From the NCBI RefSeq assembly GCF_000473265.1, contig NZ_KI421511.1, positions 2,703,560 to 2,767,559 of the forward strand: a stretch of 64,000 nucleotides of DNA, given 5' to 3'. Below, one piece after another: positions 1 through 64,000 of this stretch. Below the pieces are notes generated by a model. It was not told where the DNA came from. It was given only the letters and a program-made list of their open reading frames with translations, and ran no database searches. The position numbers and the translations under genes are program-made. Within the stretch, counting starts at the first letter, position 1. Each line of letters begins with the position of its first letter. The DNA comes from Amycolatopsis thermoflava N1165. Lineage in GTDB: Bacteria; Actinomycetota; Actinomycetes; Mycobacteriales; Pseudonocardiaceae.

Positions 1-599
1 GCGGCGACCACCAGGAAGATCAGCGCGGGGATCGGCACCAGCCCGTTGAAGGTGCGCTCCCCCAGCAGTGAAAACGTCTCGGGCGCCTGCCCCGGCCCCT
101 CGCCGTAGGTGATCGACACGCCCTGCCCGCCGGACCAGATCCGCGCCAGCCCGCGCGCGATCTGCATGCCGGCCAGGGTCACGATGAACGCCTGGATGCC
201 GAACGACGTGATCGCGAACCCCTGCAACAGCCCGAACCCGAGCCCGATCGCGAGCACCAGCGCCACCGCGGGCACCAGCCCGAGGTCGTTCTCGGTGAGC
301 AGGACCGCCACACCCACGCTGGCCAGGCCGAGCACCGACCCGACGGACAGGTCGATGCCGCCGATGAGGATCACCAGCGTCATCCCGACGGCGAGGATCC
401 CGATCTCCGACATCGAGCGCACGACGTTGAACAGGTTGCCCGAGTCCAGGAACACGAGCTCGCCGTTCTTGCTCGGCGAGTACACCACCGCGGCGATGAA
501 CACCAGCACCAGGCCGAACAGGCTCTGGAACCGGAACAACGTCGCCAGCAGTCCGCCGCCGGGGCGGGCGAGGTCGGGCAGCGCGGCCACCTTGGTCAT
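1..599 (-). CDS. sugar ABC transporter permease (RbsC-like), 3' end outside window
   Basis: This is the membrane permease of a ribose/xylose-type (CUT2) sugar importer. It reads MTKVAALPDLARPGGG, then several hydrophobic segments including the family hallmark IGGIDLSVGSVLGL and a later GIQAFIVTLAGM stretch typical of RbsC/BPD_transp_2 permeases. Only about 199 residues lie in the window; the C-terminus continues beyond base 1. The ATG (597-599) overlaps the TGA of the upstream ATPase gene by four bases (ATGA), so the two are translationally coupled and form one complex. The sugar is not deducible from this fragment. Confidence 0.9.
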   Translation of the reverse strand, partial: MTKVAALPDLARPGGGLLATLFRFQSLFGLVLVFIAAVVYSPSKNGELVFLDSGNLFNVVRSMSEIGILAVGMTLVILIGGIDLSVGSVLGLASVGVAVLLTENDLGLVPAVALVLAIGLGFGLLQGFAITSFGIQAFIVTLAGMQIARGLARIWSGGQGVSITYGEGPGQAPETFSLLGERTFNGLVPIPALIFLVVA

Positions 600-2152
600 G
601 ACGTCCCTTCCGCCACCAGGTCCTCGACGGCCCCCTCGCCCATCGAGAACGCCAGCAGCTCCGCTTCGGTGGTGCTCGCCGTGTCCAGTTCCCGCACGCT
701 GCGGCCGTCCCGCAGCACGACCACGCGGTGGCACACGCCGATCAGCTCGGCCGGCTCCGACGACGCGAGCAGGACCCCCACGCCCCTGCTCGCCGCCTCG
801 CCGAGGAGCCGGTAGATCTCGGCCTTCGCGCCGACGTCCACCCCGCGGGTCGGCTCGTCCAGCAACAGCAGCGCCGGTTCGGTGAGCAGGCCGCGGCCCA
901 GCACGACCTTCTGCTGGTTGCCGCCGGACAGCGAGCCGGCCGGATCCCGCAGCGACGCGAGCTTCACGCCGAGGCGGTCGACCATCTCCTGCGCCGCGCC
1001 GCGTTCCCGCCGCCGCGGCACCACCCCGGCCCGGGCGATGCGGTCCACTATGGACAGCACCGTGTTGGCGAGCACGGAGTGCTCCAGCGCCAGGCCCGCG
1101 ACGCGCCGGTCCTCGGGCACGAACGCGATGCCCAGCCGCAGCGCGCCGCGGGGGCCGCGCGGACGGATCTCCTCGCCGCGCAGCAGGATCCGCCCGGACC
1201 AGCGTCCCCCGACGCCGTAGATCGTCTCCAGCAGCTCCGTGCGGCCGGCGCCGAGGAGCCCGGCGACGCCGACGATCTCACCGCGCCCGACCCGCAGGCT
1301 GATGCCGGCCGGATCACGACGGCCAGGGCGCCGCGACTGCACGACCAGGTCCTCGACGCGCAGCAGCTCCTCCCCCGCGCCCGCGCCGTCGCCGGTGCGG
1401 AACATCGACTCGACCGGCCTGCCGACCATCGCCTCGGACGCCTGCTGCGCGGTCATCGCCCGCGCGTCGAACTCCGCCACCACCTCGCCGTTGCGCAGCA
1501 CGGTCGCCCGGTCCGCCACGCGGCCGATCTCGTCCATGCGGTGCGAGATGTAGACGACGCCGGCGCCGGCGCGGCGCAGTTCGGCGATCACGGCGAACAG
1601 CCGGTCGATCTCCGGCGCGGACAGCGCGGAGGTCGGCTCGTCCATCACGATGATCCGGGCGTCCAGCGACAGCGCCTTCGCGATGGTGACCAGCTGCTGC
1701 TCGCCGGTGCGCAGCTCCTCCACCGGACGGCGCGGGTCGAGCGCGATGCCGATCCGGTCCAGCAGGCGCGCGGTCTCGCGCACCATCCTGCGGCGGTCGA
1801 TGGTGCCGAAGCGGGTGCGTGGTTCGCGGCCGAGGAACACGTTCTCGGCGATCGGCAGCGCCGGGACGAGGTCGAGTTCCTGGTGGATCATGGCGACCCC
1901 GGCGCGCTGCGCGTCGGCGGGCCGGGCGAACCGGACGGGCGAGCCGTCGATGCGAATTTCCCCGCGGTGGCCGCCGACCTCACCGGAGAGGATCTTCATC
2001 AAAGTGGACTTGCCCGCGCCATTTTCACCGAGCAGCGCGTGCACTTCTCCGGCACGAACAGTGAAATCGACGTCACGCACCGCATGAACGCCGCCGTAGG
2101 ACTTGCTCACCCCGGCCAGTTCGACCAGGGACGACCGTGCCTCCGCGTCCAT
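596..2152 (-). CDS. sugar ABC transporter ATP-binding protein (RbsA/MglA-like, two ATPase domains)
   Basis: Energises the importer whose permease follows. It is a 518-residue tandem-ATPase protein of the RbsA/MglA/XylG type. The N-terminal half has Walker A GENGAGKST and a Walker B ending in IIVMDEPTSALS. The C-terminal half has the degenerate P-loop GLLGAGRTE normal for this family, a signature LSGGNQQK and LLLLDEPTRGVD. The ATG at 2152 was chosen over an upstream in-frame start because the family N-terminus (SLVELAGVSKSYGG) follows directly and a GAGGGG ribosome site sits about six bases ahead. It overlaps the permease by four bases. No periplasmic binding protein is visible here; it may lie past base 1. 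Confidence 0.93.
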   Translation of the reverse strand: MDAEARSSLVELAGVSKSYGGVHAVRDVDFTVRAGEVHALLGENGAGKSTLMKILSGEVGGHRGEIRIDGSPVRFARPADAQRAGVAMIHQELDLVPALPIAENVFLGREPRTRFGTIDRRRMVRETARLLDRIGIALDPRRPVEELRTGEQQLVTIAKALSLDARIIVMDEPTSALSAPEIDRLFAVIAELRRAGAGVVYISHRMDEIGRVADRATVLRNGEVVAEFDARAMTAQQASEAMVGRPVESMFRTGDGAGAGEELLRVEDLVVQSRRPGRRDPAGISLRVGRGEIVGVAGLLGAGRTELLETIYGVGGRWSGRILLRGEEIRPRGPRGALRLGIAFVPEDRRVAGLALEHSVLANTVLSIVDRIARAGVVPRRRERGAAQEMVDRLGVKLASLRDPAGSLSGGNQQKVVLGRGLLTEPALLLLDEPTRGVDVGAKAEIYRLLGEAASRGVGVLLASSEPAELIGVCHRVVVLRDGRSVRELDTASTTEAELLAFSMGEGAVEDLVAEGTS

Positions 2153-2195
2153 GCCGGCCCCCTCGCCACGCTGCGAGAAATCGATTACTCGGCCG

Positions 2196-2224
2196 AACCT
2201 AGAGTGACCCGACCCACATGTCAA
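2196..2224 (-). promoter_or_regulatory. near-consensus housekeeping promoter of the sugar ABC operon
   Basis: Read on the minus strand, a perfect -35 TTGACA (2219-2224) is followed by a 17-base spacer and a -10 TAGGTT (2196-2201), about 44 bases before the ATPase start codon at 2152. Spacing and hexamers fit a vegetative sigma-70-type promoter. No clear operator was recognised. Confidence 0.7.
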
Positions 2225-2291
2225 GAGTGGACAAGGTCGTGTCCTCTGCGGACAGTTTCCCCCAGGGCGCACGAACCCGCACGCCGAGCGC

Positions 2292-2297
2292 TATGCT
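2292..2297 (+). promoter_or_regulatory. -10 box of a leaderless promoter for the antitoxin gene
   Basis: TATGCT lies exactly seven bases before the ATG at 2305, with no ribosome site between. This is the geometry of an actinobacterial leaderless transcript, where transcription starts at the A of the start codon. It supports 2305 over the in-frame ATG at 2218. Confidence 0.6.
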
Positions 2298-2304
2298 GGG
2301 GCCC

Positions 2305-2889
2305 ATGACGGTCGCGCTGGAGAACGTCCTCGCCAAGGCAGGCCTCCGGATCGACGCCGCGGACTTCCTCTCGCTGGTCGAGGATGCCGCGCGCCGCCTC
2401 GCCCCGCCGAACCCGGACCCGGTGTCCTTCTTCTCCGAGGGGCAGCGGGCCGCGCTCGCCGAGACCGGGCTCGATCTGTCGCCCCGGCGTGACGACGAGC
2501 CGGACAGCCGCGCGCCGTCGGTCGCGGCGCACGCGGTGCTCGCCGAGTCCGCCCTCACGGTCGCCGAGGCCGCGCGACGGCTGGGCGTGGACCCGAGCCG
2601 GATCCGGCACAAGCTGGCCGACCGGCGCCTGACCGGCTGGAAGGACCAGGGCGGCTGGCGGCTGCCGTCGTGGCAGTTCGGCGAGCGGGGCGCGCTGCCC
2701 GGGCTGGAAGCCGTGCTGGCCGCGGTGCCGGACGACCAGCCCGCGCTGGTCGTGGCCGCGTTCATGAACACCGAGCAGGCCGACCTGCAGATCGGCGGGC
2801 GGCCCGCCACCCCGCGGCAGTGGCTGCTGGCCGGGGGCGACCCCGGACCGGTCGCCGCGCTCGCCGCCACGCTCGGCACCCCGTTCTGA
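2305..2889 (+). CDS. antitoxin-like protein of a RES/Xre toxin-antitoxin pair
   Basis: A 194-residue protein just upstream of a RES-domain gene. A helix-turn-helix can be seen around residues 85-112 (LTVAEAARRLGVDPSRIRHK, then LTGW), resembling excisionase/Xre DNA-binding segments. The C-terminal part (MNTEQADLQIGG, PRQWLLAGGDPGPVAAL) resembles the toxin-binding tail of MbcA/ParS-type antitoxins. By family precedent it would bind and silence the RES toxin and autoregulate the pair. The start at 2305 is supported by the leaderless -10 box seven bases upstream. The antitoxin role is inferred mainly from the neighbour; the fold assignment is moderate. Confidence 0.8.
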   Translation: MTVALENVLAKAGLRIDAADFLSLVEDAARRLAPPNPDPVSFFSEGQRAALAETGLDLSPRRDDEPDSRAPSVAAHAVLAESALTVAEAARRLGVDPSRIRHKLADRRLTGWKDQGGWRLPSWQFGERGALPGLEAVLAAVPDDQPALVVAAFMNTEQADLQIGGRPATPRQWLLAGGDPGPVAALAATLGTPF

Positions 2890-2905
2890 GGCCGCGCCGC
2901 ATCCC

Positions 2906-3562
2906 ATGGCCCGCTTGCCACTCCCGCCGTCGCGGGCGGAGCTCGTCGCTGCCCTGCGCGCCGACGTCGACATCGTGACCGTGCCGCCGACGCGGCGGCT
3001 GGTCCGGATCTTCACCGCGGGCGGCAACCACCCGCAGCAGTGGAACACGTTCCGCTACACCGGTCCGCTGCCGCACGGTCGCTTCGACCCGCAGCCGCCC
3101 AGCCGGGACGGCCGCGCCACCGCCGACCCCGGCCACGGGGTGCTGTACTTCGGGCTGACCGTGCGGACGAGCGTGGCCGAGGTGTTCCAGACGACGTCGC
3201 TGGTCGACCGCAGGACGCGGCTCCCGCGGCTGGTCGTGGTGCGCCCCTCGCGGCCGCTGAGGCTGCTCGACCTGACCGGCCTGTGGCCGACGCGGGTCGG
3301 GGCGTCGCAGGAGATTTCGAGCGGGCCGAAGAAGATCACGCAGGCGTGGGCGCGGGCGATCCGCGCGGCCTTCCCGGAGCTGGACGGGCTGTGGTACCGC
3401 TCGTCGATGGACGGCGGGCACCCCGCGCTGTGCCTGTGGGACCCGCCGGCGGGCGAGGCGCTGCCGCTGGCGCCGGACGTGCTGCTGCCGCTCGACCACC
3501 CCGGCCTGGACGTGCCGCTGGGCCGGGTGTGCGAGGAACTGAACTACGTGCTGCTCAACTGA
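2906..3562 (+). CDS. RES-domain toxin
   Basis: A 218-residue RES-fold protein. Known members (for example MbcT of Mycobacterium tuberculosis) degrade NAD+ and are neutralised by an Xre-type antitoxin. The residues that name the family appear in order: an Arg in RRLVRIF near residue 30, a Glu in TSVAEVF near residue 92, and a Ser in WYRSSMDG near residue 165. The gene begins 16 bases after the antitoxin stop. It ends in a strong hairpin shared with the convergent S9 peptidase gene. The family call is firm; actual toxicity is inferred. Confidence 0.87.
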   Translation: MARLPLPPSRAELVAALRADVDIVTVPPTRRLVRIFTAGGNHPQQWNTFRYTGPLPHGRFDPQPPSRDGRATADPGHGVLYFGLTVRTSVAEVFQTTSLVDRRTRLPRLVVVRPSRPLRLLDLTGLWPTRVGASQEISSGPKKITQAWARAIRAAFPELDGLWYRSSMDGGHPALCLWDPPAGEALPLAPDVLLPLDHPGLDVPLGRVCEELNYVLLN

Positions 3563-3579
3563 AGCGTCCCCGCCCGGCG

Positions 3580-3619
3580 GCCGGTGCGGGCCCGCCCGGG
3601 TGAGCGGGCCCGCACCGGC
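3580..3619. terminator. 16-bp perfect hairpin between convergent genes
   Basis: Bases 3580-3595 and 3604-3619 are exact reverse complements with an eight-base loop. The hairpin lies between the RES toxin stop (3562) and the stop of the convergent S9 peptidase (3623), so it can terminate both. No U-run follows, as is common in GC-rich actinomycetes. Confidence 0.75.
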
Positions 3620-3622
3620 GCG

Positions 3623-5551
3623 TCACGCCAGGTGGCGCGACCACCAGTCCAGGATCGCGTCGAAGCGCTGCACCCGGTGGCGCGGTTTGCCGGACCGGCT
3701 CAGTTCGTGGCCCTCGCCGGGGAAGAGCAGCATCTCGACCTCCGTGCCGTTGCGCTTGAGCTCCACGAACAGCCGCTGGGCCTGCTCCACCGGGCACCGC
3801 CAGTCGTGCTCGGAGTGGACCACCGCGAACGGGATGCGGATCTGCGCGGCGTAGGTCAGCGGGCTGCGCTCGCGCTGCACCACCGGGTCCGCGCCGACGT
3901 AGGCCTCGGTGAAGAACCAGCCGATGTCGGAGCTGCCGGTGAACGAGTCCCACGCGTTGACGGCCCGCTCGCTCCACGCGGCGCGGAACCGGGAGCCGTG
4001 GTGGGCCGCCAGCCACGTGGTCATGAAACCGCCGTACGAACCGCCCATCACGCCGACCCGCGAGGAGTCCAGGTCGTCGCGCTCCAGTGCCGCGTCCAGC
4101 AGCGCCAGCACGTCGTCGACGTCGACCGTGCCCAGGCCGTGCACGATCGCCTGCCCGTGGCTCTCGCCGTAGCCGGCCGAACCGCGCGGGTTGCCCATCA
4201 CCACGGCGTATCCGGCCGACGCGTACACCTGCGCCTCGTCGAACAGGCCCCAGTCGTAGGCCGCGAACGGACCGCCGTGCACCACGAGCAGCACCGGGTG
4301 CGGCCCGTCGCCCTCGGGCAGCACCAGCCAGCCGTGCACCGGGTACCCGTCCGGCGCCGTGGCGGTCAGCTCCTCGACCGGGTGGATCCCCTTCTCCCGC
4401 ACCGGCTTGGCGAAGTCGGTGAGCACCAGCTGGTCCGGGCCGTCGAGCAGCACCACGTCACCCGAGCTGTCCGGCCGCGCCACGACCGCGGCGATCCGCT
4501 CACCGTGCACCGTGAACGACCGCACCGCGCCGCGGTCACCGAGCAGCCTGCCCAGGCCGTCCAGCGGCGCCCGGTCGGCGTCCCGCGGCACGGCCCGCAG
4601 CTCGATCGCGCCGCGGTTGAGCACGGTCACCAGGACCTCGTCGCGGAACTGCGCGGGCGGCACGTCGGCCATGCAGTACACGGACTCCGGGTCGGTCAGG
4701 CGGCGCGGCTTCGCCGGCTCGCCGTCGGCGGGCAGCTCGGCCGACCACAGTCCCGGGTTGCGGGCCACGACGTGCGGCCACGTGTACTCCTGGCCGTAGA
4801 AGAAGATCGTCCCGTCCGCGGTCACCGACGGTTTGGCCGCGCTGCCCGCGCTCCGCACCGCGAGCACCGGCTCACCGCCCTCGGCCGGCACCAGGTAGAG
4901 GTCGCTCTCCTCGGTGTCGGTGGCGCCCCACTCGCGGGGCGCGACGACGAGCACGGCCGAGCCGTCCGGCAGCCACGCCGGGTCGGAGACGTCGGCCTGG
5001 TCGTCGGTCAGCGGCTCCGGCTCACCCGGGTCGGTGACGTCGAGGACGAACAGCCGACGGGGGCGGTCCCGCAGGAAGCCGACGTTGTCGAGCCGGTAGT
5101 CGTAGCGGGTGATCCGGCGGGGCGCCTCCGCACCCGGTTCGAGGACTTCGCCGTCCTCGTCCGGCGCGCCGTAACGGCCGGCTTCGGGCACCCGCGCGGT
5201 GAACGCGACGCGGCGCGAGTCCGGCGCCCACACCGGGGCGCCGGCGCCGAGCGGCAGTTCGGTGAGGCGCCGGGCGTCGCCGCCGTCGGCGGGCATCACG
5301 TGCAGCTGCGGCTTGTCGCCGTCCGCGCGGAGGAAGGCCACCCAGCGGCCGTCCGGGGAGATCGCGGGATCGGTGTCCCGCTCGCCGTGGGTCCACTGCC
5401 GGGCCGCCCCGCCGTCGGGGGCGGCCCGCCACAGCGAACTGCGATAGGTGTTGCCGCCGAGGTCGGGGGTGGTGACCGCGGTCAGCAGCAGGGTGCCGTG
5501 CAGCGCCGGAGTGCCGGGCACGGCGAGGAGTTCGAGATCCGAGGGACGCAT
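3623..5551 (-). CDS. S9 family peptidase (prolyl oligopeptidase / acyl-aminoacyl peptidase type)
   Basis: A 642-residue cytosolic serine peptidase. The N-terminal ~390 residues form a WD40-like beta-propeller (repeated SPDGRWVAF, APDSRRVAF, LPDGSAVLV strands) that gates access to the active site. The C-terminal ~250 residues are an alpha/beta hydrolase with nucleophile GGSYGG (about residue 507), Asp in HSEHDWRCP (about 581) and His in GEGHELS (about 613). No signal peptide is seen. A leaderless -10 box (TAGGTT) sits seven bases before the ATG, inside the 3' end of the TerC gene. The exact substrate, peptide or acyl-peptide, cannot be told. Confidence 0.93.
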   Translation of the reverse strand: MRPSDLELLAVPGTPALHGTLLLTAVTTPDLGGNTYRSSLWRAAPDGGAARQWTHGERDTDPAISPDGRWVAFLRADGDKPQLHVMPADGGDARRLTELPLGAGAPVWAPDSRRVAFTARVPEAGRYGAPDEDGEVLEPGAEAPRRITRYDYRLDNVGFLRDRPRRLFVLDVTDPGEPEPLTDDQADVSDPAWLPDGSAVLVVAPREWGATDTEESDLYLVPAEGGEPVLAVRSAGSAAKPSVTADGTIFFYGQEYTWPHVVARNPGLWSAELPADGEPAKPRRLTDPESVYCMADVPPAQFRDEVLVTVLNRGAIELRAVPRDADRAPLDGLGRLLGDRGAVRSFTVHGERIAAVVARPDSSGDVVLLDGPDQLVLTDFAKPVREKGIHPVEELTATAPDGYPVHGWLVLPEGDGPHPVLLVVHGGPFAAYDWGLFDEAQVYASAGYAVVMGNPRGSAGYGESHGQAIVHGLGTVDVDDVLALLDAALERDDLDSSRVGVMGGSYGGFMTTWLAAHHGSRFRAAWSERAVNAWDSFTGSSDIGWFFTEAYVGADPVVQRERSPLTYAAQIRIPFAVVHSEHDWRCPVEQAQRLFVELKRNGTEVEMLLFPGEGHELSRSGKPRHRVQRFDAILDWWSRHLA

Positions 5552-5558
5552 GCCCCCG

Positions 5559-5564
5559 AACCTA
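5559..5564 (-). promoter_or_regulatory. -10 box of a leaderless promoter for the S9 peptidase
   Basis: On the minus strand TAGGTT is followed by exactly seven bases and then the ATG of the S9 peptidase. It overlaps the stop codon of the upstream TerC gene, so the peptidase probably has its own transcript apart from riboswitch control. Confidence 0.5.
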
Positions 5565-6551
5565 CCGGATTTCGTTAGCCTCGCTAAGAGCCTCTGACTC
5601 CGACTTCTTCTCGTCCCGCTTGGCCTTGGCCAGGCTGAGGACGGTGGTGGCGGTCAGGACGACCACGATCACGCCCAGCGACACCCAGTTGTTGATGTCC
5701 AGCCAGTCCGGTACCGCGTGGTACTCGTGCAGCGCGTGCAGGATCAGCTTCGCGCCGATGAAGGCCAGGATGACCGCCAGGCCGTAGGACAGGTAGACCA
5801 GCTTGTTCACCAGGCCGCCGAGCAGGAAGTACAGCTGCCGCAGCCCCATCAGCGCGAACGCGTTGGCGGTGAACACCAGGAAGGCTTCCTGCGTGATGCC
5901 GAAGATCGCCGGGATCGAGTCGACCGCGAAGAGCAGGTCGGCGCTGCCGATGGCCACGATCACCACGAACATCGGGGTCAGCCAGCGCTTGCCGTCCCGC
6001 TTGATCGTCATCTTGTGACCGTGGAAGTCGTCGGTGACCGGGTAGACCTTGCGGATCCACCGCACGACCGCGTTCTCGTGGTACTCGTCCTCGTGGTCGT
6101 TGCCGCGCAGCATGCTGATGGCCGTCCACACGAGGACCGCGCCGAACAGGAAGAACACCCACACGAACTGGGCGATCAGGGCCGCGCCCACCGCGATGAA
6201 CACGCTGCGCATGGCCAGCGCGAGCAGGATGCCGATCAGCAGCACGCGGTGCTGGTGGATCGCGGGCACCCGGAACGAGGCCATGATGATCATGAAGATG
6301 AACAGGTTGTCCACCGAGAGCGAGTACTCGGTGATGTACCCGGTGAAGAACTGGACGCCGTAGTCGTGCCCGGCGAGGACCCACACGCCGATGCCGAACA
6401 GCACCGCGCAGGTGACGTAGAAGACGACCCACTTGGCCGCTTCCTTGGTGGTGACTTCATGCGGCTTCCGGTCGACGATCACGAGATCGATCGCGATCAG
6501 CACGAGCAGGCCTGCAACAGTGGCAGCCCACAGCCACACGGGGACATTCAT
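5562..6551 (-). CDS. TerC family integral membrane protein (probable Mn2+ exporter)
   Basis: A 329-residue polytopic membrane protein with about eight to nine hydrophobic segments. The two TerC/Alx signature acidic motifs are present: EYSLSVDNLFIF in one helix and ADLLFAVDSIPAI in another. A charged cytosolic loop lies between them (about residues 145-185) and the tail is rich in Lys and Glu. Members of this family export manganese or help metalate exoenzymes. The gene is preceded by a yybP-ykoY-type riboswitch, which independently supports a manganese role. GGAGGT lies nine bases before the ATG and can be hidden by pairing with the riboswitch 3' strand. Confidence 0.93.
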   Translation of the reverse strand: MNVPVWLWAATVAGLLVLIAIDLVIVDRKPHEVTTKEAAKWVVFYVTCAVLFGIGVWVLAGHDYGVQFFTGYITEYSLSVDNLFIFMIIMASFRVPAIHQHRVLLIGILLALAMRSVFIAVGAALIAQFVWVFFLFGAVLVWTAISMLRGNDHEDEYHENAVVRWIRKVYPVTDDFHGHKMTIKRDGKRWLTPMFVVIVAIGSADLLFAVDSIPAIFGITQEAFLVFTANAFALMGLRQLYFLLGGLVNKLVYLSYGLAVILAFIGAKLILHALHEYHAVPDWLDINNWVSLGVIVVVLTATTVLSLAKAKRDEKKSESEALSEANEIR

Positions 6552-6560
6552 CTACGCAAT

Positions 6561-6690
6561 ACCTCCGGTTAGCGCGCAGCAGCAGCTAGCCGGAGGTCTC
6601 TTCCGCCGGTGGAACCGGCCGACGGTGCCGGGTGCCCCGAAGGACCGCCGTGCTGACGACACCGCCGCGAAGGAATACTCCCCTCCACGT
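6561..6690 (-). ncRNA. yybP-ykoY (Mn2+) riboswitch with ribosome-site sequestration
   Basis: In the minus-strand leader of the TerC gene the 5' element GGAGGGGAGTA (GGAGG at 6682-6686) matches the conserved first strand of the yybP-ykoY aptamer. CGTCAGCAC follows in the middle, and GAGACCTCC (near 6592-6600) closes the P1 helix GGAGG/CCTCC. The closing strand ACCTCCGG (6590-6597) is also exactly complementary to CCGGAGGT (6561-6568), which contains the TerC ribosome site. The simplest model is a translational ON switch: Mn2+ stabilises P1 and frees the ribosome site. The metal is inferred from the known class. Confidence 0.8.
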
Positions 6691-6809
6691 CGTATCCATC
6701 TTTCCTGATCAACCGGACGAACACCACCTTAGGTAACCCTCATCACCCGGATTCCAAGATCAGGACCCGCGCTGACGCGTTCTCAGGAAAGCTCCCATAC
6801 GGTTTCGGT

Positions 6810-9648
6810 GTGCCCCGAATCCCGCTCCCGCACACGCGCCGTTCCCGGATGGTGGCCCTCGGGGTCGTCGTCCTGCTGGTGGCGGCCGCCGTGCTCGTCT
6901 GGACGCGCTCGTCGAGCGAGCCCGCCGCGGTGCCGACGCAGGACGCCTTCCTCGACGTGCCCGCCGCGCCCGGCTCCGCCGCGAAGGTCACGCTGGACAC
7001 CACGCTCTACCTGCCGGAGCGCACGCCCGCCCCGGCGGTGCTGCTGCCGCACGGGTTCGGCGGGGACAAGAACAGCGTCGCGGGCGACGCGCAGGAGCTG
7101 GCCCGGCGCGGGTTCGTGGTGCTCACCTACTCGGCGCGCGGCTTCGGCCGCAGCACGGGTGAGATCGGGCTGAACGACCCGGACTTCGAGGTCGCGGACG
7201 CCGCCCGGCTGCTCGACTGGCTCGCCACCCGCCCGGAAGTCCGGCTGGACGGTCCCGGCGATCCGCGGGTCGGCGTGCTGGGCGCCTCCTACGGCGGCGC
7301 GCTGGCGCTGCAGCTGGCCGGACGCGACAAGCGGGTCGACGCGATCACGCCGGTGATCACCTACAACGACCTGGCCCAGGGGCTCACGCCGAACGCGGCC
7401 GCGGCGACGGCGCCGGCGGCAGGCACCCCGGCGGCGGGCGCGTTCTCCCCGGACGGGGTGTTCAAGAAGTCGTGGGCAGGCTTGCTCTTCTCCGCCGGGA
7501 CCTCGCCCTCGGGCGCGGGCGGGCTGGGCGCGGAGGCGCCCGAGCCGGGCCAGGAGACCGACGACGACACCCAGAGCGCCGGCACCACGGGCGGTGGCGG
7601 CTCGGCCGCCGCCGCGCCGCTCCCCCAGCAGCCGCCGCAGCAGCTCGGCGGGACGACGTGCGGCCGCTTCACCGCCGAGATCTGCCGGGCCTACGCCGAC
7701 CTGGCCACCACCGGCGAGGTGAGCCCGCAGGTCGCGGCCCTGCTGCAGCGCCTGTCCCCCGCCGCGGTCACCGGGCACATCACCGCGCCGACCCTGCTGG
7801 TGCAGGGCGAGGCCGACACGCTGTTCGGGCTCGACCAGTCCGACGCCACCGCGCGGCAGATCACCGCGGCGGGCGGGACGGTGCAGCAGGTCTGGTTCAC
7901 CGGCGGGCACGACGGCGGACGGCCGGGCCCGCAGCTGCGCGCGAAGCTCGGCGACTGGTTGTGGTTCCAGCTCACCGGCGAGGGCGGCAACCCGTTCAGC
8001 GGGTTCTCCTACGACGTGCAGGGCTCGCTGCGCGCGTCGGGTTCGCCCTCGGTGCGCACCGTCGACGCGGGCGAGTACCCGGCGCAGGCGCAGCGGCGGA
8101 CGCTGCGGCTCACCGGCGACGAGCAGACGATCGTCAACCCGCCCGGCGGCACGCCCGCCGCGGTCAGCGGGATCCCCGGCCTGAACGCGCTGGTCAGCGG
8201 ATCGTCGCGGCTGTCGGGGCTGTTCAGCGTCGACCCGCCCGGCCAGTCCGCGCGGTTCACCACCGCGCCCGTCGACTCGCAGCTGCTGATCACCGGCTCG
8301 TCGACCGTCCGGCTGCGCGTGTCCGGCACCGGCGAGGCGGTGCTGTTCGTCAAGCTCTACGACCTCAACCCGGACGGCACCCGCACGTTGCCGGCGAACC
8401 AGATCGCCCCGGTGCGGGTCGCGATCCCGGCGTCCGGCACCGCCGAGGTGACCGTGACGCTGCCCGGGGTGGTGCGGCCGGTCGAGGCCGGGCACGCCCT
8501 GCAGCTCGTGGTCACGACCACCGACCAGGCGTACGCCACCCCGGTGACCCCGGCCGCCTACCGCGTCTCGCTCGCCGACCCGGCCATCGCGGTGCCGGTC
8601 GTGCCGGGCAACGCCGTCGGTGGCGGGTGGCCGGTCGGCACGCTCGTCGGAATCGCCGTCACGCTCGCGCTCGCCGCGGCGGTCGCCGCGCTGGCCGCGG
8701 TGCGCAGGCGGCGGTCGCACCAGGCCGATCCGGACCTTGCCGGGGTGCCGCTGGTGATCGACGGGCTGACCAAGGCCTACCCGGGCGGGCTCACCGCGGT
8801 GAAGGACCTGTCCTTCCGCGTCGAACCGGGCCAGGTGCTCGGCCTGCTCGGGCCGAACGGCGCCGGCAAGACCACGACGCTGCGCATGCTGATGGGCCTG
8901 ATCACCCCGACCGCCGGGGAGATCAGGGTGTTCGGCCACCGGATCACGCCGGGCGCGCCGGTGCTGTCGCGGATCGGCTCGTTCGTCGAGGGCTCCGGGT
9001 TCCTGCCGCATCTGTCCGGCACCGCGAACCTGCGCCTGTACTGGGACGCGACCGGCCGCCCGATCGAGCAGGCGCACCTGGAGCAGGCGCTGGAGATCGC
9101 GGGGCTGGGCAACGCCGTGCACCGCAAGGTCCGCACCTACAGCCAGGGCATGCGGCAGCGGCTGGCGATCGCGCAGGCCATGCTCGGGCTGCCGGAGCTG
9201 CTCGTGCTCGACGAACCGACCAACGGGCTCGACCCCGCCGCAGATCCACCAGATGCGCGAGGTTCTGCAGCGGTACGCCGCGACCGGCCGGACCGTGGTG
9301 GTATCCAGCCACCTGCTGGCCGAGGTCGAGCAGACCTGCACGCACGTCGTGGTGATGCACCGCGGCCGGCTGGTGGCCGCGGGCGAGGTCGGCGACATCG
9401 TGGCCGCCGGCGGCGAGGCCACCTTCCGGGTGGACCGGCCCGAGGCGGCGGCCGACGCCCTGCGCGGGGTGCCCGGCGTGTCCGGTGTGGACGTCGAAGG
9501 GACCCTCGTGCACGCCGACCTGGACGGCATGCCGCGCGCCGAGGCGGTCGCGGCGCTGGTCCGGGCCGGGGTCGCGGTCGAGCAGGCCGGGCCGCGGCGG
9601 CGGCTGGAGGACGCGTTCCTCCAGCTCGTGGGAGAGGAAACGTCATGA
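6810..9648 (+). CDS. S15/CocE-type hydrolase fused to ABC transporter ATPase, frameshifted as read
   Basis: The reading frame encodes a membrane-anchored fusion of about 946 residues. A signal anchor (about residues 14-31) precedes an X-Pro dipeptidyl-peptidase/CocE-like alpha/beta hydrolase with nucleophile GASYGG (Ser160), Asp in GEADTLF and His in GGHDGG. A Gly/Pro/Ala-rich insert, a beta-rich C-terminal domain and a second hydrophobic segment (about 610-630) follow. Then comes an ABC ATPase with GPNGAGKTT, YSQGMRQR and LVLDEPTNGLDP. An extra C in the run 9233-9236 breaks the frame right after Walker B; the natural frame resumes as QIHQMREVL and runs to TGA 9648, including the H-loop VVVSSHLL. 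It is coupled (ATGA) to the permease. Confidence 0.82.
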
Positions 9649-10571
9649 GCGAGAACGGGGTCCACACCGATCCCGCGGCACTGGACGAGCTGACCGACGC
9701 CGCCGCGCACACCCACTCCGGGGTGGGCGCGGACGGCGCGGTCGAGGGCTACCGGGCGCGGCGGACGCTGCGGCTGGGCGTCGAACTGCGGCGTCAGCTG
9801 CGGCGCCGGCGCACCCAGCTGGTGCTCGGGTTCGTCGTGCTGCTGCCGTTCATCCTGGTGGTGGCGTTCGAGATCGGCGAGTCCAGCCCGAACCGGCGCT
9901 CCGGCGGGTTCGTCGACCTGGCGACGGCGAGCGCGCCGAACTTCGTCGTGCTGGCGCTGTTCGTGTCCGGGACGTTCCTGCTGCCCACGATCGTCGCGTT
10001 GTTCTTCGGGGACACGATCGCGAGCGAGGCGTCCTGGTCGAGCCTGAAGTACCTGCTGGCGATGCCGGTGCCGCGGCACCGGCTGCTGCGGCAGAAGGCG
10101 ATCGCGTCCGGCTTGCTGTCGGTGGTGGCGCTCGTGCTGCTGCCGCTGGTGGCCCTGGTGGCGGGACTGATCTTCTACGGCGCAGGGGACGCGGTCAGCC
10201 CCACCGGCGACGCGATCCCGTTCGGGCAGAGCCTGATCGCGATCGGGCTGTCCACGGTGTACGTGGTGATCCAGCTGGCGTGGGTGGCCGGGCTGGCGCT
10301 GTTGCTGTCGGTGCTCACCGACGCGCCGCTGGGGGCGGTCGGCGGGGCGGTGCTGGCGGCGATCCTGTCGCAGATCCTCGACCAGATCACCGCGCTGGGC
10401 ACGCTGCGCAACTACCTGCCGACGCACTACTCGTACGGCTGGATGGACCTGATCGCCACCGACATCGACTGGACGAACATGGCCGCCGGGACGCTGTCCG
10501 CGGTGATCTACGCGACCGTGTTCACGTTGCTGGCCGCGCGGCGCTTCGCGACCAAGGACATCACCAGCTGA
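9645..10571 (+). CDS. ABC transporter permease (ABC-2 type) partner of the hydrolase-ATPase fusion
   Basis: A 308-residue permease. An Ala/His-containing cytosolic N-terminus of about 45 residues is followed by six hydrophobic segments (for example LVLGFVVLLPFILVVAF and LLSVVALVLLPLVALVAG) and a short basic tail, as in ABC-2 export permeases. The ATG overlaps the TGA of the ATPase by four bases. Because of the upstream +1 frame error, the shifted frame reads straight into this gene and an automated caller may report one 1253-residue chimera; the overlapping start and the normal start of homologous permeases argue for separate genes. The transported substrate is unknown. Confidence 0.85.
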   Translation: MSENGVHTDPAALDELTDAAAHTHSGVGADGAVEGYRARRTLRLGVELRRQLRRRRTQLVLGFVVLLPFILVVAFEIGESSPNRRSGGFVDLATASAPNFVVLALFVSGTFLLPTIVALFFGDTIASEASWSSLKYLLAMPVPRHRLLRQKAIASGLLSVVALVLLPLVALVAGLIFYGAGDAVSPTGDAIPFGQSLIAIGLSTVYVVIQLAWVAGLALLLSVLTDAPLGAVGGAVLAAILSQILDQITALGTLRNYLPTHYSYGWMDLIATDIDWTNMAAGTLSAVIYATVFTLLAARRFATKDITS

Positions 10572-10578
10572 CGTGCCC

Positions 10579-10584
10579 TACGGT
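10579..10584 (+). promoter_or_regulatory. -10 box of a leaderless promoter for the enoyl-CoA hydratase gene
   Basis: TACGGT is followed by six bases (GGGGCC) and the ATG at 10591, the same geometry as at several other genes in this window. It supports 10591 over the upstream in-frame ATG-like start at 10573. Confidence 0.5.
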
Positions 10585-10590
10585 GGGGCC

Positions 10591-11349
10591 ATGACGACGA
10601 TCGAGGTGGACAAGGCCGGCGACGTCGCCGTGCTGAAACTGGCCCACGGCAAGGCGAACGCGATGGACACCGAGCTGTGCCGGGAGCTGGTGGCACGGCT
10701 GGAGGAGGCCGAGCTCGGCGGCGCGAAGGGCGTGGTGCTGACCGGGCGGGACGGGATGTTCTCCGCCGGCGTCGACCTCAAGCGGGTCGCCGCGGGCCGG
10801 GCCGGTTACCTCCGGGAGTTCCTGCCCGCGCTGTCGGACGCGTTCCTGGCCGTGTTCGGGTTCCCCGGCCCGGTCGTCGCGGCGGTCACCGGGCACGCGA
10901 TCGCCGGCGGGGCGGTGCTGGCGGCGGCGTGCGACCGGCGGATCCTGAACGAGCGGCAGGGCCGGTTCGGGGTCACCGAACTGCTCGTCGGGGTGCCGTT
11001 CCCGTTGGTGGCGCTGGAGATCCTGCGCTGCGCGTACGGGACGGAGCGGCTGCCCGGGCTGACGTTCCTCGGCGAGACCTACGCCGGCCGCGAAGCGCTT
11101 TCCCGCGGTCTGGTGGACGAGCTGGCCGCGCCGGCGGAGGTGCTGCCGAGGGCGATCGAGACGGCGACGAGGCTGGCTTCGGTGCCGTCGGACGCGTTCC
11201 GGCACACGAAGGCGCAGATCCACCGGCCGTTCGACGAGCGGATCGGCGAGCAGCGCGCAGGGGACGACGCGCACGTCGAGCGGGTGTGGTCGGCGCCGTC
11301 CTCGCTGGCGGCGATCGAGGAGTACGTGCGGACCACGCTCGGCGGGTAG
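10591..11349 (+). CDS. enoyl-CoA hydratase/isomerase (crotonase) family protein
   Basis: A 252-residue crotonase-fold protein acting on acyl-CoA thioesters. The CoA-binding/oxyanion segments are visible: ANAMDTEL, FSAGVDLKRV (about residue 58) and the second oxyanion loop TGHAIAGGAVLAAACD (about residue 100). The usual catalytic Glu pair of true hydratases is not obvious: the region corresponding to the second Glu reads RFGVTELLVGVPFP, so hydratase versus isomerase activity is open. It stands alone behind its own leaderless promoter and is followed by a VOC protein gene. Confidence 0.88.
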   Translation: MTTIEVDKAGDVAVLKLAHGKANAMDTELCRELVARLEEAELGGAKGVVLTGRDGMFSAGVDLKRVAAGRAGYLREFLPALSDAFLAVFGFPGPVVAAVTGHAIAGGAVLAAACDRRILNERQGRFGVTELLVGVPFPLVALEILRCAYGTERLPGLTFLGETYAGREALSRGLVDELAAPAEVLPRAIETATRLASVPSDAFRHTKAQIHRPFDERIGEQRAGDDAHVERVWSAPSSLAAIEEYVRTTLGG

Positions 11350-11388
11350 CATTCTCGGTTCCCCGCCCACCGCCTCCCGGAGGCCGCC

Positions 11389-11769
11389 ATGCCGCGTCCG
11401 GTGCACTTCGAGATCCACGCGAGCGACCCGGAACGAGCCGTCACCTTCTACGCGACGGTCTTCGGGTGGACGTTCGAGCGGTGGGGCAGCAACCCGTACT
11501 GGCTGATCAGCACCGGCGACGGCCCGGGCATCGACGGTGGGCTGGTGCCGCGGCAGGGCCCCGCGCCCACCGAGGACGCGCCGGTGAACGCCTTCCCGCT
11601 GACCGTCGAGGTGGACGACCTCGACGCGGCCGTGCGGCGGGTCGAACAGGCGGGCGGTCAGGTCGCGGTGCCGCGGAGCCCGATCCCGGGGATCGGGTGG
11701 CTCGCGTACTGCGTGGACACCGAGGGAAACATCTTCGGGATGCTGGAGCCGGCCCCGGAAGCCGAGTGA
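11389..11769 (+). CDS. VOC family protein (glyoxalase/bleomycin-resistance fold)
   Basis: A 126-residue vicinal-oxygen-chelate protein with two beta-alpha-beta-beta-beta modules: PVHFEIHASDPERAVTFY ... FGWTFERWG, and FPLTVEVDDLDAAVRRVE ... GWLAYCVDTEGNIFGMLEP. The possible metal ligands are the early His (HFEIHA) and the late Glu (GMLEPA). Proteins of this size act as isomerases, dioxygenase-like enzymes or antibiotic-binding proteins; nothing here distinguishes them. GGAGG lies six bases before the ATG. The 28-bp tandem array begins about 60 bases after its stop. Confidence 0.87.
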   Translation: MPRPVHFEIHASDPERAVTFYATVFGWTFERWGSNPYWLISTGDGPGIDGGLVPRQGPAPTEDAPVNAFPLTVEVDDLDAAVRRVEQAGGQVAVPRSPIPGIGWLAYCVDTEGNIFGMLEPAPEAE

Positions 11770-11825
11770 TGGTGGGGCGGGGCTGTAGGCCGGATGGAGC
11801 CGGTACAGGCTGCTGGAGGTAGAGG

Positions 11826-12240
11826 TCGAGGGGCGCCGCTGCGGCGGCGGGGTTGCGTGATGCCGCTGCGGCGACGGGGGTCGAGTGATGCCGCTGCCGC
11901 AGCGGGGGTCGGATGATGCCGCTGCGGCGGCGAGGGTCGAGTCATGCCGCTGCCCCGGCAGGGGTCGAGTCATGCCGCTGCCCCGGCAGGGGTCGAGTCA
12001 TGCCGCTGCCCCGGCAGGGGTCGAGTGATGCCGCTGCCGCAGCGGAGGTCGAGTGATGCCGCTGCCGCGGCAGGGCTCGGGCGATGCCGCTGCCGCGCCG
12101 GGGATGGTGATGCCGGTGCGGCGGCAGGGGTCGAGTGATGCCGCTGCGGCGGCGGGGATCGTGATGCCGGTGCGGCGGCAGGGGTCGAGTGATGCCGCTG
12201 CGGCGGCGGGGTTGGGTGATGCCGCTGCGAAGCGGGTCGG
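11826..12240. repeat. 28-bp tandem repeat array, about 14 copies
   Basis: The block ATGCCGCTGC (or ATGCCGGTGC) recurs at 11860, 11888, 11916, 11944, 11972, 12000, 12028, 12056, 12084, 12110, 12138, 12164, 12192 and 12219. The period is 28 bases, with a few 26- to 27-base units. Three consecutive units around 11944-12027 are identical. The unit carries a GGGGTCGAGT lead and a GC-palindromic core able to fold. Twenty-eight is not a multiple of three and no ribosome site fits, so it looks non-coding. It fills the intergenic space between the VOC gene and the convergent MmcQ-type gene. Confidence 0.9.
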
Positions 12241-12437
12241 TTCGGTGCTGGGGCGGGTGGATGCGAAGCGCCGCGGGTGGTGAGCCTGGCCTGAGGCTCA
12301 CACCGCTGGGGCGGGTGGCGCCTGCCCGCGAGCGGCGAACCGCGGTGCCGTGCCCAAGGTGGCGCGGCAAGTTCGAGCGCAGGAAGCTTGGTTCGGCGGG
12401 CGGGCTCCGATGGAGTCACCGCGAGGGTGCTGCCGGG

Positions 12438-12758
12438 TCAGGAGCGGGCGTGGTCGTAGGACGCGGCCAGCAGTTCGTGCAGTTCGGCGTCAGGGATGGC
12501 GCTGTCCAAGGTGATCGTGTTCCAGCCGTGGCGGGACTGGTAGCCCATGGGCCGCACGGCGTCCGGGTGGCGGGCCCGCACGGTGGCGGCCTCCTCGGCG
12601 TTGACGCCGCACCGGAGGGCGATCGAGTTCTCCTCGAAGCCGATGTAGGCGAACGCCTTGCCCGTGACCTTCACGACGAGCACGTGCTCACCGAACGGAT
12701 AGGTCTCCACGGCGCCCGGCTGCGCCAGGCACCAGGCGATCACCTCGTCGCGGGTCAA
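12438..12758 (-). CDS. MmcQ/YjbR family DNA-binding protein
   Basis: A 106-residue protein of the YjbR fold (CyaY-like). It opens LTRDEVIAWCLAQPGAVETYPFG, continues with VLVVKVTGKAFAYIG and EENSIALRCG, and ends with the conserved YQSRHGWNTITLD and ELHELLAASYDHARS helix. The start is a TTG at 12758, chosen because AAGGAG lies six bases ahead and homologues begin here. The open frame continues upstream only through non-coding repeats. It is flanked on both sides by tandem arrays. Members bind DNA; the physiological role is not established. Confidence 0.85.
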   Translation of the reverse strand: MTRDEVIAWCLAQPGAVETYPFGEHVLVVKVTGKAFAYIGFEENSIALRCGVNAEEAATVRARHPDAVRPMGYQSRHGWNTITLDSAIPDAELHELLAASYDHARS

Positions 12759-12839
12759 CGGCCGCTCCTTCCATCCGGGTCGCTGAGCTCCGGCATCCCG
12801 GCGCCCAGTCACTCCCCGCAGCCAGGCCGGTGACCGGCC

Positions 12840-13469
12840 ACCGGCACTCCGGCGCCCGCTGCCCGCGCCCTCCGCCCGGGCAGGGCACCGGGCATCGGCA
12901 CCCCGGCGCCCAGCCACTCGCGCCCCCATCCCGGGGTGAGTCGCCGACCACCGGCACCCCCGGTGCCGAGCACCGCGGAGGGTGACCAGCCACCGGCACT
13001 CCGGTACCCGACCACCCACGCCCCCATCCCGGCGTGAATCGCCGACCACCGGCACCCCGGTACCGAGCACCGCAGATGGTGACCAGCCACCAGCACTCCG
13101 GTACCCGACCACCCACGCCCCCATCCCGGGGTGAATCGCCGACCACCGGCACCCCCGGTGCCGAGCACCGCGGAGGGTGACCAGCCACCGGCACCCCGGT
13201 ACCCGACCACCCACGCCCCCATCCCGGCGTGAATCGCCGACCACCGGCACCCCCGGTGCCGAGCACCGCGGAGGGTGACCAGCCACCGGCACCCCGGTAC
13301 CCGACCACCCACGCCCCCATCCCGGCGTGAATCGCCGACCACCGCCACCCCGGTGCCGAGCACCGCGGAGGGTGACCAGCCACCGGCAATCCGGTGCCCG
13401 ACCCTCCACGCCCCCATCCCGGGGTGAATCGCCGGCCACCGGCACCCCGGTGCCGAGCACCGCGGAGGG

Positions 13470-13472
<3 letters not shown>
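12840..13472. repeat. 98-bp tandem repeat array, about six copies, abutting the uvrB stop
   Basis: The block CGCCCCCATCCCGG recurs at about 12921, 13019, 13116, 13214, 13312 and 13409, a period of 97-98 bases. Each unit also has ACCGCGGAGGGTGACCAGCC and a small hairpin, CGGTGC-CGA-GCACCG. The last unit runs into the uvrB stop codon (13470-13472). A 340-residue open frame runs through it on the minus strand, but the 97/98 period is not a multiple of three, so coding is unlikely. It lies between uvrB and the MmcQ-type gene, both on the minus strand. Confidence 0.9.
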
Positions 13473-15623
<2,151 letters not shown>

Positions 15624-15630
15624 GGGAACC

Positions 15631-15636
15631 AGGGTA
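15631..15636 (-). promoter_or_regulatory. -10 box of a leaderless uvrB promoter
   Basis: On the minus strand TACCCT is followed by seven bases and the GTG start of uvrB. No ribosome site is present in that interval, which supports a leaderless message and this start codon. Confidence 0.5.
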
Positions 15637-15672
15637 GGCCGACCCACCGACAGTTTTCAGCGAGGCGGCGTT

Positions 15673-15927
15673 CTAGCAGGCCAGACGGCGGTCGCGGGCG
15701 GCGCGGGCCAGGCACGACTCGCACGGCATGCCGCAGATCCGCTCCAGCAGCTCGGCGCTCCCGCAGGCGATCGGCGCGCCGCAGCGCGCGATCAGGACCT
15801 CCGGGATGGGGCCGGTCTCGGGGATCGGGACGAGGTGGCAGACCCGGTCGCGCTCACCCGCGGCGCCCCGGCGCAGGCGCACGAGGGCCATCACTCCGGT
15901 CGGCTCGGCGTGGACGACGTTCCCCAT
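15673..15927 (-). CDS. small Cys-containing protein, unknown function
   Basis: An 84-residue protein starting MGNVVHAEPTG; an in-frame ATG 51 bases upstream is less likely. The C-terminal half carries Cys in ARCGAPIACGS and RICGMPCESCLA, a pattern that could bind a metal such as zinc. A basic LVRLRRGAAGERDR segment precedes it. It lies just upstream of uvrB on the same strand. I do not recognise a named family; the Cys spacing makes a real structured protein likely. Function unknown. Confidence 0.6.
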   Translation of the reverse strand: MGNVVHAEPTGVMALVRLRRGAAGERDRVCHLVPIPETGPIPEVLIARCGAPIACGSAELLERICGMPCESCLARAARDRRLAC

Positions 15928-16206
15928 GGGCGAAGCGTAAACCGGAATAATCGTGGAATCTTCGTGCCGTCGGCCCAATCCTGGGGGCCAGGACTGGTCC
16001 TGAAGGACGAAAGCGCTGGACCGCGGCGTGCCGCGGGGGTCGATGAAACACCCGAAAGTGACAAACCAGGCGTGCCGCTCGGTGTGTCGTCCCGTGCGGT
16101 TGGTTCCGCGGCCGGATGGGCGTGGCCGCGCTCGGCCAGACGGGGAAGCCAGGCGGGGAAGGCTTGTCGGCGGCGGGTTTCCGAGGTGCGGGGCGAGACA
16201 GCAGAG

Positions 16207-17460
16207 TTACTGCGTCGTCAGCACGGCGCCGCCGAGCCGGTGGCACAGCCGCAGCGCGAGCTCGACGTCCAGGCGGTTCTCCGACACCGGGCGGCCCAGC
16301 ATCTCCTCCGCCTTGCGCACCCGGTACTGCACCGAGTTCTTGTGCATCGTCAGCTGGGTGGCCGCCGCGGTGTAGCTGCCGCCCGCGGCGAGGAACACCC
16401 GCAGCGTCTCGCGCAGCCGGGCGTGCTGCTCGTCGTCGGTGGCGAGGTCTCGCAGCGTGTCCGCGACCCAGCCGCGCGCGGCCGCCATGTCGCCCGCCAT
16501 CAGGGCCATCGCCCCGACCTCGCGGAACGTCAGGACCCGGTCGCAGTGCTCGCCCGCGGCGAAGGCCAGGTTGTGCACCCGCTGCGCCTGCCGGTGGCTG
16601 CGCCGGAACCCGTCCAGCCCATCCCCCGGGTCCCCGAGCGCGAGCCGGATGCCCGGATCGGCCTTCTCCAGCACCTTCCGGACGCGCTCCTCGTCCGGCA
16701 TCGCGGGCCGCTCCAGCGGGAACCACACCCACGCGCAGACCTCGTCGTTCGGCACGAACAGCGGCGCGCCCGTGCTGGGCAGGCCGGCGGCGAGCTCGGC
16801 GGCGACCGCTTCCAGCCCGCCGAGCACGTGCCCGGCACCCGGGACCGGGGCCTGCCACACGATCATCGCCAGGTGCGTGCCGCGCAGCCGGTAGCCGAGG
16901 CTGGTCTCGCTGGTGTCGGTGGCCCCGCCCTCCAGCAGGGTGCGCACCCTGGCGGCCCGGACCGCGCTGCGGTTGACCAGCCAGCGGTCGCGTTCCTCCT
17001 GGTAGGCGGACACCACCTGCTGTGTCACGCGGTCGATGAAGGCGAACGCGCCGGTCAGCGCGTGCCCCATCATGCCGCCCAGCAGCTCCGGGTCGGACTC
17101 GAGCTTGACCGCCTCGCGAAGGGAATAATCGAGGAGCGCGGTCTGGCCGAGGTAGTAGGCGCGGATCAGGTCGACCACCGGGGTGCCGCGCTGGGCGAGG
17201 CGGCGCGCGTACTCCATCGCGGCGGCGGGCGCCTCCACCCGGCGTGGGTCGATGCCGTGCTGGAAGATGCGCAGCGCGGTGTCCACGTTCTGGTAGACGC
17301 TCGCCGAGAGCAGGCTGACGACGCTTTCGTCGTCGTTGACCAGGTTCGGCAGCTCGCGCGCGTACAACTGCACCAGCTCGCCGGTGAGCTCGGTGGCCCG
17401 CTCCGCGAGCACGGCGGCCACCCGCGCCACTCCTTCGACCGCGTCTGCCTCGTCCGCCAC
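16207..17460 (-). CDS. PucR family helix-turn-helix transcriptional regulator
   Basis: A 417-residue regulator of the PucR/CdaR type. The N-terminal ~160 residues are helical, the middle has a GGDEF-like remnant (WVWFPLERPAMPDEE ... IRLALGDPGDGLDGF), and the C-terminus has the family HTH: LRVFLAAGGSYTAAATQL then TMHKNSVQYRVRKAEEMLG and LDVELALRLC. Such proteins usually respond to small metabolites and control nearby catabolic genes. The start is GTG 17460 with TAGGGT six bases ahead (leaderless). It is divergent from a DUF402 gene across only 50 bases, so the two may share control. Confidence 0.9.
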   Translation of the reverse strand: MADEADAVEGVARVAAVLAERATELTGELVQLYARELPNLVNDDESVVSLLSASVYQNVDTALRIFQHGIDPRRVEAPAAAMEYARRLAQRGTPVVDLIRAYYLGQTALLDYSLREAVKLESDPELLGGMMGHALTGAFAFIDRVTQQVVSAYQEERDRWLVNRSAVRAARVRTLLEGGATDTSETSLGYRLRGTHLAMIVWQAPVPGAGHVLGGLEAVAAELAAGLPSTGAPLFVPNDEVCAWVWFPLERPAMPDEERVRKVLEKADPGIRLALGDPGDGLDGFRRSHRQAQRVHNLAFAAGEHCDRVLTFREVGAMALMAGDMAAARGWVADTLRDLATDDEQHARLRETLRVFLAAGGSYTAAATQLTMHKNSVQYRVRKAEEMLGRPVSENRLDVELALRLCHRLGGAVLTTQ

Positions 17461-17466
17461 GTGATC

Positions 17467-17472
17467 ACCCTA
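17467..17472 (-). promoter_or_regulatory. -10 box of a leaderless promoter for the PucR regulator
   Basis: On the minus strand TAGGGT is followed by six bases and the GTG start at 17460. The divergent DUF402 gene begins at 17511, so both promoters lie in this 50-base gap. Confidence 0.5.
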
Positions 17473-17510
17473 CCGTCGTGACAGTTCCCAAACTTATGTA
17501 AACCAGCAGA

Positions 17511-18047
17511 ATGGGAGGTATGACCGCGCACGCCGGGACGATCCACCCCCCGAAGATCGAGACCTTCGACGTCGCGAACCGGACCAACACCGACCCCAAG
17601 GGCATCGCCCGCGCCGTCGAGGAGTACCGGGTCGAGCCGTTCGGGCTCTACCTCGCCCGGCCCACCCCCGGCCGCGCCCAGTTCCACTACCTCGAATCCT
17701 GGCTGCTGCCCGGGCTCGGCCTGCGGCTGACCGACTTCTGGTTCCGGCCCGGCCACGAACGCGACCAGGACTTCTACCTCGACGTCGTTTCGGTCGAGCG
17801 CGACGGCGCCACCTGGCGCACCACCGACTGGTACCTGGACCTCGTGGTGCGCGAGGGCGCGCGGGTCGACGTGGTCGACATCGACGAGCTGCTCGCCGCG
17901 GCCGGCGCCGGGCTGCTCACCGCGGGCGAGGCGCGGCGCGCGCTGGAGATCGCCTACCACGCGGTGGACGGCCTGGCCGCGCACGGCTACCGCGTGGACC
18001 GCTGGCTGGCCACCCACGACATCGAGCTGACCTGGCGCCGCCGCTGA
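17511..18047 (+). CDS. DUF402 domain-containing protein
   Basis: A 178-residue protein with the DUF402 beta-barrel pattern: FHYLESWLLPGLGL, DFYLDVVSVERDG, then TDWYLDLVVREGARVDVVDIDELL followed by the helical tail LTAGEARRALEIAYHAVDGL. Related FomD-like proteins are metal-dependent nucleoside-diphosphate hydrolases; whether this one shares that activity is unknown. Two ATG codons (17511 and 17520) compete. GGGAGG falls between them, too close to the second, so the first was kept with low certainty. It is divergent from the PucR regulator. Confidence 0.83.
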   Translation: MGGMTAHAGTIHPPKIETFDVANRTNTDPKGIARAVEEYRVEPFGLYLARPTPGRAQFHYLESWLLPGLGLRLTDFWFRPGHERDQDFYLDVVSVERDGATWRTTDWYLDLVVREGARVDVVDIDELLAAAGAGLLTAGEARRALEIAYHAVDGLAAHGYRVDRWLATHDIELTWRRR

Positions 18048-18168
18048 GCATCCACCGATCGGTGGATGCCCGGTCACCGGGCGGCTGACCGAAGTCCCGC
18101 CGCGGAGTCGATCCGGCGCCCGCCCCTTCCCCCGCATGCTGGTCCGGCGGAGGAAAGGGGGCGGCACG

Positions 18169-19086
18169 ATGCCGGTCATCGAGGTGCGGAACCTCAGGAA
18201 GCACTACGGCGGGAAACCCGCCGTGGAGGACGTGTCCTTCACGGTCGAACGCGGCGAGATCTTCGGGATCCTCGGGCCAAACGGCGCGGGCAAGACCACG
18301 ACCGTCGAGTGCCTGGAGGGACTGCGGCGCCCGGACGGCGGCGCCGCGACGGTGCTCGGGCTGGACCCGTGGCGCGACACCGCGGAACTGCGCCAGCGGC
18401 TGGGCGTGCAGCTGCAGGAGAGCAGGCTGCCCGACAAGCTCCGGGTCGGCGAGGCGCTGGAGTTGTACGCGTCGTTCTACCGGAACCCGGCCGATCCGGA
18501 CGTGCTGCTCGAGCAGCTGGGGTTGTCCGGGCGGCGCGGCACGGCCTACCGGAAGCTGTCCGGCGGCCAGCAGCAGCGTGTGTCGATCGCGCTGGCGCTG
18601 ATCGGCAACCCGGAGGTCGCGGTGCTCGACGAGCTCACCACCGGGCTGGACCCGCAGGCCCGCCGGGACACCTGGGAGGTCATCGAGGGCATCCGCGACC
18701 GCGGGGTGACCATCCTGCTGGTCACCCACTTCATGGCGGAGGCCGAACGGCTCTGCGACCGGATCGCGGTGATCGACGCCGGGCGCGTCGTCGCCGTCGA
18801 CACGCCGGCCGGGCTCGTCGCGCGCGTCGCCGACGAGCAGGTGATCCGGTTCCGCCCGTCGGAGCCGGTGCCGGACGAGCTGTTCACCGGCCTGCGCGAG
18901 GTGCGGACCGTGACGCGGCGCGGCGAGCAGGTCGAGGTCAGCGGCGTGGGCAACGTGCTGCACGCCGTCACGTCCGTCCTCGCGCGGCGCGGGATCGTCG
19001 CCGGCGAGCTGCGGGTGGAACAGGCCGGGTTGGACGACGCGTTCGTCGCGCTCACCGGCCGCCGGATCGGACAGGGGGACCACTGA
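18169..19086 (+). CDS. ABC transporter ATP-binding protein (drug/lipid exporter type)
   Basis: A 305-residue DrrA/CcmA-type ATPase. It has GPNGAGKTTTVECLEG (Walker A, about residue 38), KLSGGQQQRVSIALAL (signature), VAVLDELTTGLDP (Walker B, with Leu where Pro is usual) and VTHFMAEAERLCDR (H-loop), followed by a DrrA-like C-terminal domain of about 80 residues. GGAAAGGGGG precedes the ATG. Its stop and the permease start share a base (TGATG), so both subunits are made together. The exported substrate is unknown. Confidence 0.92.
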   Translation: MPVIEVRNLRKHYGGKPAVEDVSFTVERGEIFGILGPNGAGKTTTVECLEGLRRPDGGAATVLGLDPWRDTAELRQRLGVQLQESRLPDKLRVGEALELYASFYRNPADPDVLLEQLGLSGRRGTAYRKLSGGQQQRVSIALALIGNPEVAVLDELTTGLDPQARRDTWEVIEGIRDRGVTILLVTHFMAEAERLCDRIAVIDAGRVVAVDTPAGLVARVADEQVIRFRPSEPVPDELFTGLREVRTVTRRGEQVEVSGVGNVLHAVTSVLARRGIVAGELRVEQAGLDDAFVALTGRRIGQGDH

Positions 19087-19823
19087 TGCTCACCAGGCTC
19101 ACCGCCGTCGAGGCGAAACTGTTCCTGCGCGACCCCGGAGCGCCGATCACGGTGCTCGGCGTCCCGATCGCGCTGCTGCTGGTGTTCGGGCTGCTGCCGG
19201 ACGCGAACCAGCCGAGCGAGGAGTTCGGCGGCCGGCCGCCGCTGTCCGGGTTCATCGCGCCGCTCGCGGTGGCGATCCTCATCGGGATGCTGGCGCTGAC
19301 GCTGTTCCCCGGCGCGATGGCGACGCACCGGGAACGCGGCGTGCTGCGGCGGCTCGCCGCGAGCCCGGTGCCGCCGTCCCGCCTGCTCACCGCGCAACTG
19401 CTGGTCAACCTGGCCGCCGCGCTCGTGGTCGTGCTGCTGATCGTCGTCGGCGGGCACGTCGTGCTCGGCCTGGCAGTGCCCGCCAACCCGGGCGGCTTCC
19501 TCCTCACGCTCGTCCTGGGCACCACGGCGCTGTTCGCCGCGGGGCTGCTGGTCGCCGCGCTCGCGCCGACCGGCCGGACCGCGGGCGGGGTCGGGACCGC
19601 ACTGTTCTTCCCGATGCTCGCGCTCGGCGGGGTGTGGGTGCCGAAGGAGAACCTGCCGGGGGTGCTGCGGGAGCTGGCCGACGTGCTGCCGCTGGGCGCG
19701 ATGCTGAACGCGCTGCGCGCGTGCTGGACCGGCGGCTCGCCGGAGCCGCTGCAGCTGGCGACGATGATCGTGTTCGCACTGGTCTGCGGTGGTCTGGCGG
19801 TCCGCTTCTTCCGGTGGAAGTGA
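19086..19823 (+). CDS. ABC-2 type transporter permease
   Basis: A 245-residue permease with about six hydrophobic segments. It starts MLTRLTAVEAKLFLRDPGAPI, with the conserved ATHRERGVLRRLAASPVPPS loop of ABC-2 permeases near residue 80 and the last segment near TMIVFALVCGG. It is coupled to the ATPase upstream. The downstream GT39-like gene begins within about 15 bases, so the transporter, glycosyltransferase and two-component system may be one transcript. Confidence 0.9.
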   Translation: MLTRLTAVEAKLFLRDPGAPITVLGVPIALLLVFGLLPDANQPSEEFGGRPPLSGFIAPLAVAILIGMLALTLFPGAMATHRERGVLRRLAASPVPPSRLLTAQLLVNLAAALVVVLLIVVGGHVVLGLAVPANPGGFLLTLVLGTTALFAAGLLVAALAPTGRTAGGVGTALFFPMLALGGVWVPKENLPGVLRELADVLPLGAMLNALRACWTGGSPEPLQLATMIVFALVCGGLAVRFFRWK

Positions 19824-19837
19824 AGAAGTTGACTTTC

Positions 19838-21337
19838 GTGGGCAACCGAACGGCCCCGGGCGGCGTCAGAGTTGCGAAGCTCGCTCGCGTTCCCGTGCTC
19901 GCCATGGCGGGGGCCGTCGGGCTGCTGTTGCTCGTCACGAGCGGCCGCTACGGCTGGTTCGGCGACGAGCTGTATTTCCTGGCGGCTGGTCGGCATCTGG
20001 CTTGGGGGTATGCCGACCAGCCGCCGGCACTCCCCCAGCTGGCGCACCTGATGGACGCGCTGGCGCCCGGGTCGCTGGTGGTGTTCCGGTTGCCGGCGAC
20101 GCTGGCGACCGCCGCCGGGGTGGTCGTCGCCGCGCTGATCGCCAGGGAGCTCGGCGGCGGTCGGCGCGCGCAGGTGCTCACCGCCGGGGCGTTCGCGATC
20201 AGCGGGCAGCTCCTCGGCACCGGCCACTACCTGGCGACCTCCACGTTCGACCCGCTGCTGTGGACGGTGCTGTGCTGGCTGCTCGTCCGCTGGGTGCGCA
20301 CCCGCGCCGACGGGCTGCTGGTGTGGGCCGGGGTGGTGACCGCGGTGGCGGTCAACGTGAAGTTCCTGGTCCTGGCGTTCTGGCTGGTGGCGGGGATCGG
20401 CGTGCTGGTGTTCGGGCCGCGGGGGCTGCTGCGGCGGCCGCTGTTGTGGGCAGGCGCGCTGATCGCCGCGGCCGGCGCGGCGCCGACGGTGGTCTGGCAG
20501 GCCGCGCACGGCTGGCCGCAGCTGGAGATGAACGCCGCCATCGCCGCGGAGGTCGAGCACGTCTACGGCGGGCGCCTGATGTTCCTGCCCGGGATGCTGG
20601 CCGGCGCCGGGATCGTGGTGGGCGCGGTCCTGCTGGTGCACGGGGTGTGGCGGCTGCTGCGGGCGCCGGAGCTGCGCGCGTACCGGTTCCTCGGGGCGGC
20701 CACGGCCGGGCTCACCGCGGTGTTCCTCGTGACGGGCGGGCGGTCCTACTACGTGGCCGGCATGTTCGCGGTGTGCTGGGCGGCCGCCGCCGTGAGCCTG
20801 GAGGCCGGGGCGGCGGCGCGGTGGTGGCGCTGGGTCGCGACCTGGCCCGTGTACGCGGTCAGCGCGCTGATCGCGGTGCCGCTCGCGCTGCCCGTGGTGC
20901 CGGTGTCCTGGCTGGGCAGGGCGCCCGCGCCGGGGTTCGCCACCGCGGAGATCGGCTGGCCCGAGGTCGCGGCGTCGGTGGCGCGCGCCTACCGGCAGGT
21001 GCCCGACCCCGCCCGCACGGCGATCGTGACCGGTTTCTACTGGCACGCGGCCGCGCTGGACCGCTTCGGCCGTCCGCTCGGGCTGCCCGGGCCTTTCAGC
21101 GGCAGCCGCGGTTACTGGGACCTGGGCACACCGCCGGAAAGCGCGCGGGACGTGCTGTTCGTCGGCGACGACCCGGCGGTGCTGGCCGGGCACTTCGCCG
21201 CGATCACCCCGGCCGGGCGGATCGACGACGGCCCGGGCTTCGGCCAGGGCACCGCGCTGTGGCTGGCCACCGGCCGAGCCGAACCGTGGTCCGCGGTGTG
21301 GCCGCGGATGCGGGATCTGGACGTGGGGACCGGATAA
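19838..21337 (+). CDS. GT39-like membrane glycosyltransferase (ArnT/PMT fold)
   Basis: A membrane protein of about 499 residues with roughly ten to eleven hydrophobic segments. The signature YGWFGDELYFLAAGRHLAWG and DQPPALPQLAHLMD loops correspond to the DE/DQPP motifs of polyprenyl-phosphate-sugar mannosyl/arabinosyl transferases of the ArnT/PMT superfamily. The soluble C-terminus is about 120 residues. It would transfer a sugar from a lipid carrier outside the membrane. The start is uncertain: GTG 19838 has GAAGAAG nine bases ahead, while TTG 19829 and GTG 19820 are alternatives. The histidine kinase begins at the A of its TAA stop. Confidence 0.85.
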   Translation: MGNRTAPGGVRVAKLARVPVLAMAGAVGLLLLVTSGRYGWFGDELYFLAAGRHLAWGYADQPPALPQLAHLMDALAPGSLVVFRLPATLATAAGVVVAALIARELGGGRRAQVLTAGAFAISGQLLGTGHYLATSTFDPLLWTVLCWLLVRWVRTRADGLLVWAGVVTAVAVNVKFLVLAFWLVAGIGVLVFGPRGLLRRPLLWAGALIAAAGAAPTVVWQAAHGWPQLEMNAAIAAEVEHVYGGRLMFLPGMLAGAGIVVGAVLLVHGVWRLLRAPELRAYRFLGAATAGLTAVFLVTGGRSYYVAGMFAVCWAAAAVSLEAGAAARWWRWVATWPVYAVSALIAVPLALPVVPVSWLGRAPAPGFATAEIGWPEVAASVARAYRQVPDPARTAIVTGFYWHAAALDRFGRPLGLPGPFSGSRGYWDLGTPPESARDVLFVGDDPAVLAGHFAAITPAGRIDDGPGFGQGTALWLATGRAEPWSAVWPRMRDLDVGTG

Positions 21338-22563
21338 TGCCCGGTGTGAACCGCCGCTCCTGGATGCAGCCCCTCGACTTCGCCGAGGGCTCCGGCGGAC
21401 CGCTGGCGCGGACGTGGAGTCGGCTGGTCGACCACTACCTGCCGTACCTGCTGCTGGGACTGGCGACCCTGCTCGTCCACCGCGCCGACACCCTGCCGCT
21501 GGCCGGGGCGGCGCTGGCGTGGTTGCTGCTGACCGGTCCCGCGGTGCCGCGGCGGTGGCGGTCGCACGGGATCACGCTGGCGGTGTCCTTCGCCGGGACG
21601 CTGACGCTGGCGTCCCTGCTGATGTTCCAGGACGTGCTGTTCCTGGTGTTCATGCTCACCTGCTTCTTCGGCGCGCTGCGGCTCAAGCCCGCGCCGCTGG
21701 GCGTGCTGGCGCTGGCCACGACCTCCCTGCTGATCAACACGATCGGCGCGGGCGGGCCGGGCGAGGCGCTGAGCACCGAGCCGCTGCTGTGGGTGACCAT
21801 CGTGGCCGTGCAGACCGGGGCGATCGGCTTCGGCACCATCGTTTCGCGCAAGGTCAGCGAGCAGAACGAGGCACGGCGCGCGGCGCTGGAACAGCTGGAG
21901 GCGGCGCAGGCGGAGAACGCGGGCCTGCACCGGCAGCTGCTCACCCAGGCCCGCGAGGCCGGCGTGATGGAGGAGCGGCAGCGGCTCAGCCTGGAGATCC
22001 ACGACACCCTCGCGCAGGGCTTCACCGGGATCATCACCCAGCTCGAGGCCGCCGAACAGGACCCCGGCGAGTGGCGGCGGCGGGTGGCCACGGCCACCGC
22101 GCTGGCGCGGGAGAACCTCGCCGAGGCGCGGCGGTCGGTGCGCGCGCTGCGGCCGGGCCCGCTCGACGAGGCCCGGCTGCCGGACGCGCTGAAGGCGGTG
22201 GCGGAGCGGTGGGCGCAGCGGTCGGAGGTGGCGATCGAGTTCACCGCGACCGGCACCGCCCGCCCGATGCACCCGGAGATCGAGGCGACGCTGCTGCGCG
22301 TCGCGCAGGAGGCACTGTCCAATGTGGCCAAGCACGCCGGCGCGCGGCGCGTCGGCCTCACGTTGTCCTACATGGAGGATCAGGTGACGCTCGACGTGCG
22401 GGACGACGGGTCCGGGTTCGACCCGGCGCGGCGGGGCGACGGGTTCGGGCTGCCCGGGATGCTGCAGCGGGTGCAGCGGCTCGCCGGGACGCTCGCGGTG
22501 GAGTCGGAACCCGGCGCCGGGACGGCCATCTCGGCCAGCCTGCATGCGATCGGAGCCGCATGA
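21337..22563 (+). CDS. two-component sensor histidine kinase (NarL/LiaS type)
   Basis: A 408-residue kinase. The N-terminus has about five hydrophobic segments (residues 28-165), then a coiled linker rich in Glu and Gln. The HisKA_3 box is MEERQRLSLEIHDTLAQGF with the phospho-His near residue 224. A HATPase domain follows with ALSNVAKHAG, VRDDGSGFD and DGFGLPGM. The short extracytoplasmic loops suggest sensing within or at the membrane. It overlaps the GT39-like stop by one base and the response regulator start by four, forming one operon. The signal is unknown; cell-envelope stress is a common cue for this type. Confidence 0.92.
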   Translation: MPGVNRRSWMQPLDFAEGSGGPLARTWSRLVDHYLPYLLLGLATLLVHRADTLPLAGAALAWLLLTGPAVPRRWRSHGITLAVSFAGTLTLASLLMFQDVLFLVFMLTCFFGALRLKPAPLGVLALATTSLLINTIGAGGPGEALSTEPLLWVTIVAVQTGAIGFGTIVSRKVSEQNEARRAALEQLEAAQAENAGLHRQLLTQAREAGVMEERQRLSLEIHDTLAQGFTGIITQLEAAEQDPGEWRRRVATATALARENLAEARRSVRALRPGPLDEARLPDALKAVAERWAQRSEVAIEFTATGTARPMHPEIEATLLRVAQEALSNVAKHAGARRVGLTLSYMEDQVTLDVRDDGSGFDPARRGDGFGLPGMLQRVQRLAGTLAVESEPGAGTAISASLHAIGAA

Positions 22564-23186
22564 TCACGCTGGTGCTCGCCGACGACCACCCGGTGGTGCG
22601 GGACGGGCTGCGCGGGATCTTCACCGCCGAGCACGGGTTCGAGGTGCTCGGCGAGGCCGCGGACGGCGCGGAGGCGGTGGCGCTCGCCGAACGCGTGCGG
22701 CCCGACGTCGTGCTGATGGACCTGCGGATGCCGGGCACCGACGGGGTGCACGCGATCGCCGAGCTGGCGCGCCGCGGCAACCCGGCGCGGGTGCTCGTGC
22801 TGACCACCTACGACACCGACTCGGACGTGCTGCCCGCGATCGAGGCCGGCGCGACCGGCTATCTGCTCAAAGACGCGCCGCGGGAGGAGCTGTTCCGGGC
22901 GGTGCGGGCGGCGGCGCGGGGCGAGGCGGTGCTCTCCCCCGCCGTGGCGACGCGGCTGATGGGGCAGGTGCGCGCGCCGGCCCGGGAGGAGCTGAGCCAG
23001 CGCGAGATCGAGGTGCTGACGCTCGTCGCGCGCGGCGGCACGAACAAGGACGCGGCCGCGAAGCTGTTCATCAGCGAGGCCACCGTGAAGACGCACCTGC
23101 TGCACGCCTACGCCAAGCTCGGCGTGAAGGACCGGGCCGCCGCGGTGGCGCTCGCGCTGCGCCGGGGGCTCATCGAGCTGGACTAG
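22560..23186 (+). CDS. NarL/LuxR-family response regulator
   Basis: A 208-residue DNA-binding response regulator. The receiver domain has the acidic pair ADDHPVVRDGL, phospho-acceptor Asp in VVLMDLRMPG (about residue 54), TTYDTDSDV and the Lys in YLLKDAP. The C-terminal LuxR HTH is ELSQREIEVLTLVARGGTNK ... ISEATVKTHLLHAYAKLGV. ATG overlaps the kinase TGA by four bases, so it is the cognate partner. It probably controls its own operon and the upstream exporter; no binding site was identified. Confidence 0.94.
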   Translation: MITLVLADDHPVVRDGLRGIFTAEHGFEVLGEAADGAEAVALAERVRPDVVLMDLRMPGTDGVHAIAELARRGNPARVLVLTTYDTDSDVLPAIEAGATGYLLKDAPREELFRAVRAAARGEAVLSPAVATRLMGQVRAPAREELSQREIEVLTLVARGGTNKDAAAKLFISEATVKTHLLHAYAKLGVKDRAAAVALALRRGLIELD

Positions 23187-23264
23187 ATCCGGGCGGCGCT
23201 GCTCGGTAGCGCGGGGCACAGCACTCCCGGTGCTCGGCCGGTCGCCGCGCCGTGTGCAGGAGGT

Positions 23265-23277
23265 GGGGCTCCGCCCC
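23265..23277. terminator. short GC hairpin between convergent genes
   Basis: GGGGC-TCC-GCCCC lies between the response regulator stop (23186) and the convergent DUF4097-like gene (ends 23363). With a five-base stem it is only a weak terminator candidate. Confidence 0.3.
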
Positions 23278-23362
23278 GCAACACCCGCCGCGGGTCGCCG
23301 CACAGGCAGCCACGCCTGTCGCGGCACTCGCCGCCCGTGCCCCGTGGCCGCGCGGCCCCCGC

Positions 23363-24196
23363 TCACGCGGCCACCCGGTGGATCACGATGTCGTCCAGCC
23401 GGGTGCGGGCGCGCACGCTGACCCGCTCGCCGGAACCCTCGGCGTCCTGCGCGGACAGCGAGCTGCGCACCGCCCCCTTCGTGCTCTTCGCGTCCACCGA
23501 CACGGCGGCCCCCTCGCTGATGCCGACCTCGATGCCGCCCGAGGCGTTCGCCAGCTCGGCGCGTCCGCGGGTCATCCGGCCGATCCGGATGGGACAGTCG
23601 CCCGCGTTCGCGACGACCCCGGCGTCGGCGCGGTCGATGTCGAAGCCGCCCCGCGCGCTGCCGAGGTCCACGTCGGACCGGGCGTGGCCGATCCACACCT
23701 GCCCGGTCGAGCCCTGGTACCGGACGACGCCGTCGACCTCGCCGATCCGCAGCCCGGCCGCGCCACCGTCCACGTCGGCCGGCCCGGCGACGTGCGCGAT
23801 CGCGACCGAGCCTGCCGCGAGGTTCCCGCGCAGCGCGGCGATGTGGTCGAGCTGGACGTGCCCGGAACCGAGGTTCAGCTCGCAGTCGCCGAACCGGCCC
23901 TCGGCCCGCACGTCCGTCCAGGTGCTGTGCAGCACGAGCCGGGATCCGGCGGGCAGCTCGATCGTGATCGCGACCGAACCCGTCCGGCCGCCCGGCTTCC
24001 GCGTCTTGACCGACAGCTCGCCACCGGCGAAGGCGACCTCGGTCCGTTCCGCCACCGTCACGTCCGAGGCGTTCGCGGCGTCGAGCGGCTCGACCCCGAC
24101 CACCGTGTCCGGCCGCTCGCTCGCGGCGATGCGGACCCGGGCGCCCGCGGTGATCAGGGCGGCGGTGATGGGCGACGGCGTGGCGAAGGTGTTCAT
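23363..24196 (-). CDS. DUF4097-like beta-helix protein
   Basis: A 277-residue protein without a signal peptide. Much of it is short repeated beta strands with alternating Gly, Asp and Val (for example GRFGDCELNLGSGHVQLDHI, GVVANAGDCPIRIG, ASGGIEVGISEGAAV), the pattern of DUF4097/adhesin-like beta-helix proteins common in actinomycetes. The start at 24196 was chosen because GAGGAG lies upstream and the next in-frame ATG is 60 bases earlier. It is convergent with the two-component operon. Function unknown; such proteins often sit near LiaS/NarL-type systems or membrane-stress genes. Confidence 0.75.
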   Translation of the reverse strand: MNTFATPSPITAALITAGARVRIAASERPDTVVGVEPLDAANASDVTVAERTEVAFAGGELSVKTRKPGGRTGSVAITIELPAGSRLVLHSTWTDVRAEGRFGDCELNLGSGHVQLDHIAALRGNLAAGSVAIAHVAGPADVDGGAAGLRIGEVDGVVRYQGSTGQVWIGHARSDVDLGSARGGFDIDRADAGVVANAGDCPIRIGRMTRGRAELANASGGIEVGISEGAAVSVDAKSTKGAVRSSLSAQDAEGSGERVSVRARTRLDDIVIHRVAA

Positions 24197-24284
24197 CGGG
24201 GGCTCCTCGTCCGGTGTGCGGTTCGTGGTGATCACCCTCGCCACCGGACCTGACACCGGGCTGTCACACCGCTGACGCCAGGCG

Positions 24285-25460
24285 TCAGGCGGACCAGCCG
24301 GTGCGCTCCGCCCACTCCTCGGCCCGCCGGAAGCCGTCGTTGACCCAGCTCTGCTTCGCCTCGGCGTAGCCGTCCACGGTCGCGTGCGCCTTCGCCAGCG
24401 ACGCCTTCACCTCGGCGTACGCGTCACGCTCGTCCGGGTTCGCCCGCAGCCACGCGGCGAACAGCAGCGCCAGCCGCCAGGCCGGGGTGGCCGTGCTGCG
24501 CACGTGCACGTTGACCGGCCGCGCCGGGTCGGCGCCGTAGTGGAACCGCTTCTCCCAGCGCTCGCCGCCGCCCTGGGGGTCGTCCCACCACTCTCCCTCG
24601 GCGCGCAGGAAACCCGCGTCGGACAGGACGTCGGCGAACTCGTCGGCCTGCGCGAGCGTCGAGACCGTCACCTGCAGGTCCAGCACGTCCTTCGCGGGCA
24701 GCCCGGGCACCGACGTGGACCCGATGTGGTCCACCCGCAACGCGCGCCCCGCGGTCAGCAGCCGCAGCCGGGCCAGCGCGCGGGCGGCCTGCGTCGGCCA
24801 CGTCCCGTCGTAGGGCACGAGCTTCGGCGGCATCGGCGGGCGCGGGCGGCGCAGCCGGACGTTCTCCTCGAACGGCACCAGCCGCTCGCGCCACAACCGG
24901 TCCACCTCGGACAGCACGTCCTCCGCCGCGCCGGAGTTGTCCAGCCACACGTCGGCCACCGCGCGACGCTGCTCGTCACCGGCCTGCGCCTTGATCCGGG
25001 CGCGGGCGTCCGCTTCGGACATCCCGCGCAGCTCGGTCAGCCGCCGCACCCGCGTCTCCACCGGCGCGTCCACGATCACCACGAGGTGGTAGTTCGGCGC
25101 GTACCCGCCCTCGACGAGCAGCGGCACGTCGTGCAGCACGATCCCGTCCGGCGGCACCTCGGCCATCCGCTCGGCGGTGCGGGCGCCGATCAGGGGGTGC
25201 AGGATCCCGTTCAGCAGGCGGCGCGAATCCTCGTCCGCGAACGCCTTCGCCGCCAGGGCGGGGCGGTTCAGCCGGCCGTCCTCGCCCAGGACGTCCGCGC
25301 CGAAGGCCTCCACGACCTTGGCGAGCCCCTCGGTGCCCGGTTCCACGACCTCGCGGGCGATCGCGTCGGCGTCCACATGCACGGCGCCGTGCTCCACGAG
25401 TCGCGCCGCGACAGTCGACTTCCCCGCACCGATCCCACCGGACAACCCCACCCGCAGCAT
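24285..25460 (-). CDS. coaE: dephospho-CoA kinase fused to a GrpB-like (UPF0157) domain
   Basis: Catalyses the last step of coenzyme A synthesis, ATP-dependent phosphorylation of dephospho-CoA. Residues 1-~205 are the kinase: P-loop GLSGGIGAGKSTVAARL, HVDADAIAREVVEPG, and the lid VVIVDAPVETRVRRLTELRG. Residues ~215-391 are a GrpB/UPF0157 nucleotidyltransferase-like domain (KLVPYDGTWPTQA, RVDHIGSTSVPGLPAKDVLD, WWDDPQGGGERWEKRFHY). This fusion is characteristic of actinobacterial CoaE, including that of M. tuberculosis. The ATG at 25460 gives the family start MLRVGLSGG; an ATG nine bases upstream is possible. Confidence 0.95.
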   Translation of the reverse strand: MLRVGLSGGIGAGKSTVAARLVEHGAVHVDADAIAREVVEPGTEGLAKVVEAFGADVLGEDGRLNRPALAAKAFADEDSRRLLNGILHPLIGARTAERMAEVPPDGIVLHDVPLLVEGGYAPNYHLVVIVDAPVETRVRRLTELRGMSEADARARIKAQAGDEQRRAVADVWLDNSGAAEDVLSEVDRLWRERLVPFEENVRLRRPRPPMPPKLVPYDGTWPTQAARALARLRLLTAGRALRVDHIGSTSVPGLPAKDVLDLQVTVSTLAQADEFADVLSDAGFLRAEGEWWDDPQGGGERWEKRFHYGADPARPVNVHVRSTATPAWRLALLFAAWLRANPDERDAYAEVKASLAKAHATVDGYAEAKQSWVNDGFRRAEEWAERTGWSA

Positions 25461-25616
25461 GGTTCGCATTAGACCAGACGCCACGATCGGGTGTTCTTTA
25501 CTCCCTGATCGGTCTGTGACCGGAACGAGATCGGTGACACGCCGCCGCGCTACTACGCTTCGGGCCTCTCGTTGCGTACGGTGCGCGGCGGGAAAGGTCG
25601 CCCGCACGGAGGAACG

Positions 25617-25829
25617 ATGACGCAGAGCAAGCACACCGGAAGGCACCGGCTCGGCACGCCGGGTCTGGTGCATTGCGTCATGCATCGCCCCGTGGCGCTG
25701 GCGCTGGAGGAGTACCGGCGCACCTGGCTGACCGCGCTGCTGATCCCCGCCAAGCACAGCCTCGCCGGCCTGAAGCGCCGGGCGCGCGCCGCGGCGCTCG
25801 AGCGCGCCTGGGCGCCGGCCACCACCTGA
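25617..25829 (+). CDS. small basic protein, unknown function
   Basis: A 70-residue protein starting MTQSKHTGRHRLGTPG with a good GGAGGAAC site before the ATG. The middle MHRPVALALEEYRRTWLTAL is amphipathic, and the C-terminus KHSLAGLKRRARAAALERAW is strongly basic. No family is recognised. It is divergent from coaE and ends before a hairpin shared with the convergent protease gene. The ribosome site and codon pattern make it a plausible gene rather than a chance frame. Confidence 0.55.
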   Translation: MTQSKHTGRHRLGTPGLVHCVMHRPVALALEEYRRTWLTALLIPAKHSLAGLKRRARAAALERAWAPATT

Positions 25830-25841
25830 GCACGGACACGA

Positions 25842-25873
25842 CGCGGCCCCCGGCCTTCCGGACGGGGGCCGCG
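25842..25873. terminator. 10-bp GC hairpin between convergent genes
   Basis: CGCGGCCCCC (25842-25851) pairs with GGGGGCCGCG (25864-25873) across a 12-base loop. It is placed between the small basic protein stop (25829) and the protease stop (25885), so it can serve both directions. Confidence 0.65.
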
Positions 25874-25884
25874 GGTCGTGCCGG

Positions 25885-27003
25885 TCAGCCGGTGACGAGC
25901 GTGAGCCCGTAGGCGGACAGGATCTCGTTGACGGGCTGGAAGTAGGTCGTCCCGCCGCTGCTGCAGTTGCCGGACCCGCCGGAGGTCACGCCCTGCGCCT
26001 GGCTGCCGCTGACCCACGAGCCGCCGGAGTCGCCCGGCTCGGCGCACGCGGTGGTCCTGGTCAGGCCGGAGACGGAGCCCTCGGCGTAGTTGACGGTCTG
26101 GTTGGTGGCCTGGATGGTGCCGCAGTGCCAGCCGGTGGTGGAACCGGAGCGGCACACCGACGAGCCGACCGGGGCCGCGGTGTGCCCGGTGACCGTCACG
26201 TTCCCGTTGCCGTAACCGTCCACGACGGGCGTGGGTGTCCAGGACGAGGTGGTGCGGACGTAGCTGTAGTCGTTGCCGGGGAACGAAGAGCCCTGGAACG
26301 TGCCCATCGCCGAGCCGTCCGGCGCGCTGACCGAGTCGCCCGCGCTGCCGCAGTGGCCGGCCGACACGAACCCGCCCTGCACGGAGAAACCGATGGAGCA
26401 GCGCGCGGATCCGTTGATGTAGTAGGCGTCGCCGCCGACGATGTTCCCGGCGAACAGCCGCGGCACGTCGGTGGTCTCCTCGACCTGGACGGGACCGGCG
26501 GCGCGGGCCCGGTCGAGGAAGCCCTGGACCGCGGCGCCCTGCGCGCCGCGCACGACGGTCACCACCACGCGGTTGGCCCGCTCGTCGACGTACCAGCCGG
26601 TGACCTCGCGCGGGGCGGTGAGGGTGTCGAGGCTCGCCTTGGCCGCGTCCAGCGCCGACTCGGTGTGGGCGACCAGCGCGGTGTCGGCGCCGGTGGCCTC
26701 GACGGCGCCGGCGCGGGCGGCGTCGGTGATGCCGACGACCAGCTTGCCGGACGCGGCGTCGTACCAGGCGCCGCCGAACGCGGGACCGGCCGCGGCCTCG
26801 GCGGCGGGGGCGACGTTCGCGGCCGCGGCCTCCTGGGCGAGCCGGACGCCGGCCTGCTCGGCGGTGAGCCCGAGGTCCCGTTGCACCGCGCCGAGGAGCG
26901 GCGAGGCCGGTGCGGCCCCGGCGGAGTTCACCGTGGCGGCGAGAACCGAGCCGACGGCCAGCGCGGTGAGGCCGATCGTGCGGACGAGGGGTGGTCGCTT
27001 CAT
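25885..27003 (-). CDS. secreted S1 family serine protease (streptogrisin / alpha-lytic type)
   Basis: A 372-residue pre-pro-protease. A signal peptide (MKRPPLVRTIGL ... NSAGAAPA, about 30 residues) is followed by an alpha-lytic-type propeptide of about 155 residues that would act as folding chaperone. The mature enzyme begins near residue 188 (IVGGDAYYI). The chymotrypsin triad is His217 in SAGHCG, Asp245 in GNDYSYV and Ser326 in GDSGGSW. Cys pairs (202/218, 284/294 and one spanning the active site) fit disulfides of streptogrisins. The product is exported and self-processed. A ribosome site (GAAGGAAGG) lies near the ATG. Confidence 0.95.
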   Translation of the reverse strand: MKRPPLVRTIGLTALAVGSVLAATVNSAGAAPASPLLGAVQRDLGLTAEQAGVRLAQEAAAANVAPAAEAAAGPAFGGAWYDAASGKLVVGITDAARAGAVEATGADTALVAHTESALDAAKASLDTLTAPREVTGWYVDERANRVVVTVVRGAQGAAVQGFLDRARAAGPVQVEETTDVPRLFAGNIVGGDAYYINGSARCSIGFSVQGGFVSAGHCGSAGDSVSAPDGSAMGTFQGSSFPGNDYSYVRTTSSWTPTPVVDGYGNGNVTVTGHTAAPVGSSVCRSGSTTGWHCGTIQATNQTVNYAEGSVSGLTRTTACAEPGDSGGSWVSGSQAQGVTSGGSGNCSSGGTTYFQPVNEILSAYGLTLVTG

Positions 27004-27122
27004 GGGTGCCTTCCTTCGCTGCCGATGGGGACACGCGCAGTCTGCTGCGGGTCACGACAACTTCACACCCGCCGGAAGTAGGGTTGGAGAATGTCTCACC
27101 CGGCCGGCCCCGTCCGTCCGGA

Positions 27123-27455
27123 CTATCCGGCGTAGCGCTCCGCGAGGTCTCGCAGCCCGCGCGCGGCGCGTGCCGCGTCCGCCGCGGACACCGGTGCGCC
27201 CGGCGTCCGGCCGAGGAGTTCGACCTGGCCGGCGAGCCGCAGGTGCTCCCGCCGGGCGTGTTCGCGGCAGGCCAGACAGGTGACGCTTTCCGGGCGGGTG
27301 GAGGTCATCGCGTAGGGCACGCGGGCGCCGCACCCGGTGGTGACCTCCGCCGGCGCGTCGGCGACGAGGCCGAACGTCGAGGCGACCAGGCCGCGGAGCG
27401 CGGAGCCGGCGTGCGCGACGCCCCGCTCGACGTGGATGTGCGGGTCGCCCGTCAC
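27123..27455 (-). CDS. conserved hypothetical protein with zinc-ribbon-like Cys pairs
   Basis: A 110-residue protein. The centre has GCGARVPYAM followed by RPESVTCLACREHARREHL, a Cys-x2-Cys that could bind zinc with the earlier Cys and nearby His. The C-terminal part is helical. The start is GTG 27455, one base after the stop of the LCP gene, so it is translationally coupled to it. No named function is recognised. Confidence 0.7.
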   Translation of the reverse strand: MTGDPHIHVERGVAHAGSALRGLVASTFGLVADAPAEVTTGCGARVPYAMTSTRPESVTCLACREHARREHLRLAGQVELLGRTPGAPVSAADAARAARGLRDLAERYAG

Positions 27456-27456
27456 G

Positions 27457-28695
27457 TCAGTTCACGCAGCCGGACAGGTCCGTGCTGGCCGTTTCCGGCG
27501 CGATCGTGGACGGGGTGGTCGTGGTCGCGCCTGCCGTCTCCGCGGCCTGCTTCGCCACGCTCGCCGGCGTCGTGGCGGTACTGCCGCCCCGCGTCGCGGC
27601 GGCCGGGCCGCCCAGCAGGGCGGTGATGAAGTCGCGCACCTGCACCGGGTCGACCTTCACCGCGTCGCCGTCGTAGGGGGTCTGCAGGCTCAGGCTCTGC
27701 ACCGGGATGGTGGCGAACGTGATCGACCCCGAGGTCAGGCCGTGCATCTGCTCGGCGAAGGTCAGCACGTCCCAGCCCTGGTCGAGGACCACCGACCGCT
27801 GCACCGCGTCGATCAGCCCGGACAGCTTGAGCGGATTGGTGAGCGTCCCGGCGCCGAGCACGACCTGGGCCATCCCGGACAGGAACGCCTGCTGGCGCGC
27901 GATCCGGTCCAGGTCGCCGCTGGGCAGACCGTGCCGCTGCCGCACGAACGCCAGCGCCTGCGCCCCGGACAGCGTCTGCTCCCCCGCCGGGAAGTCCGCG
28001 CCCGAGTAGCTGTCGTGCACCGCCTGCTTCAGGCACACCGGCACCCCGCCGACGGCGTTGCTCAGCGCGTAGAACCCGGCCAGGTTGACCGCCGCGTAGT
28101 GGTTGATCGTCAGTCCGGTGAAGTCCTCGACCGTCTCGATCGCGGTCCTGGCCCCGGCCGCCGACGCCGCGCGCTCCAGCGCGGCCCCGGTCAGGCCCTG
28201 CTCGCGCAACGTGTCCAGCGCCGCCTGCTTGCCGTAGGTGTACGCGGAGTTGATCTTGTGCTTGCCGAACCCGCCGGCGATCTGGACGTAGGAGTCGCGC
28301 GGGATCGAGATCGCCGACGCGGAACCGCCGCCCGCCGGGATGTGCACCACGATCATCGTGTCGGTGGTGTCGCCGCCGTCCGCGGCGTCCCCGGCGTGCA
28401 ACTGGTCGAGCACGTCCTGCGGCAGCGGGTTGCCCTGCAGGTCGGTGCGCGAGTCGAGACCGACCAGCAGGATGTTCTGGTCCACCGACAGGCTCGCCCG
28501 CCCGGACGGGACCTGCGCGGACGGCGCGATCACGTCCGCGGTGGCCAGCCCGGTGTCCAGGCGGGACAGCTGGGTCCAGGCGAAGCCGGTGCCGCCGAGC
28601 ACGAGCAGCGACGCCAGCCCGACGGCGGTGTACGCGACCGGGCGCCAACGGTGACCGCGCGCGGGCGCAGCAGTCACTCCCCGTTTGCGCAGCAC
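27457..28695 (-). CDS. LCP family protein (LytR-CpsA-Psr), cell-wall glycopolymer ligase
   Basis: A 412-residue membrane-anchored protein that, by family, transfers lipid-linked glycopolymers (arabinogalactan or teichoic-type) onto peptidoglycan. A basic N-terminus and one membrane helix (YTAVGLASLLVLGGTGFAW) precede the LCP domain: ILLVGLDSRTD, TDTMIVVHIP, AISIPRDSYVQIAG, KINSAYTYG, VEDFTGLTINHYAAV, AFVRQRHGLPSGDLDRIARQ. A Thr/Ala-rich tail follows. Start GTG 28695 has GAGGGGGAA just upstream; the in-frame start at 28734 lacks one. Confidence 0.92.
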   Translation of the reverse strand: MLRKRGVTAAPARGHRWRPVAYTAVGLASLLVLGGTGFAWTQLSRLDTGLATADVIAPSAQVPSGRASLSVDQNILLVGLDSRTDLQGNPLPQDVLDQLHAGDAADGGDTTDTMIVVHIPAGGGSASAISIPRDSYVQIAGGFGKHKINSAYTYGKQAALDTLREQGLTGAALERAASAAGARTAIETVEDFTGLTINHYAAVNLAGFYALSNAVGGVPVCLKQAVHDSYSGADFPAGEQTLSGAQALAFVRQRHGLPSGDLDRIARQQAFLSGMAQVVLGAGTLTNPLKLSGLIDAVQRSVVLDQGWDVLTFAEQMHGLTSGSITFATIPVQSLSLQTPYDGDAVKVDPVQVRDFITALLGGPAAATRGGSTATTPASVAKQAAETAGATTTTPSTIAPETASTDLSGCVN

Positions 28696-28804
28696 CCCGG
28701 TTCCCCCTCGAAGATCACTCGATCCAGCTAACACCAGGATCCACGAGAAATCTGACAGTTTGCTGTGAAATCCAGGCCGCGGCCGGTGAACTTCTTGTCA
28801 CGCG

Positions 28805-28835
28805 AAGAACCGCCCCGGGGAGCGGGGCGGTTCTT
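28805..28835 (-). terminator. 13-bp hairpin terminator
   Basis: AAGAACCGCCCCG (28805-28817) and CGGGGCGGTTCTT (28823-28835) form a perfect 13-base-pair stem with a five-base loop. It lies downstream, on the minus strand, of the small Cys protein gene and before the LCP promoter region, so it separates these transcripts. Confidence 0.75.
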
Positions 28836-28970
28836 CCGTGTTCGGTTGGAGTGAGCGCGGCGGGGTGCCGGAGTTCGCGGGCAGGCTGGGCACGACCCGC
28901 CGCGCTCGACCGGCCGGCACGCGAGGGGGAGGGCGGCGCCGGACGGCTGGACTTGTGGACCGGACCGGGG

Positions 28971-29144
28971 TCAGGAAGCCGCCGTCGAGGTGGTCCCGGC
29001 CGAGCGGGCGAGCGCCCAGGACGGCGGACCGCACTGCGGCCGCCACGTGCCCAGGTGCACCCACTGCCGTCCCCAGCTGAACCCGGCGAGCACCACCTGA
29101 CGGTGGCACCGCGAGCAGGGCTGCGGCGGCGAATCGACCTTCAT
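28971..29144 (-). CDS. small CxxC protein, unknown function
   Basis: A 57-residue product, MKVDSPPQPCSRCHRQVV followed by LAGFSWGRQWVHLGTW and a Ser/Thr-rich end. The Cys-x2-Cys-His motif suggests a half zinc ribbon. The ATG has GGAGGGG six bases upstream, which is why this short frame was picked out of a longer shadow frame. It lies just downstream of the LuxR-type regulator on the same strand. No family recognised. Confidence 0.5.
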   Translation of the reverse strand: MKVDSPPQPCSRCHRQVVLAGFSWGRQWVHLGTWRPQCGPPSWALARSAGTTSTAAS

Positions 29145-29232
29145 GACCACCCCTCCGGTGTTCTCGGCTCCGGTCGCGAATACCAGAGTGCCTGGGAAGA
29201 GGGGCCGGGGAACCGGGAGTCCTACGCATCTG

Positions 29233-29257
29233 GGTACGTAGAACCGGGCTACGTACC
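29233..29257 (-). terminator. inverted repeat spanning the stop codon of the LuxR regulator
   Basis: GGTACGTAG and CTACGTACC are perfect nine-base arms separated by seven bases; the right arm contains the TAG stop of the regulator gene. It could be a terminator hairpin or a protein-binding site; the arms are less GC-rich than the surroundings. Confidence 0.45.
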
Positions 29258-31567
29258 GTCCCCCGGTGCGGCGCGCTGCTCGGCCAGCCACGCGGCGATC
29301 TGGGCGCGTGAGGTGAAGCCCAGCTTGGTCAGGATGTTCTCCACGTGGGTCTCCGCGGTGCGCTGCGCGATGACCAGCCTGCCCGCGATCTGTTTGTTGC
29401 TCAGGCCGTCGGCGACCAGCTCGGCGATCTCGCGCTCGCGCCGGGTCAGCCCGCCCGGGCTGCTCTGCCTGCCCCGGCGCGGCGCCCGCGGTCCGCCCGG
29501 CTTCTCCGCCAGCGCGTACGCGATCGCCTCGTCGACGTCGAACCCGCTGGTCGCGGCGAACGCGCGGGTGTAGCCGTCGTCGCCGAGCGCGTCGCGGGCC
29601 CGCGCTTCGCACTCCTCGTCGAACTGGCGGTACGGGCCGGTCTCGGCGACGCCGGCGCCGCTGATCCGCCACACCGCGCTGGACGCGCCGAGCAGCCCGG
29701 CGGCGCGTTCGTGCTCCCCCGCCGCGCCCGCGCACCAGGCCAGCGCGGTCAGCGTGAAGGCCAGCTGGGTGCGGTCGGGCTGCCGCATCGCGATGGCCTC
29801 GCGCAGCAGGGCCGACGCCCGGCGGTGGTCGCCCCGCCGCCACGTGTTGATCGCCACCGCCCACAGCGCGTACGCCCGGGACCAGCCGGCCTGGTGTTCC
29901 TCGCACTGCGCGAGCGCCGCCTCGGCCACCACCAGGCCCTCGGGGTCGTCGAGGAAGAACAGCGCCGCGGCCAGCAGGATCCGCGTGTTGCACGCCTGCA
30001 TCTCGTCGCCGGTGCGCAGGAACCCGTCCAGGGCCTGCTCCATCAGTTCGCGGCCGCGGTCGAGCCTGCCGAGGAACATCGAGCCCATGCCGGCGCACTG
30101 GGCCCAGCCGGCACGCAGGTTGTCGTCGTCCAGCGCGTCGGCCAGCTCACGCAGCTCGGCGAGCATCGCGCGGGCCGGTTCCTCGTCGCCGATCTGGGCC
30201 GCCACGAACGCGGCGCCCTGCAGGGCAAGGGCGTGGGCCGGGGTGTCGCGGGCGACCTCCTGGGCCAGCGACGCCCGCAGCCAGCGGTAGCCCTCGCGGA
30301 CGTAGCCGCCGGCGAACCAGTAGTCCCACAGCGGTCCGGTGATCTCTGCCGCGCGGCAGGCGCCCTCCGGGCCGCCGGACACGCAGTGCTCCAGCGCGAC
30401 GCGGATGTTGGGCTGCTCGCGCCGCATCCGCCCGACCCAGTCCAGCTGGTGCGGGCCGAAGCTCTCCGTGTGGTAGCGGCGGGCCAGGCGGGCGCAGTGC
30501 TCGACCTGGCGGCCCCGCACGGCGTTCTCGCGGCCGGAGCGCACGAGCTGGACGTGCCCGTACTCGCGGACGGTCTCCAGCATCCCGTACCACGCCGCCC
30601 GCCCGAAGGTGCCGTCCCGGCGGACCAGGATGGACTTGTCCACCATGGCGGCGATCAGGTCGAGCACCTCGTCCGGGCCGATCCCGACCGCGGCGCACAC
30701 CGCCTCGGCGGCCTCCAGGTCGAAGCCGCCGGCGAACACCGACACCGCCGACCACACGGCCTGCTCGGCACGACTGCACAGGTCGTAGCTCCACGCGATC
30801 GCCGCCTCCAGCGTCTGCTGGCGGTCCGGCGCCGTCCGGCTGCCGTCGGTGAGCAGCCGGAACCGGTCGTCCAGGCGCTGCAGCAGCTGTTCGACCGAGA
30901 GCACCCGCAGCCGGACCGCGGCCAGTTCCAGCGCGAGCGGGATGCCGTCCAGGCGGCGGCAGATGCGGACGATGGTGTCGCGGTTGGACGCGTCGACGGT
31001 GAACCCGGGCACCACGGCGGCGGCGCGCTCGGCGAACAACGTCACCGCCTCGACCGCGGGCTCCCCTTCCGAGGGCACCGGCAGCGGCGGCACGACGAGG
31101 ACCTGTTCGCCGTCGGCGCGCAGCAGCTGGCGGCTGGTGGCCAGCACCCGCACCGACGAGGTGGCCGACAGCAGCTTCGCGACCAGCACCGCGCACGCGT
31201 CCAGCACGTGCTCGCAATTGTCCAGCACGAGCAGCACGCGCTGGTCCTCGAGGTACTCGGCGAGCCCGCCCACCTGCGCGCCGGCCTCGTCGGTCAGGCC
31301 GAGCGTGGTGGCGATCGTGTGGGCCAGCAGGGCCGGATCCCGCAGCTCGGCCAGCGGCACGAACCACACGCCGTCGGGGAACGCCCGCCGCACGTCGGCG
31401 GCCGCGCGCAGGGCCAGCCGGGTCTTGCCGACGCCACCGACCCCGGTCAGCGTGACCAGCCTGGCGGAGGCCAGGAGGCGGCGGGTTTCGGCGAGTTCGC
31501 GGCGCCGCCCGACGAAGCTGGTGAGTTCGCTGGGCAGGTTGCCTGCGCCTCGCGAGACGTCGGGCAT
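29249..31567 (-). CDS. NB-ARC ATPase / LuxR-type transcriptional regulator
   Basis: A 772-residue regulator. The N-terminus has a STAND/NB-ARC ATPase: ELTSFVGRRRELAETRRLL, Walker A GVGGVGKTRLALRAA (about residue 42), Walker B VLLVLDNCEHVL and the LATSRQ sensor. TPR-like helical repeats fill residues ~350-690. The C-terminal LuxR HTH (about 706-760) reads GLTRREREIAELVADGLSNK ... QRTAETHVENILTKLGF. Such proteins switch on target genes after ligand-driven oligomerisation; the signal is unknown. The leaderless -10 box TAGAAT lies six bases before the ATG. The gene ends inside an inverted repeat. Confidence 0.9.
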   Translation of the reverse strand: MPDVSRGAGNLPSELTSFVGRRRELAETRRLLASARLVTLTGVGGVGKTRLALRAAADVRRAFPDGVWFVPLAELRDPALLAHTIATTLGLTDEAGAQVGGLAEYLEDQRVLLVLDNCEHVLDACAVLVAKLLSATSSVRVLATSRQLLRADGEQVLVVPPLPVPSEGEPAVEAVTLFAERAAAVVPGFTVDASNRDTIVRICRRLDGIPLALELAAVRLRVLSVEQLLQRLDDRFRLLTDGSRTAPDRQQTLEAAIAWSYDLCSRAEQAVWSAVSVFAGGFDLEAAEAVCAAVGIGPDEVLDLIAAMVDKSILVRRDGTFGRAAWYGMLETVREYGHVQLVRSGRENAVRGRQVEHCARLARRYHTESFGPHQLDWVGRMRREQPNIRVALEHCVSGGPEGACRAAEITGPLWDYWFAGGYVREGYRWLRASLAQEVARDTPAHALALQGAAFVAAQIGDEEPARAMLAELRELADALDDDNLRAGWAQCAGMGSMFLGRLDRGRELMEQALDGFLRTGDEMQACNTRILLAAALFFLDDPEGLVVAEAALAQCEEHQAGWSRAYALWAVAINTWRRGDHRRASALLREAIAMRQPDRTQLAFTLTALAWCAGAAGEHERAAGLLGASSAVWRISGAGVAETGPYRQFDEECEARARDALGDDGYTRAFAATSGFDVDEAIAYALAEKPGGPRAPRRGRQSSPGGLTRREREIAELVADGLSNKQIAGRLVIAQRTAETHVENILTKLGFTSRAQIAAWLAEQRAAPGDGT

Positions 31568-31573
31568 CCCCCG

Positions 31574-31579
31574 ATTCTA
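31574..31579 (-). promoter_or_regulatory. -10 box of a leaderless promoter for the LuxR regulator
   Basis: On the minus strand TAGAAT is followed by six bases (CGGGGG) and the ATG at 31567. No ribosome site fits in between. Confidence 0.5.
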
Positions 31580-31597
31580 GGCCGGGTTCGCGGTTGA

Positions 31598-32620
31598 TCA
31601 GGCGGTTCGGCGGTGGCTCTGCCGCCGCAGCAGGGTCACCAGGTGCGCGTTGACCAGCTCCGGGTGCTCCAGCGGGAAGGCGTGCCCGGCGTCGGGCAGG
31701 ACGACCAGATCCGCGCCGGGCACCGCCCGCGCGATCGCCTCGCTGTTCTCCGGCGGCGTGACCACGTCGTGTGAGCCGGCCAGCACGAGGCAGTCGACCC
31801 GGGTCAGCGCGGCGAGCGCGGCGGTCTTGTCATGCACCCGGAACTGCGGGAAGAAGTCGGCCAGCACGTCCAGCGGCGTCTGCCCGATCTGCTCGACCAG
31901 GAATTCGGCGACGTGCGGCGGGACGTCGGAGGCGAACGCGTGCCGGGGCACGACCGCCCCGGTCAGCTCACGCAGCGGTCCGGCCAGGACGGTGGCCCGC
32001 TGCAGCAGTGCCAGCGCCCACGGGGTGACCCAGTGCAGCGCGCGCATGCCGTGCCGGGGCAGGCCGAGGCCGCCGAGCACCGGCTCGGCGCTGGTGGCGA
32101 GCAGCGCGACGGCGGCGACGCGGGTGCCGAACAGCTCCGGCTCCTGCTCGGCCAGCGCCATGATCGTCATGCCGCCCATCGAGTGCCCGGCGAGGACCAC
32201 CGGCCCGTGGGGCGTGGTCTGGTCGAGCACCGCGCGCAGGTCGCGGCCGAGCTGGTCGACGGTCGCGTGCGCGGCCGTGCCGCGCTGGGAGCGGCCGTGC
32301 CCGCGCTGGTCCCAGGTGACGACCCGGGCGTGGCGGGCGAGCTCGGCGATCTGGAAGCACCAGCTGGCGCTGGACAGGGCGTAGCCGTGGCACAGCACGA
32401 CCGTCACCGGCGCGGCCGGGTCGCCGAAGACCTCGGTGTGCAGCTCGACGCCGTCGTCGGCGGTGACGGTCCGGGACTGGCCGCGGCCGCGGGTGACCGG
32501 GATGGCCGGCCCGGTGCGGGACGCCGGGCCGGCCAGGCCGCCGGTCGCGGCGCGCAGCGCGGTCTTGGTCAGCACCAGCCCGGCCACCAGGCCCAGCTCG
32601 ACCGCCTTGACCGCTCGCAT
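31598..32620 (-). CDS. alpha/beta hydrolase with N-terminal membrane segment
   Basis: A 340-residue hydrolase. A hydrophobic N-terminus (VELGLVAGLVLTKTALRA) may anchor it. The core has the oxyanion motif LCHGYALSSASW, the nucleophile elbow LAGHSMGGMTIMAL (Ser about 149), Asp in LAGSHDVVTPPE and His in DAGHAFPLEHPE. This is the esterase/lipase or epoxide-hydrolase-like group; the substrate is unknown. The start at 32620 has GGAGGAG upstream; the earlier in-frame ATG does not. Confidence 0.9.
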   Translation of the reverse strand: MRAVKAVELGLVAGLVLTKTALRAATGGLAGPASRTGPAIPVTRGRGQSRTVTADDGVELHTEVFGDPAAPVTVVLCHGYALSSASWCFQIAELARHARVVTWDQRGHGRSQRGTAAHATVDQLGRDLRAVLDQTTPHGPVVLAGHSMGGMTIMALAEQEPELFGTRVAAVALLATSAEPVLGGLGLPRHGMRALHWVTPWALALLQRATVLAGPLRELTGAVVPRHAFASDVPPHVAEFLVEQIGQTPLDVLADFFPQFRVHDKTAALAALTRVDCLVLAGSHDVVTPPENSEAIARAVPGADLVVLPDAGHAFPLEHPELVNAHLVTLLRRQSHRRTA

Positions 32621-32717
32621 CGTCACTCCTCCGGGTGCGCAAACCACGACAGACTGACCCTGCCTGGTCGCGGCCAAACCCGGGCACCGGGAAAGTACGT
32701 ATTTCGGTACGGAGATG

Positions 32718-33572
32718 TCAGCAGCCGGAATAGCGGTGGGCGGGCAGGCCCCGCACGCCGGGCCGGAGGCGGAACAGGGCCCCGGCTTCGGGCTGCGTGC
32801 CTTCCTCGACGCCCTGTCGCGACGTGGTGACGTACAGCTCGGCCAGGTCCGGCCCGCCGAAGGCGCACGCGGTGACCTGGGTGACCGGGAGTTCGGCGCG
32901 GGCGACCTGCCCGCCGGCCGGGGTGTAGCAGTGCACCGCGCCGCCGCCCCACAGCGCGACCCAGATGTTGCCCTCCGCGTCGACGGTCAGGCCGTCCGGG
33001 GAGCCGGTTCCGTCCGGGATGGTGACCACGGGGCGACGGTGCGTGAGCCCGGCCGCGGCGGTGTAGTCGAAGGCGTCGATCCGGCCCGTGGGCGTGTCGA
33101 CGTAGTAGGCCGTGCCGCCGTCCGGGCTCCAGGCGAGGCCGTTGGAGATCGTGACCCCGGTGAGCACCGTGGTGACGGCGCCGTCCGGGTCGAGCCGGTA
33201 CAGGGCGCCCGCGCCCGGCGTCTCGTCGTAGGCCATCGAGCCGCAGTAGAACCGGCCGTCCGGATCGCACCCGCCGTCGTTCATCCGCACCCCGGCGCCG
33301 GTCCACACCTCCCCCAGCGGCCGCACCTCGGTCAGCGCGGCGTCGGCGAGGGCGAACCCGCGCTCCAGCGCCAGCACGACCCCGCCCGCGGCGCCCGGCC
33401 GCAGCGCCGCCGCGACCGGGCCGACGTGGTGGCGGCGGACCTCCTCGCCGTCGAGTTCCAGCACGTCCCCGGCGAGCATGTCCACCCACCGCACACCCGG
33501 CCACTCCGGCGCCCACACCGGCCCTTCGCCGTGCGCCGCCACCGGTTCCGTCACCTGGTCCACTGTGGACAC
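32718..33572 (-). CDS. SMP-30/gluconolactonase family sugar lactonase
   Basis: A 284-residue six-bladed propeller that hydrolyses sugar lactones using a divalent metal. Family metal ligands are visible: the early Glu in AHGEGPVW, Asn in RMNDGGCDPDGRFYCGSM, Asn in ISNGLAWSPDG and Asp in GSPDGLTVDAEGNIWVA. It sits six bases after the GntR-type regulator and faces a CUT2 sugar importer, so it probably works on an oxidised form of the imported sugar. GTG 33572 was taken as the start; no strong ribosome site is present. Confidence 0.9.
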   Translation of the reverse strand: MSTVDQVTEPVAAHGEGPVWAPEWPGVRWVDMLAGDVLELDGEEVRRHHVGPVAAALRPGAAGGVVLALERGFALADAALTEVRPLGEVWTGAGVRMNDGGCDPDGRFYCGSMAYDETPGAGALYRLDPDGAVTTVLTGVTISNGLAWSPDGGTAYYVDTPTGRIDAFDYTAAAGLTHRRPVVTIPDGTGSPDGLTVDAEGNIWVALWGGGAVHCYTPAGGQVARAELPVTQVTACAFGGPDLAELYVTTSRQGVEEGTQPEAGALFRLRPGVRGLPAHRYSGC

Positions 33573-33578
33573 TACGCG

Positions 33579-34316
33579 TCAGTCCCCCTCGGGCGTCATC
33601 CGCCGCACCGCGTCGGTGGTGGTCTCGATCAGCTTCCGCATCGCCCGCGCGGCCGCCGTCGGCCTGCGGGCGCGGACCGCGACGAGCACCGCGTGGTGCA
33701 GGGGCAGCGTCGCGGACACCCCGCCGGGCGCGTGCGAGCTGGCCGCCAGGCCGTGGTGCAGGCTCGCCTCCAGCAGCCGGCCCAGCTGCTCGACGAGCTG
33801 GTTGCCGCTCGCGCGCAGCAGGGTCAGGTGGAAGGCGAGGTCGGCCTCGACGAACGCGGCGGAGTCCGCGTCGACCCGGCCCGCCTCCTCCGCCATCCGG
33901 GCGCAGGCGTTCTCGAGCACGGCGAGCTGCTCGTCCGTCGCGCGCTCGGCGGCCAGCTGCGCGGCGCCGGGCTCGACCATGAGCCGCAGCTCGAGCAGGT
34001 CGCGCAGGAAGGCCGCGTCGGAGAGCTGGCCGTGCCAGCTGATCACCTCGCGGTCCATCAGGTTCCACTGCTCGCGCGGCAGCACCCGGGTGCCGAGGCG
34101 GGGCCGCGGCTCGACCAGCCCCTTGGCGGCCAGCGCCTTGACCGCCTCGCGCACCCCGCCGCGGCTGACGTTCAGCTGGGCCGCCAGGTCGGCCTCGTTG
34201 GGCAGCTGACTACCGTTGGCGAGTTCGCCGGACACGATGCGCCGCCCCAGCCACTCCACGACCTGGCCGTGGAGGGTGCGGTGCCGCCCGAGCGGCCCGC
34301 TCTGACTCCTGCTCAC
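33579..34316 (-). CDS. FadR/GntR family transcriptional regulator
   Basis: A 245-residue repressor. The N-terminal winged helix (about residues 12-78) reads LHGQVVEWLGRRIVSGELAN ... LAAQLNVSRGGVREAVKALAAKGLVEPRPRLGTRV. The C-terminal FCD effector domain (about 95-235) has helices and likely metal-binding residues (EADLAFHLTLL, LHHAVLVAV). It is divergent from the sugar importer and co-transcribed with the SMP-30 lactonase, so it most likely represses both until a sugar acid binds. GTG start with GAGGA seven bases upstream. Confidence 0.92.
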   Translation of the reverse strand: MSRSQSGPLGRHRTLHGQVVEWLGRRIVSGELANGSQLPNEADLAAQLNVSRGGVREAVKALAAKGLVEPRPRLGTRVLPREQWNLMDREVISWHGQLSDAAFLRDLLELRLMVEPGAAQLAAERATDEQLAVLENACARMAEEAGRVDADSAAFVEADLAFHLTLLRASGNQLVEQLGRLLEASLHHGLAASSHAPGGVSATLPLHHAVLVAVRARRPTAAARAMRKLIETTTDAVRRMTPEGD

Positions 34317-34332
34317 GGAGTAATCCTCAAAT

Positions 34333-34353
34333 CATTGATCCATAAAGTCAATG
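34333..34353. promoter_or_regulatory. candidate GntR operator
   Basis: CATTGA (34333-34338) and TCAATG (34348-34353) form a perfect inverted repeat with a nine-base spacer in the AT-richer gap between the regulator (start 34316) and the binding-protein gene. Its position next to the regulator start fits autorepression. Confidence 0.5.
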
Positions 34354-34373
34354 CGCCCATCACACGACAGGGG

Positions 34374-34402
34374 TTGACTGTATCGACGAATCATCCAATC
34401 AT
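34374..34402 (+). promoter_or_regulatory. candidate promoter of the sugar importer operon
   Basis: TTGACT (34374-34379) is a near-consensus -35. Seventeen bases later is AATCAT (34397-34402), a weak -10. It lies just downstream of the candidate operator. The poor -10 limits confidence. Confidence 0.35.
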
Positions 34403-34461
34403 TCATGCAGGTTCTTGGTTCGATATCCCAGCTCCCCGACGACGTGGATGGGTGGTCCCCC

Positions 34462-35562
34462 ATGACCGACGACCAGATCAGCCTCACCTCCCGGCGGAGC
34501 GCCCTGAAATTCCTCGGGGCAGGCGGCGGAGCCGTGGCCGCCTCGGCCCTGCTGGCGGCCTGCCAAGGCGTCCGCGACAGCCCGGGATCGGGCGGTGGCG
34601 GCGCGTTCCCGGACACCCCGGACTGGCGCTTCGTCTTCGTCAACCACGTCACGACCAACTCGTTCTTCGTGCCGACCAGGACCGGGATGGCCGACGCGGC
34701 CCGGCTGGTCGGCATCCCCGAGCCACAGTGGACCGGCTCCGCCGACGGCAACGTGTCCGAGATGGCCAACGCGTTCTCCACGGCGGTCAACGGCGGGGTC
34801 GACGGCATCGCGATCGCGCTGACCGACAACAACGCGTTCGTCGAGCCGACCAAGCGCGCGTTCGAGCGCGGCATCCCGGTGATCGCCTACAACGCGACCG
34901 CCGCGGGCAACCATCCGCTGACCTACGTCGGGCAGGACCTCTACCAGTCCGGTTTCCTGATGGGACAACGCATCGCGCGGGACGTCACGTCCGGGCTCAT
35001 CCTGGTCGGCATCTCCCAGCCCGGCGGCAACAACGTGCAGCCGCGGCTGGACGGCATCACCGACGCGCTGCGGCAGGCCGCGCCGGGGGTGACTGTGCTG
35101 CCGATCAACACCGGCGCGGAGCAGGCCGCCGAGCTCAACGCCATCACCGCCGCCTACGACGGGCACCGGGACGCGAAGGGCGTGTACGCCGTCGACGCGG
35201 GCAGCACCGCCTCGATCGCGCAGCTGTTCACCACCCGCGGCCTGCAGGGACAGGTGCGGGCGGGCGGGTACGACACGCTGACCGACACCCTGCGCGGCGT
35301 CCAGTCCGGCGCGCTGGACTTCACCATCGACCAGTCGGCCTACCTGCAGGGCTTCCTGTCCGTGCTCTATCTCTACCTCTACCGCGTGTCGGGCACGCTG
35401 GTCACACCGCCGTTCACCGACACCGGGCTCACGTTCGTCACCAAGGACAACGTCGGGCCGTACCTGACCGCGGACAGCAAGTTCGAGGGCGGCGCCAAGA
35501 CGGACCTGGTGCCGATGCCGTCGTCCATCCCGCTCCCGCCGGCGACCGGGCAGGCGCGATGA
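34462..35562 (+). CDS. sugar ABC transporter substrate-binding lipoprotein
   Basis: A 366-residue type-1 periplasmic-binding-protein fold (RbsB/XylF-like). The N-terminus is a twin-arginine lipoprotein signal: SRRSALKFLG with Arg11-Arg12 and lipobox LLAAC (Cys34), then a Ser/Gly-rich tether. The mature part has NHVTTNSFFVPTRTGM, VDGIAIALTDNNAF, GIPVIAYNATAAGNHP and GVYAVDAGSTAS. Export while folded is implied by the twin-arginine motif. Start ATG 34462 is preferred over 34405 because it places the signal at the very N-terminus. The permease ATG overlaps its stop by four bases. Confidence 0.92.
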   Translation: MTDDQISLTSRRSALKFLGAGGGAVAASALLAACQGVRDSPGSGGGGAFPDTPDWRFVFVNHVTTNSFFVPTRTGMADAARLVGIPEPQWTGSADGNVSEMANAFSTAVNGGVDGIAIALTDNNAFVEPTKRAFERGIPVIAYNATAAGNHPLTYVGQDLYQSGFLMGQRIARDVTSGLILVGISQPGGNNVQPRLDGITDALRQAAPGVTVLPINTGAEQAAELNAITAAYDGHRDAKGVYAVDAGSTASIAQLFTTRGLQGQVRAGGYDTLTDTLRGVQSGALDFTIDQSAYLQGFLSVLYLYLYRVSGTLVTPPFTDTGLTFVTKDNVGPYLTADSKFEGGAKTDLVPMPSSIPLPPATGQAR

Positions 35563-36581
35563 CGAAAGCGCTTCCCGAACGGCCACCGGCCGCGGCCCGC
35601 GCGCGTGGCCGCGGCGGGTTCCTGCCCGGCCTGATCCGGGTCAAGGAGCTGAGCATCCTGCTGGTGACGGTCGCCGCGGCGATCTACTTCGCCCTCACCA
35701 GCGGGCCCGGGTTCACCACCACGGACAACTACCACACGATCGCCCAGTACGTGGCGCCGTGGGCGATCGTCGCCGCGGGCGAGGTGATGGTGCTGATCTG
35801 CGGGCAGATCGACCTCTCCGCCGGGTTCGTGTTCACGCTGTCCCCGTTCGTGCTGGTGCTGTTCCACAACAACGGTTTCCCGCTGCTGCTCGCCGTCATC
35901 GGGGCGATCGTGGTCAGCGGCGCCATCGGGATGGTGAACGGGCTGATCCACACGGTCTTCGGCCTGTCCTCGTTCATCACCACCCTCGGCATGGCGTTCC
36001 TGTTGTGGGGCCTGTCGCTGGTCATCTCCGGCGGCTCCCCGGTGAGCGCGCCGGCCGACGGCTGGGTGATGGACGTCTTCGGCGCGTGGGGCTGGTCGGA
36101 GTTCGTATGGGCGGTCGTGGTCGTGGTGGTCATGCAGGTCGTGCTGTCCACCACCCGGTTCGGCATCGCCACGCAGGCCACCGGCGGCAACCCGGTCGGG
36201 GCGGCCGAAGCAGGCATCCGCACCAACCGGATCAAGGTGGTCAACTTCGCGATCGTCGGCGCGCTGGCCGGGCTCGCCGGCATCCTGCAGGGCACCCGGG
36301 TCGGCTCCTACGACCCGACCAACGGCGGGTTCAACGTGATGTTCTACGCCGTGGCGGCGGCGGTGATCGGCGGGACCGCGCTGCTCGGCGGGTCCGGCAC
36401 GGTGGTCGGGGCGTTCCTCGGCGCGCTGCTGCTCGGGCTCGTCTACGACGGGTTCAACCTGACCGGCATCAGCGCCAACGCGTTCTACCTGGTGCTCGGG
36501 GTCGCGATCCTGGTCGCGGCGCTGCTCAACGTGTACGTGTCGGTGATGCGCAAACGGCTCGGATCGAGGGGGCGGCCGTGA
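35559..36581 (+). CDS. sugar ABC transporter permease (CUT2)
   Basis: A 340-residue permease with about ten hydrophobic segments. The family motifs are GEVMVLICGQIDLSAGFVF, SSFITTLGMAFLLWGLSL, ATGGNPVGAAEAGI (the coupling loop) and AVIGGTALLGGSGTVVGAF. Coupled by ATGA to the binding protein and by GTGA to the ATPase, it completes a CUT2 importer for a monosaccharide. The neighbours (lactonase, aldose 1-epimerase) suggest a pentose or hexose aldose. Confidence 0.93.
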   Translation: MTKALPERPPAAARARGRGGFLPGLIRVKELSILLVTVAAAIYFALTSGPGFTTTDNYHTIAQYVAPWAIVAAGEVMVLICGQIDLSAGFVFTLSPFVLVLFHNNGFPLLLAVIGAIVVSGAIGMVNGLIHTVFGLSSFITTLGMAFLLWGLSLVISGGSPVSAPADGWVMDVFGAWGWSEFVWAVVVVVVMQVVLSTTRFGIATQATGGNPVGAAEAGIRTNRIKVVNFAIVGALAGLAGILQGTRVGSYDPTNGGFNVMFYAVAAAVIGGTALLGGSGTVVGAFLGALLLGLVYDGFNLTGISANAFYLVLGVAILVAALLNVYVSVMRKRLGSRGRP

Positions 36582-37327
36582 CCGAGGTGGTGCGGGCCGA
36601 GCACATCGGCAAGCGGTTCGGGCCGGTGCGGGCGCTGTCGGACGTCAGCCTGCACGTGTCGGCGGGCGAGGTCCTCGGCCTGATCGGCGACAACGGCGCG
36701 GGCAAGTCCACGCTGATCAAGATCCTGACCGGTTACCACCAGCCGGACAGCGGGCGGCTGCTGTTCGAGGGGCGGCCGGTGCAGCTGAAGTCGGTGACGC
36801 ACGCCCGGTCGCTGGGGATCGAAACGGTCTTCCAGGACCTGGCGATGGTGAACGACCTGCCGGTGTACCTGAACCTGCACCTCAACAAGGAACTGGTGCA
36901 CCGGCCGCTGCCGTTCCTGAAGCGGCGGGAGATGAAGCGGCGCGCGCGGGAGGCGCTGGACGAGATCGGCATCAGCATCCCCTCGGTGACCGCCGAGGTC
37001 GGTCAGCTCTCCGGCGGGCAGCGGCAGGCGATCGCGGTGGCCCGCTCGGTGTTCACCCGCAACACCAAGCTGCTGCTGCTCGACGAGCCGCTGGCCGCGA
37101 TGGGCGCCAAGGAGGGCGGGCTGATCCTGCGGCTGCTCGCCCAGCTCAAACAACGCGGCGACCTCGCGATCATCCTGATCGCGCACAACTACAGCCAGGT
37201 CGTGGACGTGTGCGACCGGGTCAACCTGCTCCAGCACGGCGAGATCACGTTCGACAAACCGTCCCGGGACACCTCGGTGGCCGAGCTGCTCGAGCTCGTG
37301 CACGCCGAGTACCGGCTCCAGCAGTGA
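36578..37327 (+). CDS. sugar ABC transporter ATP-binding protein (single-domain, FrcA-like)
   Basis: A 249-residue single-domain ATPase. It has GDNGAGKSTLIKILTG (Walker A, about residue 36), QLSGGQRQAIAVARS (signature), LLLLDEPLAAMG (Walker B) and IAHNYSQVVDVCDRV (H-loop). Unlike RbsA-type proteins it has one ATPase domain, so it should work as a homodimer. GTG start in GTGA overlap with the permease stop. The aldose epimerase gene follows by 15 bases. Confidence 0.92.
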   Translation: MTEVVRAEHIGKRFGPVRALSDVSLHVSAGEVLGLIGDNGAGKSTLIKILTGYHQPDSGRLLFEGRPVQLKSVTHARSLGIETVFQDLAMVNDLPVYLNLHLNKELVHRPLPFLKRREMKRRAREALDEIGISIPSVTAEVGQLSGGQRQAIAVARSVFTRNTKLLLLDEPLAAMGAKEGGLILRLLAQLKQRGDLAIILIAHNYSQVVDVCDRVNLLQHGEITFDKPSRDTSVAELLELVHAEYRLQQ

Positions 37328-37342
37328 CCGAGGAGAGCCCTC

Positions 37343-38512
37343 ATGCGAAAGCTCGTTCCGATCGCCTGCGCCACAATCCTGTCCGCGGCGGTAGGGTTGC
37401 CCGCCGTGACCTCCTCCGCCGCCCCGCGGCCCACGGCTCCCGCGATCTCCAAGGAAGCGTTCGGCAGCGTCGGCGGCCAGTCCGTCGAGCGGTACACGCT
37501 GACCAGCGGCAACGGGATGCGGGTGCGGATCCTGACCTACGGCGGCACCATCCAGACGCTGGAGGCGCCCGACAAGCGCGGGCGGACCGCGAACCTCGTG
37601 CTCGGGTTCCCGACCCTGGCCGACTATGTGGCGAAGAACAGCCCGGCCGAAGGCGGCGGACCGTACTTCGGCTCGCTGATCGGCCGCTACGCCAACCGGA
37701 TCGCCGGTGGCCGGTTCACCCTGGACGGGGTCGAGTACCAGGTGCCGGTCAACAACAACGGCAACAGCCTGCACGGCGGCACGGCCGGGTTCGACGACAA
37801 GGTGTGGTCCGCCGCCGAGGTGCGCGAGCCGGGCAAGGCCGGGCTGCTGCTGAGCCTGGTCAGCCCCGACGGCGACCAGGGCTACCCAGGCACCCTGACC
37901 ACGACCGTGACGTACACAGTGGACAGCCACAACCGGCTCACCATCGACTACCGCGCCACCACCGACAAGCCGACCGTGGTGAACCTGACCAACCACACGT
38001 ACTGGAACCTGGCGGGCGAGTCCTCCGGCGACATCTACGACCAGACCCTGCGCATCGACGCCGACCGCTACACCCCCACCGACGCGACCCAGATCCCGAC
38101 CGGCGAACTGGCCCCGGTGGCAGGCACCCCGTTCGACTTCCGCCGCCCGGTGCCGATCGGCGCCCGCATCGCCGACAACGACCCGCAGCTGCTGATCGGC
38201 CAGGGCTACGACCACAACTGGGCGCTGAACTCCTCCGGACGCCTCGCGCAAGCGGCCCGTGCCGCGGACCCGGCGAGCGGCCGCGTGCTCACCGTCTACA
38301 CCACCGAGCCGGGGATCCAGTTCTACTCGGGCAACTTCCTGACCGGCACGCTCGTCGGCACCGGCGGGAAGGCCTACCGGCAGAGCTACGGGTTCGCGCT
38401 GGAGACGCAGCACTTCCCGGATTCGCCCAACCAGCCCGGATTCCCGAGCACCGTGCTGCGGCCCGGAGAGGTGTACCACACCACGACCGTCTTCGCCCTG
38501 AGCGCGGAGTGA
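37343..38512 (+). CDS. secreted aldose 1-epimerase (galactose mutarotase)
   Basis: Interconverts alpha and beta anomers of aldoses. A 389-residue protein with a signal peptide (MRKLVPIACATILSAAVGL ... SSAAP). The beta-sandwich core has RILTYGGTIQTLEAP, IGRYANRIAGGRFTLDG, NSLHGGTAGFDDKVW (catalytic His) and NLTNHTYWNLAGE (second His), and the catalytic Glu lies in FALETQHFPDSPNQPGFP. GAGGAG precedes the ATG. As the last gene of the importer operon it probably supplies the transported anomer outside the cell. Confidence 0.95.
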   Translation: MRKLVPIACATILSAAVGLPAVTSSAAPRPTAPAISKEAFGSVGGQSVERYTLTSGNGMRVRILTYGGTIQTLEAPDKRGRTANLVLGFPTLADYVAKNSPAEGGGPYFGSLIGRYANRIAGGRFTLDGVEYQVPVNNNGNSLHGGTAGFDDKVWSAAEVREPGKAGLLLSLVSPDGDQGYPGTLTTTVTYTVDSHNRLTIDYRATTDKPTVVNLTNHTYWNLAGESSGDIYDQTLRIDADRYTPTDATQIPTGELAPVAGTPFDFRRPVPIGARIADNDPQLLIGQGYDHNWALNSSGRLAQAARAADPASGRVLTVYTTEPGIQFYSGNFLTGTLVGTGGKAYRQSYGFALETQHFPDSPNQPGFPSTVLRPGEVYHTTTVFALSAE

Positions 38513-38518
38513 GCCGGA

Positions 38519-38524
38519 TAGGCT
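38519..38524 (+). promoter_or_regulatory. -10 box of a leaderless promoter for the SnoaL-like gene
   Basis: TAGGCT is followed by seven bases (CCGGGGC) and the ATG at 38532, matching the leaderless geometry seen elsewhere in the window. Confidence 0.5.
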
Positions 38525-38531
38525 CCGGGGC

Positions 38532-38900
38532 ATGGACGCCCGCGAATTCGCCGACGACTGGGCCAAGGCCTGGAACGCACACGACCTCGACGCGCTGCTG
38601 GCGCACTTCACCGACGACGTCGTGTTCACCTCACCGGTCGCCGCGCAGCTGACCGGCACCGCGGTGATCCGCGGCAAGGACGCACTGCGCGCCTACTGGA
38701 GCGAAGGCCTGCGCCGCATCCCGGACCTGCGCTTCGAGGTGGTCGGCGTGTACTCCGGTGTGGACACCGTGGTCATCAACTACCGCAACCAGAAGGGCGG
38801 CCTGGTCAACGAGGTGCTGCACTTCGACGGCCCACTGGTCCGCGAAGGCCACGGAACCTACCTCGGCGACGACACCAACCCGGCCGGAGCGAAGGACTGA
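38532..38900 (+). CDS. nuclear transport factor 2 / SnoaL-like protein
   Basis: A 122-residue NTF2-fold protein: AKAWNAHDLDALLAHFTDDV, FTSPVAAQ, AVIRGKDALRAYWSEGL then DLRFEVVGVYSGVDTVVINY. These cone-shaped proteins are isomerases, hydrolases or binding proteins. No catalytic assignment is possible. It has its own leaderless promoter and is convergent with a methyltransferase across a strong hairpin. Confidence 0.85.
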   Translation: MDAREFADDWAKAWNAHDLDALLAHFTDDVVFTSPVAAQLTGTAVIRGKDALRAYWSEGLRRIPDLRFEVVGVYSGVDTVVINYRNQKGGLVNEVLHFDGPLVREGHGTYLGDDTNPAGAKD

Positions 38901-38915
38901 CGTTGACAACGTGAC

Positions 38916-38949
38916 GCGGCGGTGCCGGCCACTCCGGCGGCACCGCCGC
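38916..38949. terminator. 12-bp hairpin between convergent genes
   Basis: GCGGCGGTGCCG (38916-38927) pairs with CGGCACCGCCGC (38938-38949) across a ten-base loop. It lies between the SnoaL-like stop (38900) and the methyltransferase stop (38951) and can serve both. Confidence 0.7.
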
Positions 38950-38950
38950 T

Positions 38951-39787
38951 TCAGGTGCGCACGGCGACCACCGCGAGCGTGGTGAACGTCTTCGTGAACG
39001 CACCGCCGAGGTCGTCGATCGCCGCGCCGACCGCGGTCAGGATTTCCGCCTGCGCGGCGGCGGGCAGGCGGGTCAGGCCGCCGGTCGTCGGGAGCAGGTC
39101 CAGCCACTCCGCGCGGGTGTAGGTGCGTTCCCAGTCGAACCGCCAGTGCTCCGGTTCGGCGAACGCCCCGGTCTGCCGGAAGGATTCGGCGAACCGCTCG
39201 AAGCCGGCGCGGTAGGCCGCCACCGCGTCGCCGCCCGGTTGCCCGGCGAACGGCGAATCGGGCACCACCCGGCGGAACACCTCGGCGAACGCCTCCGCCA
39301 CCGCGGGCGGCGGTTCGAAGACATGCGCGAACACCGCCAGCGGCCCGCCCGGCCGCAGCACCGCCGCCGCCTTCGCCGCGCCCGCCTCCGGCGCCACCCA
39401 GTGCCACGCCTGCCCCGCCACCACCGCGTCGAACTCGCGGCCTGCCGGATCCCAGTCCTCGAAGGTCGCGACCTCGACGTCGATCCCGCCGCGGCGCGCG
39501 AACTCCGCCATCCGCGGATCCGGGTCGACCCCGAGCACGCGGCAGCCCGCCGCCCGGAACTGCCGGGCCTCGATGCCGGTGCCGCAGCCGACGTCCAGGA
39601 CCACCGGCCCGTGGTGCGAGGCGTCCCCGAACGCGGAACTCTCCCCGTTGAGCGTGGAACTCGCGGGGCTGAGTGCGGCGATGCGCTTGATCAGCGCGTC
39701 CGGGTAGGGCGGCCGGGCGCGGTCGTAGCGGCTCGCGTCGATCCCGAATGATTCGGCCATTTCTCGGGCCTCGTACGAAGTGGGCAT
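38951..39787 (-). CDS. class I SAM-dependent methyltransferase
   Basis: A 278-residue methyltransferase. Motif I VLDVGCGTGIEARQF (about residue 64), the acidic loop LGVDPDPRMAEFARRG, FDAVVAGQAWHWVAP (motif II region) and LRPGGPLAVFAHVF are all present, as in the UbiE/Methyltransf_11 group. The acceptor is unknown. Its promoter (TTGCCG, 18 bases, TAAGGT) is overlaid by two copies of the likely operator of the divergent TetR gene, so it is probably the main target of that repressor. Confidence 0.9.
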   Translation of the reverse strand: MPTSYEAREMAESFGIDASRYDRARPPYPDALIKRIAALSPASSTLNGESSAFGDASHHGPVVLDVGCGTGIEARQFRAAGCRVLGVDPDPRMAEFARRGGIDVEVATFEDWDPAGREFDAVVAGQAWHWVAPEAGAAKAAAVLRPGGPLAVFAHVFEPPPAVAEAFAEVFRRVVPDSPFAGQPGGDAVAAYRAGFERFAESFRQTGAFAEPEHWRFDWERTYTRAEWLDLLPTTGGLTRLPAAAQAEILTAVGAAIDDLGGAFTKTFTTLAVVAVRT

Positions 39788-39847
39788 GCGCCCACCTTAG
39801 TGGGCAAGCGCCCACAACGGCAAGGAGGACAATGGGCGCATGCCAAC
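39780..39847. promoter_or_regulatory. divergent promoter with three TetR operator copies
   Basis: GTGGGC-N4-GCCCAC occurs perfectly at 39780-39795 and 39800-39815, centres exactly 20 bases apart. A third copy with two mismatches spans the TetR start (39832-39847). For the methyltransferase, read leftward, -35 TTGCCG is 39818-39823 and -10 TAAGGT is 39794-39799, six bases before its ATG. Operator 2 fills the -35/-10 spacer and operator 1 covers the start point, an arrangement expected for tight repression. Confidence 0.7.
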
Positions 39848-40424
39848 CGGGGTGCACATCCGCGACGCGCGCCAGCAGCTGTTCGACGCCGCCGAGCGCG
39901 TTCTGCTCCGCGACGGCGCGGCCGCGCTCACCAGCCGCGCCGTCACCACCGAAGCGGGCGTCGCCAAGGGCGTGCTGCACCGGCACTTCACCGACTTCGA
40001 CGCCTTCCTCGCCGAGCTCGTCCAGGACCGCGTACGCCGCATCGGGGACCACAGCGCCATCCTGCGCGCGTCGGCGGGCACCGGCACCGTCACCGGCAAC
40101 CTCACCGCGGCCCTGACCGAGCTGTTCGACCCGGTCGCCGTCGGCATCGTCGGGCTCGTCGTCTTCCGCGACGAGCTGCGAGCCCGGCTCGGGCGCGGCA
40201 TCCCGGTCCTCGCCGACGCGGCGGCCATGCTCGCCGGTTACCTGACCGAGGAACGCGCGCAGGGCCGCATCGCCGCCGACGCCGACGTGGACTCGCTCGC
40301 ACTCGTCCTGATCGGCGCCGGCCACCTGCTCTTCGCCGACCGCGCGCACCGCCCGGCGGCCGGGGAGGTCGGCCGGGTCGTGGAGACCGTCGTCGCGGAC
40401 GTCGTGCAGCGCCGCCTGCTCTGA
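39840..40424 (+). CDS. TetR/AcrR family transcriptional regulator
   Basis: A 194-residue repressor. The N-terminal HTH (about residues 9-55) reads ARQQLFDAAERVLLRDGAAA then LTSRAVTTEAGVAKGVLHRHFTDFDAFLAELV. The C-terminal helical ligand domain is variable, as usual. GGAGG precedes the ATG. The divergent methyltransferase and the triple inverted repeat between them point to autoregulation plus control of that gene. The inducer is unknown. It is convergent with the propeller protein gene with only two bases between stops. Confidence 0.92.
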   Translation: MPTGVHIRDARQQLFDAAERVLLRDGAAALTSRAVTTEAGVAKGVLHRHFTDFDAFLAELVQDRVRRIGDHSAILRASAGTGTVTGNLTAALTELFDPVAVGIVGLVVFRDELRARLGRGIPVLADAAAMLAGYLTEERAQGRIAADADVDSLALVLIGAGHLLFADRAHRPAAGEVGRVVETVVADVVQRRLL

Positions 40425-40425
40425 C

Positions 40426-41547
40426 TCACCGGCTCAGCCGCCGCACCGCGATCCCGGCGCCGAGGATCAGCACCAGCACGGTGAACGACCACCCGCGCTT
40501 CTCCTCGGTCCGCTCCTGTGTGGACACCTGCGCCACCGGCTTCTTCGTGGTCACCGGACGACGCTTGGTGGTGGACGGCGGTGGCGGCGGGACCGTCGGC
40601 GGCGCCGGGCGCGGCGTGGTCACCGGTCGCGGCGGCGGGTCCGGCACCGAAGGAGGCGGCGGCGCGGGCACGAGCGGAGCCACTGCCGGAGGTGGTGGGG
40701 GCGGCGGCGGAGCAGGAGGTGGCGGCGGCGGGGGCGGCAGCGGGGGCGCCCGCAGGCACCCGGCACTGTCCGAACCGGACAGCGGCGCCCCGGCGGACAC
40801 CTCGGTGACCGGCTCGGAGCCGTCCCGGGCGACCCGGAACGTGCGGCTGCGGCCGGCGCTGCGGTTCGCCGTGACGTACAGCGTCTCCCCCGCCAGCACG
40901 ACCGAGCCGTACGCGGTCGCCGGCGGCAGCACCGGCCCGGGAACCGGGTGCGTCCACCCCGACACCGGGTCGATCCGCACGACCCGCCCGCTGAACGGGA
41001 ACGTGCTCGTCACCCCGTAGAGCGCGCCCCCGGCGAAGTCGAAGTCGTCGATGCCGGACGTGAACGGCGCAGGCCACAGGCCGACACCGCGCACCGCCGA
41101 GAGGTACCCGTCACCGCCCGGGTCGATGTCGATCACGTACAGGTCGTCGTCCCGCAGGACGTACCAGCGGTCGCCGAACACCGCGCCCGCGGTGGCCCGG
41201 TCCAGCCCGCGGCGGTCCGTCGTCCGCACCGGGCCGAGCCGGGTCAGCTCGCCGTCCCGGCCCACGGCCACCGCCGTGCCGTCGCGGGTCAGGCCGTACA
41301 CCCGGTCCTGGGCGCGCGCGTAGCCGAGGGCGTTGACCTGCACGCCGAGCGCGGTCCGGCTCTCCACCGCCCCGGACGGCATCCGCACCAGCTCCACAGT
41401 GGACGGTCCGCCCGGAGCCGTGTTGACGACCCGCAGGACCGTGCAGGCGGTGGCGGGGGCCGCCCCGGCGGCCGGCGTGACCGGCAGCAGCGACGCCGCC
41501 AGGACGCCCGCGGCCGCCAGCGCCCGGGCCGGGCGCCGCACCCTCAC
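40426..41547 (-). CDS. secreted/anchored beta-propeller protein with proline-rich linker
   Basis: A 373-residue envelope protein of unknown function. A signal peptide (ALAAAGVLAASLLPVTPAAGA) is followed by about 225 residues of WD/NHL-like strands (LGYARAQDRVYGLTRDG, VFGDRWYVLRDDDLYVID, FDFAGGALYGVTS). A very proline-rich stretch of about 60 residues comes next, then a basic region and a C-terminal membrane helix (WSFTVLVLILGAGIAV) ending RRLSR. The layout suggests a propeller held away from the membrane across the wall. GTG start overlaps the stop of the upstream DUF4239 gene by four bases (GTGA). Confidence 0.8.
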   Translation of the reverse strand: MRVRRPARALAAAGVLAASLLPVTPAAGAAPATACTVLRVVNTAPGGPSTVELVRMPSGAVESRTALGVQVNALGYARAQDRVYGLTRDGTAVAVGRDGELTRLGPVRTTDRRGLDRATAGAVFGDRWYVLRDDDLYVIDIDPGGDGYLSAVRGVGLWPAPFTSGIDDFDFAGGALYGVTSTFPFSGRVVRIDPVSGWTHPVPGPVLPPATAYGSVVLAGETLYVTANRSAGRSRTFRVARDGSEPVTEVSAGAPLSGSDSAGCLRAPPLPPPPPPPPAPPPPPPPPAVAPLVPAPPPPSVPDPPPRPVTTPRPAPPTVPPPPPSTTKRRPVTTKKPVAQVSTQERTEEKRGWSFTVLVLILGAGIAVRRLSR

Positions 41548-42311
41548 CGCAGCCGCTCGATCGCCTGGCTGAACGCGTCCGGGCCCACCTTCGACCCGCC
41601 CGCGAACGGGTTCTGCATCTGGAAGATCGCGAAGAGCAGCAGGGTCGTCGCCGCGGCGAGGGTGGACACGATCACGACGTGGGTGAGCGACTTCGTGCCG
41701 CCGAACAGGTTGGGCAGCAGCACGAAGATCACGCTCCCACCGATCAGCACGAACCACACCACCATGCCGACGTTGTTGTCCTGCACCGCGTTGAGCCGGG
41801 CCTGCCGTTCCTTGAACACGTCCAGCAGCGAGTCGGCGACCTCGGTCTTGCGGCTGGTCAGCCAGTCGTCGTCGCCGGGCACGTCGGCGGTGTCCACCAC
41901 CGCGCGCATCCGGTCCAGCTGGTCCCAGCCCTCCTCGGGCAGCACGCCGCCGTCCCGCATGCGCGGCCACTCGCGGTTCACCACCGTGTCCGCGTAGCCC
42001 GCGGCCAGCTCGCGGATCTCCGTGCGTGCCGGCTCGGGCAGCGCGTCGGCCGCCCACGAGGCGGCGACCAGGCTCTGCGACTCCTCGTAGGAGGAGTCCC
42101 GCACGGTGCTCGCCGCGTCGAACAGCGAGATCAGCACGAACGCGATCACCGCGGCGTGCAGGCCGCCGACGATGGTGAACGCCTGGCCGGCCGCGTCGTT
42201 GTTGTCCGGCCTGCCCTCGTCCAGACCGTAACGGCGGACCAGGTAAGCGATGAGCGCACCGAGCCCGACGGCGCCCACCACCCACAGCGAACCGGCCACG
42301 TAGACATTCAT
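41544..42311 (-). CDS. DUF4239 domain membrane protein
   Basis: A 255-residue protein with two N-terminal hydrophobic segments (VAGSLWVVGAVGLGALIAYL; AFTIVGGLHAAVIAFVLISL), a helical loop of about 120 residues, and two C-terminal ones (VVWFVLIGGSVIFVLLPNLF; HVVIVSTLAAATTLLLFAIF). This is the bestrophin-like DUF4239 layout. The start at 42311 has GGGAGG upstream; the earlier in-frame ATG has none. It is coupled to the propeller protein gene, suggesting a shared membrane complex, which is inference only. Confidence 0.85.
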   Translation of the reverse strand: MNVYVAGSLWVVGAVGLGALIAYLVRRYGLDEGRPDNNDAAGQAFTIVGGLHAAVIAFVLISLFDAASTVRDSSYEESQSLVAASWAADALPEPARTEIRELAAGYADTVVNREWPRMRDGGVLPEEGWDQLDRMRAVVDTADVPGDDDWLTSRKTEVADSLLDVFKERQARLNAVQDNNVGMVVWFVLIGGSVIFVLLPNLFGGTKSLTHVVIVSTLAAATTLLLFAIFQMQNPFAGGSKVGPDAFSQAIERLR

Positions 42312-42956
42312 CGGCTGTGCCTCCCGAACGGGAAAAGGACGTCGGCTCACGCTAGGCGCGGCCGGATGACGGCGGCAAGTTTGGTTCCGCTCTTTCAACC
42401 CGACGGAATAGGACGGATTATTACCGGTCACTTGTTCGGAGCAGCCGGCGCGTATTCCGCGAATTTACCGGCCTTGTTGTCCCGCGGCCAACGCGCGGCC
42501 GGACGCGCGGCTGGGCCGACCGGGCGAGTTCCGGTCACCGGACGTCACTCCACCTCGGACTTCACGGTGGTTTCCGTTAACAGACAACGGTAGAACGTCC
42601 CGGTTGCCCTACCCGGACCACGGTGTTCCCAGAGTCCGGGAAGTTTCAGCCCGTTCGGAGCAGTGGACCGGAAATGCCGGGAGCACGCTGCCGAGCGGGT
42701 CACGCCGTCCGGACCGGCCCGGTTGGGCGGCCCGGGTGATCACCGTCCATTCCGGTCTACCGTGAGTTTGCCGGAACCGCCGAACGTGTGCTTTTCCGGA
42801 AATTGCCATCACGCCGCGCCACGGACGAGTGACTGTACGGGTCCGCGACGCCGGTGCTAACGTCGCTTCCGCCGGCCGAGAAAACAAGGCGCCAGTTCGC
42901 CGGATCATCAATTTCCAATTCGCGGATCAAGTTTTCGACGATGGGTGGTATTTGCC
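42312..42956. other. 645-base intergenic region, promoter area of the encapsulin operon
   Basis: No convincing gene. It is less GC-rich than its surroundings, with A/T clusters (for example near 42420, 42575 and 42900) that suit promoter DNA. It separates the DUF4239 gene, read leftward, from the encapsulin operon, read rightward. I could not settle on a -35/-10 pair. Confidence 0.5.
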
Positions 42957-44372
42957 GTGACTGTGACCGATCCCGCCGTGCCCGCCCTGGACAGCGGCAG
43001 CCAGCAGCAGAGCCTGAGCACCCGGGCCGCGCGGAACCTGGCGACCACGACCAAGTCCGTCCCGCAGATGCAGGCCATCACGTCGCGGTGGCTGTTGCGC
43101 CTGCTGCCCTGGGTGGAGGCCTCCGGCGGCGCCTACCGGGTCAACCGGCGGCTGTCCTATGCGGTCGGCGACGGGCGCGTGACGTTCGTGACGACCGCGG
43201 GGAACATCGAGGTCATCCCCGCCGAGCTTGGTGAGCTGCCGATCCTGCGCGGCTTCGACGACCAGGAGGTGCTCGCCGCGCTCGCGAGCCGGTTCGAGCA
43301 GCGCGAGTACGAGCCCGGCGACGTGATCGTCGAGTTCGGCAGCGCCTCCGACCAGGCCTTCCTCATCGCGCACGGCAAGGTCAGCAAGGTCGGCCCCGGC
43401 GAGTACGGCGACTTCACCAACCTCGGCGTGCTGGCCAACGGCGACCACTTCGGCGACGACTCGCTGCTGGACGACTCGAGCATCTGGGAGTACACGGTCA
43501 AGGCCGTCACCTCCTGCACGGTGCTGGTGCTCGAACAGCGCGGCTTCGACGAGCTGGTCGAGCAGTCCGCGGCGCTGCGCGAGCAGATCGAGCTGTTCCG
43601 CGCCCGGAAACTGTCCAGTGGCAACGAATACGGCGAGGCCAGCATCGAGCTGTCCTCCGGGCACGAAGGCGAGCCGGAGCTGCCCGGCACGTTCGTCGAC
43701 TACGAGATGTCTCCGCGCGAGTACGAGCTGAGCGTCGCCCAGACCGTCCTGCGCGTGCACAGCCGCGTCGCCGACCTCTACAACCAGCCGATGAACCAGA
43801 CCGAACAGCAGCTGCGGCTGACCATCGAGGCGCTGCGCGAGCGGCAGGAGTCCGAACTGCTGAACAACAAGGACTTCGGCCTGCTCCACAACGCCGACGT
43901 CAAGCAACGCCTGCACACCCGCACCGGCCCGCCGACGCCGGACGACATGGACGAGCTGCTCGGCGCGGTGTGGAAGGAGCCGGCGTTCTTCCTGGCGCAC
44001 CCGAAGACGATCGCGGCGTTCGGGCGCGAGTGCAACACGCGCGGGATCTACCCGGCCGGCGTGGAGTTCAACGGGCATCACGTGCCGTCCTGGCGCGGCG
44101 TGCCGATCCTGCCGTCGAACAAGATCCCGGTGTCGGAGACCCGCACCAGCTCGATCCTGCTGATGCGCGTCGGCGAGCAGAACCAGGGCGTGATCGGCCT
44201 GCACCAGACCGGTCTGCCGGACGAGGTCGAGCCCGGCCTGTCGGTGCGGTTCATGGGCATCAACGAGAAGGCGATCATCTCCTACCTGGTGTCGGCGTAC
44301 TTCTCGGCGGCCGTGCTGGTGCCGGACGCGCTGGCGGTGCTGGAGAAGGTGGAGATCGGCCGCGAGAGCTGA
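42957..44372 (+). CDS. family 2B encapsulin nanocompartment shell protein, copy 1
   Basis: A 471-residue HK97-fold shell subunit. After an N-terminal arm ([20 protein letters not shown]) a Crp-like cyclic-nucleotide-binding domain is inserted (about residues 80-200: [38 protein letters not shown]). The HK97 core follows: [99 protein letters not shown]. The inserted domain defines family 2B. The phosphate cassette lacks the usual Arg (reads WEYTV). GTG 42957 is preferred, with GGGTGG eight bases ahead. The second shell gene follows after 40 bases. Confidence 0.93.
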
Positions 44373-44412
44373 CCCGCGGAAGCCACGAGCGAACGAGGGG
44401 TGGTTGGGTCCG

Positions 44413-45810
44413 TTGACCGTAACCCTGCAGACCTTCCAGCACACCGAAACCCGGCTGAGCCTGGGCACGGCGGCGGCCCGCAAACTGGCCAGCACCACCA
44501 AGTCCGTGCCGCAGAACCAGGCGGTCACCAGCCGGTGGCTGCTGAGCCTGCTGCCGTGGGAGGAGACCGAAGCGGGCACCTACCGGGTCAACCGTCGGCT
44601 GACGTGCGTCGCCGGGCAGGGCCGGGTGGCGTTCACCGTCGAGGCGGGCCGCGTCCGGGTGGTGCCGGCCAGCCTGGCCGAACTGCCGTTGTTCCGCGGT
44701 TTCGGCGACCAGCTCGTCCTGACCGCGCTGGCCGACCGGTTCGAGCAGCGCGAGTACCGGGCCGGGGAAACGATCGTCACCGCGGGCGCGCCGACCGGCG
44801 AGGCGCTGCTCGTCGCGCACGGCAAGGTGACCAAGGTCGGCCGCGGCGACTACGGCGACCCGGTGACGCTCGGGGTGCTCGCCGACGGCGACTACCTCGG
44901 GCAGCAGGTGCTCGCCGAGTCGCCGGAGCGGTGGGCGTACGGCGTCCGGGCGGAGACGCCGGTGACCGTGCTCGCCCTGCCGCAGCGGGAAGTGCTGGCT
45001 TTGCTGGACACCTCCCCGGAGCTTCGGTCGCATGTGGACGGGCTGCGGCGGAGTTCGCAGCTGGCGCAGAACAAGCACGGCGAGGCGAACATCGAGCTGG
45101 CGTCCGGGCACACCGGCGAACCCGCGCTGCCGGCCACGTTCGTCGACTACGACCTCAGCCCCCGCGAGTACGAACTCGGGGTGGCGCAGACGGTCCTGCG
45201 GGTGCACACCCGCGTGGCCGACCTCTACAACCAGCCGATGGACCAGACGCAGCAGCAGTTGCGGGTGACGCTGGAGGCGCTGCGCGAGCGGCAGGAGTCC
45301 GAGCTGCTCAACAACGCCGAGTTCGGCTTGCTCAACAACGTCGATCTCAGCCAGCGCCTGCACACCCGCACCGGGCCGCCCACCCCGGACGACCTGGACG
45401 AGCTGTTGTGCCGCCGCCGCAAGACGAAGCTGTTCCTGGCGCACCCCAAGGCGATCGCGGCGTTCGGGCGGCAGTGCTCGGCGCGCGGGATCGCGACGGA
45501 GCGCACCGAAGTGGACGGTCATGTGGTGTCCACCTGGCGCGGGGTGCCGATCTTTCCCAGCGACAAGATCCCGGTGTCGCGGACCGGGACGACGTCGATC
45601 CTCGCGATGCGGACCGGTGTGGACAGCCAGGGCGTGATCGGGCTGCGCCAGACCGGGCTGCCGGACGAGGTCGAGCCCGGCGTGACCGTGCGGTTCATGG
45701 GGATCGACCCGCGCGCCATCGTGTCCTACCTCGTCACGGCGTACTTCTCGGTCGCGGTGCTGGTGCCGGACGCGCTGGGCGTGCTCGAGCACGTGGAGGT
45801 CGGACGGTGA
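44413..45810 (+). CDS. family 2B encapsulin nanocompartment shell protein, copy 2
   Basis: A 465-residue paralogue of the preceding shell. The N-arm ([18 protein letters not shown]) and HK97 core are very similar ([57 protein letters not shown]), but the cyclic-nucleotide-like domain (about 75-195) has diverged: its cassette is [20 protein letters not shown] and again lacks the ligand-binding Arg. Two unlike subunits suggest a mixed two-component shell. Start uncertain: TTG 44413 aligns with copy 1; TTG 44404 is the alternative. Its stop overlaps the cargo gene start. Confidence 0.92.
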
Positions 45811-46838
45811 CGGAGACGGTGGCCGGGGCACGGACGGCGCGGGACCTCCTGGCGTGGAGCCGCGGATGCGTGGACCCGGCGTTGCGGGCGGCGGTGGCGC
45901 GGCTGCCGGAGTCGATGCGGCCGCTGGTCGCCTACCACTTCGGGTGGGCGGACGAGACGGGCGCGCCGGCGAGCGGGGGCGGCGGCAAGGCGGTGCGGCC
46001 GGCGCTGGTGCTGGCGGCGGCGCGGGCGGTCGGCGAGTGGGGGCCGGCGCTGCCCGGCGCGGTCGCCGTCGAGCTGGTGCACAACTTCTCGCTGCTGCAC
46101 GACGACGTCATGGACGGCGACGAGACGCGGCGGCACCGGCCGACGGTGTGGAAGCTGTTCGGCCCGGGGCCGGCGATCCTGGCCGGGGACAGCCTGCTGG
46201 TCGCGGCGTCGGACGTGCTGGCGGCGAGCGGTCACCCGGCGGCGCGGGAGGCGTTGCGGATGCTCGGTGCGGCGGTGCAGGACCTGATCGAGGGCCAGGG
46301 CGCGGACCTGGCGTTCGAGCAGCGTGCCGACGTCGGGCTGGACGAGTGCCGTCTGATGGCGGAGGGCAAGACCGGGGCGGTGCTGGGGTGCGCGTGCGCG
46401 CTGGGCGGGTTGCTCGGCGGCGGCTCGTCCGAGCAGGTCGCGCACCTGCGGCGGTTCGGGGAGGCGGCCGGGCTGGCGTTCCAGATGGTCGACGACCTGC
46501 TCGGGATCTGGGGCGACCCGGCGGCGACCGGGAAGCCGGTGTTCTCGGACCTGCGCAACCGGAAGAAGTCGCTGCCGGTGGTGGCGGCGCTGACGTCGGG
46601 GACCGAGGCAGGCCGGGAGCTGGCGTCGCTGTACGCGGCACCGGGTGAGCCGGCCGGGGTGGACCTGGTGCGGGCCGCGCGGCTGGTCGACCAGGCCGGT
46701 GGCCGGGAGTGGACCCGCACCGAGGCGGCGGCGCTGCTGGAGCGGGCTCGGGAGCACCTGAAAGCCGCGGTGCCGGACCCGCGAGGCGCCGCGGAGCTGG
46801 AGGCGCTGGCGGCGCTGCTCGCGGACCGGGACAGATAA
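45807..46838 (+). CDS. polyprenyl diphosphate synthase, probable family 2 encapsulin cargo
   Basis: A 343-residue trans-prenyltransferase that elongates allylic diphosphates with isopentenyl diphosphate. The first Asp-rich motif is HDDVMDGD (DDxxD at 99-103) and the second is [10 protein letters not shown] (229-237), with [12 protein letters not shown] and [12 protein letters not shown] around them. Polyprenyl transferases are a recognised cargo class of family 2 encapsulins. The GTG overlaps the stop of shell copy 2 by four bases (GTGA). The N-terminus before the catalytic core is short (about 60 residues, with [11 protein letters not shown] and a small GASGGGG linker) rather than a long disordered tail, so the loading signal is not obvious. 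Product chain length is unknown. Confidence 0.92.
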
Positions 46839-47247
46839 CCGGCGGCGGTGGCCGGAATCGGCGGCGCGCCGGCGGGCCGCGTCCCGGGCACCCGTGAAGC
46901 GGGCCGCGCCCGGGCCGAACACTGGCCGGGCGCGGCCATCCCTGCAGGCGAACTTCGCGGGGTGGGAAGGGCCGCCAGGCCGGGACCGGCCGCCCAATCA
47001 AGGGCGGGCCCGCTGCACTCGGCCGCGTGGTGCCACGCCCGCAGAGCGGGCGGCATGGCCAAGGCCGGCCCGCAGCGTGAGGCGGGACCCGGCACCGCAT
47101 CGGGCAGGCCGGTTCCACCCCACGGCGCGGGCCGCCATCCGCAGAGCCTGGCCACCCGCCAGAACCCACCCCGCAGAGCGGGGTCACCCCCGAGGCCCTC
47201 GCCGGCAGAGCGCACAGCACGCATCCCACCTGGAACGGGAGAAAACC
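46839..47247. other. 409-base spacer with GCAGAGC hairpins before ispH
   Basis: No convincing gene. Two perfect hairpins share the loop AGA: CGCCCGC/GCGGGCG at 47036-47052 and CCCCGC/GCGGGG at 47069-47083 plus 100 (that is, 47169-47183). GCAGAG also recurs near 47141 and 47206. An open frame from GTG 46894 runs in phase into ispH but has no ribosome site and an Arg/Pro-rich, low-complexity translation, so it was not added to ispH. Confidence 0.5.
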
Positions 47248-48525
47248 ATGTCGTTCACCGCAGCGCAGAGCATCCTCGCCGCGCATCATCCGGGCCGGCC
47301 GGCTCCCGGGGAGGTCCTCGTCGCCGACGAGTTGCTCTGGGCGGACCGCCCGTCGGTCCGCTGTCCCGGCGCGGGGCTGCTCGAAGGCGAGCTCCGGCGC
47401 CGCGGGATCGCCACCGCCCGCGGGCCCCTCTACGTCGACACCGACCACGCCGCCGCGGTCGCCCTGCGTGCCGTGCTCCCCGCGGCCCGCGGGCCGGCCG
47501 GGCTGGGCGTCGCCGCCACCGGGCAGGCCTCCTCCACACTCGCGGCCGCCGTGAGCGCCGCGATGGCCTCGGTGCTCGCCGTCGCCGGGCGGCCCCGCTC
47601 GGTGCTGCTCGCCGCGCCGCGATCGTTCTGCGCGGGCGTCGAACGGGCCATCGAGATCGTCGAACGCCTCCTCGCCCAGCGCGGCGGTCCGATCTATGTG
47701 CGCAAGGAGATCGTGCACAACCGCCACGTCGTCGGCGACCTCCGCGCGCGGGGCGCGGTGTTCGTCGACGAACTGGACGCCGTGCCGCGGGGAGGGACCG
47801 TCGTGTTCTCCGCGCATGGCGTCTCCCCCGCCGTGCGCGCCGAGGCGGACCGCCGCCGTCTCAAGGTCGTCGACGCCACCTGCCCACTCGTCACCAAGGT
47901 GCACGCCGAGGCGCGCCGCTTCGCCGGGCAGGGCGACACCGTCCTGCTGATCGGGCACGCCGGGCACGAGGAGGTCGAGGGCACCCTCGGCGAGGCGCCC
48001 GAGCGGACCGTGCTCGTGCAGTCGGTCGAGGAGGCCCGCCGGGTGCGGGTGCCGGACCCGGACCGCGTCACCTACCTGACCCAGACCACTCTCAGCGTCG
48101 ACGAGACCGCCGACGTGCTCGCCGAGCTGCGACGGCGCTTCCCCGCGTTGCGCGGCCCGGCCTCCGATGACATCTGCTACGCCACCACCAACCGGCAGGA
48201 CGCGCTGCGCTCGGTCGCCAGGGACAGCGACCTGGTGCTGGTGGTGGGGTCGCGGAACTCGTCGAACTCGCTGCGCCTCGTCGAACTCGCCGAGCGGGCG
48301 GGCACGCCGGCCCACCTGATCGACGACGCGCGGGACGTGCGGCCCGAATGGCTGTCCGGGGTGGAGCGGATCGGGCTCACCGCGGGCGCGTCGGCGCCGC
48401 CGGGGCTGGTCGACTCCGTGGTCGCCGCGCTCGGCGGCCTCGGCCCGCTCACCGTCGGCGAACGGGAGACCACCCGCGAGACCATCCACTTCACGCTGCC
48501 GACGGCCGTGCGGAGGAAGCCTTGA
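47248..48525 (+). CDS. ispH: 4-hydroxy-3-methylbut-2-enyl diphosphate reductase with N-terminal extension
   Basis: Last enzyme of the MEP pathway: reduces HMBPP to IPP and DMAPP with a [4Fe-4S] cluster. The 425-residue protein has the three cluster Cys at 128 ([10 protein letters not shown]), 212 ([11 protein letters not shown]) and 310 ([11 protein letters not shown]), substrate His in [19 protein letters not shown] and [11 protein letters not shown], and the [10 protein letters not shown] segment. Ordinary IspH begins just before the first Cys; here about 117 extra residues precede it (opening [16 protein letters not shown]), whose family I cannot name. GGGAG lies before the ATG. With the prenyl synthase upstream it would feed IPP/DMAPP locally. 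Confidence 0.93.
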
Positions 48526-48675
48526 CCGCGGTGCCGCTGGGCATGCCGCAGGTGCCCGCGCCGCGCCGGAACTCCCGTCAGGTGATGGTCGGCGACGTGC
48601 CCGTCGGCGGCGGTGCGCCGGTGCCGGATCGTGGAGACGCTGCTGGAGGTGGCGCTCGAGCGGTTCCCCGGATGA
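48522..48675 (+). pseudogene. ispG: ispG remnant: N- and C-terminal ends only
   Basis: Directly after ispH, with a GGAGGAAG site, TTG 48522 opens [19 protein letters not shown] then VMVGDVPVGGGAPV, the well-known start of actinobacterial IspG (HMBPP synthase). Instead of continuing, the DNA jumps at about 48620 to CGG ATC GTG in another frame, giving RIVETLLEVALERFPG and TGA (48673-48675), which matches the IspG C-terminus (IVETLIEEA-type). Roughly 330 internal codons, including all catalytic and Fe-S Cys, are missing. The gene cannot work. The TTG overlaps the ispH stop, so ispH-ispG was once an intact operon. Confidence 0.8.
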
Positions 48676-48679
48676 CCGA

Positions 48680-48685
48680 TAACCT
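48680..48685 (+). promoter_or_regulatory. -10 box of a leaderless promoter for the PPOX-fold gene
   Basis: TAACCT is followed by six bases (GCGGGC) and the ATG at 48692. It begins five bases after the stop of the ispG remnant. Confidence 0.5.
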
Positions 48686-48691
48686 GCGGGC

Positions 48692-49322
48692 ATGGATCTC
48701 ACTGGGGTGACCGAGGTGTCGGACGAGGACGAGCTGCGGGAGCTGATCGGGCACCCGCTGCCGCGGGTGCTGCACAAGCAGCGGGCGGCGCTGCACGAGC
48801 TGGACCGGCAGTGGCTCGCGCTGTCGCCGTTCTGCCTGATCGCCACGTCCGACGCGGCCGGCCGCTGCGACGTCTCCCCCAAGGGCGATCCGGCCGGGTT
48901 CACGGTGGTGCTCGACGACCGCACGATCGCCGTGCCGGAGCGGCCGGGCAACCGGCGCGCCGACGGGTTCCGCAACATCCTCGCCAACCCGCACGTCGGG
49001 CTGCTGTACTTCATCCCCCGGCCGGGGCGACACGCTGCGGATCAACGGCCGGGCACGGCTGGTGCGGGACGCGCCGTTCTTCGACGAGATGGTCGTGGAG
49101 GGGCACCGGCCGCGGCTGGCGATCCTGGTCGAGATCGACGAGGTGTTCCACCACTGCTCGAAGGCGTTCCTGCGGTCGCGGCTGTGGCAGGCGGACACCT
49201 GGGCGCCGGAGGAGATGGCCCCGCGCGCGGTGATCGCCAAGACGCTGGAGCAGCCGGACGCGTCACTGGCGGAACTCGAGCGCTACTACGGCCCGGAGTA
49301 CGTGAAGAAGCTGTACGCCTGA
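48692..49322 (+). CDS. pyridoxamine 5'-phosphate oxidase family protein, frameshifted as read
   Basis: A flavin-binding split-barrel protein of about 209 residues when the frame is repaired. The first part, MDLTGVTEVSDEDELRELIG ... FCLIATSDAAGRCDVSPKGD then TIAVPERPGNRRADGFRNIL, ends at LLYFIP. The frame is broken by an extra C in the run 49015-49019; dropping one C gives FIPGRGDTLRINGRARLV, and the natural frame then runs through FFDEMVVEGHRPRLAILVEI to VKKLYA and TGA at 49320-49322. It belongs to the MSMEG_1061-like FMN-binding group. The activity is unknown. Because the break is a single base in a C-run, a read error is as likely as true decay. Confidence 0.8.
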
Positions 49323-49324
49323 CG

Positions 49325-49990
49325 CGGGCCGGAACGCGGAGCGGCCCTTGATGGCCCTCCCGGACAACACCACGGGCCGCTCGCTTCCGGCACCGCCGGA
49401 TCACCTGACGCCGGCGGAAACACGCAACAGCCCGCAATGCCCCCTCCCGCAACACCACGAACCGCCCGCCTTCCCCTACCGCCCCCTCGGGCCATTCACC
49501 AGCCAAGCGGCACCGCCGGATCGCCTGACGCGGGCCGGAACGCGGAACGGCCCGTGGCGCCCCCTCCCGGACAACACCACGGGCCGCTCGCTTCCCCTTA
49601 CTGCCCCTCGGGCCATCCACCAGCCAAGGGGCACCGCCGGATCACCTGACGCCAACGGAAACGTGCAACGGCCCGCGATGCCCCCTCCCGCAACACCACA
49701 GGCCGTTCACTTCCCCTACCGCCCCTCGGGCCGTTCGCCGGCCAGGGGACGTCCGGGTCGTCGTAGGCGGGCGGGAACGCGCAACAGCCCGCGCTGCCCC
49801 TCCCGGACAACACCACGAACTTCCCCTTCCGCCCCCTCGGGCCATCCACCAGCCAAGGGGCACCGCCGGATCGCCTGACGCGGGCCGGAACGCGGAACGG
49901 CCCGTGGTGCCCCCTCCCGGACAACACCACGGGCCGCTCGCTTCCCCTTACTGCCCCTCGGGCCGTTCGCCGGCCAGGGGGACGTCCGGG
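49325..49990. repeat. about 121-bp tandem repeat array derived from the end of a neighbouring gene
   Basis: CACCGCCGGATC recurs at 49391, 49511, 49632 and 49861, with the variant GTCCGGGTCGTCGT near 49750 and 49984, giving units of about 109-121 bases. Each unit also has GAACGCG(G)AACGGCCCG, a CCTCCCGGACAACACCACGG block and CCCCTCGGGCC. The rightmost unit overlaps the 3' end of the small gene ending at 49948, whose last codons (PLAGERPEGQ and stop) are echoed, degraded, in the other units. The region fills the gap between the PPOX-fold gene and that gene; no other gene is seen. Confidence 0.85.
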
Positions 49991-50124
49991 TCGTCGTCCG
50001 CCGGCGGCTCCGGGTCGCGCCACTCCTCGGCGCGGCTGGACCGGTTGCCCTGCAACGTGCCGCGCAGTTCGGCCTTCATCGCGTCGTCTTCGCGCGCGCT
50101 GTGCTTCTCACTGCCGCGTTCCAT
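49948..50124 (-). CDS. small acidic conserved protein, unknown function
   Basis: A 58-residue hydrophilic protein: MERGSEKHSAREDDAMKAEL, then RSSRAEEWRDPEPPADDDPD. Short actinobacterial proteins with the same KHSxRxDD ... AEEWRxPEP pattern are widespread, usually beside stress genes. AAAGGGG lies before the ATG. The start codon base 50124 touches the stop of the upstream DUF3140 gene, so they are co-translated. Its C-terminal codons form the right end of the 121-bp tandem array. Confidence 0.72.
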   Translation of the reverse strand: MERGSEKHSAREDDAMKAELRGTLQGNRSSRAEEWRDPEPPADDDPDVPLAGERPEGQ

Positions 50125-50465
50125 CAGCCGGCCCCTTTCAACGGGTCGTGCCCGATCGTCATCAGCCGGTGGCGCCAGTTCTCCTGGCCTGCCGTCGGCT
50201 CCAGGTCGTCCCGCCGTTCGGCGTGCACCCTGTCCACCACCTTGCGCATCACGCGCTCGTCGTCCTCGGTGAGGTCCGTCCGGCGCTTGCCGAGGATCTC
50301 CAGGACGTGCTGCCCGGTCTTCGTGCCCGACTGGTCCGGCAGCTCCTCGCTGTCCGTGCCGGCCGAGCGGACCCGCAGCCAGTCCCCCAGCTCGCGCGAG
50401 GTCATGTTCACCACGCGGTGGAACTCGTCCCACAGTGCTTCGTCCACATGCGACTGCGTCGCCAT
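50124..50465 (-). CDS. DUF3140 domain-containing protein
   Basis: A 113-residue soluble protein with the DUF3140 pattern: LWDEFHRVVNMTSRELGDWL, GQHVLEILGKRRTDLTEDD, MRKVVDRVHAERRDDLEPT and NWRHRLMTIGHDPLK. DUF3140 proteins are common in actinomycete stress-gene clusters; no activity is known. It is five bases downstream of the DUF3618 gene and abuts the next small gene, so this is part of a four-gene minus-strand operon. Confidence 0.85.
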   Translation of the reverse strand: MATQSHVDEALWDEFHRVVNMTSRELGDWLRVRSAGTDSEELPDQSGTKTGQHVLEILGKRRTDLTEDDERVMRKVVDRVHAERRDDLEPTAGQENWRHRLMTIGHDPLKGAG

Positions 50466-50469
50466 CGTG

Positions 50470-50688
50470 TCACCTCCGGGCGGTCAGCCTTCGCACGATC
50501 ACGAAGACCAGCGCCAGGATCCCGATCCCGGCGCCGGTGCCGAGCGCGATCCGCTGTGTCGTGTGCGCGGTCTCCCGCACCTTCCCGGCCAGGGCCTCGG
50601 CGGTCTCGCCGAGCTCCTGACGGGTCAGTTCGAGGTCGAGCCGCGCCTGTTCGGCGTCGTGCGGGAAGGTGTCCTTCTTCGTGGTCAT
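50470..50688 (-). CDS. DUF3618 domain small membrane protein
   Basis: A 72-residue protein. The DUF3618 hallmark DAEQARLDLELTRQELGETA is followed by EALAGKV, then a single membrane helix GAGIGILALVFVIV and a basic tail RRLTARR. ATG overlaps the stop of the holin-X gene by four bases. The pairing of DUF3618 with a holin-X protein is a recurrent actinobacterial arrangement of unknown function, probably at the membrane under stress. Confidence 0.83.
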   Translation of the reverse strand: MTTKKDTFPHDAEQARLDLELTRQELGETAEALAGKVRETAHTTQRIALGTGAGIGILALVFVIVRRLTARR

Positions 50689-51104
50689 CGGCGCACCCCC
50701 TCCCGCAGGGCCGCCACGTCCTTGGGCACCCCGGACGCCGCCTCCTGCGGCACCGGCGGCACCGCCGCCGACAGCTGCTTCTTGCCTGCCAGCCCGGCCA
50801 CCCCGCCGATCAGCAGCAGCGCGCCGCCGACGATCAGCGCGGCGGCCCACCCGGGCACCACCAGGGCCAGCGCCAGCACCGCGGCGGCGACCAGCGTCGC
50901 CGCCCCGAACAGCGCGAGCATCCCGGCCGCGCCGGCCAGGCCCGCGCCGGTCCCGGCGCGCTTGCCCTTCCGCCGCAGCTCCTCGGCCGCCAGCCGCATC
51001 TCGTCCCGGACCAGCCGCTGGACCTGCTGCGACATGTCCTGGACGAGCTGCCCGATCGAGCGGTCGTCGACCGCGGTCGAGCCGCGGCCCGTGCTCTCAG
51101 TCAT
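50685..51104 (-). CDS. phage holin family protein (actinobacterial holin-X type)
   Basis: A 139-residue membrane protein. An amphipathic N-terminus (SIGQLVQDMSQQVQRLVRDE) is followed by GKRAGTGAGLAGAAGMLALFGAATL and ALALVVPGWAAALIVGGAL, two to three hydrophobic segments, then a charged tail. Despite the Pfam name these are chromosomal proteins with no shown lytic role. First gene of the DUF3618/DUF3140 operon; AGGGAGG lies before the ATG. A GGGGTAGC hairpin upstream isolates it from ctaD. Confidence 0.85.
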   Translation of the reverse strand: MTESTGRGSTAVDDRSIGQLVQDMSQQVQRLVRDEMRLAAEELRRKGKRAGTGAGLAGAAGMLALFGAATLVAAAVLALALVVPGWAAALIVGGALLLIGGVAGLAGKKQLSAAVPPVPQEAASGVPKDVAALREGVRR

Positions 51105-51118
51105 GCCTCGCCTCCCTT

Positions 51119-51144
51119 GGGGTAGCTCGTAGTCCGGCTACCCC
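51119..51144 (-). terminator. 8-bp hairpin downstream of ctaD
   Basis: GGGGTAGC (51119-51126) and GCTACCCC (51137-51144) form a perfect stem with a ten-base loop, in the gap between the ctaD stop (51158) and the holin-X start (51104). Confidence 0.5.
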
Positions 51145-51157
51145 CGGGCGGAGAGCG

Positions 51158-52939
51158 CTAATCGTGCGCGGTGGGCGAGCTGCCCTCGCTGAGCTCCTCG
51201 GTGGCCTTCTCCGACGGCGTCTTCGACGCCTCGGAGTGCGGGACGGTCTTCCCGGTGAGGGTGATGTGTCCTTCTTCGTGCAGCCGCTCCACCAGGTGCG
51301 GGTAGTGCAGCTCGAACGCGGGCCGTTCGGACCGGATCCGGGGCAGCTCCAGGAAGTTGTGCCGCGGCGGCGGGCACGAGGTCGCCCACTCCAGCGAGTT
51401 GCCGTAGCCCCACGGATCGTCCACTTCGACCGGATCCCCGAACCGGTAGCTGCGCACCACGTTGTAGATGAACGGCAGCATCGAGGCGCCCAGGATGAAC
51501 GCGCCGATCGTGGAGATCGTGTTCAGCACGGTGAACCCGTCGCTGTCCAGGTAGTCGGCGTAGCGGCGCGGCATGCCCATGTCACCGAGCCAGTGCTGCA
51601 CCAGGAACGTCGTGTGGAACCCGACGAACGTGGTCCAGAAGTGCAGCTTGCCGAGTCTCTCGTCGAGCATCCGCCCGGTCATCTTGGGGAACCAGAAGTA
51701 CACGCCGGCGAAGGTGGCGAACACGATCGTGCCGAACAGCACGTAGTGGAAGTGCGCGACCACGAAGTAGCTGTCGGTGATGTGGAAGTCCAGCGGCGGT
51801 GAGGCGAGGATGACGCCGGTCAGCCCGCCGAGCAGGAACGTGACCATGAAGCCCACCGACCACAGCATCGGTGTCTCGAAGGTGAGCTGCCCCTTCCACA
51901 TCGTGCCGATCCAGTTGAAGAACTTGATGCCGGTGGGGATCGCGATGAAGAACGTCATGATCGAGAAGAACGGCAGCAGCACCGCGCCGGTGGCGAACAT
52001 GTGGTGCGCCCACACCACGAACGACAACGCCGTGATGCCCATCGTCGCGAACACCATCAGCCGGTAGCCGAACAGCGGTTTCCGGCTGAACACCGGGACG
52101 ATCTCGGTGATGATCCCGAAGTAGGGCAGCGCGATGATGTAGACCTCGGGATGGCCGAAGAACCAGAACAGGTGCTGCCACAGGATCGCCCCGCCGACGG
52201 CCGGGTCGAACGCGTGCGCCCCGATCAGCCGGTCGGCGAGCAGCCCGAACAGCGCCGCGGTCAGGATCGGGAACACCGCGAGCACCAGCACGCTGGTGAA
52301 CAGGATGTTCCAGGTGAAGATCGGCATCCGCCACATGGTCATGCCCGGGCAGCGCAGGGTGACGATCGTGGTCAGCATGTTGACCGCGCCGAGGATGGTG
52401 CCCAGACCGGAGACGATCAGGCCCGTGATCCACAGGTTGCCACCGATGCCGGGCGAATGCATCGCGTCGGACAGCGGGGTGTAGGCCGTCCAGCCGAAGT
52501 CCGCGGCCCCGCCCGGGGTGAGGAACGAGGACAGCACGATCGAGCCGCCGAACAGGAACAGCCAGTAGGAGAACGCGTTCAGCCGCGGGAACGCCACGTC
52601 CGGGGAGCCGATCTGCAGCGGCAGGATCAGGTTGGCGAAGGCGAACACGTTCGGGGTCGCGTAGAGCAGCAGCATGATGGCGCCGTGCATGGTGAACAGC
52701 TGGTTGTACTGCTCCGGCGACAGGAACTGCATCCCGGGCCGCGCCAGCTCGCCCCGCATCAGCAGCGCGAGCGACCCACCGACGACGAAGAAGCCCAGCG
52801 ACGTGTACAGGTACATCTGGCCGATCAGCTTGTGATCGGTCGTCTTCGCCATCTTCACCAGCAGGTTGCCCCTGCGGTGCCTGGCCGGCAGTTCGTACCG
52901 GTTGCCCAGGACGATGGGACGTGCCTTCAGCTCCGTCAT
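51158..52939 (-). CDS. ctaD: cytochrome c oxidase subunit I
   Basis: Catalytic subunit of the aa3-type terminal oxidase: reduces O2 to water and pumps protons across the cytoplasmic membrane. A 593-residue protein with about twelve membrane helices. Ligand regions: [15 protein letters not shown] (low-spin haem), [21 protein letters not shown] (CuB His and cross-linked Tyr), WAHHMFATG (CuB His pair) and [14 protein letters not shown] (haem a3). Full length for actinobacteria. It stands alone here; other subunits are elsewhere. A paralogue may exist, as many actinomycetes carry more than one ctaD. Confidence 0.97.
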
Positions 52940-52997
52940 GCGCCCTCCCCGGGTGCCGAGTGGACGAACCCAGAGTGCTCCGGATCACATCGGTGAA

Positions 52998-53714
52998 TCA
53001 AGACCCTAACCCGTAGGTGGCGTAGGCGCTGCGGATGACCGGCTGTGCGACGTTGCGCACCCGCACCCCGCCCGGGGTCACGCCCTGCTCGCAGCCGAAG
53101 TGCGCGTGGCCGTGCAGGGCCAGGTCGGCGCCGCATTCGTCGATGACCTCGCCCAGCTGGTAGGCGCCGAGGAACGGGTAGATCTCCGGCGGCTCGCCGC
53201 GCAGAGTCTCCGGAATGGGTGAGTAGTGGGTGAGCGCGACGCGGTAGTCGACGTCGTCGAGTTCCATCATCGCGCGGCGCAGCGCGTCCGCCCGTTCGAT
53301 GCTGTGTTCGACGAACGCCTTCATCTCCCGCTCGCCGAACGCGCTGGCGCACTTGCCCGCGAACCCGCCGCCGAAGCCCTTCACCCCGGCGACGCCGAGG
53401 GTCTGCCCGTCGACCTCCACCCGGGTCGAGGCGCCCTCCAGCACCTGGATGCCGTGGTCGGACAGCAGCTTCGTGATCTCGTCCTGCCGGTCGCTGTGGT
53501 AGTCGTGGTTGCCCAGCACGGCCACGACCGGCCGGTCCAGGCCGCTGAACTCGTCGGCGACCACCTCGGCCTCCTCCAGCGCGCCGTGCCGGGTCAGGTC
53601 GCCTGCCAGCAGCAGCACGTCGGCCAGGTCGCCGAGGTGTTCCAGTGCGGGGCGCAGCAGGCCCCGCGCGTCCTCGCCGAGGTGGACGTCCCCGACCGCC
53701 GCCACGCGGATCAC
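52998..53714 (-). CDS. metallophosphoesterase
   Basis: A 238-residue calcineurin-like phosphoesterase with a dinuclear metal site: GDVHLGE (motif I, residues 8-14), LLLAGDLTRHG (II), VAVLGNHDYHS (III), VALTHYSP (IV) and LHGHAHFG (V). Substrate could be a nucleotide, phosphoprotein or nucleic acid; nothing decides it. ATG overlaps the stop of nothing upstream directly but shares four bases with the BON gene stop (ATGA), making a three-gene minus-strand operon with the BON and nucleotidyltransferase genes. Confidence 0.92.
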   Translation of the reverse strand: MIRVAAVGDVHLGEDARGLLRPALEHLGDLADVLLLAGDLTRHGALEEAEVVADEFSGLDRPVVAVLGNHDYHSDRQDEITKLLSDHGIQVLEGASTRVEVDGQTLGVAGVKGFGGGFAGKCASAFGEREMKAFVEHSIERADALRRAMMELDDVDYRVALTHYSPIPETLRGEPPEIYPFLGAYQLGEVIDECGADLALHGHAHFGCEQGVTPGGVRVRNVAQPVIRSAYATYGLGS

Positions 53715-53971
53715 CGCAGGTCCTCCCTCCGGGCCGGTTCGCGGGTGTCGGCCACCCGCACGTCGTTGTGCACCCGCAGGCCGGGCGCGGCCTCGTGCAG
53801 CACGTTCTCCAGCTCAGCGCGCCGCTCGTCGCAGGTCACCTCCCCGGACAGGTGCACGTCGTCGCCGCGGACGTTGACCCGGACGCCCATCTCGGCCGTC
53901 CGGGAGTCCTCGGCCAGCGCGCGGCGCAGGTGCGCGGCGCGGTATTGGGGTGTCTCCTGCTCGGCAGTCAT
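53711..53971 (-). CDS. BON domain protein
   Basis: An 86-residue protein that is almost entirely one BON domain: HLRRALAEDSRTAEMGVRVN, VRGDDVHLSGEVTCDERRAE then LENVLHEAAPGLRVHNDVRV. BON domains bind phospholipid or act as adaptor modules. No signal peptide is visible. The start shares one base with the stop of the nucleotidyltransferase gene and its stop overlaps the metallophosphoesterase start, so the three proteins are likely made together. Confidence 0.82.
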   Translation of the reverse strand: MTAEQETPQYRAAHLRRALAEDSRTAEMGVRVNVRGDDVHLSGEVTCDERRAELENVLHEAAPGLRVHNDVRVADTREPARREDLR

Positions 53972-54528
53972 CACGTGGTTCCTTCGAGCTCGACGACGTC
54001 CAGCGAGTCCAGCAGCGTCAGGAACGCCTGCGCGTACGGGGACTCGCCGGTCTCCTTCGCCACGCGCTCCCAGTCCACCTGTTCCCGCAGGTCGCGGGCG
54101 ATGTGCAGCAGCGGGGCGAAATCGCAGCGGTGCGCGTCGAGGACGAGCAGCTTGTCGACCATGATGTCGGTGCCGTTCAGGACCGGCGCCATGGTCGGGC
54201 CGACGCGCATCACGTCGGAGCGGCTCAGCGTCTCGTCGGTGACGGCGCGGTAGTTGGGCCGGAAGATCAGGTCGACCAGCACGTCGCCGTCCCAGACCTT
54301 GCTGAGCCAGTCCTCCGGCGGGTCCTCCGGCCGCATGCCCTCCGCGACGAGCGCCGCACGCGCGGCGGGCACGTCCTCCTCCTTGAGGAAGACGTCGACG
54401 TCGTGGTCCGACGGCGGACCGCCCCTGGCGTAGACCGCGCAGCCGCCGGACACGGTGAACGGGATCTCCCGAGCCGTCAGCGTGGTGACCACCTTGGTCA
54501 GCGTGCGCAGCAACGACTGCTCGTCCAT
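53971..54528 (-). CDS. nucleotidyltransferase-fold protein
   Basis: A 185-residue protein with a minimal nucleotidyltransferase core: IPFTVSGGCAVYARGG, then PPSDHDVDVFLKEED (Asp-x-Asp metal site) and a third acidic strand in DVLVDLIFRPNY. The C-terminal part (IMVDKLLVLDAHRCDFAPLL then HIARDLREQVDWERV) resembles AbiEii/DUF6036-type antitoxin-linked transferases. First gene of the operon with BON and phosphoesterase genes. Start ATG 54528 gives the conserved MDEQSLLRTL. Substrate unknown. Confidence 0.8.
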   Translation of the reverse strand: MDEQSLLRTLTKVVTTLTAREIPFTVSGGCAVYARGGPPSDHDVDVFLKEEDVPAARAALVAEGMRPEDPPEDWLSKVWDGDVLVDLIFRPNYRAVTDETLSRSDVMRVGPTMAPVLNGTDIMVDKLLVLDAHRCDFAPLLHIARDLREQVDWERVAKETGESPYAQAFLTLLDSLDVVELEGTT

Positions 54529-54570
54529 GACCGGCCGGGTACCCGTGCCCGACCGGGGCAAAACGGCGCG

Positions 54571-54596
54571 GGTTTCGGGCCCCGGCCACCGGGTAT
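54571..54596 (+). promoter_or_regulatory. SigB/SigF-type stress promoter
   Basis: GGTTT (54571-54575), 15 bases, then GGGTAT (54591-54596) matches the general-stress sigma promoter class (SigF of mycobacteria, SigB of Bacillus/Streptomyces). It lies 33 bases before the ATG of the HATPase regulator, which fits a self-regulated stress-sigma partner switch. Confidence 0.6.
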
Positions 54597-54628
54597 GTCC
54601 CGTTCCGTCCGCGACGGTTGGGAGCGCG

Positions 54629-55009
54629 ATGCGCCGCAGTACGGAGCTGAGGCTGCCCAGGACACTGGACGCGGCGCGGCGGGCGCGCCGGTTCACCACC
54701 GAGGTGTGCGCGAAGTGGCGTGTGCCCGGGCTGGCGCCGGACGCGGTCGTGATCGCCACGGAGCTGGTGGAGAACACGCTGCGGCACACCCGCGCGACGC
54801 CCCGGCTCGGCCTGGAGCTGCACCGAGACCAGCTGAAGGGGGACCAGCTGACGGTCAAGGTCACCGACGACGACCCGCGCGAGGCGGTCATCCGGGAAAG
54901 CGGTCACCCGCCGGGCCTCGGGCTGCTGCTGGTCGCGCAGACCTCCGAGCAGTGGGGGTGCGACCGGGAGCCCGCCGGCGGCAAGACGGTGTGGGCGACC
55001 GTGCGGTGA
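54629..55009 (+). CDS. HATPase-domain regulator (anti-sigma-factor-like)
   Basis: A 126-residue protein with a GHKL ATPase fold of the RsbW/SpoIIAB type: LDAARRARRFTTEVCAKW, AVVIATELVENTLRHTRA (N box), VTDDDPREAV and PPGLGLLLVAQTSEQWG (G box). Such proteins bind sigma factors or phosphorylate STAS proteins. A STAS-domain gene lies 317 bases downstream, a plausible partner. GGGAG precedes the ATG and a SigB/SigF-like promoter lies upstream. A 12-bp hairpin follows the stop. Confidence 0.87.
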   Translation: MRRSTELRLPRTLDAARRARRFTTEVCAKWRVPGLAPDAVVIATELVENTLRHTRATPRLGLELHRDQLKGDQLTVKVTDDDPREAVIRESGHPPGLGLLLVAQTSEQWGCDREPAGGKTVWATVR

Positions 55010-55017
55010 GCCGCGGA

Positions 55018-55053
55018 CCGGCGGTGCGGACCACCGCTGTCCCGCACCGCCGG
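55018..55053 (+). terminator. 12-bp hairpin after the HATPase gene
   Basis: CCGGCGGTGCGG (55018-55029) pairs with CCGCACCGCCGG (55042-55053) across a 12-base loop, starting nine bases after the stop codon at 55009. Confidence 0.65.
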
Positions 55054-55326
55054 CGCACCCACCACGAGACGACCCTGGCGGCGGCCGCGAACGGCTCGCC
55101 GTCGTGCCGACGAGCACCGGATACCCACCCGGAACATCGCTAACCGGATGACCCGGGTTGCCAACGCGGCTCGCTGGTCCGTACGGTCGGTGGGGAGCGG
55201 TTGAGTGACCAGCCGTGCCGGGGAAGGACACACCCGGCCCTTGCGCTTTCGAATTTCGACTCTTCGGATTCTTGGACGTGTGTGTGGGCTTCCCCGCTGT
55301 GCTCACCACGACCCGGGGAGACTCCC
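55054..55326. other. intergenic region before the STAS gene
   Basis: No gene is supported. Several GGG/CGGT-rich stretches and an AT-richer segment near 55250-55280 probably hold the STAS promoter, but I could not fix a -35/-10 pair. An open frame from 55201 runs in phase into the STAS gene without a ribosome site. Confidence 0.4.
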
Positions 55327-55701
55327 GTGTACGAAGCTCACGAACTCCGCATCGACCTCACCAACGGCGCCGACGGGATCCGGCTGGCCCGCCTCACCGG
55401 TGAACTCGACCTCGCCGCGGCGCCCGCGCTGCGCGCCTTCCTGACCGGCTGCGTCGACGACGGCCGCACGTTCATCGTCGACCTCGAATCGGTCACCTTC
55501 CTCGGTTCGGCGGGCCTGCAGGCCCTGGTCGACGCCGACGAGGCCGCCGCAGGGCGCTCCGTGCGCTGGGCGCTGGCAGGCAGCCACCGCGTGGTCATCC
55601 GCCCGCTGGAGGTCACCGGCCTGCACGAGCAGTTGCCGCTCTTCCCGAGCGTCACCGTGGCCACGCGCCACCTCACGCAGGGCGCGCCGGTCGCCCACTG
55701 A
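55327..55701 (+). CDS. STAS domain protein (anti-sigma factor antagonist type)
   Basis: A 124-residue STAS protein: LTGELDLAAAPALRAFLTGC, FIVDLESVTFLGSAGLQALV (phosphorylatable Ser in the FLGSAGL motif) and a short C-terminus. RsbV/SpoIIAA-type proteins bind and sequester a HATPase anti-sigma factor when unphosphorylated. The start GTG 55327 has GGGGAGA six bases ahead. It lies downstream of the HATPase gene, which is a candidate partner, and is convergent with the heptose operon with three bases between stops. Confidence 0.87.
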   Translation: MYEAHELRIDLTNGADGIRLARLTGELDLAAAPALRAFLTGCVDDGRTFIVDLESVTFLGSAGLQALVDADEAAAGRSVRWALAGSHRVVIRPLEVTGLHEQLPLFPSVTVATRHLTQGAPVAH

Positions 55702-55704
55702 CCG

Positions 55705-56961
55705 TCACGCCGGGTGCCCGAGCCGCAGGCAGCGCAGCCCGCTCCCCCGCAGCGCCGCGGGATCGAGCACGCCCCGGGTGTCCACCACGGCGTCGCCCTC
55801 GGCGACGGCCGCCAGCTGGCTCCAGTCGAGCCCGCCGAACTCCGGCCACTCGGTCAGCACGACCAGCACTCGCGCGCCCTTGGCGGCCAGGACCGGGTCG
55901 TCCACGCGCTGGACAGGCCCGGCCTGGTCGCCGGTCACGCCAGGGTCGTAGCCGGTCAGCACGGCGCCCGCCGCGGCGAGCCGGCCGGCCACGGCCAGCG
56001 CGGGCGAGTCCCGCAGGTCGTGGGTGCCCGCCTTGAACGTCAGCCCGAACAGGCCGATCCGCACCCCGTCCAGCCGCCCGCCCGCGGCCTCCCGGACCCG
56101 CGCGACGACGTGGTCGTGCTGGCGGTCGTTCGCCTCGATCGCGGCCCGCAGGACGGTCAGGTCCACCCCGGCCGCGGCGCCCGTGGCGACCAGCGCCCTG
56201 GTGTCCTTGGGCAGGCACGACCCGCCCCAGCCGGGGCCGGGGTGCAGGAAGTGCGGCCCGATCCGCTCGTCGAGGCTCATCGCGCGGGTGACGGCGTCGA
56301 TGTCGGCGCCGGTGCGCTCGCACAGCCGGGCCAGCAGGTTCACGTACGACAGCTTCAGGGCCAGGAACGCGTTACTCGCGTACTTGCCCAGTTCGGCGCT
56401 GGCGTGGTCGGTGCGCACCACCGGCGCGCCCAGGTCCGCGTACAGCGCGGCGACCCGCGTCACCGCGGGCTCCTCGCCACCGAGCACGATCCGGTCCGGG
56501 TGGCGGAAGTCGTGCACGGCATGGCCTTCGCGCAGGAACTCCGGGTTGCTCACCACCGGGATCCCGGCGGTCTCCGCGATGCGGGCGCAGGTGCCCACCG
56601 GCACGGTCGACTTGACCACCAGCACGGTGCGCGGGCCCGGGTGCAGCGCCGTGAGCACGGCCTCGACCGCGCCGAGATCGGCCGCCCCGTCGGGGCCCGC
56701 CGGGGTGGGCACGCAGGCGAACACGAACTCCCGGCCGTCCAGCGCGCCGGGGTCCGCAGTGAACCGCAGCCGCCCGGCGGCCAGCTCGTCCCGCACCAGC
56801 GGGGCCAGGTCCGGCTCCCCCAGCGAAACCTCGCCACGGGACAGCTCGTCTACTTTGGACTGATCGACCTCGGCGCACACCACGTCGTGGCCCAGGCCGG
56901 CGAGGCAGGCGGCGGTCGTCAGGCCGACGTAGCCGGCCCCGGCGACCCCGACGGCGGCCAC
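55705..56961 (-). CDS. UDP-glucose/GDP-mannose dehydrogenase family protein
   Basis: A 418-residue NAD-dependent sugar-nucleotide 6-dehydrogenase that makes UDP-glucuronate or similar. N-terminal Rossmann GVAGAGYVGLTTAACLAGLG, VKSTVPVGTCARIAE, NPEFLREGHAVHDFRHPDRI, catalytic Cys in WGGSCLPKDTRALV (about 262) and C-terminal IGLFGLTFKAGTHDLRDSPA are all present. It ends the heptose operon; the gap to the upstream GT9 gene is one base. A uronic acid is thus probably part of the same glycan. Confidence 0.93.
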   Translation of the reverse strand: MAAVGVAGAGYVGLTTAACLAGLGHDVVCAEVDQSKVDELSRGEVSLGEPDLAPLVRDELAAGRLRFTADPGALDGREFVFACVPTPAGPDGAADLGAVEAVLTALHPGPRTVLVVKSTVPVGTCARIAETAGIPVVSNPEFLREGHAVHDFRHPDRIVLGGEEPAVTRVAALYADLGAPVVRTDHASAELGKYASNAFLALKLSYVNLLARLCERTGADIDAVTRAMSLDERIGPHFLHPGPGWGGSCLPKDTRALVATGAAAGVDLTVLRAAIEANDRQHDHVVARVREAAGGRLDGVRIGLFGLTFKAGTHDLRDSPALAVAGRLAAAGAVLTGYDPGVTGDQAGPVQRVDDPVLAAKGARVLVVLTEWPEFGGLDWSQLAAVAEGDAVVDTRGVLDPAALRGSGLRCLRLGHPA

Positions 56962-56962
56962 G

Positions 56963-57907
56963 TCACACCTCCGCCACCGGCCGCAGCACCTTCCGGCCCG
57001 CGGCGACGACCTCGTCGACGGTGATCCGCAGCAGCCCGGCGGCCGGGGTGCCGGCGAACGGGTCGCCCTCCTCCCCCGCCCACAGCACGACGTGCCGGTC
57101 CTCGGTGCCCGGCGGCGGCCCCCACCGCCACGGCGGTGTCGGGCCGAACAGCAGCACCGACGGCGTGCCGTAGGCGGTGGCCAGGTGGCCGACGCCGGTG
57201 TCGCCGCTGATCACCAGCCGCGCCCCGGCCACGAGGGCGGCCAGCTCGGTCAGCCCGGTGCGCCCGGCCAGCACCGCGTCGCCGCTGAGGCCGGCGGCGG
57301 CCGCGAGGTCTCCCGCGAGGTCCCGTTCCGCGGCGCTACCGGTCACCACGACGCGGTGACCAGCGCGGGAGAACTCGCGCGCCACCTCGGCGAAGCGCCG
57401 GGGCGGCCAGCGCCGCGACCCGAACGCCGCGCCGGGGTGCACGACGACCGCGTCCGCCGCCGGGCTCGGCACCTCGGGCCGGGCCAGCCCGAGGTCGTGC
57501 CGGTCGGCCGCGATGTCGTAGAACGCGAGCATCCGGCACCAGCGCAACGCCTCGTGCTGGTCCTCCCGCCAGTCCGGGCCCTCCAGATCCGGGAAGTCCG
57601 GGTGCCGGTGGGTCAGCAGCCGGTCCGGCCCCGTGGCCAGCAGATCCGTCACGCTCTCCGGGCCGCTGCCGTGCAGGTTGACCGCGAAGGCGGGCGGCGC
57701 GCCGGTCCAGCGCAGCGCGCCGAGACCGGTCGTGGGCAGCACCCGGTCGACCGCGCCGGTGAGGGCGGCCAGCTCGTCCAGCGCCGCGGACGCGGCGAGG
57801 GTGATCCGCGCGTCCGGGAACGCGGCCCGCAGGCCGCGCAGCGCCGGGACGGCGACCAGGAGGTCGCCCATCCCGAGCGCCCGCAGCACCAGGACGTCGC
57901 CGGTCAC
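56963..57907 (-). CDS. glycosyltransferase family 9 (heptosyltransferase-like), copy 1
   Basis: A 314-residue GT-B protein of the RfaF/WaaF class, which transfers heptose from ADP-heptose. N-half: VLVLRALGMGDLLVAVPALRG. C-half: VVVHPGAAFGSRRWPPRRFAEVA, VVVTGSAAERDLA, LAGRTGLTELAALVAGARLV and ISGDTGVGHLATAYGTPSVLLFGPT. GTG 57907 overlaps the SDR stop by four bases. The presence of GmhA/HldE/GmhB upstream supports heptose as the donor sugar. Confidence 0.9.
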   Translation of the reverse strand: MTGDVLVLRALGMGDLLVAVPALRGLRAAFPDARITLAASAALDELAALTGAVDRVLPTTGLGALRWTGAPPAFAVNLHGSGPESVTDLLATGPDRLLTHRHPDFPDLEGPDWREDQHEALRWCRMLAFYDIAADRHDLGLARPEVPSPAADAVVVHPGAAFGSRRWPPRRFAEVAREFSRAGHRVVVTGSAAERDLAGDLAAAAGLSGDAVLAGRTGLTELAALVAGARLVISGDTGVGHLATAYGTPSVLLFGPTPPWRWGPPPGTEDRHVVLWAGEEGDPFAGTPAAGLLRITVDEVVAAGRKVLRPVAEV

Positions 57908-58593
57908 GGCCAGGAGCCCTCCTCCGAGTGCGCGACGACCAGTTCGCGCACCTCGCAGCCGGCCGGCTGGGACAACGCGAACAACACGGTCTGCGCCACG
58001 TTCTCCGGGTTGTTCAGTTTCGCGTCCGCGGGCGGCTTGTACTGCTCGTCGCGGGAGTCGAAGAACGCCGTGTGCATGCCGCCCGGCACCAGCATGGTGA
58101 CGCCGATGCGGCCCGCGGTCTCCGCGGCCAGCGCGCGGGTGAAACCGACGACGCCCCACTTCGAGGCGCAGTAGGCGGTGGCGTCGCTGACCGCCTTGAT
58201 GCCGAGGGTGGACGCCACGGTGACGACCTTGCCGCGCGAGCGCTCCAGGTACGGCAGCGCGGCGCGCACCACCGCGGCGGTGCCGAACAGGTTGACCTTG
58301 ACGACGCGCTCCCAGTCCTCTGTGGACACATCCGTCAGCTTGCCGGGGAAGTCGATCCCCGCGGCGGTGAACACCGCGTCCAGCCCGCCGGCTTGCTCGG
58401 CCAGCTCCGCGACGGCCCGCTCGGTCTCGGCCCTGTCGGTGAGGTCGACCGGCACGTAGGGCACGCCGGCGGCCGGGGGTTTGCGGTCGAGCACCAGCGG
58501 GGTCCCGCCGGCGTCCGCGACCGCCTTGACGGTCGCCGCGCCCAGCCCGGACGCGCCCCCGGTGATCAGTACCTTGCCTGGCGATGCAGCCAT
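57904..58593 (-). CDS. short-chain dehydrogenase/reductase
   Basis: A 229-residue classical SDR: TGGASGLGAATVKAV (cofactor), TAAGIDFPGKL (structural), catalytic Ser in VASTLGIKAVSDATAYCASK with Tyr and Lys of the YxxxK motif. It is not the extended-SDR fold of HldD, so it is unlikely to be the ADP-heptose 6-epimerase. It may reduce or oxidise a sugar intermediate. It is ten bases after the HldE gene and coupled to the first GT9 gene. Confidence 0.9.
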   Translation of the reverse strand: MAASPGKVLITGGASGLGAATVKAVADAGGTPLVLDRKPPAAGVPYVPVDLTDRAETERAVAELAEQAGGLDAVFTAAGIDFPGKLTDVSTEDWERVVKVNLFGTAAVVRAALPYLERSRGKVVTVASTLGIKAVSDATAYCASKWGVVGFTRALAAETAGRIGVTMLVPGGMHTAFFDSRDEQYKPPADAKLNNPENVAQTVLFALSQPAGCEVRELVVAHSEEGSWP

Positions 58594-58603
58594 GTCTTCC
58601 CTT

Positions 58604-59965
58604 CTATCCGTTGGACACGGTCTCGATGAGCCGCGTGGTGGAGTAGCCGTCGACGGTCGGCACGAGCACGACCTTGCCGCCGTTCTCGCGGATGACGTCG
58701 GCCTCGGGCAGGTCGGCGCCCTCGTAGTCGCCGCCCTTGACCCAGACGTCGGGCCGCAGCGTGCGCAGCACCTCGACCGGCGAGGACTCCTCGAACACCA
58801 CGACGGCGTCGACGGACTCCAGCGCGCTGAGCACGCGCACCCGGTCGGCGGCGGTCACGACCGGCCGGCCCGGTCCCTTCAGCCTGCGCACCGACTCGTC
58901 GGAGTTGACGCACACGATCAGCGCGTCACCCAGCTCGCGGGCGCGCCGCAGCAGCGTCACGTGACCGGGGTGCAGGATGTCGAAGCACCCGCCGGTGGCG
59001 ACGACCCGGCCCCCGCGGCGCCGGACCCGCTCGGCCAGCTCGACGCCGGTCAGCCCCTCGGGCGGGCGGATCGGCTCGGCGGGCTCGGACAGCGCGGTGG
59101 CCGCGCCCGCGGCGACGAACCGGGCCGCCGACTCGACCGCCGACGCGACGGCGTTGGGCAGCGCGGCGCCCTCGAACAGGGCGGCGGTGACGGCGCTGGC
59201 GAACCGGTCGCCCGCGCCGCAGGTGTCGGGCCGGACGCTCGCCGGGACGCGCGCGGCGTTGGGCACCGGGATGGTCCGCGTGCCGGTGCCGTCGGCGAGG
59301 ACGGCGCCCTTCGAGCCGACGGTCACGGCGACGGCCTCGGCCGCCCACTCCGCCCGCAGCCGCTCGGCCAGCTCCCCGGGCGTGCCGGCAACTCCGGCGA
59401 ACTTGGCGGCCTCGCTGTCGTTGGGCGTGACGAGCGCGGCGCCGGGCACCGGCGGGCCACCCCGCGGGTGCGGGTCCCACACGACCGGCGCCTCGGTCGC
59501 GGCCAGCAGCTCCCGGATCCGCGGGTGGCTCGCCACGCCGCGCCCGTAGTCGGCGACGAGGATCGCGGACGCCCCACGCAGCACCGCCACCGTGCGCTCG
59601 TCCAGCGGCTCGTGCGCGGCGTGCCCGTCGCCGTGGTCCAGCCGCACGACGGACTGCCCGGCCGCGCGGATGCGGGTCTTGCGGACCGTCTCGCCTTCCA
59701 GCGGCAGCGCGCACAGCTCGACCTCGCCGGCCAGCAGCCGGGCCAGCCGCGCCCCGCCCTCGTCCGCGCCGAGCGCCGTGACCAGCACGACGTCCGCCGC
59801 GGACCGGGCGGCAAGGCGGGCGGCGAGCCCGGCGCCGCCGGGACGGTGCCATTCGCGGCCGACGTCGACGACCGGCACCGGCGCCTCCGGGCACAGCCGG
59901 TCGGCATTGCCGTCCACGTCGATGTCGAGCAGCGTGTCGCCGACCACCACCAGCGGGCCGGTCAC
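58604..59965 (-). CDS. hldE: bifunctional heptose-7-phosphate kinase / heptose-1-phosphate adenylyltransferase
   Basis: A 453-residue HldE. N-terminal PfkB-type kinase (about 1-310): VVVGDTLLDIDVDGNADRLC, GGAGLAARLAA and the catalytic GAGDRFASAVTAA. C-terminal cytidylyltransferase-like adenylyltransferase (about 320-453): VVATGGCFDILHPGHVTLLRRA and VNSDESVRRLKGPGRPV. Together they convert D-glycero-manno-heptose-7-P via the 1,7-bisphosphate (dephosphorylated by GmhB) to ADP-heptose. GTG 59965 overlaps the GmhA-like stop by four bases. HldE is typical of Gram-negative LPS makers. Confidence 0.93.
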   Translation of the reverse strand: MTGPLVVVGDTLLDIDVDGNADRLCPEAPVPVVDVGREWHRPGGAGLAARLAARSAADVVLVTALGADEGGARLARLLAGEVELCALPLEGETVRKTRIRAAGQSVVRLDHGDGHAAHEPLDERTVAVLRGASAILVADYGRGVASHPRIRELLAATEAPVVWDPHPRGGPPVPGAALVTPNDSEAAKFAGVAGTPGELAERLRAEWAAEAVAVTVGSKGAVLADGTGTRTIPVPNAARVPASVRPDTCGAGDRFASAVTAALFEGAALPNAVASAVESAARFVAAGAATALSEPAEPIRPPEGLTGVELAERVRRRGGRVVATGGCFDILHPGHVTLLRRARELGDALIVCVNSDESVRRLKGPGRPVVTAADRVRVLSALESVDAVVVFEESSPVEVLRTLRPDVWVKGGDYEGADLPEADVIRENGGKVVLVPTVDGYSTTRLIETVSNG

Positions 59966-60525
59966 GAGGGCACTCCCAGCGCCTCGTCCAGCGCGGCGCA
60001 CAGGCCGTGGATCACCGCGAGGTGCGCCTCCTGCACGGTGCCGGTGCTCGGCGCGTCGATCATCACCGCGTCGTCGCTGACCGAGGACAGCGCGTTCGGG
60101 CCGGGACCGGTCAGCGCCCACGTCGTGATGCCCAGTTCGTGCGCCGTCTTGGCCGCGGCGCACACGTTCTGGCTGCGGCCGCTGGTGGACAGCGCCACCA
60201 GCACGTCGCCGGGACGGCCGTGCGCGCGCACCTGCCGGGCGAACACCTCCTGGTCGCCGTAGTCGTTCACGATCGCGGTGGCCGCCGAGGTGTCGGCGTG
60301 CAGGGCAATCGCCGACAGCGGCTGCCGGTCGTTGACGAACCGGCCGACCAGCTCGCCGGTCAGGTGCTGGGCCTCGGCGGCACTGCCGCCGTTGCCGCAG
60401 GCGAGCAGCCGTCCGCCGGCGCCGAGCACCTCGGCGAGGTGACGACCCCACGCCTCGATCCTCGGCGCCAGCGCGGTCAGGTCCCGCATGGTCGCGGCCA
60501 ACGCCGCGAACCGCTCCTCGATCAC
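59962..60525 (-). CDS. gmhA: SIS-domain phosphoheptose isomerase
   Basis: A 187-residue sedoheptulose-7-phosphate isomerase, first step of heptose synthesis. The SIS fold shows LACGNGGSAAEAQHLTGELVGRF, SAIALHADTSAATAIVNDYG, LVALSTSGRSQNVCAAAKTA and the C-terminal EAHLAVIHGLCAALD. The conserved Glu/His metal residues of GmhA (EAQHLTGE; QEAHLAVIH) are present. GTG start overlaps the GT9 stop (GTGA). The long N-terminal open frame upstream is not coding. Confidence 0.92.
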   Translation of the reverse strand: MIEERFAALAATMRDLTALAPRIEAWGRHLAEVLGAGGRLLACGNGGSAAEAQHLTGELVGRFVNDRQPLSAIALHADTSAATAIVNDYGDQEVFARQVRAHGRPGDVLVALSTSGRSQNVCAAAKTAHELGITTWALTGPGPNALSSVSDDAVMIDAPSTGTVQEAHLAVIHGLCAALDEALGVPS

Positions 60526-61535
60526 GCTGCACCTCCTAGTTTCTCCACGGCCCGCAGGACTTCCTCGGGCGGAACCCGGTCCAGGCACGGGTGGCCGGGC
60601 ACCGGACAGGTCCGGGCCCGGGTGTCGCGGCAGGGCGCGTCCTGATCGCCGAGCAGAACGAGCGGCACGCCGTAGGGCGCCCACCGCGCGGCAGGCACCA
60701 CCGGCGCGAACAGCGACACCACGGGGGTGCCGACGGCCGCGGCGAGGTGCGCGGGCCCGGTGTTCGGGGCGACGGTCACGCGCGCCCCGGCGAGCACGGC
60801 GGCGAGGCCGTGCAGATCGGTCTGCCCCGCCAGGTCCAGGCCGTGGTCACCGGCGACCCGGGCGGTCAGATCGCGTTCGGACGGGCCGCCGGTGACGACG
60901 ACCCGGTACCCGGATTCGGCGAGCAGCCGGACGACCTCCGCGTTGTGCTCGGCGGGGTACTGCCGGGCAGGCACCGAGGCCGCCGGGTGCACCACGACGT
61001 AACCGGGTTCGCCGACCAGGCCGGACACGTCCGGCAGGGGCTCGCGCACGGCCAGCCGCCCGTCGTCGCCGGGCGGCAGCTCGAACCCGGCGGCCCGCGC
61101 CAGCGACAGGGCGCGTTCGGCCTCCGGCGGGTCGCCCTCGACGCGGTGCCGCAGGTCCAGCAGCGACCCCGGGTAGTCCTCGCAGATCGCACCGATCCAC
61201 GGCACCCCGCACTCGCGCAGGACCAGCGCGAGCGGCAGCGGCGACTGGTGGAACGACGTGACGATCAGCGCCGCGTCCGGTTGCGCGGCACGGATGTGAG
61301 CGCGCAACGCGGCCAGGTGGGCGGGGGTCGCCGCAGGGGGCCGCGGGTCGATCCACGGGGCGCACCACTCGACCACCTCGTCGACGCCGGGCAGCAGTTC
61401 GGCGGCCGCGCGCCCGTGCGGCCCGGCCAGGAACGTGACCGTGTCGGCCTCCGCCGCGACCGCGCGCACCAGCGGCCCGGACAGCAGGACGTCGCCCGCG
61501 TTGTCCAAGCGCGCCACCAGAACCCGTGACCTCAC
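60522..61535 (-). CDS. glycosyltransferase family 9 (heptosyltransferase-like), copy 2
   Basis: A 337-residue GT-B protein. N-half VLVARLDNAGDVLLSGPLVR, ALIVTSFHQSPLPLALVL and GAICEDYPGSLLDLRHR; C-half VVVHPAASVPARQYPAEHNA, VVVTGGPSERDLTA, GLAAVLAGARVTVAPNTGPA then HLAAAVGTPVVSLFAPVVPA. It differs clearly from copy 1, so the two may add successive residues. GTG 61535 (GTGA overlap) was used; GTG 61538 is the alternative. Confidence 0.9.
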   Translation of the reverse strand: MRSRVLVARLDNAGDVLLSGPLVRAVAAEADTVTFLAGPHGRAAAELLPGVDEVVEWCAPWIDPRPPAATPAHLAALRAHIRAAQPDAALIVTSFHQSPLPLALVLRECGVPWIGAICEDYPGSLLDLRHRVEGDPPEAERALSLARAAGFELPPGDDGRLAVREPLPDVSGLVGEPGYVVVHPAASVPARQYPAEHNAEVVRLLAESGYRVVVTGGPSERDLTARVAGDHGLDLAGQTDLHGLAAVLAGARVTVAPNTGPAHLAAAVGTPVVSLFAPVVPAARWAPYGVPLVLLGDQDAPCRDTRARTCPVPGHPCLDRVPPEEVLRAVEKLGGAA

Positions 61536-63022
61536 CACTTCCGGTCCCCCATCGCCAGCCCGACCGCCTCGGCCAGGTCACCCGCCACGTGCGCGTCCCG
61601 CCGCGCGGCTTCGATCTCCGCGGCCCGCGTGCGCGGGGTCGGCACGAGGACAGCGCGCGCGCCCGCGGCGCGGGCGGCCTCGATGTCGGCGCCGATGTCC
61701 CCGATGACCACGCAGTCCTCGGGCCGCACCCCCAGTGCCAGCGCGGCGCGCGTCACCAGGCCGGGCTTGGGCTTGCGGCAGCAGCAGCCGTCGCCGTCGG
61801 CGTGCACGCACACCTGCCAGGTGCCGAACGGCCCGAGCAGCTCCTCGACGCGGGCGTTCACCGCGGCCAGCTCGTCCCGGGTGATCAGCCCGCGGGCCAC
61901 ACCGGACTGGTTGCTCACCACGCCCACCGGGACGCCGGCGGCGCGCAGGCGGCGCAGCACGTCCTCGGCGCCGGGCACGGGGCGGACCTTGTCCGGGTCG
62001 TTGTTGTAGGGCTCGTCGTGGATGAGGGTGTCGTCGCGGTCGAACAGGATCGCCTTGGCGACCGGGCGCGGACGGCGCACCCGCACCTCGCCGGCGAGCC
62101 GGTGGCCCACCGCGACGGGCGGGATCAGCACGCTCGTGACGGCCATCTTCGCCAGCTCGTCCGCCGTCTTCGGCCCCGGCAGGATGCGGCGCAGCGCGAA
62201 CTCCGCGGTGAGACCCAGCCAGGCGAGGCCCGCGAACGCGGCCGGCGTGTTGCGGCGGGCGGCGGCGAACGCGAGCGCGGCCGCGCCGCTGACGGTGGTG
62301 AGCGCGTGGCGGCCGAGACGGCCGGGGCCTGCGGCGGACAGCTCCCTCCACTGTGGACCGAATTTGCGGCGCATCAGCGCGTTGTCGGCGTTGCCCCGCT
62401 GCGCGCGCACGCTGGCGAAGAAACCGCCGTGCCGTGCGGGGTGCAGTGTCCGGCGGGTGCCGTGCTCCAGCCGCCACCCGGCCTGCCGGACGCGCAGCGC
62501 GAGGTCGGCGTCCTCGCGGAAGGCCCGCGGGAACCGCTCGTCGAAACCGCCCACGGCGGCGAGAACCGCGCGCCGGTAGGCCATGTCCGCGGTGATCCAC
62601 TCCGCGGTGGCGAGCCCCGCGGTGTCCCGTTCCAGGTCGGTGGGGCGGCGGCCGCCGGTCGGGCCGGGCACCACGATCCGGCCCTGCGAGGCCGCCACGT
62701 CGGCGGCCAGCGACTCCAGGTCGGTCACCAGCCGCGACGGCCAGTCGGCGGTGGTGCGGACGTCGTCGTCGAGGAACGCGATCCACTCGGTGTCCGCGGC
62801 ACGCCAGCCCACGTTGCGCGCCGCGGCCGGGCCGCGGCCGCCGGAGCGCAGCACGCGCACCTTCAGGTTGGTGTCGGGCAGGGGCAGGTCGCCGGGTTCG
62901 GGGCGGTCGTCGACGACGATGACCTCCGCCGGGCCCGGCCCGATGCCGTGGCCGAGCGCGGACAGCAGAGCCCGGAGGCTGTCCCGGCCGGTCGTCGGGA
63001 CAACCACGGTGTAGGCCGTCAT
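61532..63022 (-). CDS. GT2 glycosyltransferase fused to GmhB-type HAD phosphatase
   Basis: A 496-residue two-domain protein. Residues ~1-210 are a GT-A family 2 transferase: TVVVPTTGRDSLRALLSALG, VIVVDDRPEPGD, WIAFLDDDVRTT (DxD) and FREDADLALRVRQAGW. A linker with hydrophobic patches follows. Residues ~335-496 are an HAD-IIIA phosphatase: AKAILFDRDDTLIHDEPYNN, VVSNQSGVARGLIT, CVHADGDGCCCRKPKPGL (the Cys/His zinc loop of GmhB) and VVIGDIGADIEAARAAGA. The second domain should remove the C7 phosphate of heptose-1,7-bisphosphate. ATG overlaps the carbamoyltransferase stop by four bases. Confidence 0.9.
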   Translation of the reverse strand: MTAYTVVVPTTGRDSLRALLSALGHGIGPGPAEVIVVDDRPEPGDLPLPDTNLKVRVLRSGGRGPAAARNVGWRAADTEWIAFLDDDVRTTADWPSRLVTDLESLAADVAASQGRIVVPGPTGGRRPTDLERDTAGLATAEWITADMAYRRAVLAAVGGFDERFPRAFREDADLALRVRQAGWRLEHGTRRTLHPARHGGFFASVRAQRGNADNALMRRKFGPQWRELSAAGPGRLGRHALTTVSGAAALAFAAARRNTPAAFAGLAWLGLTAEFALRRILPGPKTADELAKMAVTSVLIPPVAVGHRLAGEVRVRRPRPVAKAILFDRDDTLIHDEPYNNDPDKVRPVPGAEDVLRRLRAAGVPVGVVSNQSGVARGLITRDELAAVNARVEELLGPFGTWQVCVHADGDGCCCRKPKPGLVTRAALALGVRPEDCVVIGDIGADIEAARAAGARAVLVPTPRTRAAEIEAARRDAHVAGDLAEAVGLAMGDRKW

Positions 63023-64000
63023 GCCGGCCTCCGCACCACGAACGGGCCGATGGCGAGCAGGTCGATGGGGCTGGAGCCGAAGCACTCCAGCGCGTCGCGC
63101 GGCGAGTCGACCATCGGGCGGCCCGCGGTGTTGAGACTGGTGTTGACGACGACGGGGATCCCGGTGCGGGCGGCGAATTCTCCGAGCATGCGAGCGACCA
63201 GCGGCTCGCTCGCCGGGTCCACCGTCTGGATCCGCGCGGTACCGTCCACATGGGTCACCGCCGGGATGCGGTCCCTCCACTCCGGACGGACGTCGTGCAC
63301 GAACAGCATGTGCGGACTGGGCACGGGGCCACGCTCGAACAGCTCCCGCGCGCGGTCGGCGAGGACCATCGGCGCGACCGGGCGGAACTGCTCGCGGCCC
63401 TTGACGTCGTTGAGGCGTTCCAGGTTGCGCCGGTGGCCGGGGTGCGCGAGCAGCGAGCGGTGGCCCAGCGCGCGCGGGCCGAACTCGGCGCGGCCCTGGA
63501 ACCAGGCCACGATCTCGTCGTCGGCGAGCGCCTTGGCCACGGTGGCGGCGAGGTCGTCCGGCCGGTCGTAGCGCAGCCGGGCGGTGTCGAGCGCCTGCTG
63601 GATCTCGGCGTCGGTGAAGCCCCGCCCGAGGTCGGCGCCCGGCATCGGGGCGGCCGGTTCGCCCAGTTCCGCGGCGAGGTGCAGGGCGGCGCCGAGAGCC
63701 GTGCCCGCGTCGCCCGCGGCGGGCTGCACCCAGATCTCGTCGAACGGGCCGTCGGCGAGCAGCCGGGTGTTGGCCACGCAGTTCAGCGCGATGCCGCCGG
63801 CCATCGTGAGCCTGGACTGCCCGGTCCGGGCGTGCAGCCAGCGCAGCAGGTCGAGCAGGACCTCTTCGAGCCGCTGCTGCACGCTGGCCGCGAGGTCGGC
63901 GTGCTCGGGCCGGAAGTCCGCGCCGGGTTCCCGCCGCGGCGCGAACGGGGTCAGATCCACCGGTGGGGCGCGGAAACCGCCGTCCGGCGACGCGGCGATC
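63019..64000 (-). CDS. carbamoyltransferase (NodU/CmcH/TobZ type), 5' end outside window
   Basis: Only the C-terminal ~326 residues are in the window; the frame stays open through base 64000, so the start lies to the right. Seen are the Kae1-like ATP/metal segment LTMAGGIALNCVANTRL and the C-terminal YrdC-like domain DDEIVAWFQGRAEFGPRALGHRS, REQFRPVAPMVLADRA, AVTHVDGTARIQTV and VVVNTSLNTAGRPMVDSPRD. Family members move carbamoyl from carbamoyl phosphate to a sugar hydroxyl, through carbamoyl-adenylate. First visible gene of the heptose operon, suggesting a carbamoylated glycan or natural product. Confidence 0.9.
   Translation of the reverse strand, partial: IAASPDGGFRAPPVDLTPFAPRREPGADFRPEHADLAASVQQRLEEVLLDLLRWLHARTGQSRLTMAGGIALNCVANTRLLADGPFDEIWVQPAAGDAGTALGAALHLAAELGEPAAPMPGADLGRGFTDAEIQQALDTARLRYDRPDDLAATVAKALADDEIVAWFQGRAEFGPRALGHRSLLAHPGHRRNLERLNDVKGREQFRPVAPMVLADRARELFERGPVPSPHMLFVHDVRPEWRDRIPAVTHVDGTARIQTVDPASEPLVARMLGEFAARTGIPVVVNTSLNTAGRPMVDSPRDALECFGSSPIDLLAIGPFVVRRPA

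Follow-up and report, generated by a model that had tools for sequence, protein, structure and literature searches.

A two-component, prenyltransferase-type family 2B encapsulin operon in Amycolatopsis thermoflava with a linked ispH gene

Background

Encapsulins are protein shells of viral origin. Encapsulin operons of family 2B that combine two shell genes with a polyprenyl transferase (PT) gene have been recognized as a class since 2021. In PMC8346489, 900 PT-type family 2B operons are reported, often linked to genes for precursor biosynthesis, and the prenyltransferase cargo is described as carrying a disordered N-terminal domain of 50-100 residues. A two-shell system from Streptomyces lydicus was characterized in 2025; PMC12407261 reports mixed shells of variable composition with irregular tiling, and S. 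lydicus is the only system for which it gives co-assembly into mixed shells as shown.

Here we analyze a locus in the soil bacterium Amycolatopsis thermoflava N1165, located at positions 42957-48675 of a 64,000-nucleotide stretch of DNA (the window, to which all coordinates refer). It contains two family 2B shell genes, a PT gene, ispH and a remnant of ispG. Like the operons of PMC8346489, it combines shells, a PT and an isoprenoid precursor gene. However, its PT seems to lack a long N-terminal extension, its precursor genes are reduced to ispH, and a neighboring gene for a bestrophin-like protein is not mentioned for PT-type operons in the part of that source available to us. According to PMC12407261, the S. 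lydicus proteins Sl-Enc1 and Sl-Enc2 resemble the Amycolatopsis shells in having cNMP-type inserts and in the gene order Enc1-Enc2, and their motif 1 sequences are TVWK and RRRK, as compared with AVWK and RRRK here. S. lydicus has a xylulose-kinase-type operon, whereas the Amycolatopsis shells are followed by the prenyl synthase and then ispH.

Results and discussion

Two distinct shell proteins

Enc1 (positions 42957..44372, plus strand; 471 amino acids, GTG start) and Enc2 (44413..45810, plus strand; 465 amino acids, TTG start) score 779 and 723 bits with NF041163, the NCBIfam model for family 2B shells, whose cut-off is 400. Two such genes had been predicted at these positions. Both proteins contain the SrpI/family 2 version of the HK97-type shell domain (PF19307, E = 9.7e-140 and 1.3e-133), and their close sequence matches in the PDB are 9bje, 9bix and 9bhu. 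The original prediction described similar HK97 cores with different inserted domains. The cores are indeed 72% identical, but the inserts are of one kind: both are cNMP-binding-like (PF00027), at residues 116-203 of Enc1 (43302..43565, plus strand; E = 1.9e-15) and 113-200 of Enc2 (44749..45012, plus strand; E = 3.4e-13), and they are 49% identical.

The two adjoining genes differ in the diagnostic motif 1 of PMC12407261, with AVWK in Enc1 and RRRK in Enc2, and they fall into separate clades: 39 first shells and 39 second shells from Pseudonocardiaceae form two groups with support of 100/98. Across two-shell loci, first shells carry xWK (77/78) and second shells RRRK (77/78); both exceptions belong to a single locus, L028, in which the shell order is swapped. 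By its genes, the locus belongs to an already known class, the two-component family 2B encapsulin operons of the PT type.

Among single-shell loci, 63 of the 64 examined have the Enc2-type motif, and Enc1 therefore looks like an obligate partner. We propose that Enc2 would be the shell former and that Enc1 would enter mixed shells as its partner. The duplicated shells had been taken to indicate a defined two-component capsid rather than redundancy. The split of 39 from 39 shells upholds the view that they are not merely redundant; a defined capsid is not supported, given the irregular mixed shells of the S. lydicus pair.

The locus is collinear with a related locus, L130, at 90.5-92.4% DNA identity. 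L130 is contained in Amycolatopsis thermalba L020. In this comparison, dN/dS is 0.127 for Enc1, 0.188 for Enc2, 0.126 for IspH and 0.403 for PT, which is the least constrained. The genes are under purifying selection, and their arrangement is more than chance.

The prenyl synthase as presumed cargo

The PT gene (45807..46838, plus strand; 343 amino acids, GTG start) encodes a polyprenyl diphosphate synthase (PF00348, E = 1.7e-55). It shares exactly positions 45807-45810 with enc2, the four-base overlap that had been predicted. A polyprenyl transferase was also the expected class of family 2 cargo, and the protein scores 468 bits with NF041169, the NCBIfam model "family 2 encapsulin cargo polyprenyl transferase" (cut-off 450), its gene lying beside the shells. 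As a weak inference, PT probably makes a C15-C20 prenyl diphosphate. Because no terpene cyclase was recognized near the locus, we suggest that this product would be used elsewhere.

Between 44 and 57 residues precede the main Pfam match in PT, only about 7 more than in the shell-free hopanoid PT of the same genome, relative to which there is no long N-terminal extension. An N-terminal SAREVLAWSR-like motif was considered as a loading peptide, but related motifs in unlinked PTs do not support this role.

IspH and the origin of its extension

The ispH gene (47248..48525, plus strand) encodes an HMBPP reductase of 425 amino acids (PF02401, E = 4e-94; TIGR00216, 311 bits) whose catalytic domain begins at about residue 115. 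The LytB/IspH domain has three cluster-binding cysteines, and C128, C212 and C310 are invariant in 15 of 15 aligned sequences, which places the protein in the IspH family. The preceding 114 amino acids (47248..47589, plus strand) have no Pfam match on their own. When aligned by hhalign with the HpnG part of hopanoid HpnG-IspH fusions, they give a probability of 94.8% and an E value of 5.5e-8, and are a decayed HpnG (nucleoside phosphorylase) domain. The same genome encodes a hopanoid cluster, L013, comprising hpnC-D-E, a PT, shc, an HpnG-IspH fusion and hpnH. Its PT and IspH core are 53% and 62% identical to those of the encapsulin locus, and its HpnG domain is homologous to the IspH extension. 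In contrast to the encapsulin locus, this cluster has no shells, and its HpnG domain is still recognizable (PF01048).

The extension occurs in only part of the shell-linked IspH copies and also in unlinked ones; homologous extensions are found in the shell-free IspHs of L014, L169 and L171 and, more weakly, of L177 and L180. The N-terminus of another shell-free IspH that was compared, from L175, does not look homologous. An encapsulation tag was considered for the extension and rejected, given its HpnG origin and its presence in shell-free copies. No loading tag was found on IspH, nor was a loading domain confined to shell-linked copies. An encapsulin-specific IspH lineage is likewise not supported: in a tree of 68 rows (46 shell-linked), linked rows mix with shell-free rows from terpene clusters, with 8 label changes compared with a shuffled mean of 18.7. 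One row of this tree, L170_2989, is an extreme long branch.

A reduced copy of a fuller cassette

A 409-nt spacer (46839..47247; 179 nt in L130) separates PT from ispH, with a perfect inverted repeat of 12 bp at 46902-46937. The spacer was considered as a mobile repeat, a possibility rejected on its single copy in the genome. A consensus scan of the spacer found no promoter, and one terminator-like site on the opposite strand. Co-transcription of PT and ispH is doubtful, because the spacer is long and the inverted repeat strong.

The predicted ispG remnant behind ispH is real. It spans about 0.15 kb (~48522..48675, plus strand), and alignment to the intact ispG that L130 has at this position, which encodes 365 amino acids, shows that about 0.94 kb has been lost from the interior of the gene, with the two matches overlapping by 17 bp at the junction. 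Judged by sequence, the locus is a reduced copy of a fuller cassette, having no dxs and most of ispG deleted.

The fuller order, Enc1-Enc2-PT-IspH-DXS-IspG, emerged from relatives. Our survey of 120 Pseudonocardiaceae genomes contains at least 63 loci with two shells and a PT. Among the matches listed, ispH lies directly behind PT in 29 of the 63, in 11 genera, with all four genes on one strand and, in 20 of the 29, matches 8-75 bp apart; the expectation of ispH as a recurrent operon partner thus held. At PT-type shell loci, DXS and IspG never occur without IspH, either among 43 fetched loci of the family or among 39 named PT loci. The check that the original prediction set for itself goes against it for ispH, with shells lacking a linked ispH at up to 50 of 81 shell loci, and also for PT at up to 12 of 81, both among the matches listed.

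Possible roles of the locus

A locus decaying without function is very improbable. The ispG deletion, the absence of dxs, the enlarged spacer and the PT dN/dS would fit decay, but four frames are intact and constrained (dN/dS 0.126-0.403) relative to a sequence of 90.5-92.4% identity, and the genome has another IspG.

The original prediction placed IspH within the compartment, which would take in HMBPP (or IPP/DMAPP) and hold chain growth inside a defined two-component capsid. Agreeing with this are the same-strand association at 29 of 63 loci and the absence of IspH from all 12 shell loci without PT, among the matches listed. However, the same enzyme set forms PT-IspH-DXS-IspG blocks (L169, L170, L171, L173, L176, L179 and L180) in fetched stretches that contain no shell gene, and HMBPP uptake into a shell is unsupported; therefore, IspH most likely works outside the shell, raising IPP/DMAPP supply. 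Of the 63 loci with two shells and a PT, 34 showed no IspH among the matches listed. IspH also requires an iron-sulfur cluster and a reductant partner. The HpnG-derived extension, the lack of a single clade of shell-locus IspHs, and the irregularity of known mixed shells (PMC12407261) argue further against the original model, which is very unlikely.

Unlikely, but deserving more weight, is a PT that stays outside a real shell and, as a cytosolic synthase, supplies something else within it or on its surface. The lack of a long loading extension relative to the shell-free PT and the shell-unspecific motif would suit this reading, as would close PTs with no shell gene nearby (for example, L190-L192, L197, L200 and L201). 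On the other side stand the match to the cargo model and, among the matches listed, the fact that most two-shell loci have PT immediately after the final shell gene. We lean modestly toward an Enc2 shell with Enc1 as partner that would enclose PT. The enclosed PT would draw on IPP and an allylic diphosphate that pass in via the pores. IspH, left over from a transferable supply cassette (PT-IspH-DXS-IspG), would stay in the cytosol and boost IPP/DMAPP supply.

A bestrophin-like neighbor

Divergent from enc1 is a gene (41544..42311, minus strand) for a bestrophin-like membrane protein of 255 amino acids (PF14023, E = 1.8e-40), a possible partner of the system. In raw counts that ignore kinship and genome size, 9 of 39 PT-type loci, in three families, have such a gene in their fetched flanks, as against 0 of the 41 named shell loci without PT. 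Close homologues are present in 56 of 120 Pseudonocardiaceae genomes, all 56 shell-positive; the gene is under purifying selection (dN/dS 0.178), and it ends a same-strand block in L149-L151. Against a functional partnership, for 36 of the 56 copies in the family the nearest listed shell gene is more than 10 kb away. Only 2 of 296 class-wide genomes have a close homologue, both Pseudonocardiaceae, which limits the claim, and weaker homologues (for example, in G135 and G280) are separated from their shells by 64 and 107 kb. Also, in L190-L192 the gene still neighbors PT although no shell gene was found there, so the link may be to PT only. We consider such a partnership rather improbable.

About as improbable is a membrane-coupled isoprenoid module, in which Enc1, as an obligate accessory subunit, would tune the shell that Enc2 forms, acting for example on the two-fold pores by way of the N-arm; the co-inherited IspH-DXS-IspG cassette would flood the encapsulin with C5 units; and the bestrophin-like protein would link the membrane to the product or to its diphosphate.

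Conclusions

The system itself is of a known kind; what is new are comparative, testable hints on why two shell proteins persist in some encapsulins. Three additions are the Enc2-type motif of single-shell loci, the HpnG origin of the IspH extension and the recurrent bestrophin-like gene. The first makes the proposal that Enc1 is an obligate modifier of the Enc2 shell directly testable, and the IspH/DXS/IspG cassette and the bestrophin-like gene provide named genes with which to ask what PT-type encapsulins do.

Genes of the operon and of the host genome

The operon at 42957-48675 contains every gene that had been predicted from the sequence, namely two family 2B encapsulin shell genes (Enc1, 471 amino acids; Enc2, 465), a polyprenyl diphosphate synthase that is the presumed cargo (PT, 343) and overlaps Enc2 by 4 bases, IspH (425) and a remnant of ispG. 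Both shell proteins carry a PF00027 insert, and they are 49% identical in this insert and 72% identical in the HK97 core. With Enc1 as query, no shell genes beyond these two were found in the 8.69-Mb genome, which has four IspH genes, one IspG gene and five polyprenyl-synthase-family matches. Among its IspHs, that of locus L016 has the top score against the IspH family. A hopanoid cluster (L013, G000:C1:220000-238000, at 4307-12471) has an HpnG-IspH fusion between shc and hpnH. Another IspH, at a locus without shells (L014, G000:C1:2427000-2445000, at 9301-12791), has as neighbors a terpene-synthase-like gene and, on the opposite strand, a partial PT.

The nearest relative, locus L130 of genome G113, is contained in L020 of Amycolatopsis thermalba and aligns collinearly with the window (DNA identity 90.5-92.4%). 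It has an intact 365-amino-acid IspG behind IspH; about 0.94 kb of ispG is missing from the window. Between the two loci, dN/dS (NG86) is 0.127 for Enc1, 0.188 for Enc2, 0.403 for PT, 0.126 for IspH and 0.178 for the bestrophin-like neighbor discussed later. The enlarged PT-ispH spacer contains a possible attenuator or terminator at 46902-46937, a perfect inverted repeat of 12 bp around a 12-nt loop, with no T-run.

Two types of shell protein

PMC12407261 reports 503 two-component operons, that Sl-Enc1 of Streptomyces lydicus alone forms no shells, and that the mixed shells of the S. lydicus pair show irregular tiling. In diagnostic motif 1 of that report, xWK marks Enc1-type and RRRK marks Enc2-type proteins. 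We found xWK in 77 of 78 first shells and RRRK in 77 of 78 second shells, the single exception to both being L028, where shell order is swapped. Single-shell loci were Enc2-type in 43 of 44 cases (41 RRRK-like, two with MRR); the lone Enc1-type locus, L168, is in genome G085, which has a shell pair elsewhere. Because 42 of these 44 loci had come from an Enc2 query, we added 20 single-shell loci of our own choice among those listed for a further Enc1 query, and all 20 were Enc2-type. The pooled count is 63 of 64, with the caveat that a shell partner could be missed, because some loci in both sets stop at contig ends. No statement of this predominance was found in the portions consulted of PMC12407261, PMC8346489 and PMC8049743.

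Shell loci in related genomes

The family 2B model scored above cut-off in 73 of 120 Pseudonocardiaceae genomes. Loci were clustered from 150 listed shell matches together with listed rows for IspH (the top 65) and PT (102), lower-scoring rows being left out. Among the matches listed, there are 81 shell loci in 71 genomes and 28 genera, including 63 with two shells and PT (61 genomes, 23 genera). IspH follows PT in 29 of these 63 (11 genera), always in the order Enc-Enc-PT-IspH on a single strand; in 20 of the 29, the gaps between matches are 8-75 bp. IspH was present in two of six listed loci with one shell and PT and in none of the 12 without PT; such absence counts are upper bounds, because genome G112 is missing from the shell list although its locus L172 has two shells, PT and IspH.

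A second, named sample comprised the best 80 loci of the Enc2 search, whose candidates included at least 583 relatives. PT was found in 39 of these by tblastn (38 by gene calls), and IspH in 17, every one with PT. DXS or IspG occurred in four of the 39 PT loci, and a DXS match at one locus without PT. PMC8049743 gives polyprenyl diphosphate synthase as the commonest neighbor of family 2b shells.

A bestrophin-like neighbor

Divergent from enc1 lies a gene for a bestrophin-like membrane protein (41544-42311, minus strand; PF14023; four hydrophobic segments). In the named sample of the best 80 loci, relatives occur at nine of 39 PT-type loci versus none of 41 other shell loci. Five of the nine (L033, L058, L084, L092 and L095; 29-34% identity) are in Glycomycetaceae or Micromonosporaceae, as judged from organism names. 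In all, three families of actinobacteria have relatives of the gene at PT-type family 2B loci. Homologues of at least 220 bits are present in 56 of the 120 family genomes, all among the 72 listed shell-positive genomes (G112 added by hand). For 20 of the 56 copies there is a listed shell gene no more than 10 kb away, and for the other 36 there is none, a count made with a shell list that misses some genes, as L172 shows. Weaker homologues are found in other genomes too, G098 being an example. Only two of 296 class-wide genomes have a close homologue, both Pseudonocardiaceae.

In three loci of genus g16 (L190, L191 and L192), the bestrophin-like gene adjoins PT, and 14 kb of sequence shows no shell match. 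L168, of the same genus, has its lone Enc1-type shell at the equivalent place, and by this comparison the three loci appear to have lost their shells. Behind the bestrophin-like gene, at 40426-41547 (minus strand), lies a further gene, and relatives of the two occur together at several loci (L020, L023, L038, L129, L130, L138, L139, L158 and L168). A literature search pairing encapsulin with bestrophin found nothing; the two matches for DUF4239 were unrelated by title, and the sole match pairing encapsulin with IspH concerns, by its listing, bacterial microcompartments.

Prenyl synthase and IspH

According to PMC8346489, PT-class cargo proteins have 50-100 disordered N-terminal residues and no common tag. 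At its N-terminus, the PT of the operon exceeds its hopanoid counterpart in this genome by only about 7 residues. Residues D99, D100, D103, D229 and D230 do not vary across 29 homologues, and the second Asp motif reads DDLLG. The nearest PDB sequence is 3nf2, a putative polyprenyl synthetase; after the cargo model, the nearest NCBIfam model is GGPP synthase IdsB, with a score under its cut-off. The chain-length rule for prenyl synthases concerns the residue five positions before the first Asp motif. This rule and the sub-cut-off IdsB match tentatively suggest a C15-C20 product.

Residues C128, C212 and C310 of IspH are invariant in 15 aligned sequences. Its 114-residue N-terminal extension has no Pfam match, but when 16 hand-picked extensions were set against six HpnG domains from hopanoid fusions, it aligned with the second half of that domain (hhalign 94.8%, E 5.5e-8). 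Many shell-linked IspHs lack the extension, with start codons 3-17 residues ahead of the core, and it can occur in shell-free copies too. Shell-linked IspHs are scattered in the IspH tree.

Association of IspH with the prenyl synthase

The survey of linked enzymes covered PT, IspH, DXS and IspG. In 43 fetched family loci with shells, a non-random set favoring IspH-linked loci, IspH is present in 30. IspH, DXS and IspG occur together in 10, DXS without IspG in four, IspG without DXS in one, and DXS or IspG without IspH in none of the 43. PT, IspH, DXS and IspG follow one another with no other called gene between them in L143, L147, L149, L150 and L151. In L169, L170, L171, L173, L176, L179 and L180 the fetched stretch contains this block but no shell match, and in some of them a further called gene interrupts the block; L178 and L181 have IspH-DXS-IspG without PT.

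Since the block is also found shell-free, IspH is tied more to the prenyl synthase than to the shell. The original prediction read the sequence correctly, but its defined two-component capsid and its HMBPP-importing compartment go beyond the evidence. The operon belongs to an already known kind of system.
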